Below, one piece after another: positions 1 to 64,000 of a stretch of 64,000 nucleotides of DNA. The stretch lies in assembly GCF_017357525.1 (NCBI RefSeq), contig NZ_CP036172.1:2268561-2332560 (forward strand). The letters are read 5' to 3'. Source of the stretch: Methanofollis aquaemaris. Its GTDB lineage: Archaea > Halobacteriota > Methanomicrobia > Methanomicrobiales > Methanofollaceae. Position 1 is the stretch's first letter, and each line of letters starts with the position of its first letter. The position numbers and the translations under genes are program-made. Under the pieces are notes generated by a model. It was not told where the DNA came from, did not search any database, and saw only the letters and a list, made by a program, of their open reading frames with translations.

Positions 1-1
1 G

Positions 2-391
2 GATGTGATGATCCCACGCTCATCGGTCATCGCCCTCACACCTGGGGACGCCTGCGAAACGGTTCTCGATCTCGTTAATTCGACGGAGCACACTGGCTAT
101 CCGGTCCTTGACAGAGATGAGATCGTCGGGATCATCACGACCAGAGACGTCCGCACCCTCCTCGCCGTCGGTGATCTCTCCCGTCCGGTCCGCGAGGCGA
201 TGACTGCACCAGTGGTGACGGTTGCCGAGAACCGGAGCCTGGAGGAGGCGCTGCAACTCATGATGGAACTGGATATCCACCATCTCCCGGTGGTTGCGAA
301 GGATGCTCCCGGACGACTGGTCGGGTTCCTCACCCGGACCGATCTGATGCTTGCCCATACCAGATACCTCGCCTCAACCGGCCAATCCTGA
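2..391 (+). CDS. CBS-domain protein, C-terminal part (5' end outside window)
   Basis: The reading frame is open to the window edge and the residues before the first ATG (position 5) fit a CBS motif, so the gene probably starts upstream. The visible 129 residues form two CBS repeats, marked by GYPVLDRDEIVGIITTRDV (about residues 32-50) and HHLPVVAKDAPGRLVGFLTR. Paired CBS modules usually bind adenine nucleotides and regulate an attached or partner protein. No other domain is visible, so the regulated process is unknown. It ends about 145 bp before the histidine kinase gene. The family call is secure; the role is not. Confidence 0.85.
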   Translation, partial: DVMIPRSSVIALTPGDACETVLDLVNSTEHTGYPVLDRDEIVGIITTRDVRTLLAVGDLSRPVREAMTAPVVTVAENRSLEEALQLMMELDIHHLPVVAKDAPGRLVGFLTRTDLMLAHTRYLASTGQS

Positions 392-505
392 GGTCTTTAT
401 TCCCGTATGGGAACACCTCGCCCTCCCTCTGGTGAGGGGCGGATATCTCTAAAATTATTTGCTAAATTTGGATAAAACTCAAAAATCTTGCCCTGATTGT
501 GACGA

Positions 506-516
506 TATATTATATA
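506..516 (+). promoter_or_regulatory. TATA box of the PAS histidine kinase gene
   Basis: TATATTATATA lies about 25 nt before the TTG/GTG start region at 536-542 in an AT-rich gap. That spacing implies a very short or absent leader, which agrees with the lack of a ribosome binding site. Confidence 0.55.
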
Positions 517-535
517 GGAACGAAGGCCACGTATC

Positions 536-3500
536 TTGGACGTGAATCTGTCCGATCCATCCGGCCATGAGAGCGTGCTTCCCCCTCTGCCCGGTCCCAG
601 TATCAAATGGGTCCGGTTGCATGAATCCGGGAACGATCTCTTCTTTTGTTTCTCTCCAGACGGTAAGATCCTCTATCTCAACCATGCCGCCAGGGAGGTG
701 CTCGGGTACGGGGAGGGAACGACACCCCACACTGTCGACTCCTTCATCGCCCCTCATGACCTCGGTCGTTTCTCCGTTTTCCTGACACGAGCGGTGGAGG
801 GGGAAGAGACCGATGAAATCAGGCTGTCCTTCATGGTTGAGGAAGGGAGGGAGATCCCGGTCTCCGGCAAATTCCTCTGCTGTGGCGGCGAAGAAGACCT
901 GGTTGTTTTTGGATTATTTACCCCGGTCAGGAGGCCTCAGCCTGACGATGGTGTCTTCAGGGAAGTTTTTTATGCCAGTCCGGCAGCCATGGCAATCACC
1001 AGTGGCGAGGACGACCGGTGCCTCATGATCAACGAGGCATTCTGTGCCCTCCTTGGTTGTCTTCCCTCAGAGATCCTTGGTAAGACGCCGGCCGGGTCAG
1101 GAGTATGGATCGATCCCGAAGATTATGATCGGCTTGTCTGTGGGTTAGGCGGGTCAGGGACATTCAGGGAAACCGGCGTGCGTCTCGTGCGCAGGGACGG
1201 CACCCCTCTTGAGTGTGTTGTTTCGGCGAAGGAACTGAAGTTCTGGGGTCTGCCACACCGGCTTCTTGTCGCCCGCACCACCGGTCAGGGTCGTTTCCAT
1301 GCCTTCCTCGACAGGGTCAGTGATGCCGTTGTCCTCCATGAAATCGATGGCGATAGCCTTCCTGGTCGGATCATCGATGTCAATAGGGGTGCCTGTTCCT
1401 TGTTTGAGTGTTCATGGGAGAAATTGACGGGTCGTCTCTTCAGGGAGTTTATCCCGCTCGCTGAATGGGAAAGAGCCACCTCTCTTGTATCTATTCTCAG
1501 GGAAGAGGGCCAGATCACCACTGAAATTCCACTTGTCAGACAGGACGGAAGAGGGGTGCCCGTCGAGTTCAGTGCCCATCTGTACGAGCAGAATGGGTCA
1601 GAGGTCGTTCTCTCGGTCATGCGGGATATCGGCGAGCGAGTGGAGAGTGAGAAGAAGATCAGGGAGGCGAATCAGCGGTTCAACCTTCTCATCGACGCTC
1701 TCTTGGAATCGGTGTACTTCAAGGACCGAGAAGGGCGATGTCTCATCGTAAACAATGCCCTCGCTGAGATTGCAGGGATGCCGAAGGAAGAGATCGTTGG
1801 GAAGAGGAATGATAACATTTTTCCTCCTGCGTTTGCCGCCCAGTGTAATCAGACTGACACCAGGGTTCTTGAGGAACGGACCCTGATCCGCTCGCTGGAA
1901 TCGGTGGAAAGTGAAGATGGGAGTATCTTTTATTTTGATACGACCAAAATCCCGGTCCTTGATGAGAATGGAGAGGTGCTGTACTTTGTCGGGGTCAGCA
2001 GGGATATCACCGAACAGAAAAAAGCCGAGGGGGCTCTCCGTTATTCTGAAGCAAAATATCGGATGCTCTTTGAGGCGGCAAGCGATGCGATCTTCATCTT
2101 CGACCTCGAAGGGCGTTTTCTTGAGGTCAACAGGGTCGCATGTGAACGGTTGGGTTATCTGAGGGACGAACTGCTCACCATGACCCGAACCGAGATCAGC
2201 AGCCCTGTCCTCAGGAACGAGGTGCCCGAGCGGATCAAAACCCTCTTCGAGAGTGGACAGGTCATCTATGAGACAGACCATATCACGCGGGACGGCCTGG
2301 TGATCCCGACTGAGGTGAACGGGCATCTCATTGAATATGATGGCCGGTCGGCGGTCCTTTCGATCGCACGCGATATCACCGAGCGTAAGAGCCTGGAGGA
2401 AGAACTCAGGCGGTCGGTGGAGGTCTACCGGACGATCTTTGAGAACACCGGGACGGCGATGGTCCTGATCGATGAGGACGCCACCCTCCTCCTGGTCAAC
2501 TCGGAGTTGGAACGGCTCTTCGGTTACCGGCGGGAAGAGGTGGAGGGCCGGATGCGGTGGACCGACCTGATCGCGGAGGAAGACCTGGAGCAGATGCAGG
2601 AATATCATGCCAGGAGGCGAGAAACGCCTGCATCGGTCCCCGGGAGTTATGAATGCACTGCAATCGCGCGGGGCGGCCGCCGTCTCTGTCTCCTCCTGAC
2701 GGTCTCGATGATCCCGGGGACGAAGCAGAGCATCGCTTCGGTGATCGATATAACCGAGCAGAACGAGGTGGAACTGGCACTCAAAGAGCGGGAGGAGCGC
2801 CTTCAACTCGTCGTAACCGGGGCGGACCTCGGGATCTGGGACTGGGATATGGAGTCAGGGCATTTTGTCCTGAACGAACGATGGGCCGGGATGCTCGGGT
2901 ACTCGCTTTCTGAGGTGGAAGCGAGTTTTACGGCATGGAAAGCGATGATCCACCCTGAGGACCGCCCGAAGGTTCTCTCGGCCCTTGCCTCCTATCTTGC
3001 CGGGGACTTCCCTCAGTACCATGTGGAGTATCGGATGCAGGCAAAGGACGGCCACTGGGTCTGGGTGCTCTCGGTCGGTGAGGTGGCGGCCCGTGACGCG
3101 GGCGGGCGTTCGCTCCGGATGACCGGCATCCACCAGGACATCACCGACTTCAAACGGAGTCAGGAAGCGTTGAGGGAGGCGAACAAGAAACTGACGATCC
3201 TCTCCAGTGTCACGCGCCATGACATCCTCAATCAGGTGCAGTGCCTGCTCTGGTTCGCGTCAGAGATCGAGGAGCGAACCGAGAAATATCCCGGACTTTA
3301 CGATGCGGCACAGCGGATCGGACATATCGCCGAACTGATCCAGTACCAGATTTCGTTCACCCGCGACTATGAGGAGATGGGGGTGAAGGCCCCTGAGTGG
3401 CAACGGATCCGGGAGATCGCGGAGGGGGCGGCCCTCGCCGCTCTCCCCCGAGGAGTGCGCCTGGAGGTGAAGGTCGGGAACCTTGAGGTCTATGCCGACT

Positions 3501-3838
3501 CCATGCTCAGCAAGGTCTTTTACAACCTCTTTGAGAACGTCGTCAGGCACGGTGGGGGGATCACCCGGGTCACGGTCTCATTCAGGATTGAAGAGGGGCG
3601 AGGGGTTCTTGTCGTCGAGGACGACGGTGTCGGAGTTCCTGAGGCCAAAAAGACCTATATCTTCAAGCGCGGCTACGGGCAGCACTCGGGCCTCGGGCTC
3701 TTCCTGGTCAGCGAGATCCTGGGGATCACGGGGTTGACGGTTCAGGAGACGGGAGTCGAGGGGGAGGGGGCCAGGTTTGAGATCGCTCTTCCCCGGGGAA
3801 CCTATCGGTGGGAAGAAGAGGGCCGAGAAGAAATTTGA
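536..3838 (+). CDS. Multi-PAS sensor histidine kinase
   Basis: A soluble 1100-residue sensor kinase with no transmembrane segment. About seven PAS modules can be traced, near residues 25-115, 140-240, 255-370, 380-500, 505-620, 630-745 and 750-880; the last is PAS_3-like (WDWDMESG, MIHPEDR). The phosphoacceptor region is SSVTRHDILNQ with His near 895. The ATPase domain carries an N-box (NLFENVVRHG, about 998), a G1 box (DDGVGVPE, about 1029) and GYGQHSGLGL (about 1050). The start appears to be TTG at 536 (alternative GTG 542) with no Shine-Dalgarno site. No receiver or response regulator is adjacent, so the target is unknown. Family known; signal inferred to be cytoplasmic (redox, ligand). 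Confidence 0.9.
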   Translation: MDVNLSDPSGHESVLPPLPGPSIKWVRLHESGNDLFFCFSPDGKILYLNHAAREVLGYGEGTTPHTVDSFIAPHDLGRFSVFLTRAVEGEETDEIRLSFMVEEGREIPVSGKFLCCGGEEDLVVFGLFTPVRRPQPDDGVFREVFYASPAAMAITSGEDDRCLMINEAFCALLGCLPSEILGKTPAGSGVWIDPEDYDRLVCGLGGSGTFRETGVRLVRRDGTPLECVVSAKELKFWGLPHRLLVARTTGQGRFHAFLDRVSDAVVLHEIDGDSLPGRIIDVNRGACSLFECSWEKLTGRLFREFIPLAEWERATSLVSILREEGQITTEIPLVRQDGRGVPVEFSAHLYEQNGSEVVLSVMRDIGERVESEKKIREANQRFNLLIDALLESVYFKDREGRCLIVNNALAEIAGMPKEEIVGKRNDNIFPPAFAAQCNQTDTRVLEERTLIRSLESVESEDGSIFYFDTTKIPVLDENGEVLYFVGVSRDITEQKKAEGALRYSEAKYRMLFEAASDAIFIFDLEGRFLEVNRVACERLGYLRDELLTMTRTEISSPVLRNEVPERIKTLFESGQVIYETDHITRDGLVIPTEVNGHLIEYDGRSAVLSIARDITERKSLEEELRRSVEVYRTIFENTGTAMVLIDEDATLLLVNSELERLFGYRREEVEGRMRWTDLIAEEDLEQMQEYHARRRETPASVPGSYECTAIARGGRRLCLLLTVSMIPGTKQSIASVIDITEQNEVELALKEREERLQLVVTGADLGIWDWDMESGHFVLNERWAGMLGYSLSEVEASFTAWKAMIHPEDRPKVLSALASYLAGDFPQYHVEYRMQAKDGHWVWVLSVGEVAARDAGGRSLRMTGIHQDITDFKRSQEALREANKKLTILSSVTRHDILNQVQCLLWFASEIEERTEKYPGLYDAAQRIGHIAELIQYQISFTRDYEEMGVKAPEWQRIREIAEGAALAALPRGVRLEVKVGNLEVYADSMLSKVFYNLFENVVRHGGGITRVTVSFRIEEGRGVLVVEDDGVGVPEAKKTYIFKRGYGQHSGLGLFLVSEILGITGLTVQETGVEGEGARFEIALPRGTYRWEEEGREEI

Positions 3839-3844
3839 GAGCCG

Positions 3845-3851
3845 AAAAAAA
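3845..3851 (-). terminator. T-tract terminator of the DUF1059 gene
   Basis: Seven A on the plus strand (T7 in the minus transcript) lie about 20 nt after the DUF1059 stop codon. The site sits between this gene and the convergent kinase gene. Confidence 0.45.
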
Positions 3852-3870
3852 GTAAAAGTCTGGTACCAGT

Positions 3871-4038
3871 TCAGTGGATGGTCTTCTTGATCTGCATCCA
3901 CTCCTCTGCAGAGAGATTTTCTTTGCCATGCACCTCGCGGGCGTGGTCGGCGATCTTCTGCTCAAGGTCGAACTCGTTCTCGGCTGTGGTCTCGAATTCA
4001 CATTTCATCCCGATGTCTTTGCATTTGAACGACGGCAT
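3871..4038 (-). CDS. DUF1059 small protein
   Basis: A 55-residue acidic protein beginning MPSFKCKDIGMKCEFET. The two N-terminal cysteines (CKDIGMKC) and the following helix with DHAREVHG are the hallmark of the DUF1059 family, small archaeal and bacterial proteins of unknown function. The frame stays open upstream, but the start at 4038 is supported by GGTGAT a few bases before the ATG and by the family's usual N-terminus. It is a single gene converging on the histidine kinase. Confidence 0.85.
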   Translation of the reverse strand: MPSFKCKDIGMKCEFETTAENEFDLEQKIADHAREVHGKENLSAEEWMQIKKTIH

Positions 4039-4144
4039 GGATATCACCGGGGGCGGGTACCTCACCCTGGTATATAGAGATGATCCTGATCCGTTGCTGT
4101 GGCAGAGTCTCGGCCCAGTGTCATCTGGAGGGGAGGAACTTCGA

Positions 4145-4585
4145 TCACTCCGGCGGCGGCGGATGCCCGCTCTCTTCGTCCTCGTCATGAACTCTTTTCG
4201 CCAACTTCTCCACTTCTTCAGCTTTGATCTCCTCGGCGCGTCCTCCGAAGTAGAAGCCGACGATTGTTGCAAGAGCTCCTGTCAGGACTCCCAGGGTGTT
4301 CTTTAAGAGATCGGACGATGCGTCTTTCTCAGCAAGATAGAGCACTGCCGCTCCGACGATCAAAACGACCGCGAGCATCATCGAATATCTTGACAAACCT
4401 TTCCGTGATGGGGACTGAGACAGGAGTTCCTGCACCACTGTGGTCCGTTCATCTTCGGAGAGATCCTCCAGATGTATGCTTTTGAGGATCTTTCTTTTCA
4501 TCAGGTAATGCAGAGAGATGTTCAGAATCCACGGTAGTACAATGAGAATTCCGATAATTATGAATACAAGGATCCATGATTCCAT
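4145..4585 (-). CDS. Two-to-three-helix membrane protein of unknown function
   Basis: 146 residues. Residues 4-27 form a strongly hydrophobic helix, a charged cytoplasmic-looking stretch (30-65) follows, and further membrane segments lie near 70-86 and 97-115. The tail is acidic and ends in a proline run (HPPPPE). GGGGTG precedes the ATG at 4585. The second hydrophobic pair and GFYFGGRAEE resemble small archaeal inner-membrane proteins without a named family. It stands alone between the DUF1059 gene and tRNA-Val. I do not recognise a function. Confidence 0.7.
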   Translation of the reverse strand: MESWILVFIIIGILIVLPWILNISLHYLMKRKILKSIHLEDLSEDERTTVVQELLSQSPSRKGLSRYSMMLAVVLIVGAAVLYLAEKDASSDLLKNTLGVLTGALATIVGFYFGGRAEEIKAEEVEKLAKRVHDEDEESGHPPPPE

Positions 4586-4816
4586 GCCGCACCCCTCAGG
4601 GAGTGAAAATAATATATCTGGCGGGATATATCTGCCGTTTTGAATGGCGTTATCTATGCAATGGTGGTGTGGGTATTCCGGGAGGATTGGATCTAAAATA
4701 CGGACGCATCTCTCTGGAGAGGTACGTATCTCGATATTCCTCGGAGCAGACGGTGAGATGAAATCTTCAAAAGGAATATCTTTGTGTTGTATCTGGGATT
4801 ATCTTTTGAAAAAGGA

Positions 4817-4890
4817 TGGGCCTGTCCGGATTCGAACCGGAGATCTTCGCCGTGTAAGGGCGACGTCATAACCGACTAGACCACAAGCCC
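4817..4890 (-). tRNA. tRNA-Val (anticodon TAC)
   Basis: The minus strand folds into a full cloverleaf. The 7-bp acceptor is GGGCTTG with CAGGCCC (one G-U pair) and the discriminator is A at 4817. The anticodon stem TCGCC/GGCGA holds the loop CTTACAC, giving anticodon TAC (valine, GUA codons). The T-arm is CCGG-TTCGAAT-CCGG. CCA is not encoded and no intron is present. Confidence 0.95.
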
Positions 4891-4917
4891 GGTGTTCATA
4901 AATGTTTCTCATTTGTC

Positions 4918-4928
4918 GGTATTAAACG
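4918..4928 (-). promoter_or_regulatory. Putative TATA box of tRNA-Val
   Basis: On the minus strand CGTTTAATACC lies about 30 nt before the tRNA 5' end, the usual distance for an archaeal tRNA promoter. A second AT-rich site (4897-4905) is too close to the gene. Confidence 0.4.
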
Positions 4929-5066
4929 TGTTGCTGCTCTCCGGTCGTTGGAGTTATTCTGGAGAGACCTATCTGGAGGGCAGGGTGGATACAGATCTCC
5001 ATGCGCCTGGTGTCCCCCCTCCGTCAGGATTCTCTCTCCCGGTGGTGGGAAAAAAGATCGTGCCGG

Positions 5067-5669
5067 TCACCTTTCAGCCATCTTCTCAAGCAGTTCTCTG
5101 ATCGCCCTCAGTTCTGTGACGACCGCCTCTTGTCCCGCCCCGACAGGGACCGGTGCGGTCTCCTCCTCTCCGCCGGTCACCGCCGCCACCGGCGGGCGTC
5201 CGCGCACCTGCGTCATGATCAGTTCCCGGAGGGGTTCGGGTTCTTCGATGCCCAGGATCCTGATCTCGGCCTGGGCCTGGGCCGAGTACCCGGCTGTCTG
5301 GATGCGAAGATTGGAGATGCCGAAGAGACGCATCACCGGGCCTTGGATAATGTCGACATTGGTGATCCGGTTGTACGGGACGATCCCGGTGCTCCTGAAC
5401 CAGACCCCACGTTTCCAGGTCATCTCGGTGTCGGTGAGATGGTAGACGATGCTCTGGTAGTAGAGCGGGATCCAGACGGCGACGAAGATGATCAGGGCAA
5501 GCATACCCCCTCCGAAGATCAGGGTGAGCAGCGCCTCTCCGGCGAAGGAGACCGGGAGCAGGATGAAGAAGGCGCCGAAAATGGCCAGGATGACGAGAGA
5601 AAGGAAATAATATCTCTTGAACTGGGGGGCAGGCTTGAAGTCTTTCCCTATCGTGATCAGGTCTTTCAT
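5067..5669 (-). CDS. PH-like (bPH2/DUF304) membrane protein
   Basis: 200 residues. Two membrane segments (about 22-42 and 50-72) are followed by a bPH2/YdbS-like domain (about 75-150) with the family signature YHLTDTEM, RGVWFRSTGIVPYNRITNVDI and GISNLRIQTAGY. A short disordered region then leads to a C-terminal helix (about 175-200). Family members are membrane proteins of unknown role, often linked to envelope stress. GAGGTAAC precedes the ATG at 5669. It is monocistronic, divergent from the nitroreductase gene. Confidence 0.85.
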   Translation of the reverse strand: MKDLITIGKDFKPAPQFKRYYFLSLVILAIFGAFFILLPVSFAGEALLTLIFGGGMLALIIFVAVWIPLYYQSIVYHLTDTEMTWKRGVWFRSTGIVPYNRITNVDIIQGPVMRLFGISNLRIQTAGYSAQAQAEIRILGIEEPEPLRELIMTQVRGRPPVAAVTGGEEETAPVPVGAGQEAVVTELRAIRELLEKMAER

Positions 5670-5789
5670 AGGCGGTTACCTCTCAGCCATACTCATCTGT
5701 TCCAGAGGATAAAGATATGGCAGGCTCGGCTCCTCTCCAGATGCTTCATCCCTGTATCAGGATCCCTGAGCGATCTGCGATCTGACAAA

Positions 5790-5799
5790 CCATTATATC
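5790..5799 (+). promoter_or_regulatory. TATA box of nitroreductase gene (likely leaderless)
   Basis: ATTATATCTC is centred about 26 nt before the ATG at 5822. No Shine-Dalgarno site is present, so the transcript probably starts at or next to the start codon. Confidence 0.5.
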
Positions 5800-5821
5800 T
5801 CGCGGTGCGGCAGGGCGACCC

Positions 5822-6400
5822 ATGCCGACCGATGTTGAGATGGTCCTTGCGGCCATCAGGGGAAGGCGGAGTATCAGGGCGTATGAGGAGCGACCCCTCG
5901 ACGAGGAGACTGTCACCGCGATCATCGACGCGGGGGTCCACGCCCCGACCGCCCTCGGACTCCAGCCATGGAGGTTTATCGTCGTCAGGAAACGCGGCCT
6001 GATGAAGCAGATCTCCGACTACTGCAAACCGATCCTTTGCACCATGCTGGAGGGCGCCACCGACGAGACGTCCGCAGGTTTTCGGGATCTCCTCTCCAGG
6101 GAGGATTTTGAGATCTTCTACGGTGCCCCGGTGCTCGTTCTCGTCCTTGGAGACGAGAAGAACCCGTACAGCATTTATGACTGTACTCTCTGCGCCGGAA
6201 CCATGATGCTTGCTGCCCATGCGATGGGGATCGGGAGCTGCTGGATCGGTTCGGCCGGGCCGGTTGCCGGGAATTCAGAACTGATGAGAGCGCTGGAGGT
6301 GCCGGCAGGGTATGAGATCATCGCCCCGCTGATCTTTGGCTATCCTGGAGAGCGTCCGGAGATGCCGGTGCGATCCAGACCGGGGATCACCTGGGTCTGA
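5822..6400 (+). CDS. Nitroreductase-family flavoprotein
   Basis: 192 residues with the nitroreductase fold: the FMN-binding N-terminal GRRSIRAYEERPLDEE (about 15-30), HAPTALGLQPWRF, and the C-terminal GIGSCWIGSAGP and GYPGERPEMPVRSRP. Members reduce varied substrates with NAD(P)H and FMN. Several cysteines (SDYCKPILC, YDCTLCAG) are unusual and could serve redox or metal binding. It is monocistronic and is followed by the first dispersed repeat element. The substrate cannot be told from sequence. Confidence 0.88.
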   Translation: MPTDVEMVLAAIRGRRSIRAYEERPLDEETVTAIIDAGVHAPTALGLQPWRFIVVRKRGLMKQISDYCKPILCTMLEGATDETSAGFRDLLSREDFEIFYGAPVLVLVLGDEKNPYSIYDCTLCAGTMMLAAHAMGIGSCWIGSAGPVAGNSELMRALEVPAGYEIIAPLIFGYPGERPEMPVRSRPGITWV

Positions 6401-6439
6401 GTTTAGGGGCTGAAGATACCCAGTTTTTTGTAATAATAG

Positions 6440-6698
6440 GGCTCTGTTGAATCAGGCATGAACCCTGGGCTCAAGCATACGCGATTGAACATTGTTCAAG
6501 AGATCTTCTGATTGACGTGCCTTCCCGCACGCTCACGTCGGGGGCGCTGCCCCCGGATCCCGGGATTGCGATAGGGGCGTGAAGGGCAGCGAGGAGGTTA
6601 TGAAGAGGGTGGTGTCGTCCCCCGCGCTCTCTTCGCGTGGAGAACCAGGGGGTAGTCAGCCCCTGATGTTTCACTCCTGAAAAGGAATACAGCAGAGC
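6440..6698 (+). repeat. Dispersed IS-end element, copy 1
   Basis: The left end is GGCTCTGTTGAATC followed by a hairpin (GAACCC-T-GGGCTC, 6460-6472) and CAAGCATACGCGAT. The core hairpin is CGGGGGC-GCT-GCCCCCG near 6541, then GGGATTGCGATAGGG. The right end reads, inverted, GCTCTGCTGTATTCC...TTCAGGAGTGAAAC, a decayed terminal inverted repeat. No ORF with coding character is present. It lies between the 3' ends of the convergent nitroreductase and mch genes. No convincing target duplication remains. Confidence 0.75.
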
Positions 6699-6705
6699 AA
6701 AAAAA
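6699..6705 (-). terminator. T-tract terminator of mch
   Basis: Seven A on the plus strand (T7 in the mch transcript) begin 4 nt after the mch stop codon and abut the end of repeat copy 1. Confidence 0.45.
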
Positions 6706-6708
6706 GTA

Positions 6709-7653
6709 TTACTGGAGCCCGAAGGACTGCAGCGTCACATCGGGGTTCACTTCGCCGACATGGTAGACCGCGCCCTTGGAGAGCTCGTTGATGATGACCT
6801 CGGCCGGGGAGAAGAGGGAGGTATCGATCTTGTAGAAGTCGTAGCCTGCCTCCTTGAAAATCTCGTTGAATGGCTTGCCATAGCCCTGTGATTTGTTGGA
6901 CGGGATCTTCTCGAGGTACTCCGTGATCTCAGGGGCGTTCATCGTCAGGGTGATCTGGCCGTGGTAGATGGTGGCATCGTTGGTGACGCCCATGGCCTGC
7001 TTCGGACCGCGGACCGGCGGGATTGGTGCCGTGCCCATGCCGGCGATGATCTTTCTGGTGTCGAACCCGAGTTCGTTGAGTTTGTAGACCGCGGTCTCGA
7101 CACACCGGCCGGCGACCTGGATCGAGCCGACGATCGAGGAGGTCGGAGCGACGATCGCACAGGTGTTGGCGACGTCCACCTTGCAGGCGTCGGCGATGGT
7201 CTGCATGACCTCGCCGTTCGGGAGGTGGTCGCTCTCCAGACAGATCACCGCAGATTCGCACTCGTCCTGATAGTCGATCACTTCATAGGTGTGCTTGGGC
7301 TTGAGGGAAAGTGCCCGTGCGGGGCCTGAGCCCATCGCAAAGTAGTTCCCTGTTTTGACGGTCCAGCCTGCCTTCTGTGCGCCGAGGCACGCAATCGACG
7401 GGTAGTCAGTTGAGACCTCGATGAAAGGCATCGGGATCCCCTTGATCTGACCCATCGTGAAGTTCACGTCGGCGAGGCCGCCCATACAGATCTCGGTGAA
7501 GACCCGTCCCGCCAGGTAGCCGCCTGCTACCGAGACACCGGCATCGACGATCCTGGCACCATTGTCCAGTTCGTGCGCCGCGACATTGTAGTCTTCAGGG
7601 TACTCGAAAACATCGTTGAAAATATCAAGGGCCTGTTCATTCACGCTCAGCAT
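6709..7653 (-). CDS. mch: Methenyltetrahydromethanopterin cyclohydrolase
   Basis: A 314-residue cytoplasmic enzyme that interconverts 5-formyl- and 5,10-methenyl-H4MPT in the CO2-to-methane pathway. Sequence matching the Mch family covers the whole length: LDNGARIVDAGVSVAGG, GGLADVNFT, STDYPSIACLGAQKAGW, MGSGPARAL, ESDHLPNGEV and GMGTAPIPPVRG. The frame is open 22 codons further upstream, but the ATG at 7653 has GGTGAT at the right distance and gives the usual family length. It lies downstream of orc1/cdc6 on the same strand with a 62-bp gap, so it may have its own promoter. Confidence 0.97.
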   Translation of the reverse strand: MLSVNEQALDIFNDVFEYPEDYNVAAHELDNGARIVDAGVSVAGGYLAGRVFTEICMGGLADVNFTMGQIKGIPMPFIEVSTDYPSIACLGAQKAGWTVKTGNYFAMGSGPARALSLKPKHTYEVIDYQDECESAVICLESDHLPNGEVMQTIADACKVDVANTCAIVAPTSSIVGSIQVAGRCVETAVYKLNELGFDTRKIIAGMGTAPIPPVRGPKQAMGVTNDATIYHGQITLTMNAPEITEYLEKIPSNKSQGYGKPFNEIFKEAGYDFYKIDTSLFSPAEVIINELSKGAVYHVGEVNPDVTLQSFGLQ

Positions 7654-7715
7654 GGAAATATCACCGTTCATATAAATGACGCGGAGAGAATAGATAAGAC
7701 TTGCCAATCGTTCTC

Positions 7716-8852
7716 TCATACCAGGAGTTCGAGGATGCGTCCTGGTTCGTATCTGAGGGAGATAACCCTCGTCCGTCCCCGTCCCTGCCGATAATTGAGG
7801 TTGATCAGGCGCATGGCATCGAGTTTCTTAATGATCTCATAATATCTTGTGTAGCCGAGTTTCATGTGCCCTTTTGCCCATTCATAGATCCCGCCTGCGT
7901 TCATCTCATCTTTTTCGTCCCTCTCAAGACTCATCCTGGCGATGATCCGCATCAGTTCTTTCTCTTCATCTTTCAGTGTCCTGAGCGTGAAGGTGAGATG
8001 AAGATACTTCGAGACCTCGTAGGCCTGGCAGATGTCGGCCTCCTCGATCTGCCGTCGTGCTGCCATCTCCGCGTTCAGGGTGGCACGCTTGAGCAGGTCG
8101 AGCCCGACCCGCAGGTCGCCGCTCTTCATCGTCTGTTCGACGACCAGGTCGAGCATCGACTCAGAGAGGGCTCCGGGATACAGCCCGGTCATCACCCGCT
8201 CGGAGAGGATATGGCGAGCCTCCTCGGCACTGTACGGCGGGAAGTAGATCTCGGTCGGTCGAAAGACCGAGGCGACCCTGGGATCGACCTCGCGGGAGAG
8301 GTCGACATTCATATCGGATATGATAGTGATCACTCCGATCCTCGTGCCGGGGTATGTCTCGTGTGAGCGGAGGAGGGCATACAGGATCTTGTTGATCTCG
8401 TTTTCGTACAGGAGATAGTTTGCATCGTCAAGGGCGACGAGCAGAACTTTCTCTTCTTTTAGAAGAATTCTGGCGACTGCGTCGAAGATCTGCTTGAACG
8501 AGGTGCCTGAGGCCGGGGCGGGGTGGCCGGAGAGTTTCTGGTAGATCTGGGTGAAGATGGCGAACTTGGTGTTGTCGATCTGGCAGTTGATGTAGACCGG
8601 AACAAGTTTGCTCTCGTGCTCCTCCACCTGTGCAAGGAGTTTGCGCACGCTTGTCGTCTTTCCGGTACCTGGCAGCCCCCTGCAGATGGTGTTGAATGGC
8701 CTGCCTCCCCTGAGCCCTGGTGTGATCTGGAAGGCGAGTTCACGCATCTGAGTCTCCCTGTGGTTGAACTGCTCCGGGACATAATCAATCTCGAAGACTT
8801 CCGGATCCCGGAAGAGTGTCTCGTCCCACATGAGGAGATCCTTTTTCATCAT
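7716..8852 (-). CDS. Orc1/Cdc6-type replication initiator
   Basis: A 378-residue AAA+ ATPase that recognises archaeal origins and loads MCM. Walker A is GLPGTGKT (59-66), Walker B lies in LLVALDDAN (137-145), and a sensor-1-like segment GVITIISDMNVD and sensor-2 region GDLRVGLDLLKRA follow. The C-terminal 90 residues form the DNA-binding winged helix (IYEWAKGHMKLGYTRYYEIIKKL). GAGGGAT precedes ATG ATG at 8852/8849. The 56-bp gap upstream is too short to hold a typical origin, and I see no ORB-type repeats there. Methanogens often have two paralogs; which one this is cannot be decided. Confidence 0.93.
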   Translation of the reverse strand: MMKKDLLMWDETLFRDPEVFEIDYVPEQFNHRETQMRELAFQITPGLRGGRPFNTICRGLPGTGKTTSVRKLLAQVEEHESKLVPVYINCQIDNTKFAIFTQIYQKLSGHPAPASGTSFKQIFDAVARILLKEEKVLLVALDDANYLLYENEINKILYALLRSHETYPGTRIGVITIISDMNVDLSREVDPRVASVFRPTEIYFPPYSAEEARHILSERVMTGLYPGALSESMLDLVVEQTMKSGDLRVGLDLLKRATLNAEMAARRQIEEADICQAYEVSKYLHLTFTLRTLKDEEKELMRIIARMSLERDEKDEMNAGGIYEWAKGHMKLGYTRYYEIIKKLDAMRLINLNYRQGRGRTRVISLRYEPGRILELLV

Positions 8853-8908
8853 CTATCCCTCGTCCTGTCTCTATTTATACGCTGTAGATCTTCACTTTCG
8901 CCCTGTGC

Positions 8909-9568
8909 TCACTGCGGGTGAGTCAGTTTATCCATGCACCCCTTGCAGAGAGTTTTGTTCAGGAAGAGTTGACTCATCTGTTTCTGGGTCTTGGTGACCG
9001 ATACGCCGCACTCCTCGCAGACCGCTTCGCCGGCGGCCGCCGCGGGTTTCGGTGCCGGTGTCGGTGTCGGTGTCGGCTCTACCGCTTTTTCCGGTGCGGG
9101 TTCGGGGGCCGGGGGTGCTGCCACTGCCGGTTCGGGGGGAGTTATGGGTGCCGGCTCTACCGGTTTTTCCGGCGTGGGTTCGGAGGCCGGGGGGGCTGCC
9201 ACCGCCGGCGTGGGGGGAGTTATGGGCGCTGGTTCGGGTGCAGGCTCCGATTCCGGTTCCAGTACGACCTTTTTTGCCTCCTCTTCCTCGACTTCGATGG
9301 GAACCAGCACGGTCTGTTCCCTTGCCGGGGCTGGATGTTCGGGCTCTGCTGCCTTCTCTGTGGAGAAGACCCGGTGACGGTAGGCATCCACCCGTTCGGC
9401 GGTCGCTTCGTCGCCCCGGCCGAGCCTGGCCAGCATCCCGTCGAGGAACCCGGTGAGTTCGTCGGCGTCCTCCTGCGACTCCACCTCTCCGGCCACTTCG
9501 AGGCGGAGGTTCTCGTAGTTGTCAAGGTTGACGGTGATCCCGAGTGTGAGTGTCTTCTTTCCAGGCAT
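8909..9568 (-). CDS. Zinc-ribbon protein with Pro/Ala/Glu-rich repeat linker
   Basis: 219 residues. An N-terminal domain (about 1-75) holds a beta strand pair and a helix with TLTLGITVNLDNYENLRLEV. A long low-complexity linker (about 85-180) contains two copies of a motif of about 27 residues (EPAPITPPTPAVAAPP, then EPAPITPPEPAVAAPP). The C-terminus carries CEECGVSV...CKGC, a treble-clef or zinc-ribbon pattern. ATG 9568 with GTGAT just upstream is preferred over GTG 9577. It is immediately upstream of orc1/cdc6 and co-oriented. Function unknown; a DNA- or protein-binding tether is only a guess. Confidence 0.75.
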   Translation of the reverse strand: MPGKKTLTLGITVNLDNYENLRLEVAGEVESQEDADELTGFLDGMLARLGRGDEATAERVDAYRHRVFSTEKAAEPEHPAPAREQTVLVPIEVEEEEAKKVVLEPESEPAPEPAPITPPTPAVAAPPASEPTPEKPVEPAPITPPEPAVAAPPAPEPAPEKAVEPTPTPTPAPKPAAAAGEAVCEECGVSVTKTQKQMSQLFLNKTLCKGCMDKLTHPQ

Positions 9569-9615
9569 GGTAATCACTAGAATATGTGTGGTATATCTAT
9601 ATCTGTGTATATTCG

Positions 9616-11160
9616 TTAGCTGATTTGGGGGGAAAACCTGACATTTGCCCCACAGTTTCTGGCATGGGTGAGGAGTGCTGTTCCTCCGGTTTCCGCCATC
9701 GTTTCCTCCGCAGCTCTGAAGGCATCCTGCATGCCGGTGTCACCGATTGCATAGACCGTCGGACCGAAGGAACTCAGTCCAACCCCTGTGGCATCGGTGT
9801 TTCTGAGGGTGGCGATCAGGTCGGGGATGAGAGGGGGTTGAAGGCTGTGTTCGACTCGTTTGAGCCCGAGCCCCTGGATCGTGTTCACCGCCGCCCCGAA
9901 GAGTTCAAGATCTTTTTCCACGATGCCGGGGAGCATCTGCATCAGCACCGCATGGCAGAGCGCCTGCACCTCACTAAGGGGCACCGGGCAGTGCTGCCGG
10001 AAAATATCTACTTCAGCCTTCCCGCTCGCACCCTCCGGAATGGCAGGGGTGGCCAGGAGGATCTGCCAGTCCTCAGGGAAGGGATGCCTGAAGAGCACCG
10101 GGGCGGGAGTCACCCCCTTCGAGGCCGAAGACGGCCTGAAGTTTGACTTCTCTCCGGAAGGCCCGAAACTATGTCCGCCGTCCAGGATGAAGCCGCCTGA
10201 CTCGAATGTGGCGGTCCCGATCCCTGACGTCCCGCCCCTTCCGACGATCGCCGCGATCTCTCTGACCCCCAGGGGACGGTAGAGCGCGGAGAGTGCGCGG
10301 GCGGTGGCGAGGGCGATCTGGGTTCCGCTGCCGAGACCGATGTGCCCGGGATAGGTACGGTGCAGTGTGATCTCGGCCCCTCCCTGCACACCCAAAGCGG
10401 CAAGGACTTTTTCTGCAGTCTCTCTAACTCGTTCCGCGCTCTCCTCATCTCCTCTGACCGAGAGTTCGCCGCTTCGTTTCGCCTCGATCACGACGGCGGG
10501 ATCTTCGACCGAAAGACCGATCCCGCCGTCGACCCTCCCGGAACTCCCGTTCATATCGATGAGGCCCATGTGGATCCGTGCCGGGGCCTCCACGATCACT
10601 CTGGCTTCATCAGTGAAGTTGCAGTATGGGAAGGTCTCTCTGATGGTGATGAGGGGCGCTCCACCGGTGATGATCTGGTACCGGCGGGAGAGCAGCGGCT
10701 CGTGGCGGAAGATCTCGAAGACGCCGCTGATGCCGGTGTCGGCCCGGCACACTCTCACGTCGTCGAGTTCGCGCCGCGCCTCGATCCTGTGCATCTGCAT
10801 GATTCGCCCGATTGGAATGTCGGCTCGCATCAGATCGTCTTTGAATGAGGGTTCAAGTCGGGAGAGTGGGGTATCTGACACTGCGTACAGGAGTATTTTC
10901 CCATTCTCGCTCTCGTTCAAGGTCACGATACGGTGGTTGACAGGTTCTCCTGCACTGATGCCGAGAGACACCGCCACATCTTCGTCGGCAGGCATCACCT
11001 TCTGGGAGAGCGTGTGCACCGTCACATCGCAACCCAGCACGTTTTCAAGAAGTGTGGTTACCGAGCCGTCGGTGCCGAGAAGGATCTTCTGCATCGGCGA
11101 GAGGGTGCCGACATCTTTCTCCAATTCCTGGAACTTTTCAGCAATTTTAAATGATTTCAT
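9616..11160 (-). CDS. Fusion: chorismate lyase-like (DUF98) + beta-RFAP synthase
   Basis: 514 residues. Residues 1-180 match the archaeal DUF98/UbiC-like chorismate pyruvate-lyase family (MQKILLGTDGSVTTLLE, RRYQIITGGAPLITIRETFP). Residues 188-514 are a GHMP-fold beta-ribofuranosylaminobenzene 5'-phosphate synthase with EAPARIHMGLIDMNG and the nucleotide loop PGHIGLGSGTQIALA (271-285). RFAP synthase joins 4-hydroxybenzoate (or pABA) to PRPP in methanopterin synthesis, and the lyase makes 4-hydroxybenzoate from chorismate, so the two halves are consecutive steps. AGGTGA precedes the ATG. The two-domain reading is firm; channelling is inference. Confidence 0.88.
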   Translation of the reverse strand: MKSFKIAEKFQELEKDVGTLSPMQKILLGTDGSVTTLLENVLGCDVTVHTLSQKVMPADEDVAVSLGISAGEPVNHRIVTLNESENGKILLYAVSDTPLSRLEPSFKDDLMRADIPIGRIMQMHRIEARRELDDVRVCRADTGISGVFEIFRHEPLLSRRYQIITGGAPLITIRETFPYCNFTDEARVIVEAPARIHMGLIDMNGSSGRVDGGIGLSVEDPAVVIEAKRSGELSVRGDEESAERVRETAEKVLAALGVQGGAEITLHRTYPGHIGLGSGTQIALATARALSALYRPLGVREIAAIVGRGGTSGIGTATFESGGFILDGGHSFGPSGEKSNFRPSSASKGVTPAPVLFRHPFPEDWQILLATPAIPEGASGKAEVDIFRQHCPVPLSEVQALCHAVLMQMLPGIVEKDLELFGAAVNTIQGLGLKRVEHSLQPPLIPDLIATLRNTDATGVGLSSFGPTVYAIGDTGMQDAFRAAEETMAETGGTALLTHARNCGANVRFSPQIS

Positions 11161-11346
11161 GGTTCTTCACCTGCTGCTCGTCCCGGAAAGGGGCTGCATG
11201 GACGGCAGGGAACAATAATACCCCAGAGCAATAATAGTACTGTACAAATTATCCTGACCGCGGTAGATGATGAAAGTTACCCCCTCTGATTTATGATGAT
11301 GCAGGGTTCTGATGCCGCTTTTATTTTAAAAAAGTGATTTTATTCC

Positions 11347-11644
11347 GGCTTTGTTGAAACTCTCTTCTGGAGTGAACATGGCGGTGGGAGAATTCTCTGG
11401 ACCCTGCTGGCAAGTCATCACTAAAATGTCGGACCTTTTGAAACTCTTGATCACACTCCTCACGACGGGGCAGTGGGCAAGGAACACAAGCCATCGCCGC
11501 CCATACTCTATCTTCGTCATGGGGGGCACACGCTCTTTACGGTCTCTTCCTGGCAATCGTACGGCAGTGCGCCCCCGGATCGAGGATGGGGGATGATGTG
11601 GGATCAGAGGGTTACAAAAAAAGTATGAGGGTTTCAACAGAGCC
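11347..11644 (+). repeat. Dispersed IS-end element, copy 2, with target duplication
   Basis: 298 bp bounded by GGCTTTGTTGAA (11347-11358) and TTCAACAGAGCC (11633-11644), a 12-bp terminal inverted repeat with one mismatch. Flanks are TTTATTCC on the left and TTTATTCT on the right, a 7-of-8 target duplication. Inside, CTCCTCACGACGGGGCAG, CATCGCCGCCC and CTATCTTCGTCATGGGGGG match other copies. No protein is encoded. The right duplication contains the stop codon of the phosphoglycerate mutase gene. Confidence 0.9.
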
Positions 11645-11645
11645 T

Positions 11646-12815
11646 TTATTCTGGCCTTTCAACCGATTTCCGCCCGAAAAGAAGAGGCAGGAGGTCGGCC
11701 GATTCGCGCAGACCGTACGCACCCTTCGTCGCCTCGCTCTCCGAGTACACCTGGGTGGAGTCCGCGCCATGACCCAGAACCGCGAAGGGGACCGGGTTGC
11801 TGGTGTGTGTCTTCAACCTCACCGGCGTCGGGTGGTCGGGGAGGAGGGCAATTGCCCCGTCGAAGTGGTCGAGGACCGTGCCGAGCAGTCCGTCGACTCC
11901 CTCGATCGCCTTCACCTTCTCCTCGACACTGCCCATATGTCCGGCCTCGTCGGGCGCCTCCACATGGATGTAGATGAAGTCGAGGTGCTCGATGGCCTTG
12001 ATGGCGTAGCGCGCCTTCGCCTGGTAGTCGGTGTCGATGAACCCGGTGGCGCCCGGCACCTGGACTACTTCCATCCCTGCATATTTTGCGATCCCGTTGA
12101 GGAGGTCGACCGCGGAGATCATCCCGCCGGCAAGTCCCCAGCGCTCCGTGAAGTCAGGGACTGCCGGGCGTTTCCCGCCACTCCATGGCCAGATCGTCGT
12201 GGCAGGGAGTTTTCCAGCGGCCGTGCGGGCGCGGTTCACCGGGTGGTTGGCAAACGCAGCCTCTGCGGCTTCCATGCACCGCGCGAGAAGAGGAGCGTCC
12301 CCGCCTTCCGGGAGGTACGGAGCGACCGCCTGCCCGACGATGTCGTGAGGTGGGGTGGTCTTTGACCCTTCACCCTCGTGGACAACCATCAGGTTGCGGT
12401 ACGAGACGCCGGGGTGGAGGTCGGCGCCGGGCACGGCAAGGGTGCTGATGAGGGCGGCGCCCTCCTCGCTGGATATATGTCCGGCATTGAAGTCCTCCAT
12501 CACCCCCTCTCTGAGCGTGACCAGGTTGAAGCGGTAGGCATAGTCCGACGGCCCCAGGTCGACTCCCATGCTCGCTGCCTCCAGCGGGCCCCGTCCGGTA
12601 TAGCAGGTCCGTGGGTCGTAGCTCAGGACCGAAAGGTTTGCGACGTCGCTTCCCGGTTCGAAACCGTCGGGCACGGTCTTCAAAAGCCCGCACCGCCCCT
12701 CTCTCGCGACGAGATCCATATTGGGCGTGTCCGCATATTCGAGGGGGGTCTGTCCGCCGAGTTCCTCAAGGGGCTCGTCGGCCATCCCATCTCCCAGCAC
12801 GACGATGTATTTCAT
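11646..12815 (-). CDS. apgM: Cofactor-independent phosphoglycerate mutase, archaeal type
   Basis: 389 residues of the alkaline-phosphatase superfamily; interconverts 3- and 2-phosphoglycerate in glycolysis and gluconeogenesis. The metal-site start KYIVVLGDGMADEP and the later segments TPNMDLVAREG, GRGPLEAASMGVDL and YIHVEAPDEAGHMG are typical of aPGAM. Start ATG 12815 has GGATGAT upstream; earlier in-frame codons lack a binding site. It is 4 bp downstream of the membrane-protein gene and likely co-transcribed. Its stop codon lies inside the target duplication of repeat copy 2. Confidence 0.94.
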   Translation of the reverse strand: MKYIVVLGDGMADEPLEELGGQTPLEYADTPNMDLVAREGRCGLLKTVPDGFEPGSDVANLSVLSYDPRTCYTGRGPLEAASMGVDLGPSDYAYRFNLVTLREGVMEDFNAGHISSEEGAALISTLAVPGADLHPGVSYRNLMVVHEGEGSKTTPPHDIVGQAVAPYLPEGGDAPLLARCMEAAEAAFANHPVNRARTAAGKLPATTIWPWSGGKRPAVPDFTERWGLAGGMISAVDLLNGIAKYAGMEVVQVPGATGFIDTDYQAKARYAIKAIEHLDFIYIHVEAPDEAGHMGSVEEKVKAIEGVDGLLGTVLDHFDGAIALLPDHPTPVRLKTHTSNPVPFAVLGHGADSTQVYSESEATKGAYGLRESADLLPLLFGRKSVERPE

Positions 12816-12819
12816 GGTA

Positions 12820-13290
12820 TCATCCGAGCATTCCGTGTACAGATGTGATTCCAAGCATAGTAATGGTGGTGACGGCGACGGCGATCAGCATCCCGGCGGC
12901 GATGGCTGGGAGGGCATAACGGAATCTTATTCCGAATACGAACGCCGCAGCGCAGGCTGTCCATGAACCGGTGATAGGGATCGGCACGGCGACGAAGGGA
13001 ATGAGGGCGAGGGCCCCCCAGCGCTCGAAGCGCTCAGAGTGTCGGCGCGTCCTGGTGAAGAGCCAGTCGAAGAATCTCTCGAAGAGTCTCGACCTTGCGA
13101 TCAGGAAGTCGGAGACCGGTTCGAGGAGGAGGAGGAGCACCACGACCACGGCAAGGTTGCTTGCGATCCCGATCGCGGCGGCGGCGACCGGCGGGTAGCC
13201 TCCCTGGATCGCGAGCGGGATCGCGTAGCGCGACTCCCAGAAGGGAAGGGCGCTCTGCACGGCGATGAGGATCGTGGCGATCAGGTCCAT
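12820..13290 (-). CDS. Putative small multidrug export protein (COG2426)
   Basis: A 156-residue integral membrane protein with about four helices (10-25, 32-60, 92-112, 120-150). It matches the COG2426 pattern: ALPFWESRYAIPLAI, FERWGALALIPFVAVPIPITGSWTACAAA. The family name is historical and transport has little experimental support. It sits between the epimerase and apgM genes with 4-bp gaps on both sides, so the three form one transcription unit. Confidence 0.85.
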   Translation of the reverse strand: MDLIATILIAVQSALPFWESRYAIPLAIQGGYPPVAAAAIGIASNLAVVVVLLLLLEPVSDFLIARSRLFERFFDWLFTRTRRHSERFERWGALALIPFVAVPIPITGSWTACAAAFVFGIRFRYALPAIAAGMLIAVAVTTITMLGITSVHGMLG

Positions 13291-13294
13291 GGCA

Positions 13295-14230
13295 TCACCG
13301 GAGGATGGCGCGCACAGTCTTTCTGACGCTCTCCTCAGAGCCGATGTCAGGCCGCCACCCGAGTGCCTTCATCCTCTCGATGGAGAGCTGCATCTTCGGG
13401 ACGTCGCCGACCCACCCGCGCGCCCCGCCGGTGAAATGATACTCCACGTCGGAGAGTCCCATCTCGTCGACGATGATGTCCGCGATGGAGACGACGTCGA
13501 TCCAGTCCTCCGAACCGATGTTGAAGGTGTTGACGGTCTCGTCTGCGTGGGCGACCGCATATTCGAAGCCCCCGACGCACTCGCGGACGTCCAGGTACGA
13601 CTTGGTCTGCCGTCCGTCTCCCAGGATCTCAAGTTCTTGCGGGTTCTCCCGCAGTTTCCTGATGAAGTCGGTGATCACCCCGTGCCCGCTCCGTTCGCCG
13701 ATGATGTTGGCGAACCTGAAGACCCATGCCTGCATCCCGAAGGAATGAGCATAGGCCGAGATAAGCGCCTCGCAGGCAAGTTTGGTCCCGCCGTAGACCG
13801 AGATCGGGAGCATGGGGGTATAGTGCTCAGGGGTCGGGATGATCGAGGCCTCGCCATAGACGGTGGAGGTGGAGGTGAAGACCAGTTCGGGCACCTCGTG
13901 CTCGTGCATGGCATCGAGCACCCGCTGGGTGGCAAGGATGTTGTTGTCCACCTGGACGCCCGGGCTCTGGGCGCTCTGCCGGACGTCGGGGTCGGCGGCG
14001 ATGTGATAGACGCGGTCGGCCCCTTCGAAGACCGACTGCCACCCGTCGTCGAGGAGGTCGGCCCTGACAAACCTGACGTCTCCTGCCTGGAGGTGGCCGG
14101 CGATCTGATCGGTCGAGCCCGCGCTGAGGTTGTCGATGACCACGACATCGTCGCCGCGTGCGACGAGGGCGTCCACGGTGTGCGAGCCGATGAATCCGGC
14201 ACCGCCTGTGACTATGCTGAACATCACCAT
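13295..14230 (-). CDS. NAD-dependent nucleotide-sugar epimerase (GalE/WcaG type)
   Basis: A 311-residue extended short-chain dehydrogenase. The Rossmann motif is TGGAGFIGS near residue 6, and the catalytic triad is visible as STSTVYG and SVYGGTKLA (YxxxK). The C-terminal substrate domain contains GDGRQTKSYLDVRE. It probably acts on a UDP- or dTDP-sugar for surface glycans. ATG 14230 with GGAGGGAT upstream is chosen over ATG 14224. It is divergent from marker protein 12 over 33 bp. The exact sugar cannot be read from sequence. Confidence 0.9.
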   Translation of the reverse strand: MVMFSIVTGGAGFIGSHTVDALVARGDDVVVIDNLSAGSTDQIAGHLQAGDVRFVRADLLDDGWQSVFEGADRVYHIAADPDVRQSAQSPGVQVDNNILATQRVLDAMHEHEVPELVFTSTSTVYGEASIIPTPEHYTPMLPISVYGGTKLACEALISAYAHSFGMQAWVFRFANIIGERSGHGVITDFIRKLRENPQELEILGDGRQTKSYLDVRECVGGFEYAVAHADETVNTFNIGSEDWIDVVSIADIIVDEMGLSDVEYHFTGGARGWVGDVPKMQLSIERMKALGWRPDIGSEESVRKTVRAILR

Positions 14231-14263
14231 TGAATATCCCTCCAATGCTATAGGAATAATGGT

Positions 14264-15136
14264 ATGTTTATCGGGATCGATCATGGCACGACGGCCATGC
14301 GCTTTGCCTCCGAGGAGGGGCAGTTCAAGATCTCACGCGAGGCGGCGCGCGAGTTCTCGGTCCATGACCTCGAACGACTCTGCCCACTGGATGAGATCGA
14401 GGGGATCGCAGTCTGTTACTCGATGGGTGACGGCATTACGGCCATCACCGATATCAGAAAGGTCACGCATCGCGGGGTCGTCTCCCGGGAGGGGGCGGGC
14501 AAGCACATCGGCGGCGGGACGCGCGTCTTCGACGAGGTGGCCGCGAGCGGTCTCCCGGCGGTCGTGGTCCCCGGCATCCACCGCGGTTCCCCGACCGACC
14601 CGCGCTTTAAGGCTTATTCACACCAGACCAGCCCGGAAAAACTGGGAATCGCCTATGGGGTCTGTCATGACCTGGGCGGGGACGTGGTGATCTCCGACAT
14701 CTCCTCGAACACCGTTACCCTCCTGGTCTCCGGTGGTACGATCATCGGGGCCTTCGACGCGTGCGTCTTTGCGCCGGGTACGCAGCACGGGGCGCTGGAT
14801 GTCGACGCCATCCGGCGGGTCGATGCAGGGATCGAGACGGCGAACGAGGCCTTTCTTCACGCGGGCGTCACCCACACCCTCCCGCCTGAAGAACAGGACC
14901 GCACCATCGCGATGTTTGCGGCAATGGAGTGCGCTTCGATGCTCCTCCTCAATCCGGGGGCAAAAGTAGCTCTTGCAGGCTCGAAAGCCCCGGTGGTGGC
15001 GGACGAGATGCGCGCCCTCCTCGGTCGGGAGGTTGCGATCTATGACGAGTGGTGCGCGGCCCACGGCCTTGCCGCCCTCGCCCGAGACGTATTCACCAGG
15101 AAAATGCCGGTTCTTGGCCTTCCTCTGGATCTGTAA
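14264..15136 (+). CDS. Methanogenesis marker protein 12
   Basis: 290 residues. The first residues FIGIDHGTTAMRF are the ASKHA-type phosphate loop and the diagnostic start of the methanogenesis marker 12 family, found almost only in methanogens. Further ATPase-fold motifs are VVISDISSNTVTLLVSGG and ALAGSKAPVV. The role is unknown; a link to assembly or activation of methyl-coenzyme M reductase or other methanogenesis enzymes has been suspected from phylogenetic distribution only. The start lacks a clear ribosome binding site. Confidence 0.92.
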   Translation: MFIGIDHGTTAMRFASEEGQFKISREAAREFSVHDLERLCPLDEIEGIAVCYSMGDGITAITDIRKVTHRGVVSREGAGKHIGGGTRVFDEVAASGLPAVVVPGIHRGSPTDPRFKAYSHQTSPEKLGIAYGVCHDLGGDVVISDISSNTVTLLVSGGTIIGAFDACVFAPGTQHGALDVDAIRRVDAGIETANEAFLHAGVTHTLPPEEQDRTIAMFAAMECASMLLLNPGAKVALAGSKAPVVADEMRALLGREVAIYDEWCAAHGLAALARDVFTRKMPVLGLPLDL

Positions 15137-15146
15137 AGGCCCCATG

Positions 15147-15204
15147 TTCCGGGGTCCCGGAAACCGGGATCTGATCTCTGATAATGGCGTTTTGGGTCAG
15201 ATCC
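15147..15204. promoter_or_regulatory. Two inverted repeats downstream of marker 12 gene
   Basis: TTCCGGG-GT-CCCGGAA (15147-15162) is a perfect palindrome around a 2-nt centre. It is followed by GGATCTGA (15167-15174) and its complement TCAGATCC (15197-15204), which form an 8-bp stem with a 22-nt loop. There is no T-tract, so this is not an obvious terminator. It could be an operator or processing site between marker 12 and the por operon. Confidence 0.4.
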
Positions 15205-15478
15205 GTATCCACGATGGGTACGATATGTAAAATATTGCCCAATTGGGTTGTAGCACGGTTGGCGTATGGGATTGGATCAGCCTCAAAAAAGATACCTTAT
15301 ATGCACGTATTTTACACGATTTTGAGTGTTGCCGGGTTATTTCGTAAAGTTGATAGAAGATGGTGATGATTTTTACTGGCACACTTATGTTCACGGATGG
15401 TGCCTTCTGTCCAGATGGCTGCTTGCCGGCAAAATATTCTTATTTATTAATCATGATAAATTATGTGGGGTATTCTGA
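15205..15478 (+). promoter_or_regulatory. AT-rich leader and promoter region of the por operon
   Basis: A non-coding stretch, AT-rich compared with its surroundings. TATA-like sites are CCTTATATGC (about 15295-15304) and TTATTTATTAAT (about 15440-15451). The nearer one is about 30 nt before the GTG start of porC; the farther would give a leader of about 150 nt. No riboswitch fold is evident. Confidence 0.4.
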
Positions 15479-16021
15479 GTGAGAGAGTTACGCATCCATG
15501 GTAGGGGTGGACAGGGTTCTGTCACTGCTGCCGAACTGATCGCCGTCGCTGCGTTCGAAGGTGGGGTCTACTCCCAGGCCTTCCCGTCTTTTGGCGTCGA
15601 ACGGCGAGGGGCGCCAGTGCAGGCATTTGTCCGCTTTAACGATAGAAAAGTTCGCCTGCGCAGTGAGGTTTACGAGCCCGACTATGTTATCGTGCAGGAT
15701 AGCACGCTGATCGGCGACGTGAACGTCTTTGGCGGTATGAAAGAGGGCGGTATCGTCCTGATCAACACAGAAAAGGAACTCTCGGTTGATGTCCCCGAAG
15801 GGGTGAAGGTGATCGTGATCGACGCGACCGCAATCGCCCTCCAGCATCTCGGTGTGCCGATCACCAACACCACGCTCATCGGCGCCTTCGCCGCAGCCTC
15901 TGGCGAGATCGCCCTCCCGGCGCTTGAGAAAGCCCTGCGGGTACGCTTCCCCGGAAAACTTGGAGACAAGAATGTCGCAGCCGCTGAATATGCCTTTAAC
16001 CTCATCAAGGGTGAGGCCTGA
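15479..16021 (+). CDS. porC: Pyruvate synthase (pyruvate:ferredoxin oxidoreductase) gamma subunit
   Basis: 180 residues starting at GTG (TGTGGGG about 12 nt upstream). The family signature RIHGRGGQGSVTAAELIA is at the N-terminus, with SFGVERRGAPVQAFVR and TNTTLIGAFAAASGE later. With PorD, PorA and PorB it forms the ferredoxin-dependent enzyme that makes pyruvate from acetyl-CoA and CO2 for autotrophic growth. Its TGA overlaps the porD ATG by one base. 2-Ketoisovalerate oxidoreductase is a close alternative, but the C-D-A-B set with split subunits fits pyruvate synthase. Confidence 0.9.
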   Translation: MRELRIHGRGGQGSVTAAELIAVAAFEGGVYSQAFPSFGVERRGAPVQAFVRFNDRKVRLRSEVYEPDYVIVQDSTLIGDVNVFGGMKEGGIVLINTEKELSVDVPEGVKVIVIDATAIALQHLGVPITNTTLIGAFAAASGEIALPALEKALRVRFPGKLGDKNVAAAEYAFNLIKGEA

Positions 16022-16281
16022 TGGCACTGAGAGTCGGGTGCGCCGCCCCCCCGGGCCGCGCTCATGACAACAGGACCGGGTCCTGGCGCGTCTTCAAGCC
16101 TGTCTTCAAATATGAAAAGTGCGTGAAGTGCGGGCTCTGTGAGGTCGTATGCCCCGAAGGTTGTGTGTACGAACGCGAGGACGGGTTCTATGAGCCTGAC
16201 TTCGATTACTGCAAGGGGTGCGGGCTCTGTGCCGAGGAATGTCCGGTGGATGACATCGAGATGGTCCAGGAGGAGAAGTAA
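16021..16281 (+). CDS. porD: Pyruvate synthase delta subunit (2x[4Fe-4S] ferredoxin)
   Basis: 86 residues with two clusters of the type CxxCxxCxxxCP: CVKCGLCEVVCP (about 34-45) and CKGCGLCAEECP (about 64-75). It passes electrons from the TPP site to external ferredoxin. The N-terminal 25 residues (CAAPPGRAHDNRTGSW) resemble the PorD extension of methanogens. It overlaps porC by one base and precedes porA by 3 bp. Confidence 0.95.
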   Translation: MALRVGCAAPPGRAHDNRTGSWRVFKPVFKYEKCVKCGLCEVVCPEGCVYEREDGFYEPDFDYCKGCGLCAEECPVDDIEMVQEEK

Positions 16282-16284
16282 ACA

Positions 16285-17439
16285 ATGATGGAAATTCTTG
16301 AAGGCTCCCACGCGGTCGCCGAAGCGGTGAAGCGCTGCCGTCCCCAGGTGATCGCCGCATATCCGATCACCCCTCAGACCCATATTGTCGAGGCGCTCGC
16401 GAGCATGGTCGCAGACTGCGAACTCGACGCCGACTACATCTGTGTTGAGAGTGAGTTCTCCGCCCTCTCCGCCTGTCTTGGTGCGAGCGCCGCGGGTTCC
16501 AGGGTCTACTCTGCGACTACCTCCCAGGGACTGGCCCTGATGTTCGAGGTCTGCTTCAATGTGGCCGGGATGCGCCAGCCGATCGTGATGACCATCGCCA
16601 ACCGTGCGATGGGCGCTCCCCTCAACATCTGGAACGACCAGCAGGACTCGATCTCCCTGCGCGACGCGGGATGGATGCAGTTCTATGCCGAGGACAACCA
16701 GGAGGCGAGCGACCTCCACTATATCGCCTACAAGGTGGCCGAGGACCACGACGTCCTCCTGCCGGCGATGGTCTGTTTCGACGGCTTCATCCTGACCCAC
16801 ACCTACGAACCGGTGGACATCCCCACCCAGGAAGAGATCGACGCATTCCTCCCGCCCTATAATCCGGTGAACATCCTGGACGCAAAGAACCCGATGTCTC
16901 TGGGGATGTATGCGACCCCCGACTACTATATGGAGTTCAGGTACGAGATCGAGGAGGCGATGAAGCGGTCGCGGAAGATCTTTGCAGAGGTCGGCGCCGA
17001 GTTCGGCGAGACCTTCGGGCGCGACTATTCCGGGATGGTCGAGGGTTACCGTCTCGATGACGCGGACACGGCGTTTGTGGCGATGGGCTCGATCTGCGGG
17101 ACGGTCAAGGACGCGATCGACGAGATGCGCGAGGACGGGAAGAAGGTCGGCCTCCTGAAGATCAGGAGTTTCAGGCCGTTCCCCTCTGAAGAAGTAAAGG
17201 CATCTCTCGCCGGGGTCTCGAAGGTGGCGGTCCTGGACAAGAACATCTCGCTCGGGCAGAAGGGGGCGGTCGCCCTTGAGGTAAAGGACGCCCTCTACGG
17301 CACCGGGACCGAGGTGCTCGACTACATTATCGCCCTGGGTGGGCGCGACGTCAGGAAACGCGACGTCCGGGCGGTCGCCGACCTCGCGGAGAAGGGGATC
17401 GGTGACCGGTTCTATGGGCTGAGGACGGAGGTGCTCTAA
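16285..17439 (+). CDS. porA: Pyruvate synthase alpha subunit
   Basis: 384 residues. The N-terminal pyrimidine-binding TPP fold shows GSHAVAEAVKRCRPQVIAAYPITPQTHIVE and the conserved ESEFSALSACLGASAAGSR. Later motifs are TSQGLALMFE and the C-terminal transketolase-like domain with LDKNISLGQKGAVALEV. GGAGGAG lies upstream of the tandem ATG at 16285. It forms the catalytic core with PorB, whose start codon directly follows its stop codon. Confidence 0.95.
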   Translation: MMEILEGSHAVAEAVKRCRPQVIAAYPITPQTHIVEALASMVADCELDADYICVESEFSALSACLGASAAGSRVYSATTSQGLALMFEVCFNVAGMRQPIVMTIANRAMGAPLNIWNDQQDSISLRDAGWMQFYAEDNQEASDLHYIAYKVAEDHDVLLPAMVCFDGFILTHTYEPVDIPTQEEIDAFLPPYNPVNILDAKNPMSLGMYATPDYYMEFRYEIEEAMKRSRKIFAEVGAEFGETFGRDYSGMVEGYRLDDADTAFVAMGSICGTVKDAIDEMREDGKKVGLLKIRSFRPFPSEEVKASLAGVSKVAVLDKNISLGQKGAVALEVKDALYGTGTEVLDYIIALGGRDVRKRDVRAVADLAEKGIGDRFYGLRTEVL

Positions 17440-18324
17440 ATGGAACAGGAATCTGAACTCTTCGAGTGCGGTCACCGCGCCTGCGGCGGCTGCGGCCCTG
17501 CCCTGGCGGCACGACTCATCCTGAAGGGCACGGGCCCGAACACGATCGTGGTGGCATCGACCGGGTGCATGGAGGTCTTCTCGACCCCTTACCCCGAGAC
17601 GGCCTGGGGCGTGCCGTGGATCCACTCGCTCTTCGAGAACGCCGCGGCGGTGGCCTCGGGGATCGAGTCGTCCCTTAAGAAGCAGGGGCGCGACGAGCAT
17701 GTCGTCTGTATCTGCGGCGACGGCGCCACCTTTGATATCGGAGTGCTCTGCATCTCGGGGGCCTTTGAGCGGGGACACGATATCACCTACATCTGCTATG
17801 ACAACGAAGCCTACATGAACACCGGGATCCAGCGCTCGGGTGCGACGCCGTACGACGCCAACACCACCACGACCCCGGCCGGGAAGTGCTCGACCGGAAA
17901 CCCGCGGCCCAAGAAGGATCTGCCTGCCATCCTGGCCGCTCACGGGGCGAGTTATGTGGCGACGGCCTCGATGGCCTACCCCAACGACCTGATCAGGAAG
18001 GTGCAGCGCGCGGTGAACACTCCTGGCTCCAACTACATCCAGGTCCATGCGCCATGTTGCACGGGCTGGGGCTTTGACGGTTCGCAGACGATCAAGGTCG
18101 GTCGTCTCGCCGTCGAGACCGGGCTCTGGGTGAACTACGAGATGGCTGACGGCGAGGTCGAGCATGTCAGGAAGGTCGCGAACCGTAAGCCTGTCGAGGA
18201 ATACCTCGAGGCCCAGAAGCGGTTCCGCCACCTCTTCAGGCCACAGAGAAACGAGGAAGAGATCGCCAAAATCCAGGCGATCGCCGATCACAACGCCATG
18301 GCGTTTGGGGTCGACCGAAAATAA
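17440..18324 (+). CDS. porB: Pyruvate synthase beta subunit
   Basis: 294 residues carrying the TPP-diphosphate and Mg site: GDGATFDIG (about 89-97) and [15 protein letters not shown] (about 124-138). Cysteines for the proximal [4Fe-4S] cluster are [11 protein letters not shown] near the N-terminus plus the later [15 protein letters not shown] precedes the ATG. It is the last gene of the por operon, and a T8 tract follows the stop codon. Confidence 0.95.
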
Positions 18325-18326
18325 TA

Positions 18327-18334
18327 TTTTTTTT
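18327..18334 (+). terminator. T8 terminator of the por operon
   Basis: Eight T begin 3 nt after the porB stop codon. The next base is the first of repeat copy 3a (GGCTCTGTTGAA). Confidence 0.6.
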
Positions 18335-18770
18335 GGCTCTGTTGAATCGCTCATGAAGCGAAAGCACGCTTCAAGCATACCGCGAGCATATCTCAAAAGT
18401 ATCCCGGGCTTGAACAGTCCCCTGGATCAAAGCACATTTTTCCTGGAATCCCCCGCAGCGAGGATAGGGGTGGGGCGGCGACGAAGCGGTGATCCCGCTC
18501 GCTGCCCCCCCAGTGAAGAGCATGATCGGCGGCTCTCCAGTCAGACATTTGAGGGTTGACCAGACAACAGATCCATTCCTTCATGGAGGCGAAACGTCAT
18601 CTTCCGTCCTATCTTCTGCGGGGGCGTCCCTTCTGATCCCGCGCTATCCCTCTCAAGACTTCTGAACGATCGTCTTCCATCGACCTCGTTTCTGGGGGGC
18701 GATTGAGCGGTGTCCCTTCCCGCCGGTCTTCCGGGTAGAACCGGACGCCGGTGTGCTACACGCGGAAAAA
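18335..18770 (+). repeat. Dispersed IS-end element, copy 3a (one end recognisable)
   Basis: Starts GGCTCTGTTGAATCG, then a hairpin GAAGCG-AAAGCA-CGCTTC (18355-18372) and CAAGCATACCG, the second subfamily of the A-type end. The rest (GC-rich, no coding character) shows weak similarity to other copies, and no right end was found before copy 3b begins at 18772. Confidence 0.6.
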
Positions 18771-18771
18771 A

Positions 18772-19088
18772 GGACTCTGTTGAATTCCTCTTCAGGAGTG
18801 ACCATGAGGGGCTGCTCACACCCTTGCCCCTCCGTGATGGACCGGCAGAGGATGGGAACCCTCTTTGAACGATTCCCCGCCCGCCTTCCTCCCCTATCAC
18901 AATCCCGGGGGATCCGGGGGCAGAGCCCCCGGCGAGAGCATAGGGGGAAGGCACGTCGACCAGACGGGCCGCCCCGCCAGAAGAACGAGAAATGTTACCC
19001 TGCTCTCTCGCGCCGGGGGGTGATGAAGTGCTCGGTTCCCGTCACCCTCAAGGCTGGGAGGAGAGGAATTGAGGGTTTCAACAGAGCC
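18772..19088 (-). repeat. Dispersed IS-end element, copy 3b, with target duplication
   Basis: 317 bp between GGACTCTGTTGAA (18772) and TTCAACAGAGCC (19077-19088). Flanks GGAAAAAA (18764-18771) and GGAAAAAG (19089-19096) match at 7 of 8 bases. The core runs inverted: CCGGGGGC-AGA-GCCCCCGG (18914-18932), preceded by CCTATCACAATCCCGGG. The sequence after the left end (TTCCTCTTCAGGAGTGACCATGAGGGGCTG) is given here only as a location, 18783-18812. No ORF. Confidence 0.85.
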
Positions 19089-19691
19089 GGAAAAAGAGGG
19101 AAGGATCTTATGGCCCTTCGGGCGGCGGGATCTCGGGCGGTTTCTGCCGACGGAGAAGGAGGTACGGGAAGAGGAGCACCACCGCGACCGTCAGCCAGAT
19201 CGACCCGAAGATATAGAGGAGCCGTTCCTGTCCGGGGTCGTAGTAGCGAGCCTCGGCGAACACGGTTTTCTCCCACTGAATTGTAGTCGTCCCGTTCTCT
19301 TCCTCGGTCACCGCCGCGCCGGTGCTCGTCCACCCCAGGAGGGGGTTGGAGACCGAGAGACCCTCGGGCAGGGTGACGGTGATATTGGAGGGCTCGGTCA
19401 TGAGGATCTGGAGGTCTCTAGCCTCGACGTCGGCCTCATAGCCGACGGTCACGTTGCCCTGCTGGAAGGAGACGGTGTTTTTGTCCTTCCACGAATAGGT
19501 GCAGTTTGTTCCGCACTCACCCGAGACCGTGACATTTCTCACCTCCAGGGAGACGGTTTCACCGAGATACCCCGGCTTCCAGAAGGAGTATTCACTCTCG
19601 TTGACGAGGGTGACCGCCCCCTGGTAGGCTTCGCCACCAGGGAGCACCTCGAAAGTTGCATCGAGGGCCGAGACCGGCACCGCAAGGGCGA

Positions 19692-20897
<1,206 letters not shown>

Positions 20898-20939
20898 ACG
20901 AGAATATTGGTCGTCCCGGTAGATGAAAATTCGGCTATG

Positions 20940-21222
20940 GGGGTGTCATCGGGATCGGTCCGGGGTGTCTCCTCCGCCCGACGCGAGAGAGCAGTTTGGC
21001 ATTCTTTGTCCTTCTGGTGTGGTGTCCTTTCAGGATCGCCTGCCTTCCCACACCCTCGCGCCGGGGGCGCTGCCATTGGACCCCCGGGATTGCGATAGGG
21101 ACGGGAAGGTAGAGGTATGATCGTTCTGAAGGCGTTTCCGTCCTCTGCTTATCAAGTCTACACGGATGAGGGGTGTGGTCAGCCCTTAATGTTCACTCCA
21201 GAAGAGGAATTCAAGAGAACCG
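20940..21222 (+). repeat. Dispersed IS-end element, copy 4 (left end lost)
   Basis: Contains the core CGCCGGGGGCGCTGCC, then CCCCCGGGATTGCGATAGGG (about 21060-21100) and a right end that reads inverted GGTTCTCTTGAATTCCTCTT...GGAGTGAACAT. The left terminal repeat is not recognisable. It fills the 371-bp gap between the start of thrC and the end of the DUF457 gene, and no gene is seen there. Confidence 0.65.
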
Positions 21223-21268
21223 AAAAATTATGGAAGTAATGGGGCCAGAAAGCCGAACATACAGGCCC

Positions 21269-21982
21269 CTACCGCCCGAAACGGCTGATGATAAGAAAGA
21301 TCCCCCAGAGTGCGGCGGCCAGCGCCGCCCCGCTCCATGGAATGAGTTCTACAGGTATCTGGCCCATGACGCAGGCTGCGAAGACGCCGACTGCTCCCGC
21401 ACCCATCACCAGGACATAGGCCGCCGGTCTGCGGTCGTCGTTGCCGGTGACGATCCGCCCCTTCGTCCGGTGTGCAGAGAGGGGAAAGAGCCAGGCAACC
21501 CCGCTCTTCGTGCATGAGTCCTCGAGGAGGTGGAAAACCGCCCCGCCGAAGAGACCGAAGAGGAATGCCTGGACAGCACCGTTCCAGGGGAATCCCAGCA
21601 CTGCCGTTCCGAGGAGCCAGGCATAAAATCCCACGACCAGGGTCATCAGGAGAACCCCGATGCCGGAGTGGAGGACGCCGCGGTGGCGGGGCATCCCGCG
21701 CTCTCCCAGGAAGAGAATGAAGGGGAGTGAGATCGGGTAGTAGACGAGGTACTTGATCCCGTACCCGAAGAACGGGAGGAAGTAGACCCGCCTGCCGCGC
21801 CTGCCAGGCATATGGGTGTGAAAGATCGCCGAGTCGTTGGCGTCGGCGTCGGGAGCGAGGGCACCGATGAAGACTCCGAAGAGTGCTGCGACCGCCCATT
21901 CCGGTGGGATGGTGAGCAGAAGGGGGGCCAGGACCGTTGCAGCCGTTGCGAGACTGATGCTGATATGTTCGTCGCCTTTCAC
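21269..21982 (-). CDS. DUF457/YdjM-type membrane protein (metal-dependent hydrolase-like)
   Basis: A 237-residue multi-helix protein. Family signature: GALAPDADANDSAIFHTH, HRGVLHSGIG and HLLEDSCTKSGVAWLFP, with His/Asp residues typical of the YdjM/DUF457 membrane metal-hydrolase-like family. A GTG at 21982 overlaps the TGA of the nitrilase gene (GTGA) and has GGGAG eight bases before it; I prefer it to the GTG at 21997. Third gene of the marC-nitrilase-DUF457 operon. Enzyme activity is unproven. Confidence 0.82.
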   Translation of the reverse strand: MKGDEHISISLATAATVLAPLLLTIPPEWAVAALFGVFIGALAPDADANDSAIFHTHMPGRRGRRVYFLPFFGYGIKYLVYYPISLPFILFLGERGMPRHRGVLHSGIGVLLMTLVVGFYAWLLGTAVLGFPWNGAVQAFLFGLFGGAVFHLLEDSCTKSGVAWLFPLSAHRTKGRIVTGNDDRRPAAYVLVMGAGAVGVFAACVMGQIPVELIPWSGAALAAALWGIFLIISRFGR

Positions 21983-22719
21983 GGCATCGTCTCCCACCGG
22001 GCATAGAGGTCGGACCTGCGGTCTTTCCTGACCGGTATCGAGGTACGCATCTCGGTGACCTGTCGCGGCTCGATCTCTCCGCAGACCATTCCACCGGTCC
22101 GCTCTCCGATCAGAGATCCATCAGGGGCGGCGATGCACGATCCACCGTAGGCGTTCGCACCAGCCAGATAACATCCTGCATCGAGGGCCCGTGCCCTGGC
22201 CAGGAGTTCCCACTGGGAGAGCCTCTCGGGCGGCCAGGCTGCCGGGACGAGGATGCACTCGACGCCGCACCTTGCATAATGAAGGAAGAGTTCGGGGAAC
22301 CTGAGGTCGTAGCAGATCGCAAGCCCGAAGCGGACGCCGTCCGCGTCGAAGACCACGGGGCAGTCGCCTGCCGAGCAGGTCTGCTCCTCTCCCAGCGGGG
22401 TGAAGAGATGGACCTTGGCATAGCGGGCATGCACCTCGCCGTCAGGCCCGACGGCCCAGGCGGTGTTCTGTAGTATCTCCTCCCCTTCCATCGAGGAGCC
22501 GACGACCCAGACGTCGTGGTCGGCCGCACTCTTCGCGAGGGCCGGGAGGATCTCGGGTGCGGCGATCGGATGCACCGGCGACCACCCGGTCGCAAACTGC
22601 TCCGGGAAGAGGACGAGGCCGGCACCCGCACGGGCCGCGGCGGCAATGCACCGGTCGGCACGCAGAAGACTCTTTGTCACCGTCGCCCCGGTCTCGCCCT
22701 CCGCACAGCAGACCTTCAC
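21979..22719 (-). CDS. Carbon-nitrogen hydrolase (nitrilase superfamily)
   Basis: 246 residues with the Glu-Lys-Cys triad in FPEQ (about 39), YAKVHLF (about 102) and AICYDLRFPE (about 134). It hydrolyses a non-peptide C-N bond of an amide or related substrate. The closest general type is omega-amidase or Nit-like. GTG start 22719 overlaps the stop codon of the MarC gene, with GGAGTGG upstream. Substrate unknown. Confidence 0.9.
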   Translation of the reverse strand: MKVCCAEGETGATVTKSLLRADRCIAAAARAGAGLVLFPEQFATGWSPVHPIAAPEILPALAKSAADHDVWVVGSSMEGEEILQNTAWAVGPDGEVHARYAKVHLFTPLGEEQTCSAGDCPVVFDADGVRFGLAICYDLRFPELFLHYARCGVECILVPAAWPPERLSQWELLARARALDAGCYLAGANAYGGSCIAAPDGSLIGERTGGMVCGEIEPRQVTEMRTSIPVRKDRRSDLYARWETMP

Positions 22720-23372
22720 GGCACCACTCCTGCCAGAGTCGGGAATGCCGTCCTGATCCCGGTGATGATGAACTGCACCGCGATGGCGATGAGCATCATA
22801 CCCATCAACCGGTTTACCGCCCTGTACTCCCGTGGTCCGATCCGGCGCATGATCGTCTCTGACCTGGAGAACATCAGGTACGTGATCCCGATCGTGACGG
22901 CGACGGCGACGACGGTGATGAGCACCCCCGCCGGGTGGTAGGAGGTCGCCTCCTGGGTGAGGACGATGACCGTCGTGATCGCCCCGGGTCCTGCGATCAT
23001 CGGGATCGCGAGGGGCATCACTCCGACATCATCGGCGTCCAGACCTTCTTCCCGTTCGGTTGGTGAGATCTTTGCCCGCGAGGCCCTGGCATAGACCATG
23101 TCCATCCCGATCCCGAAGAGGAGCAGTCCGCCAGCGATCCTGAAGGCCTCCAGGGTGATCCCGAAGACCTGGAGGATCAACCCGCCGGCAAGGGCGAAGA
23201 CGAGCAGGATTGCCAGGGCGTATCGGCAGGCCGTCCTGGCCACGCTCCACTGCTCGGCTCTCTCCATCCCTTCGGTGAGGGAGACATAGAGGAGCGTCGC
23301 CGCGAGTGGGTTGACGACGATGACCACCGACGAGATGGCCAGGAGGGCAAAACTCAGCAGGTCGCCGTTCAT
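22716..23372 (-). CDS. MarC-family membrane protein
   Basis: 218 residues with six membrane segments. Family landmarks: VVIVVNPLAATLLYVSLTE near the N-terminus and MPLAIPMIAGPGAITTVIV near residue 115. MarC proteins were named for antibiotic resistance, but that role was not upheld; function is unknown. ATG 23372 is chosen because the membrane fold starts there and the upstream 28 codons look non-coding. First gene of a three-gene overlapping operon. No strong ribosome binding site, so it may be leaderless. Confidence 0.88.
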   Translation of the reverse strand: MNGDLLSFALLAISSVVIVVNPLAATLLYVSLTEGMERAEQWSVARTACRYALAILLVFALAGGLILQVFGITLEAFRIAGGLLLFGIGMDMVYARASRAKISPTEREEGLDADDVGVMPLAIPMIAGPGAITTVIVLTQEATSYHPAGVLITVVAVAVTIGITYLMFSRSETIMRRIGPREYRAVNRLMGMMLIAIAVQFIITGIRTAFPTLAGVVP

Positions 23373-23436
23373 GGAGAATCTGTTGGATTTCTGTGGGTTA
23401 ATGCCTTTCGAAGGTTTTTGGTTTGTTTCATAAGAT

Positions 23437-23765
23437 GGCTCTGTTGAACCGGGCATGAATCCCTGAATAAAGCATCATCGAATGGTCGTAGGGGATGAAG
23501 AGTCTGCGATTGAGGGGGCACATCCGATCATCGCGTCTTCCATCACCACACGTGCCGAGGGGCTCTGTCGCCGAGACCTCCGGGATGAAGATCGGGGTGG
23601 AAGGCGGAGAAATGACCATGAAATGGGGATTGTAGAAATCCTCTCGCTTAATATCTCTGCCGGGGGAGTTCTGATGCTTGGTTTCTGTTCGCTCCCTGGT
23701 CGCAAGGATCGGGGTTCTCCCACGCGAAAGAGATGAGAGCACCGTGACGATTGGAAGGCCGACTC
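23437..23765 (+). repeat. Dispersed IS-end element, copy 5 (decayed)
   Basis: Begins GGCTCTGTTGAACCGGGCATGAATCCC, an A-type end, 65 bp upstream of the MarC gene start. The end hairpin is degraded, the GC core is missing and the right end is not recognisable, so the right boundary is approximate. No gene is seen between 23373 and 23885. Confidence 0.55.
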
Positions 23766-23885
23766 ATAATCCATATATGGAACATCAAATATATTTCTGG
23801 TAGTGGTAGTTGAAATGAATTTAATGCGGACTCAGGTTCGATGGTTTCAGACCATCGTCTCCCGTCGGCGAGAATGTGGAGCAGG

Positions 23886-24770
23886 ATGAACCCTCTTTTT
23901 ATTTCAAGAATCTCTGCTCTCATGATCATCGGGCTTCTGGTTGCAGGATTCTTTTTTGCCGCTCCGGTATCTGCCGCAGTGCAGACACCTCTTCCAGGTC
24001 AGGGAGACCAGACCTTGATCCTGTACGGCATTCATCCCAACGCCCAGAGGAACGAGACCATCAGGACATTTATCGAAGAACATGGCAAGATTGAATGGGG
24101 AGAACACGGCAGGAATCGGACACACCGGTATGTGTGTATCGTCCCGGTCAATGCGAGCGAGAAGAAACTCTTCTATCTCAACAACCAGACTGCTTCGGAA
24201 CATGATCAGGAACCTTCGATTGTGTTTGTCAGAATCATAGACCGCGACGAGCCACTGCCCATCCCGACACCTGATCGCGATCCTTTCAGGGGACTCTATC
24301 AGAAATATCCGGCACTTAAAGAGGACGAGGACGTCCAGACTTATATCGAAGATCACTCCCCTGAACGATATAAGGAAGAGTCGACCGGAACGTCACAGAC
24401 CAGGGTGTACTTCATCGATGAGGTGGGAATTTTTTCGGAATATATCGTTGATCTCGATGACGGGAATATCGTTTCAGGCAGGTATCTCTCTGAGGACCAA
24501 CTCGCGGTCAACAGATCGGAGGCGATTGAACAGGCTCTCGGTCGCCAGCCTGAAGATGCCGGCGTGGCGTGTGCATTGCTCATGATCCGTGATGACGATG
24601 TATACTGGGAGATTGCCGTTCTTGAAGGTCCGATGATGGAATATGCTCTTATCCCGGCGGAAAAGACGACAAGCACACCACCTCCGACCACTGAATCGTC
24701 GTGTTCTGGAGCGGGTCTTGCTCTTGGTGGCATCGGCGTCGTCCTGGTGCTCTCCTGGACACGGCGATGA
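23886..24770 (+). CDS. Secreted protein of unknown function with C-terminal anchor
   Basis: About 294 residues. A clear signal peptide (ISALMIIGLLVAGFFFAAPVSA) leads to an extracellular domain with N-glycosylation sequons (NET, NRT, NAS, NQT). A Thr/Pro-rich spacer (TTSTPPPTTES) then precedes a C-terminal membrane helix ending in RR, the layout of an archaeosortase-type sorting signal, though the usual PGF motif is absent. The repeat YIEDHSPERYKEE/FIEEHGKIEW hints at two related subdomains. Starts at 23874 or 23841 are also in frame. Not recognised beyond this. Confidence 0.65.
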   Translation: MNPLFISRISALMIIGLLVAGFFFAAPVSAAVQTPLPGQGDQTLILYGIHPNAQRNETIRTFIEEHGKIEWGEHGRNRTHRYVCIVPVNASEKKLFYLNNQTASEHDQEPSIVFVRIIDRDEPLPIPTPDRDPFRGLYQKYPALKEDEDVQTYIEDHSPERYKEESTGTSQTRVYFIDEVGIFSEYIVDLDDGNIVSGRYLSEDQLAVNRSEAIEQALGRQPEDAGVACALLMIRDDDVYWEIAVLEGPMMEYALIPAEKTTSTPPPTTESSCSGAGLALGGIGVVLVLSWTRR

Positions 24771-24789
24771 AGATGCTCGTGATGGCCCC

Positions 24790-25640
24790 GGTTCATGCAG
24801 AGGTCATCCAAAAACTCTCCTGCCTTGACTTGTGACGGGAAGAAGGTTCTGAAGTACGGCATCGTTCAAAAGCGTCCTGCCGCCCCGCCCCCATCCTCTT
24901 CGTGGGGGAACGAGCGTGAGCGAGTTCGAGAAGGCGAAGTATTCGCTTTCGGTGGCGTCTCCCCCCGGCGGGGAGAGAGCAAGGAAACATTCTTTCTTCG
25001 GCTCTGTCGAAAACCTCATTTTTTCCTGGTTCAAGTATGATCCAACCGCCTTCCTCCAAACTTGCGCCGAGGGTGAGTGCCGCCCGAACCCCGGGATGAA
25101 GAGAGGGCCGGGAAGGCACCATCAATGATCATGGAGGGGATATTGCCGCCCCTCGGCCATCTTTGTCGTGGGGGGTCCGGCGGGTGTCCCCTCGGTGCGA
25201 AATTTCAGGAAAAGTTCTGCCGATGGGGGTGGCATGTTTGCTCTCACTATTTTTCCTCAATGGGGACAGGGGATGTGCCCTCCCTCGTGCTCATACCGGG
25301 GCTCTGCCCCCTGACCCCCGAGATTGCGATAGGGCAGGAAGGCACATTTGATGATCCTGGAGAGGGAATTGCTGTCTTCCACCTATCTTCTGCGGGCGGA
25401 CCGGGGGGAACGAGCGTCGGTCCCCCGGCGGAAGATGTGCGCTCAGAATTCCTGGAATGAAGGATTTTGATCCAGACGAAGGTTCATGTCCGGGATACTT
25501 TTGGGATATGCTCGCAGAGAAACCTCTTCAGAATGGTTTCGCGCGGGGGCGCTGCCCCTCGACTCCCACGACGAAGATGGACGGGCAGCGATTGAACAAG
25601 GTCTTCACCGAGTATTCAGTCTTGAAAAGAGAGCGTAAAT
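24790..25640 (+). repeat. Decayed repeat-element cluster, copy 6, between convergent genes
   Basis: The 955-bp gap between the secreted-protein gene and ndk holds no convincing gene. GGCTCTGTCGAA at 25000-25011 is an IS-end; ACCGGGGCTCTGCCCC...GAGATTGCGATAGGG near 25293 is the core. Fragments such as TCTTCGTGGGGG and TCTTTGTCGTGGGGGGTCC match the inner GC segment of other copies. At least two overlapping or nested copies seem present; boundaries are approximate. Confidence 0.55.
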
Positions 25641-25650
25641 GACGAAAAAT

Positions 25651-25683
25651 TTTCAGTCTTGGACTGAAATGTCTTCAAAAAAA
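25651..25683 (-). terminator. Stem-loop plus T-tract after ndk
   Basis: On the minus strand a T7 run (25683-25677) is followed by a perfect 8-bp stem with a 3-nt loop (TTTCAGTC and GACTGAAA, 25651-25669). It lies about 43 nt past the ndk stop codon and ends the ribosomal-protein/ndk operon. Confidence 0.55.
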
Positions 25684-25725
25684 CGAACCAAAAATGGAAT
25701 GGGCCTGAGATGGCCCTCAGGAATT

Positions 25726-26175
25726 TTACTCGTACAGGACTGACTCGTCGATCCTGGTGTAGGTGACGAGTTCTTCCTCAGCGAAGTGGATGCCGATCTC
25801 GCGAGCAGCGCTCTCTGGAGCGTCGGAGGCATGGATGACGTTCTTGCCGGTCTCCATACCCATGTCGCCACGGATCGTCCCTGGTGCGGCCTCGGCCGGG
25901 TTGGTCGCGCCGACGAGCCTCCTGACGATCGCGATTGCGTCTCCGCCTTCCCAGACCATGGTAAGAACCGGGCCTGACATGACATACGCCTTCAGCGAAG
26001 GGAAGAAGGGCTTCTCGACATGCTCGGCATAGTGCTCCATTACCTTCTCCTCAGAGAGGGTGGTGAACTGTGCCGCGACCAGCTTGAGTCCCTTAGCCTC
26101 GAGGCGGGAGATGATCGTCCCGACGATGCCCCGCTGGACACCGTCCGGCTTGATCATCACGAAGGTCCGCTCCAT
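25726..26175 (-). CDS. ndk: Nucleoside diphosphate kinase
   Basis: 149 residues. The active-site segment is [18 protein letters not shown] (catalytic His about 115), with [15 protein letters not shown] at the N-terminus and [16 protein letters not shown]. It transfers the gamma phosphate of ATP to NDPs. ATG 26175 is preceded by GGAGTGA. It is the last gene of the rpl7ae-rps28e-rpl24e-ndk operon, with 5 bp to rpl24e. Confidence 0.97.
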
Positions 26176-26180
26176 GCGGT

Positions 26181-26372
26181 TCACTCCTTCCCGAGGGCCT
26201 TGCGGCCGGCCTCAGTCCAGGTGACCCGACGGGGGACACGCCCGAGCTTGTAGTTCTTCTGGCACTTTGTGGAGCAGAAGTAGAAAAGCGAACCGTCCTT
26301 GCGGACGAAGAGCTTCCCTGTACCCGGCTCCAATGTCTTGCCGCAGAAACTGCACTTGTAGGTGTCGACCAT
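26181..26372 (-). CDS. rpl24e: Ribosomal protein eL24
   Basis: 63 residues with the zinc finger [13 protein letters not shown]...[10 protein letters not shown]. Archaeal/eukaryotic large-subunit protein. ATG 26372 has GGTGA upstream; length is typical for the archaeal form. It sits between rps28e and ndk. Confidence 0.96.
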
Positions 26373-26377
26373 TCTTT

Positions 26378-26584
26378 TCACCGCCTCGACAGTTTCTTCG
26401 CTTCACGCTCAGTTTCAAGGAGCATCAGGATGTCGCCCTCGCGGATGGGGCCGACGGTGTTGCGGGTGATGATCCGGCCCTTGTTGTTTCCCTCAAGGAT
26501 CCGGCACTTCACCTGCATGGCCTCGCCATGCATCCCGGTGCTGCCGATCACTTCAATGACCTCTGCGGGTGTTCCATCTGCCAT
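26378..26584 (-). CDS. rps28e: Ribosomal protein eS28
   Basis: 68 residues of OB-fold small-subunit protein with the typical [19 protein letters not shown] and a C-terminus of [16 protein letters not shown]. Located 13 bp after rpl7ae in the conserved archaeal order. Confidence 0.97.
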
Positions 26585-26597
26585 TGAGCACCCTCCT

Positions 26598-26966
26598 TCA
26601 GGCCTTCAGTTCAGTGACCTGCTTCGCAACCTCTTCCACAAGATCCTTTGCCTTGCCAGGTTTGACGATGGCAGCGGCGGCCGAGCCGACGTTCAGGCCA
26701 CTGGCTGCGCCGATCTCGTTCTGCTTGGTGATGAAGAGGTACGGGATCTGCTTCTCCTCGCAGAGCGGTGCGAGGTGCATGACGATCTCCTCAGGCTCAA
26801 CGTCGCCGCCGATGAGTACGAGCTGGGCGGTGCCGCGCTCGATGCACTTGGTGGCCTCGTTGGAGCCCTTCTTGATCTTTCCGGTGTCCCGTGCGATCTC
26901 GAGCGATTCAAGTGCCTTGTTCTGGATTTCTTCCGGAACTTCAAATTTTACGTATGTCTTAGCCAT
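26598..26966 (-). CDS. rpl7ae: Ribosomal protein L7Ae
   Basis: 122 residues. K-turn RNA-binding protein acting in the large ribosomal subunit, box C/D and H/ACA RNPs and RNase P of archaea. Signature: [33 protein letters not shown] and [22 protein letters not shown] precedes the ATG. First gene of the operon. Confidence 0.97.
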
Positions 26967-27049
26967 GATTCACCTCATTCAGGAGCGTAGTCTCTCCTTC
27001 ATCAATCATCAGGTGTGATTGAACAGCCATAGTATTTCGACAGGGAAAC

Positions 27050-27058
27050 GGATAAACC
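27050..27058 (-). promoter_or_regulatory. Possible TATA box of the rpl7ae operon
   Basis: On the minus strand GGTTTATCC lies about 85 nt upstream of the rpl7ae ATG, just before the downstream end of the DUF2298 gene. It would give a leader of some 60 nt. A second AT-rich site at about 27028-27036 is an alternative. Confidence 0.3.
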
Positions 27059-27063
27059 TTCCT

Positions 27064-29037
27064 TCACTCCCTCAGATAGATGACGACATCTCCGGACTCA
27101 AAGACCGGCACAAGTCCATCGACCGGCAGGTCGATGGTGTATGCTTCGCGTTCAAGCCCGCCCACATAGAGGTGGGTCGCCCCATATCGGTCCATCAGAT
27201 CGAGCGTCCGGGTGGGTTCTTCATAGATAGTGCGGACATCGTTCTGCCGGCCCGAGATGAGGCTCCAGTTGCTCCGCCACATCTGCTCGTGAAACGGCAT
27301 CCCGAGGACGGTCGGGATCCCGGTGTAGGCGGAGACCCTGGCTGCATAGCCATAGTCCTCTCCCACCCCCTCGACGAGGGTGATGGCGCCCTCCTCCTGG
27401 TTGAGCCATGCGATCCCCGCGGCATCGCCCGGGTGCTGCTCCCGGAGCCATGCGGACCCATCGAGTGAGGTCGGTCCGATGCTGGATATTGGGACGGCAA
27501 ATGGGGTGATGATCAGGGCGACGGCTGCGAGCGCTCCCAGCGTCCGCCACTGCCGGGGGGTGTATCGATCGGCCCACCCCCGTTCGGCAAGCCACTGCCC
27601 GACCCAGACCAGGATGCCGGTGCCGATGAGGAGCCAGGCAATCGAGTAGCACTTGAAGACTGTGTTCATCCGGTAGTTGTCTACGCTCATGTTGTCCTTG
27701 AGATAGACGAACTCGCAGAGGAGGACGATGACAAGCCCGGAGGCGACGAGAAAATCAGAGGCCGAAAGGTGTCGACGGACTAAGAGGATGGCAAGAGGTA
27801 GTGCGGCGATCGCCGCCGCCGGATAGCCTGCGAGGGCGATGACGATCGGAGCCGCCAGGAGATACGGCCGCTCTTTGAGGTCTCTCAGGGTGAAGGCATA
27901 GATGAGGGCGAGGAAGAAGCCATGGACAAGCAGGAACTGGATCGGGTCTGAGGGTGCCGAGACTATGCCAAACCCGCTGAACCCGGCGCTGTTGAGCTGG
28001 AGATAATAGGGGGCATAGACCGCGATCGCCAGGGGCGGAACGGCCAGGAGGAACCCTGGGTCATGGTTCCGTCGCCAGATGAGGAGGCCGACGGCGAGCG
28101 TGATGGGGGCGTACAGGAGGACATCCCATGAGTTGATCCCCGGCATCGAACCCAGGGAGAGCGCGGCACAGGCGATGAAGAGCCAGCGTGCCTTTGGTGC
28201 AATATCGTCCCAGCGTGTGAGAGCATAGACGACCAGGAAGATGAAGAAGGCCTGGTTGAAGATGTCCATGACATGTGGGTGAAGGTCGCCCCAGAGAAAG
28301 GAGAAAAGGGTGTACTCGTTGATCGTCCCTTCGATGACTCTGCTGCTGTTCCAGAGGAGGAGTTTTGTCGTCTCTCCGAGGAAGAGGTTCTGGAAGAAGG
28401 CCGGGTTTACGATGAAAAATATGCCGAGCGGAACCCATGCAAACTTCGGGATGAGGAGGCGGCCGACGGCATAGACCGAGACGGCTGCCGCACCGAGGAC
28501 GGTCGGGAGCGCCAGGTTGTAGACAACCGCCGAAGGGACGCCGGCGGTCACCCCGAGCATCCCCATCATCCAGTATCCGAGATAATAGTAGACGTCCAGT
28601 GCCCCGCCTGCAAACCATGGGTCCGGCGGGGTGACGGTCATGAAACGCATCGCCGACGCGAGGAAGGCAAGGTCCATCGGTTTTTCGGCGTAGATGATGG
28701 CCGGGTTGATGAACCTGACCGCGAGCAGCGCGGCAAAGAAGGTGAAGAAGACTGCGTCCCAGACAAGGGCATGTTTCAGTTCGTCGCGCCGGTATGCGCG
28801 CCGGTAGAGGGCGTATCCTCCCAGGGCTGCGAAGGGGATGAGAGCGGTCTGGATCGGGAGGCCGACGAGGCCGGCATACCAGGTCAGAACACCGAAGAGA
28901 AGAAGGGAAGCCGGGTATGCGGCCGGGTAGGCATACTCCTTAAGGGCCGGCCGGAGTGCCGGCCAGAGGGCGAACTGGAGCGCCTTGATCAGGAGGAGCC
29001 AGGAGATAAGCATGAGGGCCTGTGCCTCAGGGCTCAC
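27064..29037 (-). CDS. DUF2298 polytopic membrane protein (putative glycosyltransferase-C fold)
   Basis: 657 residues with roughly 13 membrane segments. The first extracytoplasmic loop carries the DUF2298 signature EKPMDLAFLASAMR, TPPDPWFAGGALDVYYYLGYWMMG, and later LLWNSSRVI and PGINSWD. Such proteins resemble GT-C (Dol-P-sugar using) transferases. The ~85-residue C-terminal soluble tail holds GATHLYVGGLERE. It overlaps the preceding flippase-like gene by 11 bp and ends the four-gene surface-glycan operon. Confidence 0.85.
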   Translation of the reverse strand: MSPEAQALMLISWLLLIKALQFALWPALRPALKEYAYPAAYPASLLLFGVLTWYAGLVGLPIQTALIPFAALGGYALYRRAYRRDELKHALVWDAVFFTFFAALLAVRFINPAIIYAEKPMDLAFLASAMRFMTVTPPDPWFAGGALDVYYYLGYWMMGMLGVTAGVPSAVVYNLALPTVLGAAAVSVYAVGRLLIPKFAWVPLGIFFIVNPAFFQNLFLGETTKLLLWNSSRVIEGTINEYTLFSFLWGDLHPHVMDIFNQAFFIFLVVYALTRWDDIAPKARWLFIACAALSLGSMPGINSWDVLLYAPITLAVGLLIWRRNHDPGFLLAVPPLAIAVYAPYYLQLNSAGFSGFGIVSAPSDPIQFLLVHGFFLALIYAFTLRDLKERPYLLAAPIVIALAGYPAAAIAALPLAILLVRRHLSASDFLVASGLVIVLLCEFVYLKDNMSVDNYRMNTVFKCYSIAWLLIGTGILVWVGQWLAERGWADRYTPRQWRTLGALAAVALIITPFAVPISSIGPTSLDGSAWLREQHPGDAAGIAWLNQEEGAITLVEGVGEDYGYAARVSAYTGIPTVLGMPFHEQMWRSNWSLISGRQNDVRTIYEEPTRTLDLMDRYGATHLYVGGLEREAYTIDLPVDGLVPVFESGDVVIYLRE

Positions 29038-29998
29038 GCAGATCCTCCTCGGAGAGACCTTCCTTGAAGGAACGCCTCATCAGGGCGACCGACCAGTCGC
29101 CAAAGAAGTACAGCGCCGCCACCCCGCCGAAGAGGGTGACTCCGTTCTTGATGAGATGGTCGACGACTGCGATGACCGTGGCAGTGGCCGGCGCTGTCCC
29201 GGCCAGTTCGAAGGTGGCCGCGAGGGCGAACTCGTAGGTTCCGACGCCGCCGGGCGTGATCGGGACGGCCTTGACGAGGTTGCCGACGACGATCGCGAGC
29301 ACGACCACCGCGAAGGGGATCTGCTCGCCAAACATCAGGACGACAACGGCGCAGACCAGGATATCCACGATCCAGATCCCGACCGAGGAGGCGCCGAGAA
29401 GAAGCAGGGCCCTGGGGTGGAGGGACGCCTCTCTGATCTCTGAGAACATCTTGAAGATGATGCCCAGGATCCGGTTCTCTGAACTCCGGTCGCCCATCAC
29501 CCAGAGGAAGAGAGCGAAGGCGGCCCCCCCCGCGATCGGAATCAGGATGAGGGGCAGGTACCATTCGGGTGTCCCCACGACAAAGGGGAGGGCCACCACG
29601 CCGAGGATGGCAATGGTCACCACATCGAAGATCCGCTCCACCACCAGCGAGGAGATACCCTGCGAGTATGTTGCCAGGTTCTCGTGCTTGAGGATGAAGA
29701 TCCTGACCAGGTCGCCGAGTCTGGCCGGGATAATGAGGTTTGCGGTCTGTGAGAGGAATATACAGGCTGTGGAGAAAGAGAGCGACGTTTTTATGGCCAT
29801 TCCTTCGAGGATGGCCTGATACCGCCATCCGCGCATCACCCATGCGATGACGCAGATGCCGATGGCTACGGCCAGGTAGATGGGATCTGCATGCGAGAGG
29901 GTGAGGAGGAGATCGTCCCAGACTCTCCAGAGCATATATGCCAGGATCCCGACGGCAATGACCGTCGGGATGACGATCGCACTAGTTCTTCGCCACAT
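29027..29998 (-). CDS. Lysylphosphatidylglycerol synthase TM-region / AglD-type membrane protein
   Basis: 323 residues with about eight membrane helices. Family motifs are the ARLGDLVRIF segment (about 88-97), ISSLVVERIFDV and the ITPGGVGTYEFAL box. The family (UPF0104, LPG_synthase_TM) includes putative lipid-sugar flippases and the C-terminal part of haloarchaeal AglD. ATG 29998 has GGTGG upstream and overlaps the end of the GT2 gene. Co-occurrence with a GT2 enzyme recalls AglD split in two. Confidence 0.85.
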   Translation of the reverse strand: MWRRTSAIVIPTVIAVGILAYMLWRVWDDLLLTLSHADPIYLAVAIGICVIAWVMRGWRYQAILEGMAIKTSLSFSTACIFLSQTANLIIPARLGDLVRIFILKHENLATYSQGISSLVVERIFDVVTIAILGVVALPFVVGTPEWYLPLILIPIAGGAAFALFLWVMGDRSSENRILGIIFKMFSEIREASLHPRALLLLGASSVGIWIVDILVCAVVVLMFGEQIPFAVVVLAIVVGNLVKAVPITPGGVGTYEFALAATFELAGTAPATATVIAVVDHLIKNGVTLFGGVAALYFFGDWSVALMRRSFKEGLSEEDLREP

Positions 29999-30698
29999 GG
30001 AGATGCCACCAGAGTCCGAGGATCTGTGACCCCATCGAGAATACATCCTTGAACCGCACTGTTGTCCCTGGCCCCTGCCGCCAGACTACCGGGAACTCTT
30101 TGATCGTCAGGCCCGCATGCTGGCCGCGGACCAGCACCTCGGTGTCCCAGAACCAGTGAGGAGCACCCACCGTGTCGAGGAGAGGGAGGATCTGATCGCG
30201 GCTGAAGGCCTTGAAGCCGCACTGGTGGTCGTGGAGTCTGCTGGAAAGGATGGTCCTGACCAGGAAGTTGTAGCCGCGGCTTGCGATTTCGCGATCACCG
30301 CTCCTGACGATCTCCGAGTCCGGGAGGAGACGCGATCCTGTCGCGATGTCGGCCCCCCCCTGGATCGCCCCTACGAGTTCCCTCAGATGAGCAAGGTCGG
30401 TCGCCAGGTCGACATCATAGTAGCAGACCGTGCTATAGCGTGCCGAGGCGATCGCCCGGTTCAGGGCCTTGCCGCGGCCAAGCCTCTCGTCGGCATGGAG
30501 GAGGCGAACCCTCGAGTCTTTCTGGTGCCAGGCCTCCACGAACTCCGCACTCCCATCGGTGCTGCCGTCCTCTGCGACGATCACCTCGAAGGCGTCGGTG
30601 ATCTCCGAGAGGGCCGCGGCCGACCTGGGAATGGCCTCTTCAAGTGCGGTTCTATCGTTGAAGACCGGCAGGATCACCGAGACCCCCTCTTCAGTCAT
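29982..30698 (-). CDS. Family 2 glycosyltransferase (dolichyl-phosphate sugar synthase-like)
   Basis: 238 residues with a GT-A fold: VSVILPVFNDRTALEEAI, VIVAEDGSTDGS, then CYYDVDLATDL (DxD-like metal site), and HDHQCGFKAFSRD plus WFWDTEVLVRG, typical of Dol-P-glucose/mannose synthases. Start ATG 30698 overlaps the oxidoreductase gene by 8 bp; upstream in-frame codons are ignored as they fall within that gene. It likely charges a polyprenol phosphate for the neighbouring membrane proteins. Confidence 0.88.
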   Translation of the reverse strand: MTEEGVSVILPVFNDRTALEEAIPRSAAALSEITDAFEVIVAEDGSTDGSAEFVEAWHQKDSRVRLLHADERLGRGKALNRAIASARYSTVCYYDVDLATDLAHLRELVGAIQGGADIATGSRLLPDSEIVRSGDREIASRGYNFLVRTILSSRLHDHQCGFKAFSRDQILPLLDTVGAPHWFWDTEVLVRGQHAGLTIKEFPVVWRQGPGTTVRFKDVFSMGSQILGLWWHLHVAKN

Positions 30699-31923
30699 CC
30701 TGGCCCTCCATGATCCGGTCCGCCACTTCAAGTCCGGCAATGATCGAACCTTCCATAGAACGTTCGGGGTAGTTGGGGCGTGAGAACATCCCGGCAAGGT
30801 ACAGGCCGCGCTCCTCGTAGGCCGGGATGAGTCGGGCGAACCCGGTGGTATAGACCGGGCCGGCGAAGCGTTCGACAGCCAGTTCGCTCCAGTGGACAGC
30901 GGTCTTCGGGACGGAGAAACGCCTGCAGAAGTCGGAGAGCATTGTCTCTTTCAGATCTGGTGCCGGCTGTCCGGCAAAATATGAGGCGAGGTAGACGATG
31001 TCTTCGCCGTACCGCTCTCTCGGCGCAAAATTGGTGTGAGTGACCACAGCACCGTACGGTGCCTGGTCTTTCATATTCACCCAGTAGATCCCGCGGGTCA
31101 CGTCCCGGTCCAGGCCGAGAGTCATGCAGGCCGCACCCTGGTATGGGAGAGAGGCGAAGGTCTCGTCCCCGCTGATCCTTTTGATCTCCTGAGGGGGGAT
31201 CGTGGCAAGTACGACATCGTATGCCCGACCATTCACCAGCCATTTCCCGCCAGTGTGTTCAAGAGAGATGGCCGGAGTTCCTTTCTCGATTGCACAGCCC
31301 TTGCTGAGGAGCCGCTCTTCGAGGCTGTCGATGAGGAGATGCCACCCCCCGTTGAGGTACCCGAGTCGTTCCCCCTCGACTCCCCGGTCGGAACGGATGG
31401 CGATCCTGGAGATAAGCCATGCGGCCGAGACCTCGTCCCGCCGGTCTCCGAACTTGCTGCGAAGGAGCGGTTCGAAGAAGGAGGTGTAGACGCGCTCGCC
31501 GAGGTGTTCCCTGATGTACTCCCCGGCCGGGACATCGTCAAGGGAACTGAGGTCGAGTCCCTTTGCCCTGAGCGTGAGCACCCCGAGGCGGGCTTTGTCG
31601 ATGAAGGAGAGGTGCGGGTATCGCAGGATCTCCATCGGACTCGTCAGCGGGTGGACCTTTCCCTCCACATAATATCCGGTTGAGCCCTTGAGCCACTCGA
31701 GACGGTCTTTGAGTCCGAGATCGTCCAGGAGAGAGAAGAGGTGGCTGTCACCGGCAAAGCAGTGATGATAATATTGCTCGATCCAGTAGCCGTCTCTCTG
31801 GTACGACGCCATGCATCCCCCGAGGAGCGGTTCTTTTTCAAGGACGGTGACCTCTGAGGCCTCTGAGAGGGGAAGGGCGGCGACAAGGCCGGTGAGCCCC
31901 CCCCCGATGATACAAATATCCAT
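30691..31923 (-). CDS. FAD-dependent amine-oxidase-type oxidoreductase
   Basis: 410 residues. The dinucleotide fold CIIGGGLTGLVAALPL is at the N-terminus, with the second flavin motif LEKEPLLGGCMASY and a C-terminal GLYLAGMFSRPNYPERSMEGSI. It resembles protoporphyrinogen-oxidase/UDP-galactopyranose-mutase-like enzymes found in glycan or isoprenoid clusters. No good ribosome site before ATG 31923. First gene of the operon with GT2, flippase-like and DUF2298 genes. Substrate unknown; a surface-lipid or sugar role is inferred from context. Confidence 0.82.
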   Translation of the reverse strand: MDICIIGGGLTGLVAALPLSEASEVTVLEKEPLLGGCMASYQRDGYWIEQYYHHCFAGDSHLFSLLDDLGLKDRLEWLKGSTGYYVEGKVHPLTSPMEILRYPHLSFIDKARLGVLTLRAKGLDLSSLDDVPAGEYIREHLGERVYTSFFEPLLRSKFGDRRDEVSAAWLISRIAIRSDRGVEGERLGYLNGGWHLLIDSLEERLLSKGCAIEKGTPAISLEHTGGKWLVNGRAYDVVLATIPPQEIKRISGDETFASLPYQGAACMTLGLDRDVTRGIYWVNMKDQAPYGAVVTHTNFAPRERYGEDIVYLASYFAGQPAPDLKETMLSDFCRRFSVPKTAVHWSELAVERFAGPVYTTGFARLIPAYEERGLYLAGMFSRPNYPERSMEGSIIAGLEVADRIMEGQDD

Positions 31924-32059
31924 AATCTGCAATACTGTGTATCATCAAAAGCGCATAAGAAAGTTTTTGAACTCTGGTGAGAACTTTACTATTAGCTAGA
32001 TACCAGCTATGAGTGTCCTTTGCATCTGTGGTAGGTAGCCGACTGGATGGTGTAACTGA

Positions 32060-33241
32060 ATGAGAGTATTTTTTATAGGATTCGGTCAGGCTGGCGGTAA
32101 GGTCGTTGACATGTTTATCGAGCAGGATCGGAAATCCGGCTCGAATAACTTCAGGGGTATCGTCGTCAATACTGCTCGCACTGACCTGATGGGACTGAAG
32201 AACATCGAGATGAAGGACCGGATTCTGATCGGTCAGACCGTTGTGAAAGGGCATGGTGTGGGTACCGACAATGTCACCGGCGCCAGGATCGCGGCCGACG
32301 AGATCGACTCGATCATCAACGCGATCGACACGCGGGGCACCCACGATGTCGATGCCTTTGTCATCATCGCCGGTCTGGGCGGCGGTACGGGATCGGGCGG
32401 CTCTCCAGTGATCGCCCGCCACCTGAAGCGGATCTACCGCGAACCGGTCTATGCCGTCGGTCTCCTCCCGGCCCCTGAGGAAGGGAGACTATACACATAC
32501 AACGCGGCCCGGAGTCTTTCGACACTTGTCAAAGAGGCCGACAACGTCTTTGTCTTTGACAATGCCGCCTGGAAGAACGAGGGCGAGAGTGTCAAGAATG
32601 CCTATTCCCGGTTGAACGAGGAGATCGTCCGTCGTTTCGGCGTTCTCTTCCGGGCCGGCGAGGTCGGGAAGGCAGGCGTCGGCGAGATGGTCGTCGACTC
32701 CTCCGAGATCATCAATACCCTGAGGGGAGGCGGGATCTCCAGTGTCGGGTACGCCGTCACCGAGGTGGTGAGCGAGCGGACAAAGAAGAAGAAGGGGCTC
32801 TTCGGCGGTCTGCGTGACAGCATAGGGAAGAAAGAGGAGGCACCCGAGGAGATGCTGACCGGTGAGGACAAGTCGGCGAAGGTGATTGCTCTTGTCCGGC
32901 GTGCGATGCTTGGCCGGCTCACTCTCCCGTGTGACTACTCGACTGCGGAGCGCGCACTTGTCCTGGTGGCCGGCAGCCCTTCCGAGATGGATCGCAAGGG
33001 TGTCGAGAAGGCGAAGAGCTGGGTCGAAGAGAATATCGCAGGCGTAGAAGTCCGTGGCGGCGATTATCCGGTTGAGAGCAACTATGTCGCAGCGGTTGTC
33101 ATCCTCTCCACGATCGGGGAGGCACCGCGGGTGCGTGACCTCTTCGAGATTGCAAAGCAGACAAAAGAAGAAGTGATCAGGTCGAAAGAAAAACGTGTCT
33201 CGATGTTTGATGAAGCCGGGGTAGACCCGTTGTTCGAGTGA
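32060..33241 (+). CDS. CetZ-type tubulin/FtsZ-family GTPase
   Basis: 393 residues. The N-terminal GTPase has FFIGFGQAGGKVV and the tubulin signature GGGTGSGG (107-114). The T7-loop region aligns as VVDSSEIINTL, keeping Asp and an acidic residue where FtsZ has NxDxxD. A lysine-rich insertion (KKKKGLFGGLRDSIGKKEE, about 243-261) precedes the C-terminal domain. CetZ proteins control cell shape in haloarchaea; the role in methanogens is unknown. It is 9 bp upstream of a coiled-coil membrane protein and surely co-transcribed. Confidence 0.85.
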   Translation: MRVFFIGFGQAGGKVVDMFIEQDRKSGSNNFRGIVVNTARTDLMGLKNIEMKDRILIGQTVVKGHGVGTDNVTGARIAADEIDSIINAIDTRGTHDVDAFVIIAGLGGGTGSGGSPVIARHLKRIYREPVYAVGLLPAPEEGRLYTYNAARSLSTLVKEADNVFVFDNAAWKNEGESVKNAYSRLNEEIVRRFGVLFRAGEVGKAGVGEMVVDSSEIINTLRGGGISSVGYAVTEVVSERTKKKKGLFGGLRDSIGKKEEAPEEMLTGEDKSAKVIALVRRAMLGRLTLPCDYSTAERALVLVAGSPSEMDRKGVEKAKSWVEENIAGVEVRGGDYPVESNYVAAVVILSTIGEAPRVRDLFEIAKQTKEEVIRSKEKRVSMFDEAGVDPLFE

Positions 33242-33250
33242 GAGGAAAAG

Positions 33251-34393
33251 ATGAAGCGGATTGTCGGATTGGTGGTTGGACTTCTCGTTGTTATCTGCTG
33301 TATCCAGGCAGCAGCGGCGACTTCGTACGTTGATGGAGGAAATTATGATCTTGCCAGGGCACCTGATGTGGACCCTGCGTCCGGTGACCTTACTCCCGGT
33401 CAGAAGGTGATAGTCAAGATGACCGTAACCCTTGAGGGCAGCGGTGATTACACGTTCCCTGATGACGAAACCATCGAGTTCTACTCTGAGTTGGAAGGTC
33501 TCAAGTGGAGTTATAATCTTGATGTGGAAGGCAGGGAAATCTTCAATGATCCTAAGACTTCTTCAGCCAGGTACCTCCGTCTCTCCGGGTGGGACCTCGC
33601 CTACAAAAAGGGTTCCGGCGCTAAAATTGAGCTGACCCTTGAGGGCAAGGCCCCAACAGTGGCCGGCAACCAGAAGAAGAACATCGTCAGGATCCGGCAG
33701 TACGACGAGGATGACGATGTTGTCGATGACAGCGAGTACCTCCTTGAGCGCACGGTCATCAGCCCGCAGAACGTGGATTCAAATCTCAAGGCCGCAAATG
33801 ACCGGCTGAACAATCTCAAGGGTGCGATCGAGGAGAAACTGAAACTGGGTGTCGACACCACCGCCGCCCAGAAGAAATACGACGAGGCAAAGGCCGCACT
33901 CAACAGGGCCAGCGCCACCACCGACTATGCCGCAGCTCAGGCCGACCTGACTACCGCAACAGAGGCGATGGACGCCGCCGAGGCCGAGCTCTCAAAGGCA
34001 TGGGCACGCAAGGATATCGACGACGCTCAGGCGAAGATCAATGAGATCGATGGATTAATCTCGTACTTTGAAACCGAAAAGGGCATGAAGACCGACCAGC
34101 GGGTGGTCGGCCTCAAGACCCAGCGCGATATCGCCGCCCAGTCTCTCTCTGCAGCAAACGATAAGATGAATGATAAGAACTACGCTGCAGCCAGGATAAA
34201 GGGTGAAGAGGCCGCCCAGAAGGCGACAAGCACTCTCGATATCGCCAACGCTCTCAAGAAAGAGGTCGGCCAGGGTTTCTCCCTTGAACTCGGCTCGCTG
34301 CCCCTGTACATCGGGGCCGGTGTGCTGGTGGTCCTGATTATCGGCGGAATCGTCTATCTCCGGGGCCGGAGAAAGTGGGACGAGCTGGGATAA
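33251..34393 (+). CDS. Secreted coiled-coil protein with C-terminal membrane anchor
   Basis: 380 residues. A signal peptide (VVGLLVVICCIQAAAA) leads to a beta-rich domain (about 25-170) and then an Ala/Lys/Glu/Asp-rich helical region of about 150 residues (about 178-340) with repeated AxxxL heptads. A membrane helix near 352-370 is followed by RGRRKWDELG. So a long rod stands outside the membrane with a short basic tail inside. It is co-transcribed with the CetZ gene, which suggests a link between the cytoskeletal filament and the envelope. No known family name. Confidence 0.75.
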   Translation: MKRIVGLVVGLLVVICCIQAAAATSYVDGGNYDLARAPDVDPASGDLTPGQKVIVKMTVTLEGSGDYTFPDDETIEFYSELEGLKWSYNLDVEGREIFNDPKTSSARYLRLSGWDLAYKKGSGAKIELTLEGKAPTVAGNQKKNIVRIRQYDEDDDVVDDSEYLLERTVISPQNVDSNLKAANDRLNNLKGAIEEKLKLGVDTTAAQKKYDEAKAALNRASATTDYAAAQADLTTATEAMDAAEAELSKAWARKDIDDAQAKINEIDGLISYFETEKGMKTDQRVVGLKTQRDIAAQSLSAANDKMNDKNYAAARIKGEEAAQKATSTLDIANALKKEVGQGFSLELGSLPLYIGAGVLVVLIIGGIVYLRGRRKWDELG

Positions 34394-34430
34394 TATCTCA
34401 ATTCTTTTTCAGTTTCATTCTTCCATCCGG

Positions 34431-34453
34431 GTTTTTCTTTTTTGGGTTTTTTT
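34431..34453 (+). terminator. T-rich terminator of the CetZ operon
   Basis: Three T-runs (TTTTTCTTTTTT, then T7 at 34447-34453) lie about 45 nt past the stop codon. The last run joins directly onto repeat copy 7. Confidence 0.55.
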
Positions 34454-34875
34454 AGAATCGCTCATGAAGCGAAGGCACGCTTCAAGCATACCGAATGAAA
34501 ATCTTTCATCGCCGATCTTTAGAGTGTGGAAGGATCTTTAATCCCTTTCTTCGCGATAGGGCGGCAGAGAAGGCATCGCTCAATCGCCGCCCCTCGACTA
34601 TCTTCGCCGAAGGGGGGTGTCCGGGGGGTCTCCCCCAACGCGAGACGGTAGGTTCGGATCGGTCAGGTGGGGCGGCCCATCTGATCGACGTGCCTTCCCC
34701 CATCCTCACGCCGGGGGCGTTGCCCCAGGACCCCAGGATTGCGATGGGGTCGGGAAGGCGGAGGGGAGATCATGAAGGGGGTGGTGTCGTCCCGGCGCTC
34801 TCTTCACGCGGGGAACCGGCGGGCGGTCAATCCCCCGCACAAAGACCAGTACAGAGGATTTCTTCACGGCTAAAA
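34453..34875 (+). repeat. Dispersed IS-end element, copy 7
   Basis: Lacks the outer GGCTCTGTT but has GAATCGC, the end hairpin GAAGCG-AAGGCA-CGCTTC (34466-34483), CAAGCATACCGAATGAAAATC, then GTGGAAGGATC, CATCGCTCAATCGCCGCCCC and CTATCTTCGCCG. The core is CGCCGGGGGCGTTGCCCC with GGATTGCGATGGGG near 34710-34745. The right end is eroded. No gene is seen in the 602 bp between the CetZ-operon stop and the Agl23 gene. Confidence 0.7.
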
Positions 34876-34995
34876 TTGTATTCTCGTGGTGACTTTCCCT
34901 CGCCACGAGTGCCATCATCAGTAGTGCAGAGGTCGAGGGTTGTGGCCGACCCCCGGCCATTCGCAGTTAGAATGGGATATAGAGTCTGAATTTCT

Positions 34996-36585
34996 TCAGA
35001 TCACGCTTGTGTTCCTGACAAAGACTTCGAGGCGCATGTTCCCCATCTTCCCGTCTCTCTTGAAGTAATACGCCGGGATCCGGTCCTTGTTGTCGTACCA
35101 GGAGAACCAGTAGTTGAGGTTATAGGGCCGTTTCTCGAAGCCCGGCAGGGAGTCGTACGTATCCTCGTCGGAGGTGATGACCACGTCGAACTTTCCAGAC
35201 CTGAAGGTGCTTTCATCGATCTTTCTGCTATAATAACTGAGGTTATCGGCTTTATCACCCCGGTAGTACCAGGGCAATGGCCAGTAGCGGTCTGAAGCGA
35301 TGGCGGTGGCGTTTGCGTTGTCGATGAGGGTCATCACCTCTCGCATATCCTCCGAGTTCTGGACCTGCACGATCGGTTCGTTTACGTCGGCCGGGACAAA
35401 GGCCACATGCCAGAGGACCGGCGCCAGGAAGAGCACCGATGCAAGGGCGATGAGGGCCTTCTTCTTCGTCATCGCATAACTTGCGACAAAGACCATCGGG
35501 AGGAGTTGGTGAATGATCAGCCAGGGTACCTTCTCGCCAATATAGGCGTACGCCGCGAGGGAGAGGACCATCCAGACGATGCAGAACCTGAAAAATTCCT
35601 CTTTTTTGTCGAAGGTCCGTATCTTCGGAACCGAAAGTCCGGCCTGCTGAAGGGAGGTTCTGACCAGGTGGTACATCCTGTCTCCCTCTTCCTTTGCTTT
35701 CCCGGCATGGATGAACTGGCCGACCCCTACGACGGCGAGGGCGAATATCGGGAGTTCATACAGGAGGAAGAGAATGATGTAGAAGAAGAACGGTCCGCCG
35801 ATCCGCTGCTGCTCATGCATCGCCCACCAATGGGAAATGGCGTCAGGCACCCAGGTGAGCACCCGCTCGGGATGAGCGCCGAACGAGGAGTAGAAGAGGA
35901 CGATGACGCCAGCAAGGACGAGGATGCCGACGATGAGGTCGCGCTTCCATCTCGCCGGTAAGACAATTTTCCTTGTCCAGAGGAGGTAAAGGATGTACAG
36001 CCCGAAGATCCCGAGGACGATCGGCATGTTCTCCTTGCATGCCAGTCCGAGCCCGGTTGCAAGTCCGGCAAGGGCTGCCCAGCGGAGTTGGCCTTTCTCG
36101 AAATAGAGGAGGAGGGCAAGAAGGAGTACGAAGGTGAGGAAGAGAATGAAAATGTCGTTCCTGAGGAAACGGGAGAAATAGACCAACTCGGGCGAGATCG
36201 CGAGGAAGAACGCTACAACAAGCGTCTGCCTCCGGTCGAGGTAGCCGAGTCTGTGCAGCGGCCAGACCAGGGCGACGATCAGGGTGCCGAGGAGGGCGGG
36301 TATCACCCTTCCGACCAGGTCGGAGTCGCCGAAGAGGGCGAACATTCCTGAGGTCACATAATACAGGAGCGGACCATGGTATGAAGGGTCGTAGAGATAG
36401 GTCCCTTCGGTCAGGAGTTGATATGAGAACCAGGCGTGGATCGCCTCGTCATGGTGGAAGAGTTTGAGGTCGAGGAATGCAAACCGCAGGACGGCTGCAA
36501 GAATTAGAATAAGAAAAAAAATTCTCTCAAAAGAGAGAAATTGGTAGATTTTCCTGGCAGATCCCAGAGTCGGACCGCCGTTCAC
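34996..36585 (-). CDS. Agl23-like (TIGR03663) glycosyltransferase-39-type membrane protein
   Basis: 529 residues with about 11 membrane helices. The first loop FHHDEAIHAWFSYQLL with SYHGPLLYYVTSG, and later SPELVYFSRFLRNDIF and CKENMP, are typical of the flippase-activity-associated Agl23 family related to PMT/GT39. The C-terminal ~150 residues are outside the membrane and contain WYYRGDKADNLSYYS. The GTG at 36585 is just after rps10; a start 10-15 codons downstream is possible. Likely part of N-glycan or surface-lipid assembly. Confidence 0.85.
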   Translation of the reverse strand: MNGGPTLGSARKIYQFLSFERIFFLILILAAVLRFAFLDLKLFHHDEAIHAWFSYQLLTEGTYLYDPSYHGPLLYYVTSGMFALFGDSDLVGRVIPALLGTLIVALVWPLHRLGYLDRRQTLVVAFFLAISPELVYFSRFLRNDIFILFLTFVLLLALLLYFEKGQLRWAALAGLATGLGLACKENMPIVLGIFGLYILYLLWTRKIVLPARWKRDLIVGILVLAGVIVLFYSSFGAHPERVLTWVPDAISHWWAMHEQQRIGGPFFFYIILFLLYELPIFALAVVGVGQFIHAGKAKEEGDRMYHLVRTSLQQAGLSVPKIRTFDKKEEFFRFCIVWMVLSLAAYAYIGEKVPWLIIHQLLPMVFVASYAMTKKKALIALASVLFLAPVLWHVAFVPADVNEPIVQVQNSEDMREVMTLIDNANATAIASDRYWPLPWYYRGDKADNLSYYSRKIDESTFRSGKFDVVITSDEDTYDSLPGFEKRPYNLNYWFSWYDNKDRIPAYYFKRDGKMGNMRLEVFVRNTSVI

Positions 36586-36591
36586 CGCGCA

Positions 36592-36900
36592 TCAGCTCTC
36601 GAGTACGATCTCGATGCCGATGTCTTTTGGCACCTGAATGCGCATCAGCTGTCTGAGGGCACGCTCGTCGGCGTCGATGTCGATGAGCCGCTTGTGTACC
36701 CGCATCTGCCAGCGATCCCAGGTTGCAGTACCCTCTCCGTCAGGGCTCTTTCTGATCGGAACGACCAGTTTCTTGGTGGGGAGGGGGATAGGCCCTGCCA
36801 GATTCACGCCTGTTCTCTCTGCAATTTCCTTGATCCTGTCACAGACCATCTCAACTTTGTCGTAATCAGTCCCTGAAAGGCGTATTCTGGCTTTCTGCAT
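36592..36900 (-). CDS. rps10: Ribosomal protein uS10
   Basis: 102 residues: [21 protein letters not shown], then [22 protein letters not shown] and [11 protein letters not shown] 36900 with GGTGAGGATC upstream. It follows tuf by 21 bp in the usual archaeal tuf-rps10 pair. Confidence 0.97.
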
Positions 36901-36921
36901 GATCCTCACCCATTAACAGAC

Positions 36922-38199
36922 TTATCTCATCTGCTTGGCCTGGACAGCAATGCACATGCCAGCCGCGATGGTGGAACCCATATCACGGACCGCGAAACGA
37001 CCGAGCTGTGGGATCTCCTTGACGTTTTCAAGGACCATCGGGCGGGTCGGTTTGATCTTGACGATCGCTGCATCGCCGGCCTTAAGGAAGGTCGGATTCT
37101 GCTCCTTGACCTGGCCAGTGCGGGGGTCGAGCTTGCTGAGCAGTTCGGTGAACATGCAGGCAACCTGTGCGGTGTGGCAGTGGAAGACCGGCGTGTAACC
37201 GACGGTGAGTGCGCTCGGGTGCTGGAGCACGACGATCTGAGCGGTGAACTCCTCGACGACCGTCGGCGGAGCTTCGACCGGACCACAGACATCGCCGCGG
37301 CGGATGTCGCCCTTGCCGACACCACGGACGTTGAAACCGACGTTGTCGCCAGGCTGAGCCTCGGGGATTTCCTCGTGGTGCATCTCGATGGACTTGATTT
37401 CACCATTGACGTTGGCAGGCATGAAGGCAACCTTGTCGCCCTTCCTCATGATACCGGTCTCGATACGACCGACAGGCACGGTGCCGACACCGGAGATGGT
37501 GTAAACGTCCTGGATCGGGAGACGCATCGGGAGGGTGGTCGGCTTCTCTGGCTCCTTCAGGGCGTTGAGGCACTCAAGGACCGTCGGGCCGTTGTACCAC
37601 GGGGTCTTGTCGGACTTAGCGGCGATGTTTGCTCCCTCGAAGGAGGACATCGGGACGAACGGTACGTCGTCGGGCTTGAAGCCGACCATCTTGAGGAGCT
37701 GTGAGAGCTGTTCCTTGACCTCGTTGTACCGCTTCTCATCGAACTTGACGGCGTCCATCTTGTTGACACCGACGATGAGCTGGTTGATCCCGAGGGTCCT
37801 GGAAAGGAAGACGTGCTCCTTGGTCTGCTCCATGACGCCGTCAGGTGCGGCGACGACGAGCAGTGCTGCGTCGGCCTGGGATGCACCGGTGATCATGTTC
37901 TTGATGAAGTCACGGTGGCCCGGACAGTCTACAACCGTAAAGTAGAACTTGTCGGTGTCGAAGCGCTTGTGGGCGATATCGATGGTGATACCACGCTCGC
38001 GCTCCTCTTTGAGGCTGTCCATGACCCATGCAAACTCAAAGGAACCCTTGCCTTTGGCTTCGGCTTCCTTTCTGAAGGTCTCAATAATGTGCGCAGGTAC
38101 GGCACCTGTCTCGAACAGAAGACGCCCGACGGTGGTGGACTTACCGTGGTCGATGTGTCCGATGACAGCAAGGTTCATGTGTGGTTTATCAGTTGCCAT
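36922..38199 (-). CDS. tuf: Translation elongation factor 1-alpha
   Basis: 425 residues. G1 GHIDHGKS, G3 DCPGHRDF, G4 NKMD, and EF-Tu domains II and III with the archaeal form [17 protein letters not shown]. It delivers aminoacyl-tRNA to the ribosome. GGAGGATAATCT precedes ATG, and the promoter at about 38278 gives a ~50-nt leader. Confidence 0.98.
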
Positions 38200-38273
38200 A
38201 GATTATCCTCCACTCATGTATGGGACTGCATACACAGTCTGGTTGAAGCGAGTATCATATATTGGGCATTGAT

Positions 38274-38283
38274 CTATATAAAC
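38274..38283 (-). promoter_or_regulatory. TATA box of tuf-rps10
   Basis: On the minus strand GTTTATATAG preceded by a purine-rich BRE-like AAAATG lies about 75 nt before the tuf ATG. It is the strongest promoter-like sequence nearby, as expected for a highly expressed operon. Confidence 0.6.
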
Positions 38284-38375
38284 CATTTTGATTCGCTTGT
38301 TCTCTCTACAACTGCAGATTTATACGCAGGTATCGACACCCTCAAATCCCTGATTGAACAAACACTCACTGACCT

Positions 38376-38675
38376 ATGAAAACTCTGGAATTCCACCGCG
38401 ATGAAGAGAAAGGCCGTGTCACGGTGGCCTGCGCTACCGGGGAGGTTTCGGTGTACAGCCACTGTGCCTACTGCAAACACTGCAATGGCGTGCAGGTGGG
38501 CAGGCGGGTGCTCCCCTCGCCGCCGCAAAAATTGGTCGGTGGGCCCAGGGGGATGGGCTTTGACGAGGAACTCCTCGACGCTGCCATGATGTTCAACTCC
38601 CTGGTCCGTGATGGAGAGGCGATCTCCTGCAATGATAAAGAGGCTGTCGGCTTTACCTCTATGTACCGCCGTTGA
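38376..38675 (+). CDS. Small cysteine-containing protein of unknown function
   Basis: 99 residues. An N-terminal beta-rich part (LEFHRDEEKGRVTVACATGEVSVY) is followed by a compact cysteine motif HCAYCKHCNG, then a helix (DEELLDAAMMFNSLV). The metal or cluster motif CxxCxxC is partial. A TATA-like TTTATACG (38318-38325) is upstream; there is no ribosome binding site. Its 3' end overlaps the convergent siroheme-reductase gene by 17 bp. I do not recognise the family. Confidence 0.65.
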   Translation: MKTLEFHRDEEKGRVTVACATGEVSVYSHCAYCKHCNGVQVGRRVLPSPPQKLVGGPRGMGFDEELLDAAMMFNSLVRDGEAISCNDKEAVGFTSMYRR

Positions 38676-39525
38676 ATTCTTCCTGTAATCCCTTGCGGAA
38701 GGCCTCGAAATCAATTTCGTCGAGTTGGTCGGCCAGGTGCCGCCCGCTCCATGCCTTCCGGTAGACCCAGGTGATCACCCGCTCGACGACCATGACAACT
38801 TCATCCTCACTCTCGACTGTGATGAGTTCCCGGCCCGGCCTGGGGTGCCGCCCGCGCCGCCCGCCGACGGTGATAAGGTAGTGGTGATACTCTGACTTCA
38901 GGAGGTCGAAGGGACATGACTGGATACAGATCCCACATTGAACGCATTTTTCAGGGATCAGTTCTGAGATCCCGTTCTTGATGACGATCGCTGCCTCCTT
39001 GCAGTACTCGGCACAGGTGCCGCAGCCAGTACACATGCCCTCAGTCCTGAGGGGGCGGATCCGGCCGATGATCCCGACTTCGTTGAGGACCGGGCTCGTG
39101 CAGGCGTTCGGACAGCCGGAAAGAGAGATCCGCATCCTGATCGGCATCTCGCGCCCAAAGACCTTCTCGTCGATCCTTCTTGCGAGGTTATAGGTCTCGA
39201 TATTGGAATACTTGCACCCGGTGGTCCCTGGGCAGGCGATGACATTGACGACCTCGTCATATTCGGATCCCAGGGGGGTTCCGTTCTCCTGCAGGTCGTG
39301 GGCGACCTCTTCCAGACGGGCAGGGTCGACGTGCGGGATCTCCATGGTCTGACGGGTGGTGAGGTGGACCTCGCCGTCTGCGTATTTCTTTGCGATCTCA
39401 CCGATGCCCGCCATCTTCTCGGCGGTCAGGACACCTGCCGGGATCCTGAGCCGCACTGCACAGAAATCCGGGTTGCGTTCAGTGATCACGCCGCCCCGTT
39501 TATAGATGGCCCGATCTCTCATCAT
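38659..39525 (-). CDS. Siroheme/[4Fe-4S] sulfite-nitrite reductase-like protein with ferredoxin domain
   Basis: 288 residues. The siroheme-[4Fe-4S] ligands are CPGTTGC (C-X5-C, about 99) and SGCPNAC (C-X3-C, about 137). A two-cluster ferredoxin insert follows: CTGCGTCAEYC and CVQCGICIQSCP. This small single-polypeptide layout matches the Dsr-like proteins of methanogens, whose substrate is unsettled. ATG at 39525 (or 39522) has no ribosome site, but TTTTTATG is about 27 nt upstream, so the transcript looks leaderless. The longer open frame upstream is not coding. Confidence 0.85.
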   Translation of the reverse strand: MMRDRAIYKRGGVITERNPDFCAVRLRIPAGVLTAEKMAGIGEIAKKYADGEVHLTTRQTMEIPHVDPARLEEVAHDLQENGTPLGSEYDEVVNVIACPGTTGCKYSNIETYNLARRIDEKVFGREMPIRMRISLSGCPNACTSPVLNEVGIIGRIRPLRTEGMCTGCGTCAEYCKEAAIVIKNGISELIPEKCVQCGICIQSCPFDLLKSEYHHYLITVGGRRGRHPRPGRELITVESEDEVVMVVERVITWVYRKAWSGRHLADQLDEIDFEAFRKGLQEEFNGGT

Positions 39526-39547
39526 CTGGAATAGGTCAGGCGTGGAG

Positions 39548-39557
39548 CATAAAAAGG
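39548..39557 (-). promoter_or_regulatory. TATA box of the siroheme reductase-like gene
   Basis: CTTTTTATGC on the minus strand is centred about 27 nt before the ATG at 39525, predicting transcription start at or next to the start codon. Confidence 0.5.
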
Positions 39558-39569
39558 TGTGTGCACTCT

Positions 39570-40286
39570 TTAGAGAGCGAGGGCCAGGGCGACAGCCGCA
39601 CGCGTGATCTCGTTTGAAGCGCCTGCGACGTCCCCGTTCACCCCACCAAAGAGACGGGTGGCAAGACTGACGAGGAGGGCCACGACGATGGCGGTCACCA
39701 GCAGCGCCCTGCCGATGAGGGCCGGACCGAGGGGAAGAAGGAAGAGCGGGAGGACCGGGACGAGGGCGTAGATGACAAAGCGCTTCTTCGCAAAACCATG
39801 GAGGTAGGCATGGATCCCTTCGTGGAAGGGGGCGCCGAGGGCGGTGATCCAGGCCATCGCGAGTTTTGCGCAGACCTCCGCGGTGAGGATGACGAAGGGG
39901 ATCGACCAGGCCGCGGAGAGGCCTTCGACCGCTATGAGGGTGGTGAGGAGTCCGCACGCCACACCCCCCGCGCCGATCTGCCGGTCGGTGAGTGCGGTGA
40001 TCCGCTTCTCTCTGCTCCCGTGGGCCATCAGTCCGTCGCCGAGGTCGAGGAGGCCGTCGAAGTGGTTGGCGCCCGAGACGATGATCGCGGCGGCGACGGC
40101 GGCGGCCGCGGCAAGGCCGGGATGACCGGAAAGGAGGAGAGCGATGCCTGCTGCGATCCCACCGATTATGTATCCCGCGAGGGGGTAGAGCCAGGTGTGC
40201 CTGGCAAAGGCGTCGAAGTCTGCAGGTCGTCCGAAGGGGAGGATGGTGCAGAACTGAAAGAGTGCCCTGAGAGCGTCGAGAGCCAT
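39570..40286 (-). CDS. cobS: Adenosylcobinamide-GDP ribazoletransferase (cobalamin synthase)
   Basis: 238 residues with about six membrane helices. It joins AdoCbi-GDP to alpha-ribazole(-phosphate), the last assembly step of B12. Motifs: ALFQFCTILPFGRP, GANHFDGLLDLGDGLMAHGSREKR (here only its location, about residues 71-94), and DRQIGAGGV. ATG 40286 gives the usual start; the frame extends upstream into non-coding sequence. Single gene, but its function ties to cobT, cobZ and cbi genes 10-20 kb away. Confidence 0.93.
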   Translation of the reverse strand: MALDALRALFQFCTILPFGRPADFDAFARHTWLYPLAGYIIGGIAAGIALLLSGHPGLAAAAAVAAAIIVSGANHFDGLLDLGDGLMAHGSREKRITALTDRQIGAGGVACGLLTTLIAVEGLSAAWSIPFVILTAEVCAKLAMAWITALGAPFHEGIHAYLHGFAKKRFVIYALVPVLPLFLLPLGPALIGRALLVTAIVVALLVSLATRLFGGVNGDVAGASNEITRAAVALALAL

Positions 40287-40360
40287 CTGGTTACTGATTT
40301 TGAGGTATGATACAATAAGTCCTGTGATATTCGTGCTGACAGGATAGGCTTTTGATGGTG

Positions 40361-40925
40361 TAGAATCTGACATGAACCCCGGGTTCAAGCATACGCGATG
40401 AAAATCTCATATTGCAGGTCTCTGAGGTCTGGAAGGATCCTTGATCCTTCTCCTTGTGACAGGGGAACGAACAGAAACCGAGTGTCGTGCCGCCCCCGCA
40501 TATCCTCTGTCCGTGGGGGGTCCGGGAGGTCAACCCCCCGGCGCGAGATGGCGGTGAAGATTCTCTGATCGGGGTGGCCCTTCTGATCATCACGCCTTCC
40601 CACATACTCCCACCGGGGGCTCTGCCCCCGGACCCCCGGGATTGCGATAGGGACGGGAAGGGAGTGAGGAGATCATGAAGAGGATGGTGTCATCCCCGGC
40701 GCTCTCTTCACGCGGGGGACTCGGGGGTGGCCCTTCTGAACATTCGCCATCACATATCAATCGCGCCGGTGGTTCTGCCCCCCTGATCCCCGGGATGAAG
40801 ATGGGGACAGGAAGGCAGAGGGGTGATCGTTCGGAGGGCGTACCCGTCCCATGCCTCTTAGTCACGCGGGGGCGGGGTGTGGTCTCGCATGATTCACACT
40901 CTAGAAGAGGGTCTATTTTCCTGAG
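40361..40925 (+). repeat. Dispersed IS-end element, copy 8 (long form)
   Basis: The left end GAATCTGACAT is followed by a perfect hairpin GAACCC-C-GGGTTC (40374-40386) and CAAGCATACGCGATGAAAATC. The core is CCGGGGGC-TCT-GCCCCCGG (40613-40631), then ACCCCCGGGATTGCGATAGGG and GCGCTCTCTTCACGCGGGG. A second, partial core follows (GGTTCTGCCCCCCTGATCCCCGGGATGAAGATGGGG, about 40772-40806). The right end resembles the B type (GATTCACACTCTAGAAGAGG). It lies between the divergent starts of cobS and the DUF3344 operon; no gene is seen. Confidence 0.7.
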
Positions 40926-41020
40926 AGTGCATTCTGGAAAACAATCCTTCCGATTAGTGTGCAATAAATAATAACAAATAAAATATTATTAATATCTGAT
41001 GTGATTGTACATCATTTTGT

Positions 41021-42823
41021 ATGAAACTCCCCCAGTTCTCCCTGATCGGATGTATCCTCTGCGCGGCAGTACTCCTTCTTGCCGCCCCGGTATCGGCAGT
41101 GTACGATTTTGAAGGTATCCCTCTCCATATGACGGCCCAGGGCGAAGTCAGGGGGGACGTGCTCACCTTCGGCACCTATGGGCTTGCGGCCCCACCGATG
41201 GAATGCACCTTCTCTCTTCCTGATAAGCCAATCTGGGCGAGAGTCTATACAGGCGTCTGGGGGGGGACCGAGCGGTACACCGGGTGGGAAGAACTCACCG
41301 TCAACAACGGAGTCCCGGTCAAGAGATCCCTCTTCGGGATTGATGACCGGAATAAAGAGACCTATGTCTCGGGCTATGGTGTCTACTGGGTCGCGCACGA
41401 CTGTACCGACCAGCTCCACGGCGGTAAGAACACCGTCGCCCTGACAACCAGCAGGGGTCTGCCTGAGAGCAGGATCGATGGGAGGGTCTATGGTGTCTTC
41501 GTCGTCGCCGTCGTGGAGGACAAGGACGGACCGGTCACCAGATACTGGATTGCCGAAGGAAACGAGAATCTCCATGGAGAAGGGTGGGCAGGGACAAACC
41601 CCACGCGACATAATGATTGTGAGATCTCGTTTGAGAAGGCAAGTCTGCTGGAAGGGGCCACTGCAGACTTCACCATGCTTCTGCTGGCCTCGACGAAAGG
41701 ACAGCCCGATTATATCCGGTTCAACGGCGAAGACCTGGGTGTCGCCCCGGACGACCCTTCGATCTATCCTGATGGGGCGCGGGATATCGGCAACGAACGG
41801 TGTTTCGATGCCACGGGCGGTGCCGGGACCGAGGCGAGATACATCGATGTCGAGAAATTCGATGTCAGCGGTCTTCTGAAGGAGACGAACCATATCTTCT
41901 TCGAGCGCGGCAGGGATCTGGACGACGACGGGACGATCACCACCACCGGGGAAAAACCTGAGGGTGAAGATTACATCCATCCCTGCTGCGCCATCCTTGC
42001 TGTCAGAAGGCCGGGGGCCGACCCGGCCCCTGACTTTTCCGTGGATGCACCGCAGGTGAGGGGGGCCTATGCCGGTGAAGAGGCTGTGGTGCAGGCAACG
42101 GCGAGGAACCATGGGGCGCGGCCTGAAGGGATGATCACGGTGATCTTCTCGGTCGATGGAGTGCCTGCAGAGACAGTAACCGTGGAGCCGGATGTCTCGG
42201 GGGTTCAGGAAGTCACAGCGAATCTCACGATGGACGAAGGCCGGCACACACTCTCGGCACGGGTCGAGACCGGGGGAGACCTCGACCTGTCGGACAACGA
42301 GGCGTCGGTCTCGGTCAGGGTCGGGACGATCCCGGATCTTGCGGTGAAGATCGGCACCCCGGTCCGCACCGGAGCCGGAGAGCCTGATGCCCAACACTCG
42401 CCCTTCCCGCTCATCGCCCTGGTTGGAGGGATCTGTGCCGCGGCCCTCCTCGCCAGGCGGCCGCCGGGAGGAAAACTTGTCGCCGTGCTGATCGCAGGAG
42501 CGGTCATTGCGGCATCATGTCCATTGGTCATATTCCCGGCCGCCGCCGCAGGATATGAGGACTACACCATCCCGGTCACGATCACGAACAACGGTGGGAG
42601 CGATGCACCGCCTTTCGCCCTCACCGTCTATCTGGACGGGGAGAAGGCGGCGGTGAAGCCCATCGAGGAAGGACTGGAGGCCGGGGCAACGGTCGAGATC
42701 GCCCTGTCTCATTACACGACACCGGGAAAACATCGTTTGAGGGTGGTCGCGGACGAGGCCGGTACGATCAGGGATGCTGAGAGAGGAAACAACGCGGCGG
42801 AGGGCGACTATGTCTTCCCATAG
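41021..42823 (+). CDS. DUF3344 + CARDB surface protein with internal membrane segment
   Basis: 600 residues. Signal peptide to about residue 26 (VLLLAAPVSA); a DUF3344 domain (about 27-330: EGIPLHMTAQGEVRGDV, WARVYTGVWGG, RYWIAEGNENLHG); a CARDB-like beta domain (about 336-435); two hydrophobic segments (about 460-478 and 484-507); and a second CARDB-like domain to the C-terminus. The second hydrophobic segment ends PAAAAG like a signal peptide, so the gene may be a fusion of two secreted proteins. First gene of the surface-protein/MacB operon. Function unknown. Confidence 0.8.
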   Translation: MKLPQFSLIGCILCAAVLLLAAPVSAVYDFEGIPLHMTAQGEVRGDVLTFGTYGLAAPPMECTFSLPDKPIWARVYTGVWGGTERYTGWEELTVNNGVPVKRSLFGIDDRNKETYVSGYGVYWVAHDCTDQLHGGKNTVALTTSRGLPESRIDGRVYGVFVVAVVEDKDGPVTRYWIAEGNENLHGEGWAGTNPTRHNDCEISFEKASLLEGATADFTMLLLASTKGQPDYIRFNGEDLGVAPDDPSIYPDGARDIGNERCFDATGGAGTEARYIDVEKFDVSGLLKETNHIFFERGRDLDDDGTITTTGEKPEGEDYIHPCCAILAVRRPGADPAPDFSVDAPQVRGAYAGEEAVVQATARNHGARPEGMITVIFSVDGVPAETVTVEPDVSGVQEVTANLTMDEGRHTLSARVETGGDLDLSDNEASVSVRVGTIPDLAVKIGTPVRTGAGEPDAQHSPFPLIALVGGICAAALLARRPPGGKLVAVLIAGAVIAASCPLVIFPAAAAGYEDYTIPVTITNNGGSDAPPFALTVYLDGEKAAVKPIEEGLEAGATVEIALSHYTTPGKHRLRVVADEAGTIRDAERGNNAAEGDYVFP

Positions 42824-43784
42824 ATCGGTCCTCGGCGTTGCTCTCCTCGCCGTGCTCCTCCTTGTCCCCGCGGTCTCAGCCACCTATGCAGGCGACAGGC
42901 CGCTTGAGACGGCGTTTCATGAAGAATTCAGTGGCGGTCACCTCTTCACCCTCGGCAACAGCACCTACAGCGGATCTCTGAAGCCCGGAGATCGGTATGC
43001 CGTCGATTTTGAGATCGAACTCCCGGAGGGTGCGGCAATACGGTACCAGCGTCTCTATGTTTACTGGGCCTGGAGCAAACTCGACCAGAAGGCGATCTAT
43101 CCCTCGGTCTCAATCACCCGCACCGACACCGGGGAACTCCTCAACAGGACAGGACGTTCTGTCGACTCCAAGGGATTCGTGAGCAAGAACGATTTTTTCT
43201 CGGGAATGGACATCTTCGAGATGGCCGCCCTCTCTCCAGGGAAGAACTCCTTCACCGTCGTCCTTGAGAATACGGCGGAGGACAACCGGACCTTTGTGGT
43301 CCAGGGGCTCGCTCTGCTCGCGGTCTACGAGAGTCCGGAGTCGCCTGAGGTTGTCTGCTGGGTGAAGGAGGGGGCCGATCTCCTGTACAGCAGTTATGGG
43401 ATCACGCCTCCCATGGCGACGAGCAGGATCGAGTTCGAGGGGACGGTCGAGAGGTCTGATCTCTCTTCAGCCGAGCTCCTCCTCGTCGCTCCTTCGGGCG
43501 GTTATACCAGAGAGAACATCCCGGAGATAAATCGGCTCTTTTTGAACCGCGAGGGAGAGAGCAGCATGCCCTCGTTCTTTGAATCGATTCTCTCCGCTCT
43601 GTTTCCGGGTTCGAATGGACGGGAGTGGGTGAACATCTTCGACTCCGACGAGACGAGGCAGGTCGGGATCGACCGCCGGGATGTGCTGCCCTATCTTCGG
43701 TCTGAGAACAATTTTGCAGCTGTCAGGGACGAAAAAGACTATCTTGTCCTTACCAACGCCGTGTTGTGGGCTGAAAAGAGGTGA
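42810..43784 (+). CDS. Secreted DUF3344-related protein
   Basis: 324 residues. Signal peptide (VALLAVLLLVPAVSA), then a beta-rich domain with IRYQRLYVYWAWSKL and NSFTVVLENTAEDNRTFVVQGLALLAVYESPE (about residues 150-180), reminiscent of DUF3344 but without a clear second half; a C-terminal region follows (FNAA-type DVLPYLRSENNFA). ATG 42810 with GGAGGGC upstream overlaps the previous stop codon by 14 bp. No membrane anchor. It precedes the ABC ATPase gene by 4 bp. Confidence 0.75.
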   Translation: MSSHRSVLGVALLAVLLLVPAVSATYAGDRPLETAFHEEFSGGHLFTLGNSTYSGSLKPGDRYAVDFEIELPEGAAIRYQRLYVYWAWSKLDQKAIYPSVSITRTDTGELLNRTGRSVDSKGFVSKNDFFSGMDIFEMAALSPGKNSFTVVLENTAEDNRTFVVQGLALLAVYESPESPEVVCWVKEGADLLYSSYGITPPMATSRIEFEGTVERSDLSSAELLLVAPSGGYTRENIPEINRLFLNREGESSMPSFFESILSALFPGSNGREWVNIFDSDETRQVGIDRRDVLPYLRSENNFAAVRDEKDYLVLTNAVLWAEKR

Positions 43785-43788
43785 AATG

Positions 43789-44451
43789 ATGGATGTCATC
43801 ATGCAGACGAGAGACCTGAACAAGGCGTACACCGAGCAGGTGACCGCACTCCACGATGTGAACATCGCCCTTGAGAGAGGGGAACTTGTCACCCTCCTCG
43901 GACGGAGCGGGAGCGGGAAGAGCACGCTCCTCAACATCCTCGGCGGGCTTGACCGGCCGACCGGGGGAGAGGTACTCATCAATGGGACGCATGTCGACTT
44001 CGACGATCGACAGGCGCTCATCACTCTCAGGAGGGAGGCGCTCGGATTTGTCTTCCAGAATTTCAATCTCATCCCGACCCTGACGGCCAGGGAGAATGTA
44101 GAGTATCCCCTTCTCTTCAACTATGCCGGGAGGGGGGTGAGAGAGAAACGGGCCCTGGCCCTCCTGGAGATGGTCGGGCTTGCGGAGAGAGCCAACCACT
44201 ATCCGCGCGAGATGAGCGGGGGAGAACAGCAACGGGTGGCGATCGCCCGCTCCCTTGTGGGAAACCCGACGATCGTGCTTGCCGACGAACCGACCGGGAA
44301 CCTGGACTCGAAGACGAGCGACGGGATCTTTGAGTTGATGCGCCAGGTGAACCGGGAGCGGGAGACGACGTTTCTGATCGTGACCCATGAGCGCGAACTC
44401 GGGAAGAGGGCCGACCGTTCCATCAAACTCCTCGACGGGAGGGTGGTGTGA
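43789..44451 (+). CDS. ABC transporter ATPase, MacB/LolD type
   Basis: 220 residues. Walker A GRSGSGKS, Q-loop FVFQNFNLIPTLTA, signature MSGGEQQRVAIAR, Walker B IVLADEPTGNLDS and the H-switch VTHERELG. The Q-loop and signature place it with the MacB/LolD exporter and lipoprotein-release class. ATG 43789 (alternatives 43786, 43801) follows AGAGGTGA. It pairs with the permease encoded next. Confidence 0.94.
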   Translation: MDVIMQTRDLNKAYTEQVTALHDVNIALERGELVTLLGRSGSGKSTLLNILGGLDRPTGGEVLINGTHVDFDDRQALITLRREALGFVFQNFNLIPTLTARENVEYPLLFNYAGRGVREKRALALLEMVGLAERANHYPREMSGGEQQRVAIARSLVGNPTIVLADEPTGNLDSKTSDGIFELMRQVNRERETTFLIVTHERELGKRADRSIKLLDGRVV

Positions 44452-44452
44452 G

Positions 44453-45676
44453 ATGAAGATGGCAAAGATATTTGAGTCCCTGAAGATCTCGGCCAGGCAG
44501 GTCGCACGGAAACGGATGCGCGTCCTGCTCACCGCCCTCGGCATCGCCATCGGCGTGGCGGCGGTGGTCGGGACCGTCTCCCTGGGCGAAGGGATCAGGT
44601 ACCAGGCGGTGGAGGCGATCAAGGAGCAGTCAGACCTGACCCTCATCGAGGCGACCGCGGATATCCGCAGCGGCACGCTTCAGTTGATCACCCCGGCGAA
44701 GATCGATGAGATCGCCGCAATACCTCATCTCAAGGGGTCATCGGCGATTGTCAGGGAGGCCTACGCAACAAAACGACAGACCTACCTGGGGGTGATGGGC
44801 GTCGACCCGGCAGAGATCGGGGGGGTGATCAAACCCAGGTTCTTCAAGGGAGAGCCGATTGATCCCGGCTCCAGACAGGCGGTCCTCGGCCATGACCTCG
44901 CCGAGACGCTCCAGCGCTACGAGGGTATCCGTCTCGGCGACTCGATCCCGATCCTGATCAGGCAGTACGACGAGGACGGTATGCCGGTGGACGTGCAGGT
45001 GGACTTCACCCTGGTCGGCGTGCTCCAGGAACGGGACGACCAGTTCGACCAGATGATGCTGATCGACCGGGGGGTCGCGCAGGAACTGCGCGGCGGCGAG
45101 GCGTCTTTCGACGGTGTCCTCATCAGGGTCGACCACCCCGAAGAGGTCTTCGGTGTGGTGGACGGGGTCAAGGCCCTCGGTCTCACCGCCACGGGAGCCT
45201 TCGAGCAGATCGAGTCGGTGAACCGCCTGATGGATGTGGTCATCCTGCTCCTTGCGTTCTTTGCCGGAGTATCCCTCATCGTGGGCGCCCTGATGATCAT
45301 GAACACGATGATCACCTCGATCTTCGAGCGGACTAGGGAGATCGGGATCACGATGGCCATCGGGGCGTCGCCCAGGGATGTGGTCCGGCTCATCCTCTTT
45401 GAATGCCTGTATATCGGGCTGATCGGCGGGGTGCTCGGCGATCTCCTCGGAATTGCCTTTGCCGGCGTCATCAACATCTTTGGGAAACCCTTCATCATCG
45501 CCCAACTGGGTGACACCTTCGCCACCTTTGCGGACGCGGAGATCACCCTGATCACACCGGGGCTTCTTGTAATCGGGATTCTTATCGCCATTGTGTTGTC
45601 CGAGGTTTCCGGGTTCTATCCGGCGCTCAAGGCGGCAAGGCTCAATCCGGTGACGGCGATCAGGAGTGGAGAGTGA
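44453..45676 (+). CDS. MacB-like ABC permease (FtsX fold)
   Basis: 407 residues. One N-terminal membrane helix (LLTALGIAIGVAAVVGTVSL, about 25-45), a large extracytoplasmic MacB core domain (about 50-260), and three C-terminal helices of the FtsX domain (VVILLLAFFAGVSLIVGALMI; LIGGVLGDLLGIAFAGVI; LLVIGILIAIVLSEVSGFYPALKAARLNP). The last motif is conserved in the family. Such permeases use mechanical movement to extract or push substrates rather than a through channel. It overlaps or abuts the neighbouring genes. Confidence 0.92.
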   Translation: MKMAKIFESLKISARQVARKRMRVLLTALGIAIGVAAVVGTVSLGEGIRYQAVEAIKEQSDLTLIEATADIRSGTLQLITPAKIDEIAAIPHLKGSSAIVREAYATKRQTYLGVMGVDPAEIGGVIKPRFFKGEPIDPGSRQAVLGHDLAETLQRYEGIRLGDSIPILIRQYDEDGMPVDVQVDFTLVGVLQERDDQFDQMMLIDRGVAQELRGGEASFDGVLIRVDHPEEVFGVVDGVKALGLTATGAFEQIESVNRLMDVVILLLAFFAGVSLIVGALMIMNTMITSIFERTREIGITMAIGASPRDVVRLILFECLYIGLIGGVLGDLLGIAFAGVINIFGKPFIIAQLGDTFATFADAEITLITPGLLVIGILIAIVLSEVSGFYPALKAARLNPVTAIRSGE

Positions 45677-48600
45677 TGATGTTCCCCGCAGAAAGGGTGA
45701 CATGTCTTGCCCTTCTTCTCCTTCTCCTCCTGCCTGCCTGCGCCGTTGCCGACCAGTATGTGGGGGGCATCCCTCTCACGACCGTCAACGGAGATGTCGT
45801 CTCAGGCGGGGTTTATGTAAATTCCTTTGTCGGGACCGGGATGGACCGTGATGTCTCGAAGGAATTTTCGCTGCCCGAGTATACGGAGATCAAATGGGCG
45901 CGCCTCTATGTGTCGGTCTACTGTGCACATATGCAGAACAACTACGAACATCGTGCGACCGTACAATTCGACGGCGGTTCGGGAACAAAGACTCTTGGGG
46001 TGGAGGAACTGCGGGTGCCATACTCCTTCCCGATCGACGGGGGTTCAGGGCCGGTCTGGGTGAACGACCACTGCAACCGGGTGACGAGCGACTACCTGAT
46101 GTGGTACGATGTCACCGATGCCATCAAGGAAAGATGCGTCACTGCGATGGTCAAGACCGATCAACCCGAGGGTTACTCGGGAACCTTTGACGGACGGATC
46201 AAGATCGTCACTCTGGTCGTTGCCTATGATGATGGCGACGCCGACGAGGTGTATTATTGGGTGAACCAGGGGCATGATGTCCACTCATATTATGTCGAGG
46301 ATTATCTGGGCGATATCTATGAGGGGGAGACGATCTTTGCCACAGGGAACATCCCTGAAGATGACGAACGAGAGTGTGTCGCCGAACTCTCGTTCGTGCA
46401 TATGGCAAGCAAGGTGGGAGAATTTACCTTTAATTCCGAACCATTCGAAGCGGCGAAGTCACAGGGGGCGTACTCCGGCTACCATACCGAAGACGTCACC
46501 GACCTGGTTCTTCCCGGGACCGACAGCCTTCTCACTTACACCCGGGATCTCAGTGTCAGCGGGAGCGGCGGGAGTTATCTCGGGGCATACTTCAAGATCC
46601 CGCTCGCCGTTCTGTCGGTCCGTTACCCCGGCAAAGAGGTGGGGAGCATCGAGGTGACTTCTTCCCCGGCCGGTGCGGCGGTCTACCTGGACGATGAAGA
46701 GACTCAGTGGGTTACCAACACGACTATCAGCGGGATCGGTGCCGGTGACCACTCGGTGAGGGTCGAACTCGATCGCTACCACGTACCTGACGATCGGTAC
46801 ATCGAGGTGAAGAATGGGAAAAACACCACGGTTCATTTTGACCTCGAAGCGCGGACCGGGAGCATCGAGGTGACGACCGAGCCGTCAGGGGCCTGGATAT
46901 ATCTTGAGGGTGGTGATTACGAGGATTTAACGAATATGTCTCTCCAGACTCCGGCCACGATTGATGGACTCATAATCGGAGAATATACTGTGGAGGTGAG
47001 AAAGGGAGGATATGAAACGGCATACCAGACTGTGAAGGTGCAGGAGGACGAAACGGTCGGGGCGGATCTGGTATTCGGAGGAAGCGGTTCTGAGGGAGGA
47101 AATGACTCTGAGTTCGGGTACACTGGCAAGAAACTAGATCTCCTCACCACCGGCACCCTCCACGGGAACCTCAACTATTATGAGTTCAGTGACTATACCG
47201 GGCTGATCCATGCCGGAGAGACGAGGGAGTTTGCGATCACGATCCCGATGCCTGAGAACGGTACGGTCAGGTCTGCCAGGCTGTACATCTACACCACCTG
47301 GGGGCATGACGAGAAGCGCAAAGAAGGAACCAAAGGCAGGATCACGCTGAAGATCGACGGGGTCGATATCAAGGCAGATCAGGTATACCGTGACCGGAAA
47401 AACGAGGGCATCTACAATTATCTCCTTGAGACTCATGCCTACAACATCACCACGCTTAAGGGTGGCGTGGCCGGCAAGCATATGGTGACGGTGACCAACG
47501 ATGGGCGCAAAGATGATGTCTTTGCGACCTATGGACCCGGTGTGCTGGTCGTGGTCGAAAACCCGGCAGAACCGGAGATCACCTACTGGATTGCAGAGGG
47601 CTCAGACACCATCTATGCCAACCCGGATTTCAGCACCACGAGCGACGACTGCATCACGAAGGCACTCTTCGATGGCCAGATCGATCTCGCCGATGCGGGG
47701 GGGGCACGGCTGATCCTGGTGACCACGGCCGGGTCTGGGGTGGACGACGACGAGCACAGGATCACCTTCAATGGGGGCAAGTGGTTCAATCTCCTCACCG
47801 GCGGGTCGTCTGCGATTAGTGTGGCCGGGATAGATGTGAGGCCTTATCTGATGCCTTCAGGGAACGAGGCCGGGATCCAGAGTTACATCAACTCGACAAA
47901 GGGGGACTATATGGAGAACCGGGGCGCTATCCTCGTCGTCAGGCACGGCACCCCCCCGGCGGGGGTTGCGGTGAATGTCACCGCCGCCGCGAATGTGTCG
48001 GTCGGGAAGAGCAAACGGTTCACTCTGAACGAATCGAATGGGAGGCTTGAGGCCACGCACCTCACCTTCGACGATGGGGCGCTCGAACTCTTCATCTCCG
48101 AGGGAACGGTGATCACCGACGGTGCCGGGAAGCGGTTCACGGCGCTGACACTGCAGGTGCTCAGCCCCGGTGACGTTCTGCGGGCGTACGCGATCGGCGA
48201 CAAGGGGCTGGAATCCGATATTCCCATCCTTCTGGTAATCCATACGGACCGTCTCGGTCTTTCGGGTGTTCATCTTGTGAGATACGATGATTCTTTGGGC
48301 CGCTGGCAGCCGGTGGAGGTCGAGGCTGCGGATGGTCAACTCTCCGCCAGGATCCGGCAGGGAGGAACATATGCGCTTCAAGAAGGGGGTGATATCGAGA
48401 TCTTTCAGCCTCTGGTCGACCTGATTGGCGGCGTTGCGACGGCGTTCTTCGGGATCTTCGGGGTCGAGATCTCAGGAGAGAACTCCGGCACGCTGCAGGA
48501 ACCTGATATCATGACGGGTAATTTGTCCGGGCAGGCGGTCGAACCGACTGCCGCGGCTGAGGTTCCATCCGTCACCCAGGAGATGCCTCCTGGTGATGTC

Positions 48601-49761
48601 ACGGAGATGCGGTTCGATCTCTCGGTGCTCTCCACGCCGCCGGGCGCTCTCATCGATCTCGATGGGGAGTATACCGGCAGGACGACGCCTGCCACTCTCG
48701 AATCGTTGGCAGGAGGGAATCACACTGTCAGGATGAGCATGGACGGGTTCGAACCGGTGGAGAGGACGGTCTATCTTGAGCGCGACGACGAGGTCCATCT
48801 CCAGTTTGAATCAGGTTCTTCAGAGTTGATGAAGCAGACGACCGCCACCGGACCGTTGCGCGGGTGGGAGGAGAACCGGCACGGCGGAGTGTATGTCGAA
48901 TCCTTCCCCGAGGGGGCGGAAATCTATGTGGACGGCAGGAAGAGCAACAAAAAGACGCCCGCATTGATCTATGGGCTGAAAGAAGGGCTGCATACGATCA
49001 AGGCGAAGAAGAAAAATGTCGCGTTCGGGAATGAGAAAGAGCGGGTCTGGATCGTGAAGAACTCGGTGTCGCAGGTGAAATTCAGCAGTGGTTCGAAAGG
49101 GTTTGAGCGCTCTCTCTCGATCGAGTCTGAGAAGTATTCGGGCTCTTCTTTCTCGGTCAGCGGGAGGGATCTCGGGTACAGGGTTCCAAAGCAGGTCGAT
49201 GTCGGGGGGATCGATGCATATCTCACGGTCCATGACAATGGCAGTTTCCTCTCGCAGAAGATCCCGAATACTGTTCAATCGAACGAGACAGTGGTCATCA
49301 GCCCGTTGCTCGCCGCACCCTGTGGACTCCTCGTCACCTCGGTGCCGTCTGGAGCTCTGATCTTCATCGATGGCTTTTCCACCGGGTGTGCGACACCGTA
49401 CCTCGTCGAGAACATCTCGGAGGGCAGGCACCTGGTCTCGGTCTCGAAGCCTGGATATATTCCTGAGGAGCGGGTGGTCCTGCTGACCGACAATCGCCTT
49501 AAGGAACAGGACGCGGAGGTTGGTCTGAACCTGGACCCGTATGCGCACGGGTCACTTACGGTTGGGAGCACGCCGGAAGGTGCGAAGATCTATCTCTTCG
49601 GCAAGGACACCGGAGAAAAAACACCTCATACGTTCCATTACCTCGGCATCGGGTCATATGATGTGAAGGTCGTGGGGAAGGAGGGTTCAAAGACGCTTGA
49701 GGATGTGGTGGTGGTACCGTATGAGAAGAGCGAGTGCCAGGTGGATCTTACTGCGGAGTGA
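45676..49761 (+). CDS. Giant surface protein: two DUF3344 domains and six PEGA repeats
   Basis: About 1361 residues. The signal peptide LALLLLLLLPACAVA ends near residue 25 (LPAC could be a lipobox). A first DUF3344 domain (about 27-310) has YYWVNQGHDVHSYYVEDYLG. PEGA repeats lie near 320-390 and 394-460. A second DUF3344 domain (about 475-760) has TYWIAEGSDTIY. A further domain spans 770-950, and four more PEGA repeats lie near 980, 1069, 1215 and 1292 (for example SVPSGALIFIDG, STPEGAKIYLFG). There is no C-terminal anchor. PEGA domains are surface layer-associated. ATG 45676 overlaps the permease stop codon. Confidence 0.88.
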   Translation: MMFPAERVTCLALLLLLLLPACAVADQYVGGIPLTTVNGDVVSGGVYVNSFVGTGMDRDVSKEFSLPEYTEIKWARLYVSVYCAHMQNNYEHRATVQFDGGSGTKTLGVEELRVPYSFPIDGGSGPVWVNDHCNRVTSDYLMWYDVTDAIKERCVTAMVKTDQPEGYSGTFDGRIKIVTLVVAYDDGDADEVYYWVNQGHDVHSYYVEDYLGDIYEGETIFATGNIPEDDERECVAELSFVHMASKVGEFTFNSEPFEAAKSQGAYSGYHTEDVTDLVLPGTDSLLTYTRDLSVSGSGGSYLGAYFKIPLAVLSVRYPGKEVGSIEVTSSPAGAAVYLDDEETQWVTNTTISGIGAGDHSVRVELDRYHVPDDRYIEVKNGKNTTVHFDLEARTGSIEVTTEPSGAWIYLEGGDYEDLTNMSLQTPATIDGLIIGEYTVEVRKGGYETAYQTVKVQEDETVGADLVFGGSGSEGGNDSEFGYTGKKLDLLTTGTLHGNLNYYEFSDYTGLIHAGETREFAITIPMPENGTVRSARLYIYTTWGHDEKRKEGTKGRITLKIDGVDIKADQVYRDRKNEGIYNYLLETHAYNITTLKGGVAGKHMVTVTNDGRKDDVFATYGPGVLVVVENPAEPEITYWIAEGSDTIYANPDFSTTSDDCITKALFDGQIDLADAGGARLILVTTAGSGVDDDEHRITFNGGKWFNLLTGGSSAISVAGIDVRPYLMPSGNEAGIQSYINSTKGDYMENRGAILVVRHGTPPAGVAVNVTAAANVSVGKSKRFTLNESNGRLEATHLTFDDGALELFISEGTVITDGAGKRFTALTLQVLSPGDVLRAYAIGDKGLESDIPILLVIHTDRLGLSGVHLVRYDDSLGRWQPVEVEAADGQLSARIRQGGTYALQEGGDIEIFQPLVDLIGGVATAFFGIFGVEISGENSGTLQEPDIMTGNLSGQAVEPTAAAEVPSVTQEMPPGDVTEMRFDLSVLSTPPGALIDLDGEYTGRTTPATLESLAGGNHTVRMSMDGFEPVERTVYLERDDEVHLQFESGSSELMKQTTATGPLRGWEENRHGGVYVESFPEGAEIYVDGRKSNKKTPALIYGLKEGLHTIKAKKKNVAFGNEKERVWIVKNSVSQVKFSSGSKGFERSLSIESEKYSGSSFSVSGRDLGYRVPKQVDVGGIDAYLTVHDNGSFLSQKIPNTVQSNETVVISPLLAAPCGLLVTSVPSGALIFIDGFSTGCATPYLVENISEGRHLVSVSKPGYIPEERVVLLTDNRLKEQDAEVGLNLDPYAHGSLTVGSTPEGAKIYLFGKDTGEKTPHTFHYLGIGSYDVKVVGKEGSKTLEDVVVVPYEKSECQVDLTAE

Positions 49762-49770
49762 ATTATCTCC

Positions 49771-49777
49771 TTTTTTT
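49771..49777 (+). terminator. T7 terminator of the DUF3344/MacB operon
   Basis: T7 starts 9 nt past the giant protein's stop codon. Repeat copy 9 follows within 10 bp. Confidence 0.55.
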
Positions 49778-49784
49778 GCCTTTT

Positions 49785-50278
49785 AGAATTCGGCATGAAC
49801 CCTGGGCTCAAGCATACGCGATGAAAATTTCTCATCACAGATCTCCGGGGCGTGGAAGGATCCCTCTCCTCACGACAGGGCAGTAGGTGTGAACATCGCT
49901 CAATCGCCGCCCCTCGGCTATCTTCGCCGTGGGGGGTCCGGGGGGTCTTCCCCCGACGAGAGAGAGCAGGGTAAAGTTTCTCGTTCTTCTGGCGGGGCGG
50001 CACATCTGACCGACGTGCCTTCCCCTTACAATCTCGCCGGGGGCTCTACCCGCGGACCCCCGGGGATTGCGATAGGAGCGGCCAGGCGGTTGGTGATTGT
50101 TCTGAGGGTGTTTCCTTCCTCTGCCGATCCATCATGTAGGGGCAAGGGTGTGATCAACCTCTCATGTTCACTCCAGAAGAGGAATTACCATGAAAATCAC
50201 CCGAAGATCTGCTATGAAAGATTTCCATTCGGTATGCCTGAGGCGTGCTTTCGCTTCATGAGTTATTCGACAGAGCTC
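49785..50278 (+). repeat. Dispersed IS-end elements, copy 9: direct copy plus a second inverted end
   Basis: Starts GAATTCGGCAT with a hairpin (GAACCC-T-GGGCTC, 49797-49809) and CAAGCATACGCGAT. The inner segment shows CTCCTCACGACAGGGCAG, CATCGCTCAATCGCCGCCCC and CTATCTTCGCCGTGGGGGGTCC (49879-49940). The core is CGCCGGGGGCTCTACCCGCGG with GGGATTGCGATAGG. A B-type end (TGTTCACTCCAGAAGAGGAATT) closes near 50186. Then, inverted, a second A-type end runs from about 50210 to 50276 with TTCGACAGAGC. No gene present. Confidence 0.75.
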
Positions 50279-50336
50279 GTTCAATCGCATTCTCCTGGTG
50301 GCCTTTTGTCCTTGACCCCCCACCAGTCATTTTGGT

Positions 50337-50789
50337 CTATTCTGTGTTCCCGGAGGTGAAACTCTCGCTGTACAGCCGCGAGGTGTTCCCGGCGATGAGT
50401 CCGGCGACGGCATCGTCGAGGAAGGGCCCGAGTTCGCCGAGGATGCCCGGTTTGTTCTGGTCGTAGCGGGTGAACTCGAAGCGGGCATAGGTGCCCCCGA
50501 TGATCTCGGCGATGGCCATCCCGATGATCTCGTCGGAGAGGAGGAAGACCGGGTCGTCGGCGATCTCCGAGTCGTCCCGGTTCTCGTAGAGTTCTTCTTC
50601 GAGGAGGATGGCGCCGAGGAGGAGGGAGGAGACGTTTGGGTCCTGATATGATGCCAGGATCTTCTCCTGCAGGCGCGTCCTCGCCTCCTCGGGGCTCATC
50701 CCATGCGAGACATAGAGTCCCATGCCCGCGTCGACGATGGCCCCGGTGGTGATTCCTTTTCCTCTGAGCCGCTCTTCGATCTCAAACAT
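50337..50789 (-). CDS. cobZ: Alpha-ribazole phosphatase of the CobZ/PgpA type
   Basis: 150 residues of the PgpA-like fold used by archaeal CobZ, which removes phosphate from alpha-ribazole-5'-phosphate (or adenosylcobalamin-5'-phosphate). The segment KPGILGELGPFLDDAVAGLIAG and SHGMSPEEARTRLQEKI are typical. ATG 50789 gives the expected start; a longer frame upstream overlaps cobT and is not coding. The divergent neighbour is cobT. PgpA (phosphatidylglycerophosphatase) is the alternative; the cob context favours CobZ. Confidence 0.8.
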   Translation of the reverse strand: MFEIEERLRGKGITTGAIVDAGMGLYVSHGMSPEEARTRLQEKILASYQDPNVSSLLLGAILLEEELYENRDDSEIADDPVFLLSDEIIGMAIAEIIGGTYARFEFTRYDQNKPGILGELGPFLDDAVAGLIAGNTSRLYSESFTSGNTE

Positions 50790-50807
50790 AGGAGAATTTT
50801 TGGTCAG

Positions 50808-50818
50808 GCTCAATATAT
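50808..50818 (-). promoter_or_regulatory. Shared cobZ/cobT promoter region
   Basis: CTCAATATATAC lies in the 37-bp gap between divergent starts. Read on the minus strand it is about 25 nt before the cobZ ATG, fitting a leaderless cobZ transcript. It is too near cobT (ATG 50827) to serve it, so cobT may use a site within cobZ. Confidence 0.4.
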
Positions 50819-50826
50819 ACATTGAT

Positions 50827-51837
50827 ATGACATTTCTCTCCGAGTCTCCGTCCATTGAGTTTTCAAGACCGCTCTTTGCAAGCGTCCTTGGAAATACCGC
50901 ACTCTCAATGGTGCCGGGGGTATCGGGCGCGGGGCCGTCTCCGAAGAAGACGGTTTTCACCCCGATCCTCGACGCCGAGATGATCACCACCGGGGCGATC
51001 ACCTCGATGCCCCTCAAGCCCAACACCCCTACCGGGTGCCCGACGCCGGCGGTGATCACCAGGGCGATGGCGACACTCACCGGGATCGAACCGGTCTTCG
51101 TGAACGCCGGCCTCTTCAACCCGCCGACGGTGCCGTGCATCGACGTCTACGGGGCGCCGGGCGGTGACCCGAGAGAGGGCGACGCCGTCCCGACGGTCAG
51201 GGATCTTCTTACGGCCGGTGAGCGGGTCGGCCGCCTCCTCTCCAGGTGCGCCGACCTCCTGGTCCTGGGTGAGTGCGTGCCCGGCGGGACGACGACCGCT
51301 CTCTGTGTCCTGCGCGCCCTCGGGTATGAAGCCAGGGTATCGAGCAGTTTTGTGGAGAACCCCGTGCACCTGAAAGATGAGATCTGTAGAGGTGTGCTGG
51401 AGCGGGTGGAGAGCGAAGGGGCGACCGACGCCCTCGACGTCGTGCGGATCGGGGGCGATCCCATGATGCCGGTGGCCGCGGGGATCGCGAGTACCTTTGA
51501 AGGCACGCTCGTCTTTGCCGGGGGCACCCAGATGCTTGCCGTCGACGCCGTGCTCAAGGGCCTGGGGAGATCCATGGTCCCGCTTGCCACGACCGAGTAC
51601 GTGCGCACCGATGCCTCGGCAAACTTCGAGGAGGCCGTGGCCGCAGTGGGGGCGAAGGCCTATTATGTGGACCCTGACTTCGGCACCATCGGCGATGCGG
51701 GGATCGGCAGGTACTGCGAGGGCGAGGTGAAAGAGGGGATGGGTGCCGGCGGCGCCATGTTCCTTGCCCGTGTGATGGGTTACTCAGAAGAGGAGATCAG
51801 GTCGGCCATCCTCTCCACGGTCAGATCGTTCAGATAA
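50827..51837 (+). CDS. cobT: Archaeal CobT-type nicotinate-nucleotide:base phosphoribosyltransferase
   Basis: 336 residues of the TIGR00303/UPF0284 type: GNTALSMVPGVSGAGPSPKKT, VPGGTTTALCVLRALGYEARVSSSF (about residues 155-179), and FAGGTQMLAVDAVLKGLG. It activates the lower-ligand base to an alpha-ribotide for B12. ATG 50827 (preceded by TTGAT) matches the family start. Divergent from cobZ. T-tract at 51856-51862 follows. Confidence 0.87.
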   Translation: MTFLSESPSIEFSRPLFASVLGNTALSMVPGVSGAGPSPKKTVFTPILDAEMITTGAITSMPLKPNTPTGCPTPAVITRAMATLTGIEPVFVNAGLFNPPTVPCIDVYGAPGGDPREGDAVPTVRDLLTAGERVGRLLSRCADLLVLGECVPGGTTTALCVLRALGYEARVSSSFVENPVHLKDEICRGVLERVESEGATDALDVVRIGGDPMMPVAAGIASTFEGTLVFAGGTQMLAVDAVLKGLGRSMVPLATTEYVRTDASANFEEAVAAVGAKAYYVDPDFGTIGDAGIGRYCEGEVKEGMGAGGAMFLARVMGYSEEEIRSAILSTVRSFR

Positions 51838-51855
51838 GGTACCTGCTTCTCTCTC

Positions 51856-51862
51856 TTTTTTT
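51856..51862 (+). terminator. T7 terminator of cobT
   Basis: CTCTCTTTTTTT begins about 13 nt past the cobT stop codon. Confidence 0.45.
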
Positions 51863-51983
51863 CGGTTTGAACAGATCCGCACTCCCGACCATAGACAAAG
51901 CACCGCGGCCCCTCTGAGATCGCCGACCGCAGGCCAGATTCTCCATAAAAAAGGCTATAGCCTCAACCAACCATACCCTTGTA

Positions 51984-52538
51984 ATGCGTCCCATTTTTGT
52001 CGTGAACAACCATGGGCAGTTCAACCACCTCATCCACCGCAAACTGCGGGACATGGAGATCGAGGTGGCGATGGTCCCGAACACCACTCCGCCAGAAGAG
52101 GTCGCCGCGGGGTGCCGGGGGATCATTCTGGGTGGCGGTCCGTCGCTTGAGCGGGCCGGGAACTGCGCCGAGTACCTCGACCTGGGCCTGCCGGTGCTGG
52201 GGATCTGTCTTGGCCTCCATATCATCGCGACCGCACGGGGCGGGGCCGTCGGGCCGGGCTCCCACGGTGGGTATGGCGGCGTCAGTGTTGAGATCACAGG
52301 GGAGAGCGAGATCCTTGGAGGATATCCAGAGCAGATCCATGTCTGGGCCTCCCATGCCGACGAGGTGAAAGAGGTGCCTGCGGGCTTCACCGTCTATGCA
52401 CACTCCGACATCTGTCCGGTCGAGGCGATGGGATCCGCGGAGGACCGGATCTTCGGTGTCCAGTGGCACCCTGAGGTGAGCCACACTGAGGATGGAGACC
52501 TGCTCTTCAGGAACTTTGAGCGTATATGCGAGGAGTAG
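51984..52538 (+). CDS. guaAA: GMP synthase, glutamine amidotransferase subunit (GuaAa)
   Basis: 184 residues of the archaeal split GMP synthase: a class I amidotransferase with nucleophile in LGICLGLH (Cys about 76) and VQWHPEVSHTE (His about 165, Glu). It supplies ammonia to the ATP-pyrophosphatase subunit, which is not in the window. ATG 51984 has no ribosome site; TATA-like CCATAAAAAA lies about 35 nt upstream. First gene of guaAA-YkgJ-TraB, and its end overlaps the next gene by 13 bp. Confidence 0.93.
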   Translation: MRPIFVVNNHGQFNHLIHRKLRDMEIEVAMVPNTTPPEEVAAGCRGIILGGGPSLERAGNCAEYLDLGLPVLGICLGLHIIATARGGAVGPGSHGGYGGVSVEITGESEILGGYPEQIHVWASHADEVKEVPAGFTVYAHSDICPVEAMGSAEDRIFGVQWHPEVSHTEDGDLLFRNFERICEE

Positions 52539-53068
52539 ACGATCTCACCGGCGAGATCAGGGAGCGGGGCTTCCGTTGCACGCGCTGCGGGGCCTGCTGC
52601 AGCGAGGTCTCCGAGGGGTCGAACCTGGTCATCCTATCACCCGGCGAGGTGCGGCAGGTGGCAAAGGCTGCAGATCTTCCCCCTGGCGAAGTCGCGGAAC
52701 CGTACCCCGAGTTTCTTGATGGGCCGGGGAAATCGCGCTACACTTTTGACTGGTGTCTCAATCGGGACGAGGGGCACTGCCGCTTCCTGGAGGGGGAAAA
52801 GTGCCGGGTGTACGCCGCTCGGCCCTGGATCTGCCGGACCTATCCGTTCATGCTCGAGGGTGACCGCCTCATTGTCTCCGAGTGTCCGGGTCTGGGAACA
52901 GAGATGACCCTGGAAGAGGCGCGTGCCGTTGCCAGCGCCCTTATCGAGCGTCAGGCGGCCGAAGCGGCCGAAGAGGAGGGGATCAGGCGTGTCCTCTCCA
53001 CCACCTCTCCTCCACCGGGGGAGACCGCGGTCGTCGACAGCGAGGGGGTGTGGCCGGTCCATGGGTGA
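52526..53068 (+). CDS. YkgJ-family cysteine-cluster protein
   Basis: 180 residues. The zinc or iron-sulfur motif is FRCTRCGACCSEV (about 17-29) with CLNRDEGHCRFLEGEKCRVYAARPWICRTYPF (about 76-107), the usual eight-cysteine YkgJ/CxxCxxCC layout. Function unknown in general. It overlaps guaAA by 13 bp and TraB by 8 bp, so the three are translationally coupled. A C-terminal helical extension follows the cluster. Confidence 0.88.
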   Translation: MRGVDDLTGEIRERGFRCTRCGACCSEVSEGSNLVILSPGEVRQVAKAADLPPGEVAEPYPEFLDGPGKSRYTFDWCLNRDEGHCRFLEGEKCRVYAARPWICRTYPFMLEGDRLIVSECPGLGTEMTLEEARAVASALIERQAAEAAEEEGIRRVLSTTSPPPGETAVVDSEGVWPVHG

Positions 53069-54266
53069 GATCAGACTGGTCGGCACGGCCCATGTCTCTG
53101 AGAAGAGCATCACCGAGGTGCGCGCCGCGATCGAGGAGTTCGAGCCCGACATCGTCGGGGTGGAACTTGACGCCGGGCGATACCAGGCCCTCAGGAACGG
53201 GGCGCCGCCCCCGAAGGTCGACGAGGTGCTGAAAGGCGGGAACTTTTCCCAGATCCTCTTCCAGTGGACCCTGGCCTATCTCCAGCGAAAGATCGGGATG
53301 GACGTCGGCGTCGAACCTGGCGCCGAGATGATGGCGGCCATCGATGAGGTGGAGAACCGGGGTCTGCCCCTGGGCCTCATCGACCGCGACATCAGGATCA
53401 CCCTCTCCAGATTCTGGGAAGGGATGAGCCTCTGGGAGAAGGTGAAGATGCTCTACGCCCTTGCGGTCTCGGTCTCAGGGGGTGCGGACGAGAAGGTCGA
53501 CATCGACGCCCTGACCAGACAGGACGTCGTCTCGGCGGCCCTGGAGGAGTTCAGGAACTTCTCACCGAACGGGGCGAGGGCCCTCATCGACGAGCGGGAC
53601 GCCTTCATCGCCCGCCGGATCCTCGACCTCTCGGTCAGGTATGAGAAGGTGCTGGCGGTGGTCGGCGCCGGGCATGTGCGGGGGGTGGAGCGCTACCTCT
53701 CTTCCCCTGATCTCCTCCCGCCTGAGGCGGCGCTCACCGCCGCCCCCAAAAAGCGCTATCCCTGGGGGAAGATCATCGGCATCCTGGTCGTCGCCCTCTT
53801 TGCCCTCCTCCTCATCTCGATCGCCTTCTCCGGGGTCGGGCTTGAGGTGCTCGCCTGGGCGATATTGTACTGGGTGCTGATCAACGGCGTGCTCGCTGCC
53901 GGGTTCACCATCGCCGCCGGGGGCCACCCGCTCTCGGCCCTCACGGCCTTCGGGGTGGCATGGATGACCTCCCTCAATCCCCTGATGGCCGCCGGATGGT
54001 TTGCCGCCATCGTGGAGGCGAAAATCAGGAAACCCTCGGCTGCCGACTTCCAGCAGATCATGGACGCCGAGACCTTCACCGAGATGCGGAAGGTGCCGAT
54101 CTTCAGGGTGGTGCTCGTCGCTGCGCTGGCAAATGTCGGGTCGACCATCGGGACGTTCGCCTACTTCCTCTTCATCGCCCCGATCCTGGGGATCGATCCC
54201 ACCGTGATCATCCCGCAGGGCTTTGCGAACTTCGTGGGGTGGCTGGGCGGGCTGCTCCCCTTCTGA
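53061..54266 (+). CDS. TraB/PrgY-family membrane protein
   Basis: 401 residues. N-terminal TraB domain (about 1-220): LVGTAHVSEKSITEVRAAIEE, VGVELDAGRY, PLGLIDRDIRIT and VVGAGHVRGVERYL, the His/Glu motifs of this putative metalloprotease/pheromone-shutdown family. Four to five membrane helices follow (about 232-255, 260-285, 295-325, 350-385). Start ATG 53061 inside the YkgJ gene end. Substrate unknown; archaeal homologs have no proven role. Confidence 0.9.
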   Translation: MGEIRLVGTAHVSEKSITEVRAAIEEFEPDIVGVELDAGRYQALRNGAPPPKVDEVLKGGNFSQILFQWTLAYLQRKIGMDVGVEPGAEMMAAIDEVENRGLPLGLIDRDIRITLSRFWEGMSLWEKVKMLYALAVSVSGGADEKVDIDALTRQDVVSAALEEFRNFSPNGARALIDERDAFIARRILDLSVRYEKVLAVVGAGHVRGVERYLSSPDLLPPEAALTAAPKKRYPWGKIIGILVVALFALLLISIAFSGVGLEVLAWAILYWVLINGVLAAGFTIAAGGHPLSALTAFGVAWMTSLNPLMAAGWFAAIVEAKIRKPSAADFQQIMDAETFTEMRKVPIFRVVLVAALANVGSTIGTFAYFLFIAPILGIDPTVIIPQGFANFVGWLGGLLPF

Positions 54267-54272
54267 ATTTTC

Positions 54273-54279
54273 TTTTTTT
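54273..54279 (+). terminator. T7 terminator of guaAA-YkgJ-TraB
   Basis: T7 begins 7 nt after the TraB stop codon; repeat copy 10 starts 4 nt later. Confidence 0.55.
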
Positions 54280-54282
54280 GCT

Positions 54283-54500
54283 GGCTCTGCTGAAACTCTC
54301 ATATGTTTTTCGTACCTCTCTGTTCCCACGCCTTCCTCTCTCCTTACGTCGGGGGTGGCCGTATGATTGCGAGGAAGAGAGCAGGTTCAGATCTGTCTGG
54401 TGAGGCGGCCAGCCCCCCGGCATTGGCATGCCAGAGTAGGGATCTTACAATGCCCAACAGACCCCCTTTCTCTTCGCAAAGATTATCCATTTTCACTGCC
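54283..54500 (+). repeat. Dispersed IS-end element, copy 10 (short, rearranged)
   Basis: Begins GGCTCTGCTGAAACTCTCAT. Inside are CACGCCTTCC, GATTGCGAGGAAG and GTTCAGATCTG-TCTGGTGAGGCGGCC, segments seen in other copies but in a different order. The right end is not recognisable. It fills the gap before the second nitroreductase gene. Confidence 0.55.
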
Positions 54501-54511
54501 TAGTGAGGAGC

Positions 54512-55030
54512 ATGTATCTTGGTCCGAATCTTGGGCTTACCATCCTTAAGACGCGTCATTCTATCAGGAAGTACAAGGAAGACCCAATCGAGGAGAAGAT
54601 CATCGAGAACGCCCTCGAGTGTGCCCGTCTTGCCCCGACCGCCAGGAACGAACAGCCCTGGCTCTTCGGGGTGGTGAAGGAGAAGGAGACCCTCAAGCAG
54701 ATCGCCGACCTCACCGACCATGGCACGTTCATCGAGGGCGCCCCGATCTGTTTTGCGGTCTTCGGCAAGAGGGACGCAAAGTACTATCTTGAGGACTGCT
54801 CCGCAGCCACGACCCAGCTCATCCTCGGCCTCTGGGCCTATGGGGTCGGGTCGTGCTGGGTGGCGGGCGAGAAGAAGGAGTATGCCGATGCGGTCCGCGA
54901 ACTCCTCGGTGTCCCTGAAGAGTACACTCTTGTCTCCCTTCTTCCGGCCGGGTATCCGATGGACGTGAAGATCGCCGGGAAGAAGGCTCTCGACGAGATC
55001 GTCTTCGAGGGACAGTATTCACAGAGGTGA
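54512..55030 (+). CDS. Nitroreductase-family flavoprotein (second copy)
   Basis: 172 residues. FMN motifs: ILKTRHSIRKYKEDPIEE, CARLAPTARNEQPWLF, GVGSCWVAGEKKEYA and LPAGYPMDVK. It is only distantly like the first nitroreductase here (5822-6400). ATG 54512 with GTGAGGAG upstream. Tandem T8 tracts follow at 55038 and 55056. Substrate unknown. Confidence 0.88.
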   Translation: MYLGPNLGLTILKTRHSIRKYKEDPIEEKIIENALECARLAPTARNEQPWLFGVVKEKETLKQIADLTDHGTFIEGAPICFAVFGKRDAKYYLEDCSAATTQLILGLWAYGVGSCWVAGEKKEYADAVRELLGVPEEYTLVSLLPAGYPMDVKIAGKKALDEIVFEGQYSQR

Positions 55031-55037
55031 GACCGGG

Positions 55038-55063
55038 TTTTTTTTCCCGCTCCACTTTTTTTT
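55038..55063 (+). terminator. Two T8 tracts between convergent genes
   Basis: T8 at 55038-55045 and T8 at 55056-55063 follow the nitroreductase stop codon and act in the plus direction. The converging PadR-type gene ends 5 bp later. Confidence 0.55.
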
Positions 55064-55067
55064 GTTC

Positions 55068-55892
55068 TCAGTCCTGGGTGCGCGCCCTGCAGAAGATGAG
55101 GGAGAAGCCCAGGTGATTGACACTTGTCACGTCGAAGAAGTCGGAGAGTGCGCTGAGGAAGTCGGTCTGTGTCCAGACCTGCATCTCAGGGAAGAACCGC
55201 CGCACCTCGCGGATGAGAAATTCACCGGCGATTGAAGATCTCGCCATCTCTTCAGTGAAGGGGAGAAAAGTGACGAGCTGGCCGCGTGGGGCGAGGAGAC
55301 GGGCAAGTTCCGGGAGGAATGGGTCGGGGATGGCCTCGCTGAGTCCGGGGGCGATGAGGAGATCGAAGGCTCCGTCACGGCACGGCATGGCGGTCGGGTC
55401 TGCCGTGAGGCTCTGAAACCCTTCGATGGTTATTCTGTAACTTGATATCAGCCAGCGTTCCGGGATCTGGCCCGTGAGGTCGGCCGCCGCTGCGACGAAG
55501 AGATCGGCCGGCCCGCCCCTGAGAGGCTCGGGAACCACGGCAATCCGCCTGAGGGGCCGTTCGCTCTCGAACTCGGCCACCATCAGATCCTGGAATGTCA
55601 GGGCAAGGTGGCGGAAGTAGTCTGAGAGGACAAGTCCGACGCTGCGCTTCCTTGCCAGGAACAATGCCTCCCTGCCCTTCTCGGTGATGAAGAAGATCTT
55701 CTTCTCCGGCCCCCTCGTACCCGGCGCCCTCTCATAGTCTACGAGTCCCTGGCGCTTGAGCGAGTTCATGGTCTTGTAGAGTTCGCTGTGGCTCCTGCAG
55801 ACTCCTTCTTCATCGAGTCTGAACTTGAGTCCGTAGACATGGCAGGGCGCGGTGGCGAGCATGGTGAGGATCTCAAGCCCGGGGTCGTGCAT
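55068..55892 (-). CDS. PadR-type winged-helix regulator fused to a methyltransferase-like domain
   Basis: 274 residues. The N-terminal ~95 residues form a PadR-like winged helix: ILTMLATAPCHVYGLKFRL, HSELYKTMNSLKRQGLVDYE and PEKKIFFITEKGREAL. The C-terminal 160 residues have the fold order of a class I SAM-dependent methyltransferase (RDGAFDLLIAPGLSE, FLPELARLLAPRGQLVTFLPF), but the glycine-rich SAM loop is not obvious, so it may be a ligand-binding remnant. It lies divergent from the cbi operon. A role as its regulator is an inference from position. Confidence 0.78.
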   Translation of the reverse strand: MHDPGLEILTMLATAPCHVYGLKFRLDEEGVCRSHSELYKTMNSLKRQGLVDYERAPGTRGPEKKIFFITEKGREALFLARKRSVGLVLSDYFRHLALTFQDLMVAEFESERPLRRIAVVPEPLRGGPADLFVAAAADLTGQIPERWLISSYRITIEGFQSLTADPTAMPCRDGAFDLLIAPGLSEAIPDPFLPELARLLAPRGQLVTFLPFTEEMARSSIAGEFLIREVRRFFPEMQVWTQTDFLSALSDFFDVTSVNHLGFSLIFCRARTQD

Positions 55893-55923
55893 ATTCCCCG
55901 GTGATCCTCTCCCATAGTAAGGG

Positions 55924-55942
55924 CTTCGAAATGATTCCGAAG
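55924..55942. promoter_or_regulatory. 19-bp near-palindrome between PadR-type gene and cbi operon
   Basis: CTTCGAAATGATTCCGAAG matches its own reverse complement at 16 of 18 non-centre positions. It lies in the 76-bp gap between the divergent regulator and cbiT starts, the expected place for an operator. Confidence 0.5.
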
Positions 55943-55968
55943 GAGTTTGAACAAATGTTAATTATTCC

Positions 55969-56520
55969 GTGCAAGTGAACTTTACTTACATGGATGAGGG
56001 ACTTCGGGGCGGACCGACGCAGGATGAAGTGGCGGCGGTCGCCCTCTGGCACCTGAGGCTTGCGCCGGGGTGTGCCTTTGCAGATGTCGGGTGCGGGACA
56101 GGGAAGATCGCGGTGGCCGCGGCCCGGACCGCCGGCCGGGTGCTTGCAATCGACCGCCGGTCAGAAGCGGCGGCCTGCACGAGGGCCGCGGCGGAGACAG
56201 CCGGTGCCGACAACATCGAGACCGTCTGCGGTGAAGCCGCGGAGGTCCTCGCGGGTGCGGGTCCCCTTGACGCCGCCTTCGTCGGCGGTTCGCGCGATCT
56301 TGAGCAGGTGCTCGAGGTGCTTGCCGGGGAGGTGCGCGGTCGGGTGGTCGTCGACTGCGTCCTCCTGGAGACTCTCCACCGGGCGGTGGGGACGATGCAG
56401 GATCTCGGGATCTTCAGGGAGGTCATCTCCCTCCAGGTGGCGCGCTCTCACCCCCTTGGACAGGGGATGATGATGCGCCCGGCCAACCCGGTCTGGCTCG
56501 TCGTCGGGGAGGTGGCCTGA
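55969..56520 (+). CDS. cbiT: Cobalt-precorrin-6B (C15)-methyltransferase/decarboxylase CbiT
   Basis: 183 residues. SAM site FADVGCGTGKIAVAAA (about 38-53) and the family start GGPTQDEVAAVALWHLRL; AIDRRSEA is the acidic strand-2 end. It methylates C15 and decarboxylates the C12 acetate in the anaerobic corrin route. Start GTG 55969 is likely; GTG 55975 or ATG 55990 are possible. First gene of the cbiTLFGHCDE operon. Confidence 0.9.
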   Translation: MQVNFTYMDEGLRGGPTQDEVAAVALWHLRLAPGCAFADVGCGTGKIAVAAARTAGRVLAIDRRSEAAACTRAAAETAGADNIETVCGEAAEVLAGAGPLDAAFVGGSRDLEQVLEVLAGEVRGRVVVDCVLLETLHRAVGTMQDLGIFREVISLQVARSHPLGQGMMMRPANPVWLVVGEVA

Positions 56521-56521
56521 G

Positions 56522-57130
56522 ATGCTGGTCGGTGTCGGAATCGGCCCGGGCGACCCTGAACTCCTCACCGTGAAGGCCGTGCGCCTGATCCGGGAGGCCG
56601 ACGTGGTCTATGTCCCCGGCCGGGTGGCCGCGAAGATCATCGCCCCGTACCGTACCGATGTCGAGATCCTCTCCTTCCCCATGACCGGGGACGAGGCCGA
56701 GATCGCGCGGTGCATGGAGCAGAACGCCGATACCGTGGCGGCGCCTGCGGAGAACGGGCTCTGTGTCTTCTGCATCCTCGGTGATCCGAACTTCTATGGC
56801 ACCTTCGGGAGGCTCTCGGCCGTCCTCGCCGACCGCCACCCGGCGGTCAGGTGCACGACCGTCCCCGGCATCAGTGCGATCACCGCCTTTGCCTCGGTCG
56901 CGGACGTCCCGGTCTCGGGCGGGATCGGCGTGAGCGACGGGTCCGAGGAAGCGTGTCGTCTCCTCCTCAAGGTGACGCATCCGAAGGAGACGGCCGCACG
57001 TCTCCGCACCGAGGGCTTCACCGATTTCGTCCTGGTGGAACGGATGTATATGGACGGCGAGCAGGTCTATCGGGGCGAAGAACTCCCTGAGAAGAGCAAT
57101 TATTTCAGTGTACTCTTTGCGAGGCGGTGA
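56522..57130 (+). CDS. cbiL: Cobalt-precorrin-2 C20-methyltransferase
   Basis: 202 residues of the tetrapyrrole methylase fold: VGVGIGPGDPELLTVKAVRLI, CILGDPNFYGTFGRL, and TTVPGISAITAFASVADVPV. The DPNFYGTF motif and the following VPGISA distinguish C20 enzymes. One base after the cbiT stop codon. The protein is slightly shorter than many CbiL. Confidence 0.9.
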   Translation: MLVGVGIGPGDPELLTVKAVRLIREADVVYVPGRVAAKIIAPYRTDVEILSFPMTGDEAEIARCMEQNADTVAAPAENGLCVFCILGDPNFYGTFGRLSAVLADRHPAVRCTTVPGISAITAFASVADVPVSGGIGVSDGSEEACRLLLKVTHPKETAARLRTEGFTDFVLVERMYMDGEQVYRGEELPEKSNYFSVLFARR

Positions 57131-57132
57131 CG

Positions 57133-57849
57133 ATGGAAAAGATCTATATTGTCGGGGCCGGGCCGGGAAACCCGGACCTGATCACGGTGAAGGGAAACGA
57201 TCTCCTGATGCGGGCCGACGTCCTCATCTACGCGGGGTCGCTCGTGAACCCGGTGCTGGTCGAGCGGTCGCCGGCGCCTGAGAAGTACGATTCCTGGGGG
57301 ATGAAACTCCCCGAGATGGTGGCGGTGATGGTCGAGGCAGCCAGGGCCAGGAAGACGGTGGTCCGTCTTCACTCAGGCGACCCGTCTCTGTACGGGGCGA
57401 TCGTCGAACAGATCGCCGAACTGGAACGGGCCGGGATCGAGGTCGAGGTGGTCCCTGGCGTCTCCTCGATGTTCGGGGCGGCGGCGACACTCAAGACTCA
57501 ATATACCCTCCGCGGCGTCTCTGAGTCGGTGGTCGTCACCAGACCCGCGGGGGCGACGCTGGAGACCGACCAGATCGCCGAACTCTCGCGAACCGGGGCG
57601 ACGATGGTCGTCTTCCTCGGCACCGAGCATATGGAGGAGGTGCTCGAAAAGGTCGAGTGCCCACCTGAGACTCCGGCGGCGGTCGTCTATCATGCCACCT
57701 GGCCTGACGAGCAGGTGGTGCGTGGCACGGTCGCCGACCTCGCGGCAAAGGCGCGGGCGGCCGGGATCGAACGCTCGGCCCTGATCATCATCGGCGGCGT
57801 GGTGAATGCCACCGCATCCGACTACACCAACTCAGACCTCTACGGATGA
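57133..57849 (+). CDS. cbiF: Cobalt-precorrin-4 C11-methyltransferase
   Basis: 238 residues: IYIVGAGPGNPDLITVKG, YAGSLVNPVLV, LHSGDPSLYGAIVEQ, VPGVSSMFGAAATL and TRPAGATLE. The YAGSLV and HSGDPSLYGA motifs are diagnostic for CbiF/CobM. ATG 57133 with GGCGGTGA; the GTG at 57127 overlaps the cbiL end. Confidence 0.95.
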   Translation: MEKIYIVGAGPGNPDLITVKGNDLLMRADVLIYAGSLVNPVLVERSPAPEKYDSWGMKLPEMVAVMVEAARARKTVVRLHSGDPSLYGAIVEQIAELERAGIEVEVVPGVSSMFGAAATLKTQYTLRGVSESVVVTRPAGATLETDQIAELSRTGATMVVFLGTEHMEEVLEKVECPPETPAAVVYHATWPDEQVVRGTVADLAAKARAAGIERSALIIIGGVVNATASDYTNSDLYG

Positions 57850-58736
57850 AGACGGCAGTCATTGCGCTGAGGCGCTTCGAGGACGAAGGGCGGTTGGTCG
57901 CCAAGGCCGTCGGCGGCGAGTTTCTCCCGTACTCCCCCGGGGTCTTCGAGGAGGCCTTCGCCGCCTACGAGGCGATCGTCGCCGTGATGTCGGCCGGGAT
58001 CGCGGTCAGGAAATGCGCCCCCTTCCTCACCACCAAGTGGCGGGACCCGGCGGTGGTGGTGGTCGGCCCTGACCTCAGGTTTGCGGTCCCAATTCTCGGC
58101 GGGCATCATGGTGCAAACGATCTCGCCCGCGAGATCGGGGCGAAGACCGGTGCGGTCCCGGTGATCTCGACCGCCACCGAGGCCCTGGGTCGCCCGTGCG
58201 TCGAGGGCGTCGCGGCGTCGGTCGGGGCCGAGATCGCAAATCCCGCCTCCACCCTCCCGGTGAACGCGGCGATGCTCGACGGCGAGGTTCCGGTCTATAC
58301 CGTCGGCGGCCCGGCGATCGTCGGCGGCCCGGCGATCGTCGTCGCCTCTCCGGCCGTCTCGGTCCTGGTGGAGGGCGGCGAGTATGTCGTCGGTCTCGGG
58401 TGCCGGCGGGGGACTGCGACTGAATCGGTCGTGGCGGCGGTGGGGGCGGCCCTCAGGACGGCCGGGCTCGGGCCAGAGGAGGTGCTCGTCTATGCCACGA
58501 CCACGAAGAAATCAGACGAGCCCGGCCTGCGGGACGGCGTCGCCGCGCTGGGCGGTGTCCTCCTGTACCTCGGCGACGAGACGCTCAACGCCCTGACGCC
58601 CCCCTCGCCCTCGCGGGCCGGGCTGATCGGGCTTGTCGGCGTGGCCGAGCCGGCGGTGCTCGCTCTTGCACGCCGCGGCGAACTGATACTGAAGAAAACG
58701 GTCTATGGGGATGTGACAGTTGCAATCGGACGATAA
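57846..58736 (+). CDS. cbiG: Cobalt-precorrin-5A hydrolase
   Basis: 296 residues with the CbiG N-domain (VAVMSAGIAVRKCAPFLTTKWRDPAVVVV located about residues 40-68), central GGHHGANDLAREIG, and the CobE/GbiG C-domain (VGLGCRRGTATESVVAAV). It opens the delta-lactone ring and releases acetaldehyde. ATG overlaps the cbiF TGA (ATGA). A 6-residue tandem duplication is present (18-bp unit at 58301-58336). Confidence 0.94.
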   Translation: MKTAVIALRRFEDEGRLVAKAVGGEFLPYSPGVFEEAFAAYEAIVAVMSAGIAVRKCAPFLTTKWRDPAVVVVGPDLRFAVPILGGHHGANDLAREIGAKTGAVPVISTATEALGRPCVEGVAASVGAEIANPASTLPVNAAMLDGEVPVYTVGGPAIVGGPAIVVASPAVSVLVEGGEYVVGLGCRRGTATESVVAAVGAALRTAGLGPEEVLVYATTTKKSDEPGLRDGVAALGGVLLYLGDETLNALTPPSPSRAGLIGLVGVAEPAVLALARRGELILKKTVYGDVTVAIGR

Positions 58737-59487
58737 AAGAGGGAAACTCTCAATTGTGGGCATCGGCCCGGGCGGAATCGCGCAGATGACCGGGCAGGCG
58801 GCGGACGCGATCCGCGACGCCGAGTATGTCATCGGCAATGCCTTTTATCTGGAACAGATCGCCCCCCTCCTCGGGGGCCAGGAAGTGATCAGGAGTTCGA
58901 TGGGCAGGGAGGTCGAGCGGGCGCAGAAGTGCGTCGACCTCGCCCGCACCCACCGCGTGGTCATGGTCAGCGGGGGCGACCCCGGCGTGTACGGGATGGC
59001 GAGTATCGTGCTCGAAGTGATGAACCGGGCCGGTGCGCCGGTGGAGTACGAGGTGGTGCCTGGCGTCACGGCCTCGTGCGCCGGGGCCTCGCTTCTCGGT
59101 TCCCCGCTCACCGGCGATCATGTCACCCTCTCGCTCTCGGACCTCCTCACGCCGTGGGAGACGATCGAGACAAGACTCGACCTCGCCTTCCTGATGGGTG
59201 TGCCGGTGGCCCTGTACAACCCGAAGAGTCATGGCAGGCCTGAAAACCTCTCCATGGCACTTGCGATCGCCCTCAGGCACCGCTCGCCCGGGACGCCGGT
59301 GGGGCTGGTGCGGAACGCCTACCGCGACGGGCAGGAGACGGCGGTGACGACCCTCGGCGATCTTGCTGAGGACGACTCGGCCGTCGACATGCGCACGCTC
59401 GTCATCGTCGGCGGGACCGAGACTTTCAGGATGCAGGACGGCGGGATGCTCACACCGAGAGGATATGGGAGGAAGTATGTATATTGA
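58720..59487 (+). CDS. cbiH: Cobalt-precorrin-3B C17-methyltransferase
   Basis: 255 residues: LSIVGIGPGGIAQMTGQAADAI, VSGGDPGVYGMAS, VVPGVTASCAGASLLGSPLTGD, and LSLSDLLTPWETIETRL. This C17 ring-contraction methylase has the extra SDLLTPW motif. Start is TTG 58720 inside the end of cbiG (17-bp overlap); there is no ATG nearby in frame. Confidence 0.93.
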   Translation: MQSDDKRGKLSIVGIGPGGIAQMTGQAADAIRDAEYVIGNAFYLEQIAPLLGGQEVIRSSMGREVERAQKCVDLARTHRVVMVSGGDPGVYGMASIVLEVMNRAGAPVEYEVVPGVTASCAGASLLGSPLTGDHVTLSLSDLLTPWETIETRLDLAFLMGVPVALYNPKSHGRPENLSMALAIALRHRSPGTPVGLVRNAYRDGQETAVTTLGDLAEDDSAVDMRTLVIVGGTETFRMQDGGMLTPRGYGRKYVY

Positions 59488-60103
59488 TCCCGGCGCCGAC
59501 ACGCCCGAAGGGTATGCGATCTCGCGGACGAGCAGGTCGCTGGCCCGCCAGGTGATCGGGGACCGGACGCCTGAAGATCGGATCAGGCAGCGGTGTGCGA
59601 TCTCGGTCGGCGACTTCGTGATGGCCGACCTGGTGCGGTTCAAGGGAGAGGCGGTCGAGGCCGGGCTCTCAGCCCTGGAGCAGGGCGCCCCCATCATCAC
59701 CGACATCCATATGGTGCAGATGGGGATCAGGAAGAAGGAGCACCACTCAGAGGTGCTCTGCGCCCTTGACTATGGGCAGGAGATCGCCGCGGCGCGCGGG
59801 ATCACCCGCTCGTCCGCCGGCCTCCTCGCCCTCCGCGATCGGCTGGAGGGCGCGGTCGTGGTGATCGGGAACGCCCCTTCGTCGCTCCTCGCCCTCTGTG
59901 CGATGGTCAGGGAGGGCGTGCGGCCCGCGCTGGTCATCGGGATGGCGGTCGGGTTTGTGAATGCGGCGGAGTCCAAGGAGGAGTTGCGCACCCTCGACAT
60001 CCCCTCGATCTCGACGCAGGGGACGCGGGGCGGGACGCCGCCGGCGGTCGCGGCGATGAACGAGATCGTCACGATGTTTGTGGAGCGGACGCGTGGAGCA
60101 TAA
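59477..60103 (+). CDS. cbiC: Cobalt-precorrin-8 methylmutase
   Basis: 208 residues: EGYAISRTSRSLARQVIGD, RIRQRCAISVGD, ITDIHMVQMGI (catalytic residues near the conserved segment), GNAPSSLLALC and MAVGFVNAAESKEEL. It moves the C11 methyl to C12. ATG 59477 overlaps the cbiH end by 11 bp. Confidence 0.95.
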   Translation: MYIDPGADTPEGYAISRTSRSLARQVIGDRTPEDRIRQRCAISVGDFVMADLVRFKGEAVEAGLSALEQGAPIITDIHMVQMGIRKKEHHSEVLCALDYGQEIAAARGITRSSAGLLALRDRLEGAVVVIGNAPSSLLALCAMVREGVRPALVIGMAVGFVNAAESKEELRTLDIPSISTQGTRGGTPPAVAAMNEIVTMFVERTRGA

Positions 60104-61112
60104 AGAGATCATCGACCCGGTGACAGGCTTTCTCTACCCGGCAGAGTGGGTCGGGCGCTGCACCGATCTGACGGCCCGTGACCTCGCCATGTCTGGCCTC
60201 GGCGTCCTCACCGCCGACGGGTCGGTGCTGCGCCGGGGGTTTACGACCGGCACGACGGCGGCGGCGGCATGCCGGGCGGCGGTCCTCTCCCTGGCCGACC
60301 CGGTGGACGCGGTCTCGTTCCTCCTCCCGTGCGGCCTGGAGGTCGTCGTCCGGGTGAGGGGCGACGGCGGCCGCGGCGAGGCCGGGAAGGACTCTGGCGA
60401 TTATCGTTCAGATGTCACCGCGGGGCTCGCGTTTGTCGCCGTGGCAGAGCGGACCCCGGCCGGGATTGAGGTCGAGTACGGCGAGGGGGTCGGACGGTTT
60501 GTCCGCGAGACCCCGCGGTATCCTCTGGGGGCGCCGGCAGTCAGTCCGACGGCCCGCGAGACGATCGAAGAGGCAGTCAGGTCGGCCGCCGCATCGGTCG
60601 GGCTCCCTGGCGTGCGGGTCCGCCTCTCGATCCCTGAGGGCGCCGCGGTCGCGGCAAAGACCCTCAACCCGCGCATCGGCGTGGAAGGCGGGATCTCGGT
60701 CCTCGGCTCCACCGGCCTGGTGGAACCCTGGGACGACCACCTCTCTGAGTCGGCGCTGGAGCGGGTGGAGAGTGCCGAACAGGTGGTGCTCACCACCGGC
60801 AGGCTTGGTCTGCGCTATGCCCGTCTTCTCTTTCCCGACCGCGAGGTGGTGCTCGTCGGGGTGCACCTCGACAACGCCCTCGCGGTTGCAAAAGATGAGG
60901 TGGTCATCTGTGGGCTCCCCGGATTGGTCATGAAGTTCATGGATCCCGGGGTGCTTGCCGGGACCGGGTGCGCCACCGTGGAGGAGTTGACCGGGACGCC
61001 AGCATGGCAGGGCGTCATGGAGCAGACATTTGCCTCGTTCAAGGCCGCCCGTCCGAAGGTGCGGGTGGTGATCGTGGCCAGGGACGGTACGGTGCTGGGG
61101 GACTCGGGATGA
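60093..61112 (+). CDS. cbiD: Cobalt-precorrin-5B C1-methyltransferase
   Basis: 339 residues: RRGFTTGTTAAAACRAAVLSL (about 48-68), AVSPTARETI, KTLNPRIGVEGGISVLGSTGLVEPW (about 188-212) and VKFMDPG-like LVMKFMDPG. A non-tetrapyrrole-fold SAM methylase specific to the anaerobic route. GTG 60093 with GGAGCG is preferred to the TTG at 60078. It overlaps cbiC by 11 bp. Confidence 0.95.
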   Translation: MEHKEIIDPVTGFLYPAEWVGRCTDLTARDLAMSGLGVLTADGSVLRRGFTTGTTAAAACRAAVLSLADPVDAVSFLLPCGLEVVVRVRGDGGRGEAGKDSGDYRSDVTAGLAFVAVAERTPAGIEVEYGEGVGRFVRETPRYPLGAPAVSPTARETIEEAVRSAAASVGLPGVRVRLSIPEGAAVAAKTLNPRIGVEGGISVLGSTGLVEPWDDHLSESALERVESAEQVVLTTGRLGLRYARLLFPDREVVLVGVHLDNALAVAKDEVVICGLPGLVMKFMDPGVLAGTGCATVEELTGTPAWQGVMEQTFASFKAARPKVRVVIVARDGTVLGDSG

Positions 61113-61678
61113 AGGTCGTCGGCGTGGGTTGCGGTCCAGGCATGCTCACCGACGAGGCGGCGCGCGTGATCGGGGACGCGGCTCTGATCTATGGTTCGGC
61201 GAGGGCGATCGACCTCGCGAGGTCGGAGATCCGGGACAGGTGCGAGGTGCACGAGATCACCGACTACAAAGCCCTCCGCTCCCTGCCTGACGACGCCGTC
61301 GTCCTCTCGACCGGCGATCCCATGCTCGCGGGCCTGGGCTACCTGGGCGGCGAGGTGGTGCCGGGCGTCTCCTCGATGCAGGTCGCCTTCGCCCGCCTCG
61401 GCCTCTCCCTCGTGAAGGCGGCGGTGGTCACCGCTCATGGCAAGGACCACGCGGCGGCAATCAGGGAGGCGGCAGAGGAGATCGGCCGCGGCAAGGTTGT
61501 CTTCCTCATCGCCGATCCGGAGTTTTCGGTCAAGGCTCTCGCGGCGGCCCTGCCCGGTGAGACCGGGCTTGCCGTCTGCGAGGATCTCGGCTATCCGGAG
61601 GAGCGGGTCGCCGTCGGGACTGCGGCCGAACCGCCGGTGCCGGTGTCAGGGCTCTTTGTAGTGGTCGTCGGGTGCTGA
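61109..61678 (+). CDS. cbiE: Cobalt-precorrin-7 C5-methyltransferase
   Basis: 189 residues: VVGVGCGPGMLTDEAARVI, LSTGDPMLAGLG, VVPGVSSMQVAFARLGL and VTAHGKDH. CbiE works with CbiT. Start ATG 61109 overlaps the cbiD stop codon. Last gene of the contiguous cbi operon; T8 at about 61726 follows. Confidence 0.93.
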   Translation: MKVVGVGCGPGMLTDEAARVIGDAALIYGSARAIDLARSEIRDRCEVHEITDYKALRSLPDDAVVLSTGDPMLAGLGYLGGEVVPGVSSMQVAFARLGLSLVKAAVVTAHGKDHAAAIREAAEEIGRGKVVFLIADPEFSVKALAAALPGETGLAVCEDLGYPEERVAVGTAAEPPVPVSGLFVVVVGC

Positions 61679-61725
61679 ATCCACTCCCCCCGGAGTGTGA
61701 AGGCGGCCACGCGATCATAATACTT

Positions 61726-61760
61726 TTTTTCAATTCGTAACACCTTTACCATAAAAATTT
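61726..61760 (+). promoter_or_regulatory. T-tract after cbiE and promoter of cobN
   Basis: TACTTTTTTTCAATTC could end the cbi transcript. The TATA-like CCATAAAAATT (about 61750-61760) would start a cobN transcript near 61780, upstream of the ATG at 61806. Confidence 0.4.
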
Positions 61761-61805
61761 CAATCTGGTATGATCGGAGCTGCGGCTCCATCGGTCAGGA
61801 ATATC

Positions 61806-64000
61806 ATGAATGGAGAAACCGGGATCGGGGTGGTGGGATGGGGGAGCGAACTCCCCCTCTTCAGGGAGGCGGCCGCGGCCCTCGGCCTCTCTCTCCGTGC
61901 ATGGGCCGTGAACGACCTGAAGGCGGACCCCGCCCTGCGGGCCGCATGCAGGAAGGCCCTCGGCGACGCAGCGCTCGTCCTTCTCCATCCGTCCGGCGAG
62001 GCATGGTGGGACGAGGTGATGGAGGGCCTGGGTGCCGGGACTCAGGTCGTCGCCTACGGCTACAACGACACCTACTGGAGCGTCTCGACAGTGTCGATGA
62101 GAGTCGTCGCCGCGCTGAACGCATATTATCTCTACGGCGGGGCAGAGAACATCAAGAATCTGCTCGCATCTGCGGCAAACGAGGTGCTGGGATGTGAGAT
62201 CCCTGTTGCCCCGCTCGAACCCACCCTCTGGGAGGGGATCTACCACCCCGACGCACCTGAGCCCTTTACATCCACCGCGGACTATCATGCATGGCGCCCC
62301 GGGCGTCACCGGCATACGGTCGGCCTCCTCTTCTCGCGGACCGCCTGGCTCACGAGGGATCTGGCGGTGGTCGACGGGATGATCCGGGAGTTCGAGCGGG
62401 ACTGCGATGTCATCCCGGTCTTCTGCTTCGGTACCGGCGACCGGGAGACCGGCGCCCTCTCCTCCGCCGCGGTCATCGAGACCTATCTTGCCGGTGAAGT
62501 CGACGCCCTCGTCGAGGCGAGGTCTTTCATCCATGCCGCGGACGCCGCGGCCTATGAGGCGTCGCTGACCGCGCTCGGCCTCCCGGTCATCCATCCTCTC
62601 GTCCTCTATCACACCACCGAAGAGGCATGGGCCTCGTCGCGCGACGGGATGGGGAGCAGCGAGTTGGGGTGGTGCGTCGCCCTCCCTGAGTTCCAGGGGA
62701 TGATCGAGATGCTCCCGGTGGGTGTCGCTGCTGCGGGTGACGACGCCTCTCATGTTCCTCTTCCTGAGAGGATCGGGAGGGTGGCCGACCGTGCCAGGGC
62801 CTGGATCGCCCTCCGGGATAAACCGCCAGCAGAGAGGAAGGTGGCGTTCATCCTCCACAACAAACCCTGCGCCTCGCTGGAAGGCGGCGTCGGCGCCGGC
62901 GCACACCTCGACACGCTGGAGAGCGTGGCACGCGTTCTCCAGGCGATGGCCGGTGCCGGGTACCGGGTGGAGGCTCCCGTTGACGGTGAGGAATTGATCA
63001 AAACCATCCTCTCCAGAAAGGCGTTGTCAGAGTTCAGGTGGACCTCGGTCGCCGGGATCGTGCAGAACGGCGGCGCCCTGGATATGATCGAATTAGATCG
63101 CTATATGCGCTGGTTCTCCTCCTTCCCTGAGACTGTCAGGCGGGAGATCGTCGAGGCATGGGGGCCGCCCCCCGGTGGAAAAGATGGTGTCCCGCCAGCG
63201 ATGGTCTACGATGGAAAGATCGTCGTCACCGGCGTGCTCTTCGGGAACGCCGTCGTCTGTGTCCAGCCAAAGCGCGGGTGTGCCGGGAGTCGGTGCGACG
63301 GCGAGGTCTGCCGGATCCTCCACAACCCCGAGATCCCGCCGACCCACCAGTACCTCGCCACCTACCGCTGGCTCGAGGAAGAGTTCGGCGCCGACGCCGT
63401 CGTCCATGTCGGCACCCACGGGAACCTTGAGTTCCTGCCCGGCAAGAGCGTCGCCCTCTCGGAGTCGTGCTATCCCGACCTTGTGATCCGGCGGATGCCG
63501 CACCTCTACATCTACAATGCCGACAACCCCCCGGAGGGCACGACCGCAAAACGGCGGGCATGCGCCACCCTCGTCGACCACGCCCAGGCGGCGATGGTGG
63601 AGAGCGGGCTGTACGGGTCGCTCAAAGAACTCGAACGGCAGATCGACGACTACCGCCGCGCCGAAGGTACGGACGGGGCGCGGGCGCACGCGCTGACGCA
63701 CACGATCCGCGACCTCATCGACGAGTGCGGGCTCGCCGAAGAGATAGGGCTTCCCCGCATGGAGGCGGCGGGTGCGCCCTTCGAGGAGATCGTCGCCGCG
63801 GTCGAGGACGTCCTCACCGCGACCTACGATGCCCGGATCCCGGACGGGATGCACATCTTCGGGGAGATGCCCGCGGGAGAGAGGAAGGCGGCATACATTG
63901 CGGCCATCATGCACCATGAGGGTCATCTCAGGGATGTCGTCCTGAGGATGATGGGCGCTGATCTCGAAAATGCCGGTCCCCCCCTCCTTGAGGAGGCGGA
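61806..64000 (+). CDS. cobN: Cobaltochelatase CobN-type large subunit (3' end outside window)
   Basis: The frame is open from ATG 61806 (or 61770 in frame) to the window end, giving at least 731 residues. The CobN/BchH signature GTHGNLEFLPGKSVALSE is around residues 538-555, with cysteines VCVQPKRGCAGSRCDGEVC, PTHQYLATYRWLEEEFGAD and YIYNADNPPEGTTAKRRA following. It inserts cobalt into the corrin ring, with ATP, in complex with ChlI/ChlD-type subunits not seen here. Directly downstream of the cbi operon. BchH-like or nickel-chelatase homologs are less likely given the context. Confidence 0.9.
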   Translation, partial: MNGETGIGVVGWGSELPLFREAAAALGLSLRAWAVNDLKADPALRAACRKALGDAALVLLHPSGEAWWDEVMEGLGAGTQVVAYGYNDTYWSVSTVSMRVVAALNAYYLYGGAENIKNLLASAANEVLGCEIPVAPLEPTLWEGIYHPDAPEPFTSTADYHAWRPGRHRHTVGLLFSRTAWLTRDLAVVDGMIREFERDCDVIPVFCFGTGDRETGALSSAAVIETYLAGEVDALVEARSFIHAADAAAYEASLTALGLPVIHPLVLYHTTEEAWASSRDGMGSSELGWCVALPEFQGMIEMLPVGVAAAGDDASHVPLPERIGRVADRARAWIALRDKPPAERKVAFILHNKPCASLEGGVGAGAHLDTLESVARVLQAMAGAGYRVEAPVDGEELIKTILSRKALSEFRWTSVAGIVQNGGALDMIELDRYMRWFSSFPETVRREIVEAWGPPPGGKDGVPPAMVYDGKIVVTGVLFGNAVVCVQPKRGCAGSRCDGEVCRILHNPEIPPTHQYLATYRWLEEEFGADAVVHVGTHGNLEFLPGKSVALSESCYPDLVIRRMPHLYIYNADNPPEGTTAKRRACATLVDHAQAAMVESGLYGSLKELERQIDDYRRAEGTDGARAHALTHTIRDLIDECGLAEEIGLPRMEAAGAPFEEIVAAVEDVLTATYDARIPDGMHIFGEMPAGERKAAYIAAIMHHEGHLRDVVLRMMGADLENAGPPLLEEA

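What the first reader, a model, noticed from the sequence alone, without database searches (positions are those of the whole stretch)
41021..49761. Five-gene operon joining a MacB-type ABC exporter to giant DUF3344/CARDB/PEGA surface proteins
Genes overlap or abut: DUF3344+CARDB protein, a second secreted DUF3344-like protein, ABC ATPase, MacB/FtsX permease, and a 1361-residue protein with two DUF3344 domains and six PEGA repeats. The tight coupling suggests the exporter handles, or is gated by, these surface proteins, for example releasing or placing them in the S-layer. I know of no described system with this composition.
Basis: partly seen in the sequence, partly recalled or inferred. Interest (0 to 1): 0.75.

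Follow-up and report, generated by a model that had tools for sequence, protein, structure and literature searches.

The report
Surface-protein ABC operon in B12 locus
A conserved five-gene set in methane-producing archaea joins an ATP-driven membrane machine to large surface proteins of unknown function, and because it keeps turning up beside vitamin-B12 genes and B12-type importers it is probably part of how these cells capture corrinoids or related metal-ring compounds from outside.

Summary
The five genes (DUF3344-CARDB-CARDB; DUF3344; ABC ATPase; MacB/FtsX permease; DUF3344/PEGA giant) overlap or abut. The same order recurs at nearly every cassette locus examined in the order Methanomicrobiales. 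A four-gene core without the giant occurs in other families of the phylum. The permease is a distinct subfamily: orthologues score above 415 bits, other MacB-type permeases below 95.

The cassette lies inside a cobamide locus: cobS on one side; cobZ-like, cobT, cbiTLFGHCDE and cobN on the other. Across 35 cassette genomes, cobN is within 15 kb in 16 (0.6 expected) and a FecCD/BtuC-type importer in 22 (1.7 expected). None of 38 other MacB permeases is near cobN. Methanoregula-group operons contain a BtuF-like binding protein; Methanosarcina-like genomes carry an ECF importer beside the genes.

Best reading, not proven: an ATP-driven surface apparatus for acquiring corrinoids or a related metallo-tetrapyrrole. 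DUF3344 double jelly-roll domains would capture ligand, and the MacB-type ABC would drive release and hand-off rather than export. Ligand binding and mechanism are inferred. Placement of the surface proteins by the ABC remains the main rival.

The parts
41021..42823 (+). Gene 1 (P1), 600 aa: signal peptide, DUF3344 (41105-42004), CARDB (42026-42340), transmembrane hairpin (~42398-42532), CARDB (42509-42820). Proposed membrane-embedded partner of the ABC.
   Evidence: Pfam DUF3344 119 bits, CARDB 76 bits; domain positions; hairpin in orthologues; AF2 model pLDDT 74
42810..43784 (+). Gene 2 (P2), ~324 aa secreted single-domain DUF3344 protein; predicted double jelly roll
   Evidence: Pfam 212 bits; start from junction; AF2 pLDDT 90, pTM 0.90
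43786..44451 (+). Gene 3, ~221 aa ABC ATPase (MacB/LolD-like), Walker A, signature and Walker B motifs intact
   Evidence: PF00005 123 bits; NCBIfam LolD 238 bits, below its cut-off; conserved motifs
44453..45676 (+). Gene 4, ~407 aa MacB/FtsX-type permease, distinct subfamily
   Evidence: PF12704 79 bits, PF02687 74 bits; gap between orthologues and other MacB permeases
45673..49761 (+). Gene 5 (P5), 1362 aa secreted giant: DUF3344 (45757-46620), PEGA x2 (46642-47073), DUF3344 (47116-47940), PEGA x4 (48613-49746)
   Evidence: Pfam DUF3344 404 bits, PEGA 218 bits with 6 stretches; positions
40968..41020 (+). AT-rich promoter-like stretch with a TTAATAT element; a TGATGT-N6-ACATCA inverted repeat here is not conserved in relatives
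39570..40388 (-). cobS, adenosylcobinamide-GDP ribazoletransferase, next gene upstream (start uncertain)
   Evidence: TIGR00317 156 bits, cut-off 110
50337..50790 (-). cobZ-like alpha-ribazole phosphatase, next gene downstream (start estimated)
   Evidence: TIGR03161 128 bits, below cut-off 152.5
50836..51837 (+). cobT, nicotinate mononucleotide-dependent phosphoribosyltransferase (start estimated)
   Evidence: TIGR00303 278 bits, cut-off 240
55969..61678 (+). cbi operon: cbiT, cbiL, cbiF, cbiG, cbiH, cbiC, cbiD, cbiE
   Evidence: NCBIfam
61770..64000 (+). cobN cobaltochelatase subunit, runs past the window end; the only copy in this genome

Best explanation
The operon encodes an ATP-energised envelope complex for acquiring corrinoids (cobamides or precursors), or a closely related metallo-tetrapyrrole. 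DUF3344 domains (predicted double jelly rolls), carried on PEGA/CARDB stalks in gene 5 and in neighbouring anchored giants, capture the ligand at or above the S-layer. Gene 1, held in the membrane by a hairpin between its CARDB domains, and secreted gene 2 form the extracytoplasmic part of the MacB-type ABC. ATP hydrolysis moves that part (mechanotransmission, no substrate crossing the ABC itself), releasing ligand to a BtuF-like lipoprotein with a BtuC-type importer, or to an ECF importer. CobN and the Cob/Cbi enzymes then use the product. Shown by computation: the genes, their order and conservation, predicted topology, the DUF3344 model, and the linkage to cobamide and importer genes. Inferred: ligand binding, the complex, the direction of work and the hand-off.
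For: Same cassette at nearly all order loci examined and a 4-gene core in other families of the phylum. In the window it lies between cobS and cobZ-like/cobT, followed by cbiTLFGHCDE and cobN. cobN within 15 kb of the permease in 16/35 genomes (0.60 expected) and within 30 kb in 21/35 (1.2); FecCD 22/35 (1.7) and 26/35 (3.2). Control: 0 of 38 other MacB permeases within 30 kb of cobN. A Peripla_BP_2 protein (BtuF among its weaker hits) lies inside the operon in six Methanoregula-group loci. In Methanosarcina-like genomes the permease and a DUF3344 gene lie with ECF importer genes, in one also cobN and chlID. G044 has no cassette, yet its DUF3344 giants lie beside a PBP2-FecCD-ABC-CobN operon. 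cobN in 14/17 cassette-positive versus 13/44 negative genomes, Fisher p 4e-4. Precedents: DUF4465 jelly-roll proteins bind B12 (PMC13398666), and B12-binding surface-associated proteins encoded with transport genes are known in Bacteroides (PMC8941943).
Against: No ligand binding was tested. FecCD/Peripla_BP_2 families also carry iron, heme and other cargo, and CobN resembles BchH. MacB-type ABCs are better known for outward work (export, lipoprotein release, signalling). DUF3344 has no detectable solved homologue and no B12-binding protein appeared among the 50 best fold matches shown. Some cassette genomes have no cobN (3/35) or none nearby. cobN and FecCD are often neighbours, so the two enrichments are not independent, and related genomes are not independent samples.
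Confidence: 0.45

Rival explanations
1. Surface-protein placement machine: the MacB-type ABC acts like LolCDE, extracting or releasing Sec-exported DUF3344/PEGA proteins from the membrane and putting them into or through the S-layer; gene 1 is the membrane adaptor, gene 5 and companion giants are clients.
For: Conserved coupling; ATPase and permease resemble LolD/LolCE as well as MacB; all 17 permease-positive relatives have 4-17 DUF3344 hits, negatives 0-3.
Against: DUF3344 giants occur in genomes without the cassette, such as G044, and in this genome far from it; several carry an ordinary signal peptide and C-terminal membrane anchor that should suffice for surface display. It does not explain linkage to cobN, importers and cob genes. 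LolD/LolCE scores are below curated cut-offs.
Confidence: 0.27
2. The substrate is not a corrinoid but another metal complex (heme, nickel or cobalt tetrapyrrole, siderophore); the machine works as in the best explanation.
For: FecCD/Peripla_BP_2 hits are non-specific (IsdE, ferrichrome, BtuF); Methanoperedens plasmids place DUF3344 beside NikR, CbiMNQO and ECF genes (PMC9674854).
Against: The window neighbours are specifically cobamide genes (cobS, cobT, cbi operon), and cobS is next to the cassette in related genomes too.
Confidence: 0.2
3. Efflux or detoxification: the ABC pair works like HrtBA, removing excess metal-tetrapyrrole or biosynthetic intermediates, with the DUF3344 proteins as a surface sink.
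For: HrtBA, a heme exporter, is mentioned with MacB-family transporters (PMC5985334); linkage to a de novo corrin operon in the window.
Against: Linkage elsewhere is to importers (BtuC-type, ECF). Large stalked surface proteins are not a known feature of such efflux pairs (own knowledge).
Confidence: 0.1
4. Adhesion or aggregation module whose nearness to cob genes reflects genome organisation only.
For: DUF3344 turned up in a fibrillar-adhesin screen, function ambiguous (PMC9210967); CARDB/PEGA stalks and Thr-rich anchors are adhesin-like.
Against: Repeated linkage in different arrangements and families, with 0 of 38 control permeases near cobN.
Confidence: 0.1

Closest known systems
MacB / LolCDE / FtsEX / YtrF group (type VII, mechanotransmission ABC transporters)
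   Same: Permease has MacB_PCD and FtsX domains; paired LolD/MacB-like ATPase; solved relatives YtrF, MacB, LolF, LolE
   Different: ATPase is a separate gene, unlike MacB; no MacA-type adaptor in the operon; below NCBIfam cut-offs for MacB, LolC/E, LolD and FtsX; forms its own subfamily
Bacteroides surface B12-capture proteins (BtuH, BtuG, DUF4465/BtuJ)
   Same: Surface or secreted binding proteins, DUF4465 a jelly roll, encoded beside B12 transport genes; possible functional parallel (PMC13398666, PMC8941943)
   Different: DUF3344 is a different family by sequence with no fold match shown to them; the Bacteroides systems use TonB and an outer membrane, absent here
Gram-positive Isd-type heme capture (surface NEAT proteins, IsdE, IsdF)
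   Same: Logic of surface binders passing ligand to a Peripla_BP_2 lipoprotein and FecCD permease (own knowledge; IsdE is among the HMM hits)
   Different: No NEAT domains; a MacB-type ABC is added
Fibrillar adhesins with DUF3344 (PMC9210967)
   Same: DUF3344 on stalk domains
   Different: No ABC pair or cob linkage described there; function left ambiguous

Membership tests
MacB-type (type VII) ABC transporter superfamily | Permease with MacB_PCD and FtsX domains | tested here: met
   PF12704 79.2 bits, PF02687 74.0 bits, both above cut-off
MacB-type (type VII) ABC transporter superfamily | Partner ATPase with intact Walker A, signature and Walker B motifs | tested here: met
   GRSGSGKST, SGGEQQR and VLADEPTGNLD in the window sequence, conserved in 50 sequences
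MacAB-TolC macrolide exporter (MacB proper) | Fused ATPase-permease scoring above PRK10535 | tested here: not met
   Separate genes; 90 and 208 bits versus cut-off 966
MacAB-TolC macrolide exporter (MacB proper) | MacA-like adaptor in the operon | tested here: not met
   No such domain in the five genes
LolCDE lipoprotein releasing system | LolD and LolC/E equivalog scores | tested here: not met
   238 versus 307.75 and 80.8 versus 362.45
FtsEX | FtsE/FtsX equivalog scores | tested here: not met
   FtsE 205.5 versus 264.85; FtsX families 18-34 bits, all below cut-off
DUF3344 (PF11824) | Match above gathering score | tested here: met
   Genes 1, 2 and 5: 119, 212, 404 bits versus 27.2
DUF4465 / BtuH B12-binding proteins | Sequence or fold relationship | tested here: not met
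   No Pfam match, no PDB sequence match, none among the 50 fold matches shown; no direct superposition was possible
Corrinoid uptake system | Genomic linkage to cobamide genes and importers | tested here: met
Corrinoid uptake system | Binds or transports corrinoids | not testable with these tools
   Needs binding and uptake assays

The most novel reading that the evidence does not exclude
A new kind of energised micronutrient capture in single-membrane archaea: a MacB-type ABC transporter does not export but, much as TonB-ExbBD does in Gram-negative bacteria, powers a surface receptor of DUF3344 double-jelly-roll proteins to deliver corrinoids to BtuFCD or ECF importers; DUF3344 would then be a new corrinoid-binding domain.
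Probability: 0.3. Interest if true: 0.9.

Novelty: new variant of a known kind. Interest (0 to 1): 0.7.

Why it matters
Hydrogenotrophic methanogens need cobamides for methyl transfer to coenzyme M, yet no surface capture system for corrinoids is known in archaea (own knowledge). This gives a large uncharacterised surface family a concrete, testable function and links a conserved ABC subfamily to it. It would also show a MacB-type ABC serving acquisition. If the role turns out to be surface-protein placement instead, it would be a Lol-like route in archaea, also undescribed in the library searched.

Tried and rejected
Conserved operator: the inverted repeat upstream of the cassette is not conserved in relatives; only an AT-rich element recurs. 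RNA elements: Rfam found only a tRNA in the window. Mobile insertion by flanking repeats: the similar stretches on both sides belong to a dispersed intergenic repeat with about 50 matches in the genome, so they say nothing about the cassette. PDB fold search of DUF3344: best matches (PM2 capsid protein, PNGase F, Kex2/furin) are weak and give no ligand; a sequence profile search of PDB found nothing. The wide scan of genome contigs was diluted by generic MacB hits and named only five orthologous loci. Literature: no paper found linking MacB with CARDB or S-layer in methanogens, or PEGA with cobalamin, in the sense meant here.

Full report
Observation. Orthologue lengths and junction sequence put the starts at 41021, 42810, 43786, 44453 and 45673; successive junctions are a 14-nt overlap, a 1-nt gap, a 1-nt gap and a 4-nt overlap. 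Each flank has roughly 0.6 kb of GC-rich intergenic repeat. The arrangement is a probable single transcription unit (inferred; no transcript data).

Conservation. Searching 61 relatives with the permease gave two sharply separate groups: orthologues at 49-100% identity and above 415 bits (plus one contig-end fragment), and other MacB-type permeases below 95 bits. ORF and HMM annotation of 20-kb stretches around the orthologues showed the same order: DUF3344-CARDB-CARDB, DUF3344, ATPase, permease, DUF3344/PEGA giant. Exceptions in the order are contig ends, one genome (G045) in which only a PEGA part of gene 5 follows the permease, and one-gene insertions between permease and gene 5. The orthologue is present in 47 of 232 genomes of the order and in 41 of 393 sampled genomes of the phylum. 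Outside the order the four-gene core mostly occurs without the PEGA giant; in Methanosarcina-like genomes (judged from genome size and content, not by name) the permease sits with one DUF3344 gene only, and in one genome (G287) with an ATPase but no DUF3344. Named members are Methanoculleus, Methanoregula, Methanolinea and Methanocalculus. Pairwise distances of the five genes correlate at 0.88-0.96, as expected for co-inheritance; vertical descent alone would also give high values.

Anatomy. Gene 1 has a hydrophobic hairpin between its two CARDB domains; at least one segment is seen in all 52 orthologues and two in most, and the model places helices at 462-477 and 484-499. With a signal peptide this puts both CARDB domains and the DUF3344 domain outside. 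Genes 2 and 5 look secreted, without a C-terminal anchor in most genomes. Companion DUF3344 giants next to several cassettes carry a Thr-rich stalk with a C-terminal membrane anchor, or a dockerin-like end (my reading of the sequences). DUF3344 is modelled with high confidence as an all-beta protein (pLDDT 90, pTM 0.90); 'double jelly roll' is my reading of the strand order and fold matches. No solved protein is clearly related. The weak Kex2/furin match agrees with a published DALI hit to a P_proprotein domain (PMC9210967). Gene 1 orthologues share near-invariant WGG, NxNLHGEGW, DxDxDG and EGExYxHP motifs; the DxDxDG stretch resembles a calcium loop (inference).

Context. This was the unexpected result. 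The gene upstream is cobS; downstream come a cobZ-like gene and cobT, then cbiT, L, F, G, H, C, D, E and cobN. In 35 cassette genomes of the order, with only 0-3 cobN genes each, cobN lies within 15 kb of the permease in 16 (0.60 expected from uniform placement) and within 30 kb in 21 (1.2 expected). FecCD importers lie within 15 kb in 22 (1.7) and 30 kb in 26 (3.2). None of 38 non-orthologous MacB permeases is within 30 kb of cobN, and the own genome's other DUF3344 loci are at least 415 kb away. The arrangements differ between groups: cobS neighbours in the window's genus, cobN-chlID or cobN-ABC-FecCD-PBP2 upstream in others, a Peripla_BP_2 gene between permease and gene 5 in six Methanoregula-group loci, and in Methanosarcina-like genomes ECF importer genes (fused EcfA, CbiQ-like T component, and an unnamed 363-aa membrane protein that I take for the S component), in one of them with cobN and chlID. 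G044, which lacks the cassette, still has DUF3344/PEGA giants beside a PBP2-FecCD-ABC-CobN operon. cobN is present in 14 of 17 cassette-positive and 13 of 44 negative relatives, Fisher p 4e-4. DUF3344 counts are 4-17 in positives and 0-3 in negatives, partly by construction because the cassette itself contributes four. Caveats: related genomes are not independent, and cobN and FecCD are often neighbours of each other.

Mechanism. MacB-type transporters are thought to use ATP to do work outside the membrane without moving substrate through themselves (PMC5985334). Combined with the linkage, the most economical account is an energised surface receptor for corrinoids handing ligand to BtuFCD or ECF importers. 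A published parallel for the binding step is DUF4465, a jelly-roll family whose members bind B12 (PMC13398666), though DUF3344 is not related to it by any test here. The main rival, placement of the surface proteins by the ABC, fits the coupling but not the cobamide linkage. Substrate identity is the weakest point: FecCD and Peripla_BP_2 matches do not distinguish corrinoid, heme and siderophore.

Novelty. Only two papers in the library mention DUF3344, neither this operon. The ABC core is a new subfamily of a known kind; the composite system and its cobamide link appear undescribed in what I could search.

Noticed in passing
window 40390-40970 and 49780-50340: Copies of a GC-rich dispersed intergenic repeat flank the cassette; about 50 related stretches occur across the genome.
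   Followed up: partly
window 41900-41985 (gene 1 residues ~294-321): A near-invariant RGxDLDxDG...EGExYxHP stretch in the gene 1 DUF3344 domain looks like a calcium-binding loop; the gene 2 domain lacks it.
   Followed up: no
L044:880-4755 and L046:1691-4627: Companion DUF3344/CARDB giants end in dockerin-like sequences, while others (L040, L049, L051, L063) end in a Thr-rich stalk plus membrane anchor.
   Followed up: no
L162, L164, L165, L166-L170: A conserved 359-363 aa protein with a NEW3-like N-terminal region and several membrane helices, unmatched in NCBIfam and (one member tested) Pfam, sits with the permease/DUF3344 genes and is a candidate new ECF S component.
   Followed up: partly
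L193:2391-19267 (G044): A genome without the cassette has DUF3344/PEGA giants beside a PBP2-FecCD-ABC-CobN operon.
   Followed up: partly
G005:C1:2464606 and G005:C1:2500684 (L039, L040): One genome carries two divergent cassettes about 36 kb apart (permeases 91% and 54% identical to the window's), suggesting two cassette types in the genus.
   Followed up: no
window 38659-39957: A sulfite reductase-like gene with ferredoxin domains next to cobS; it also weakly matches CobG.
   Followed up: no
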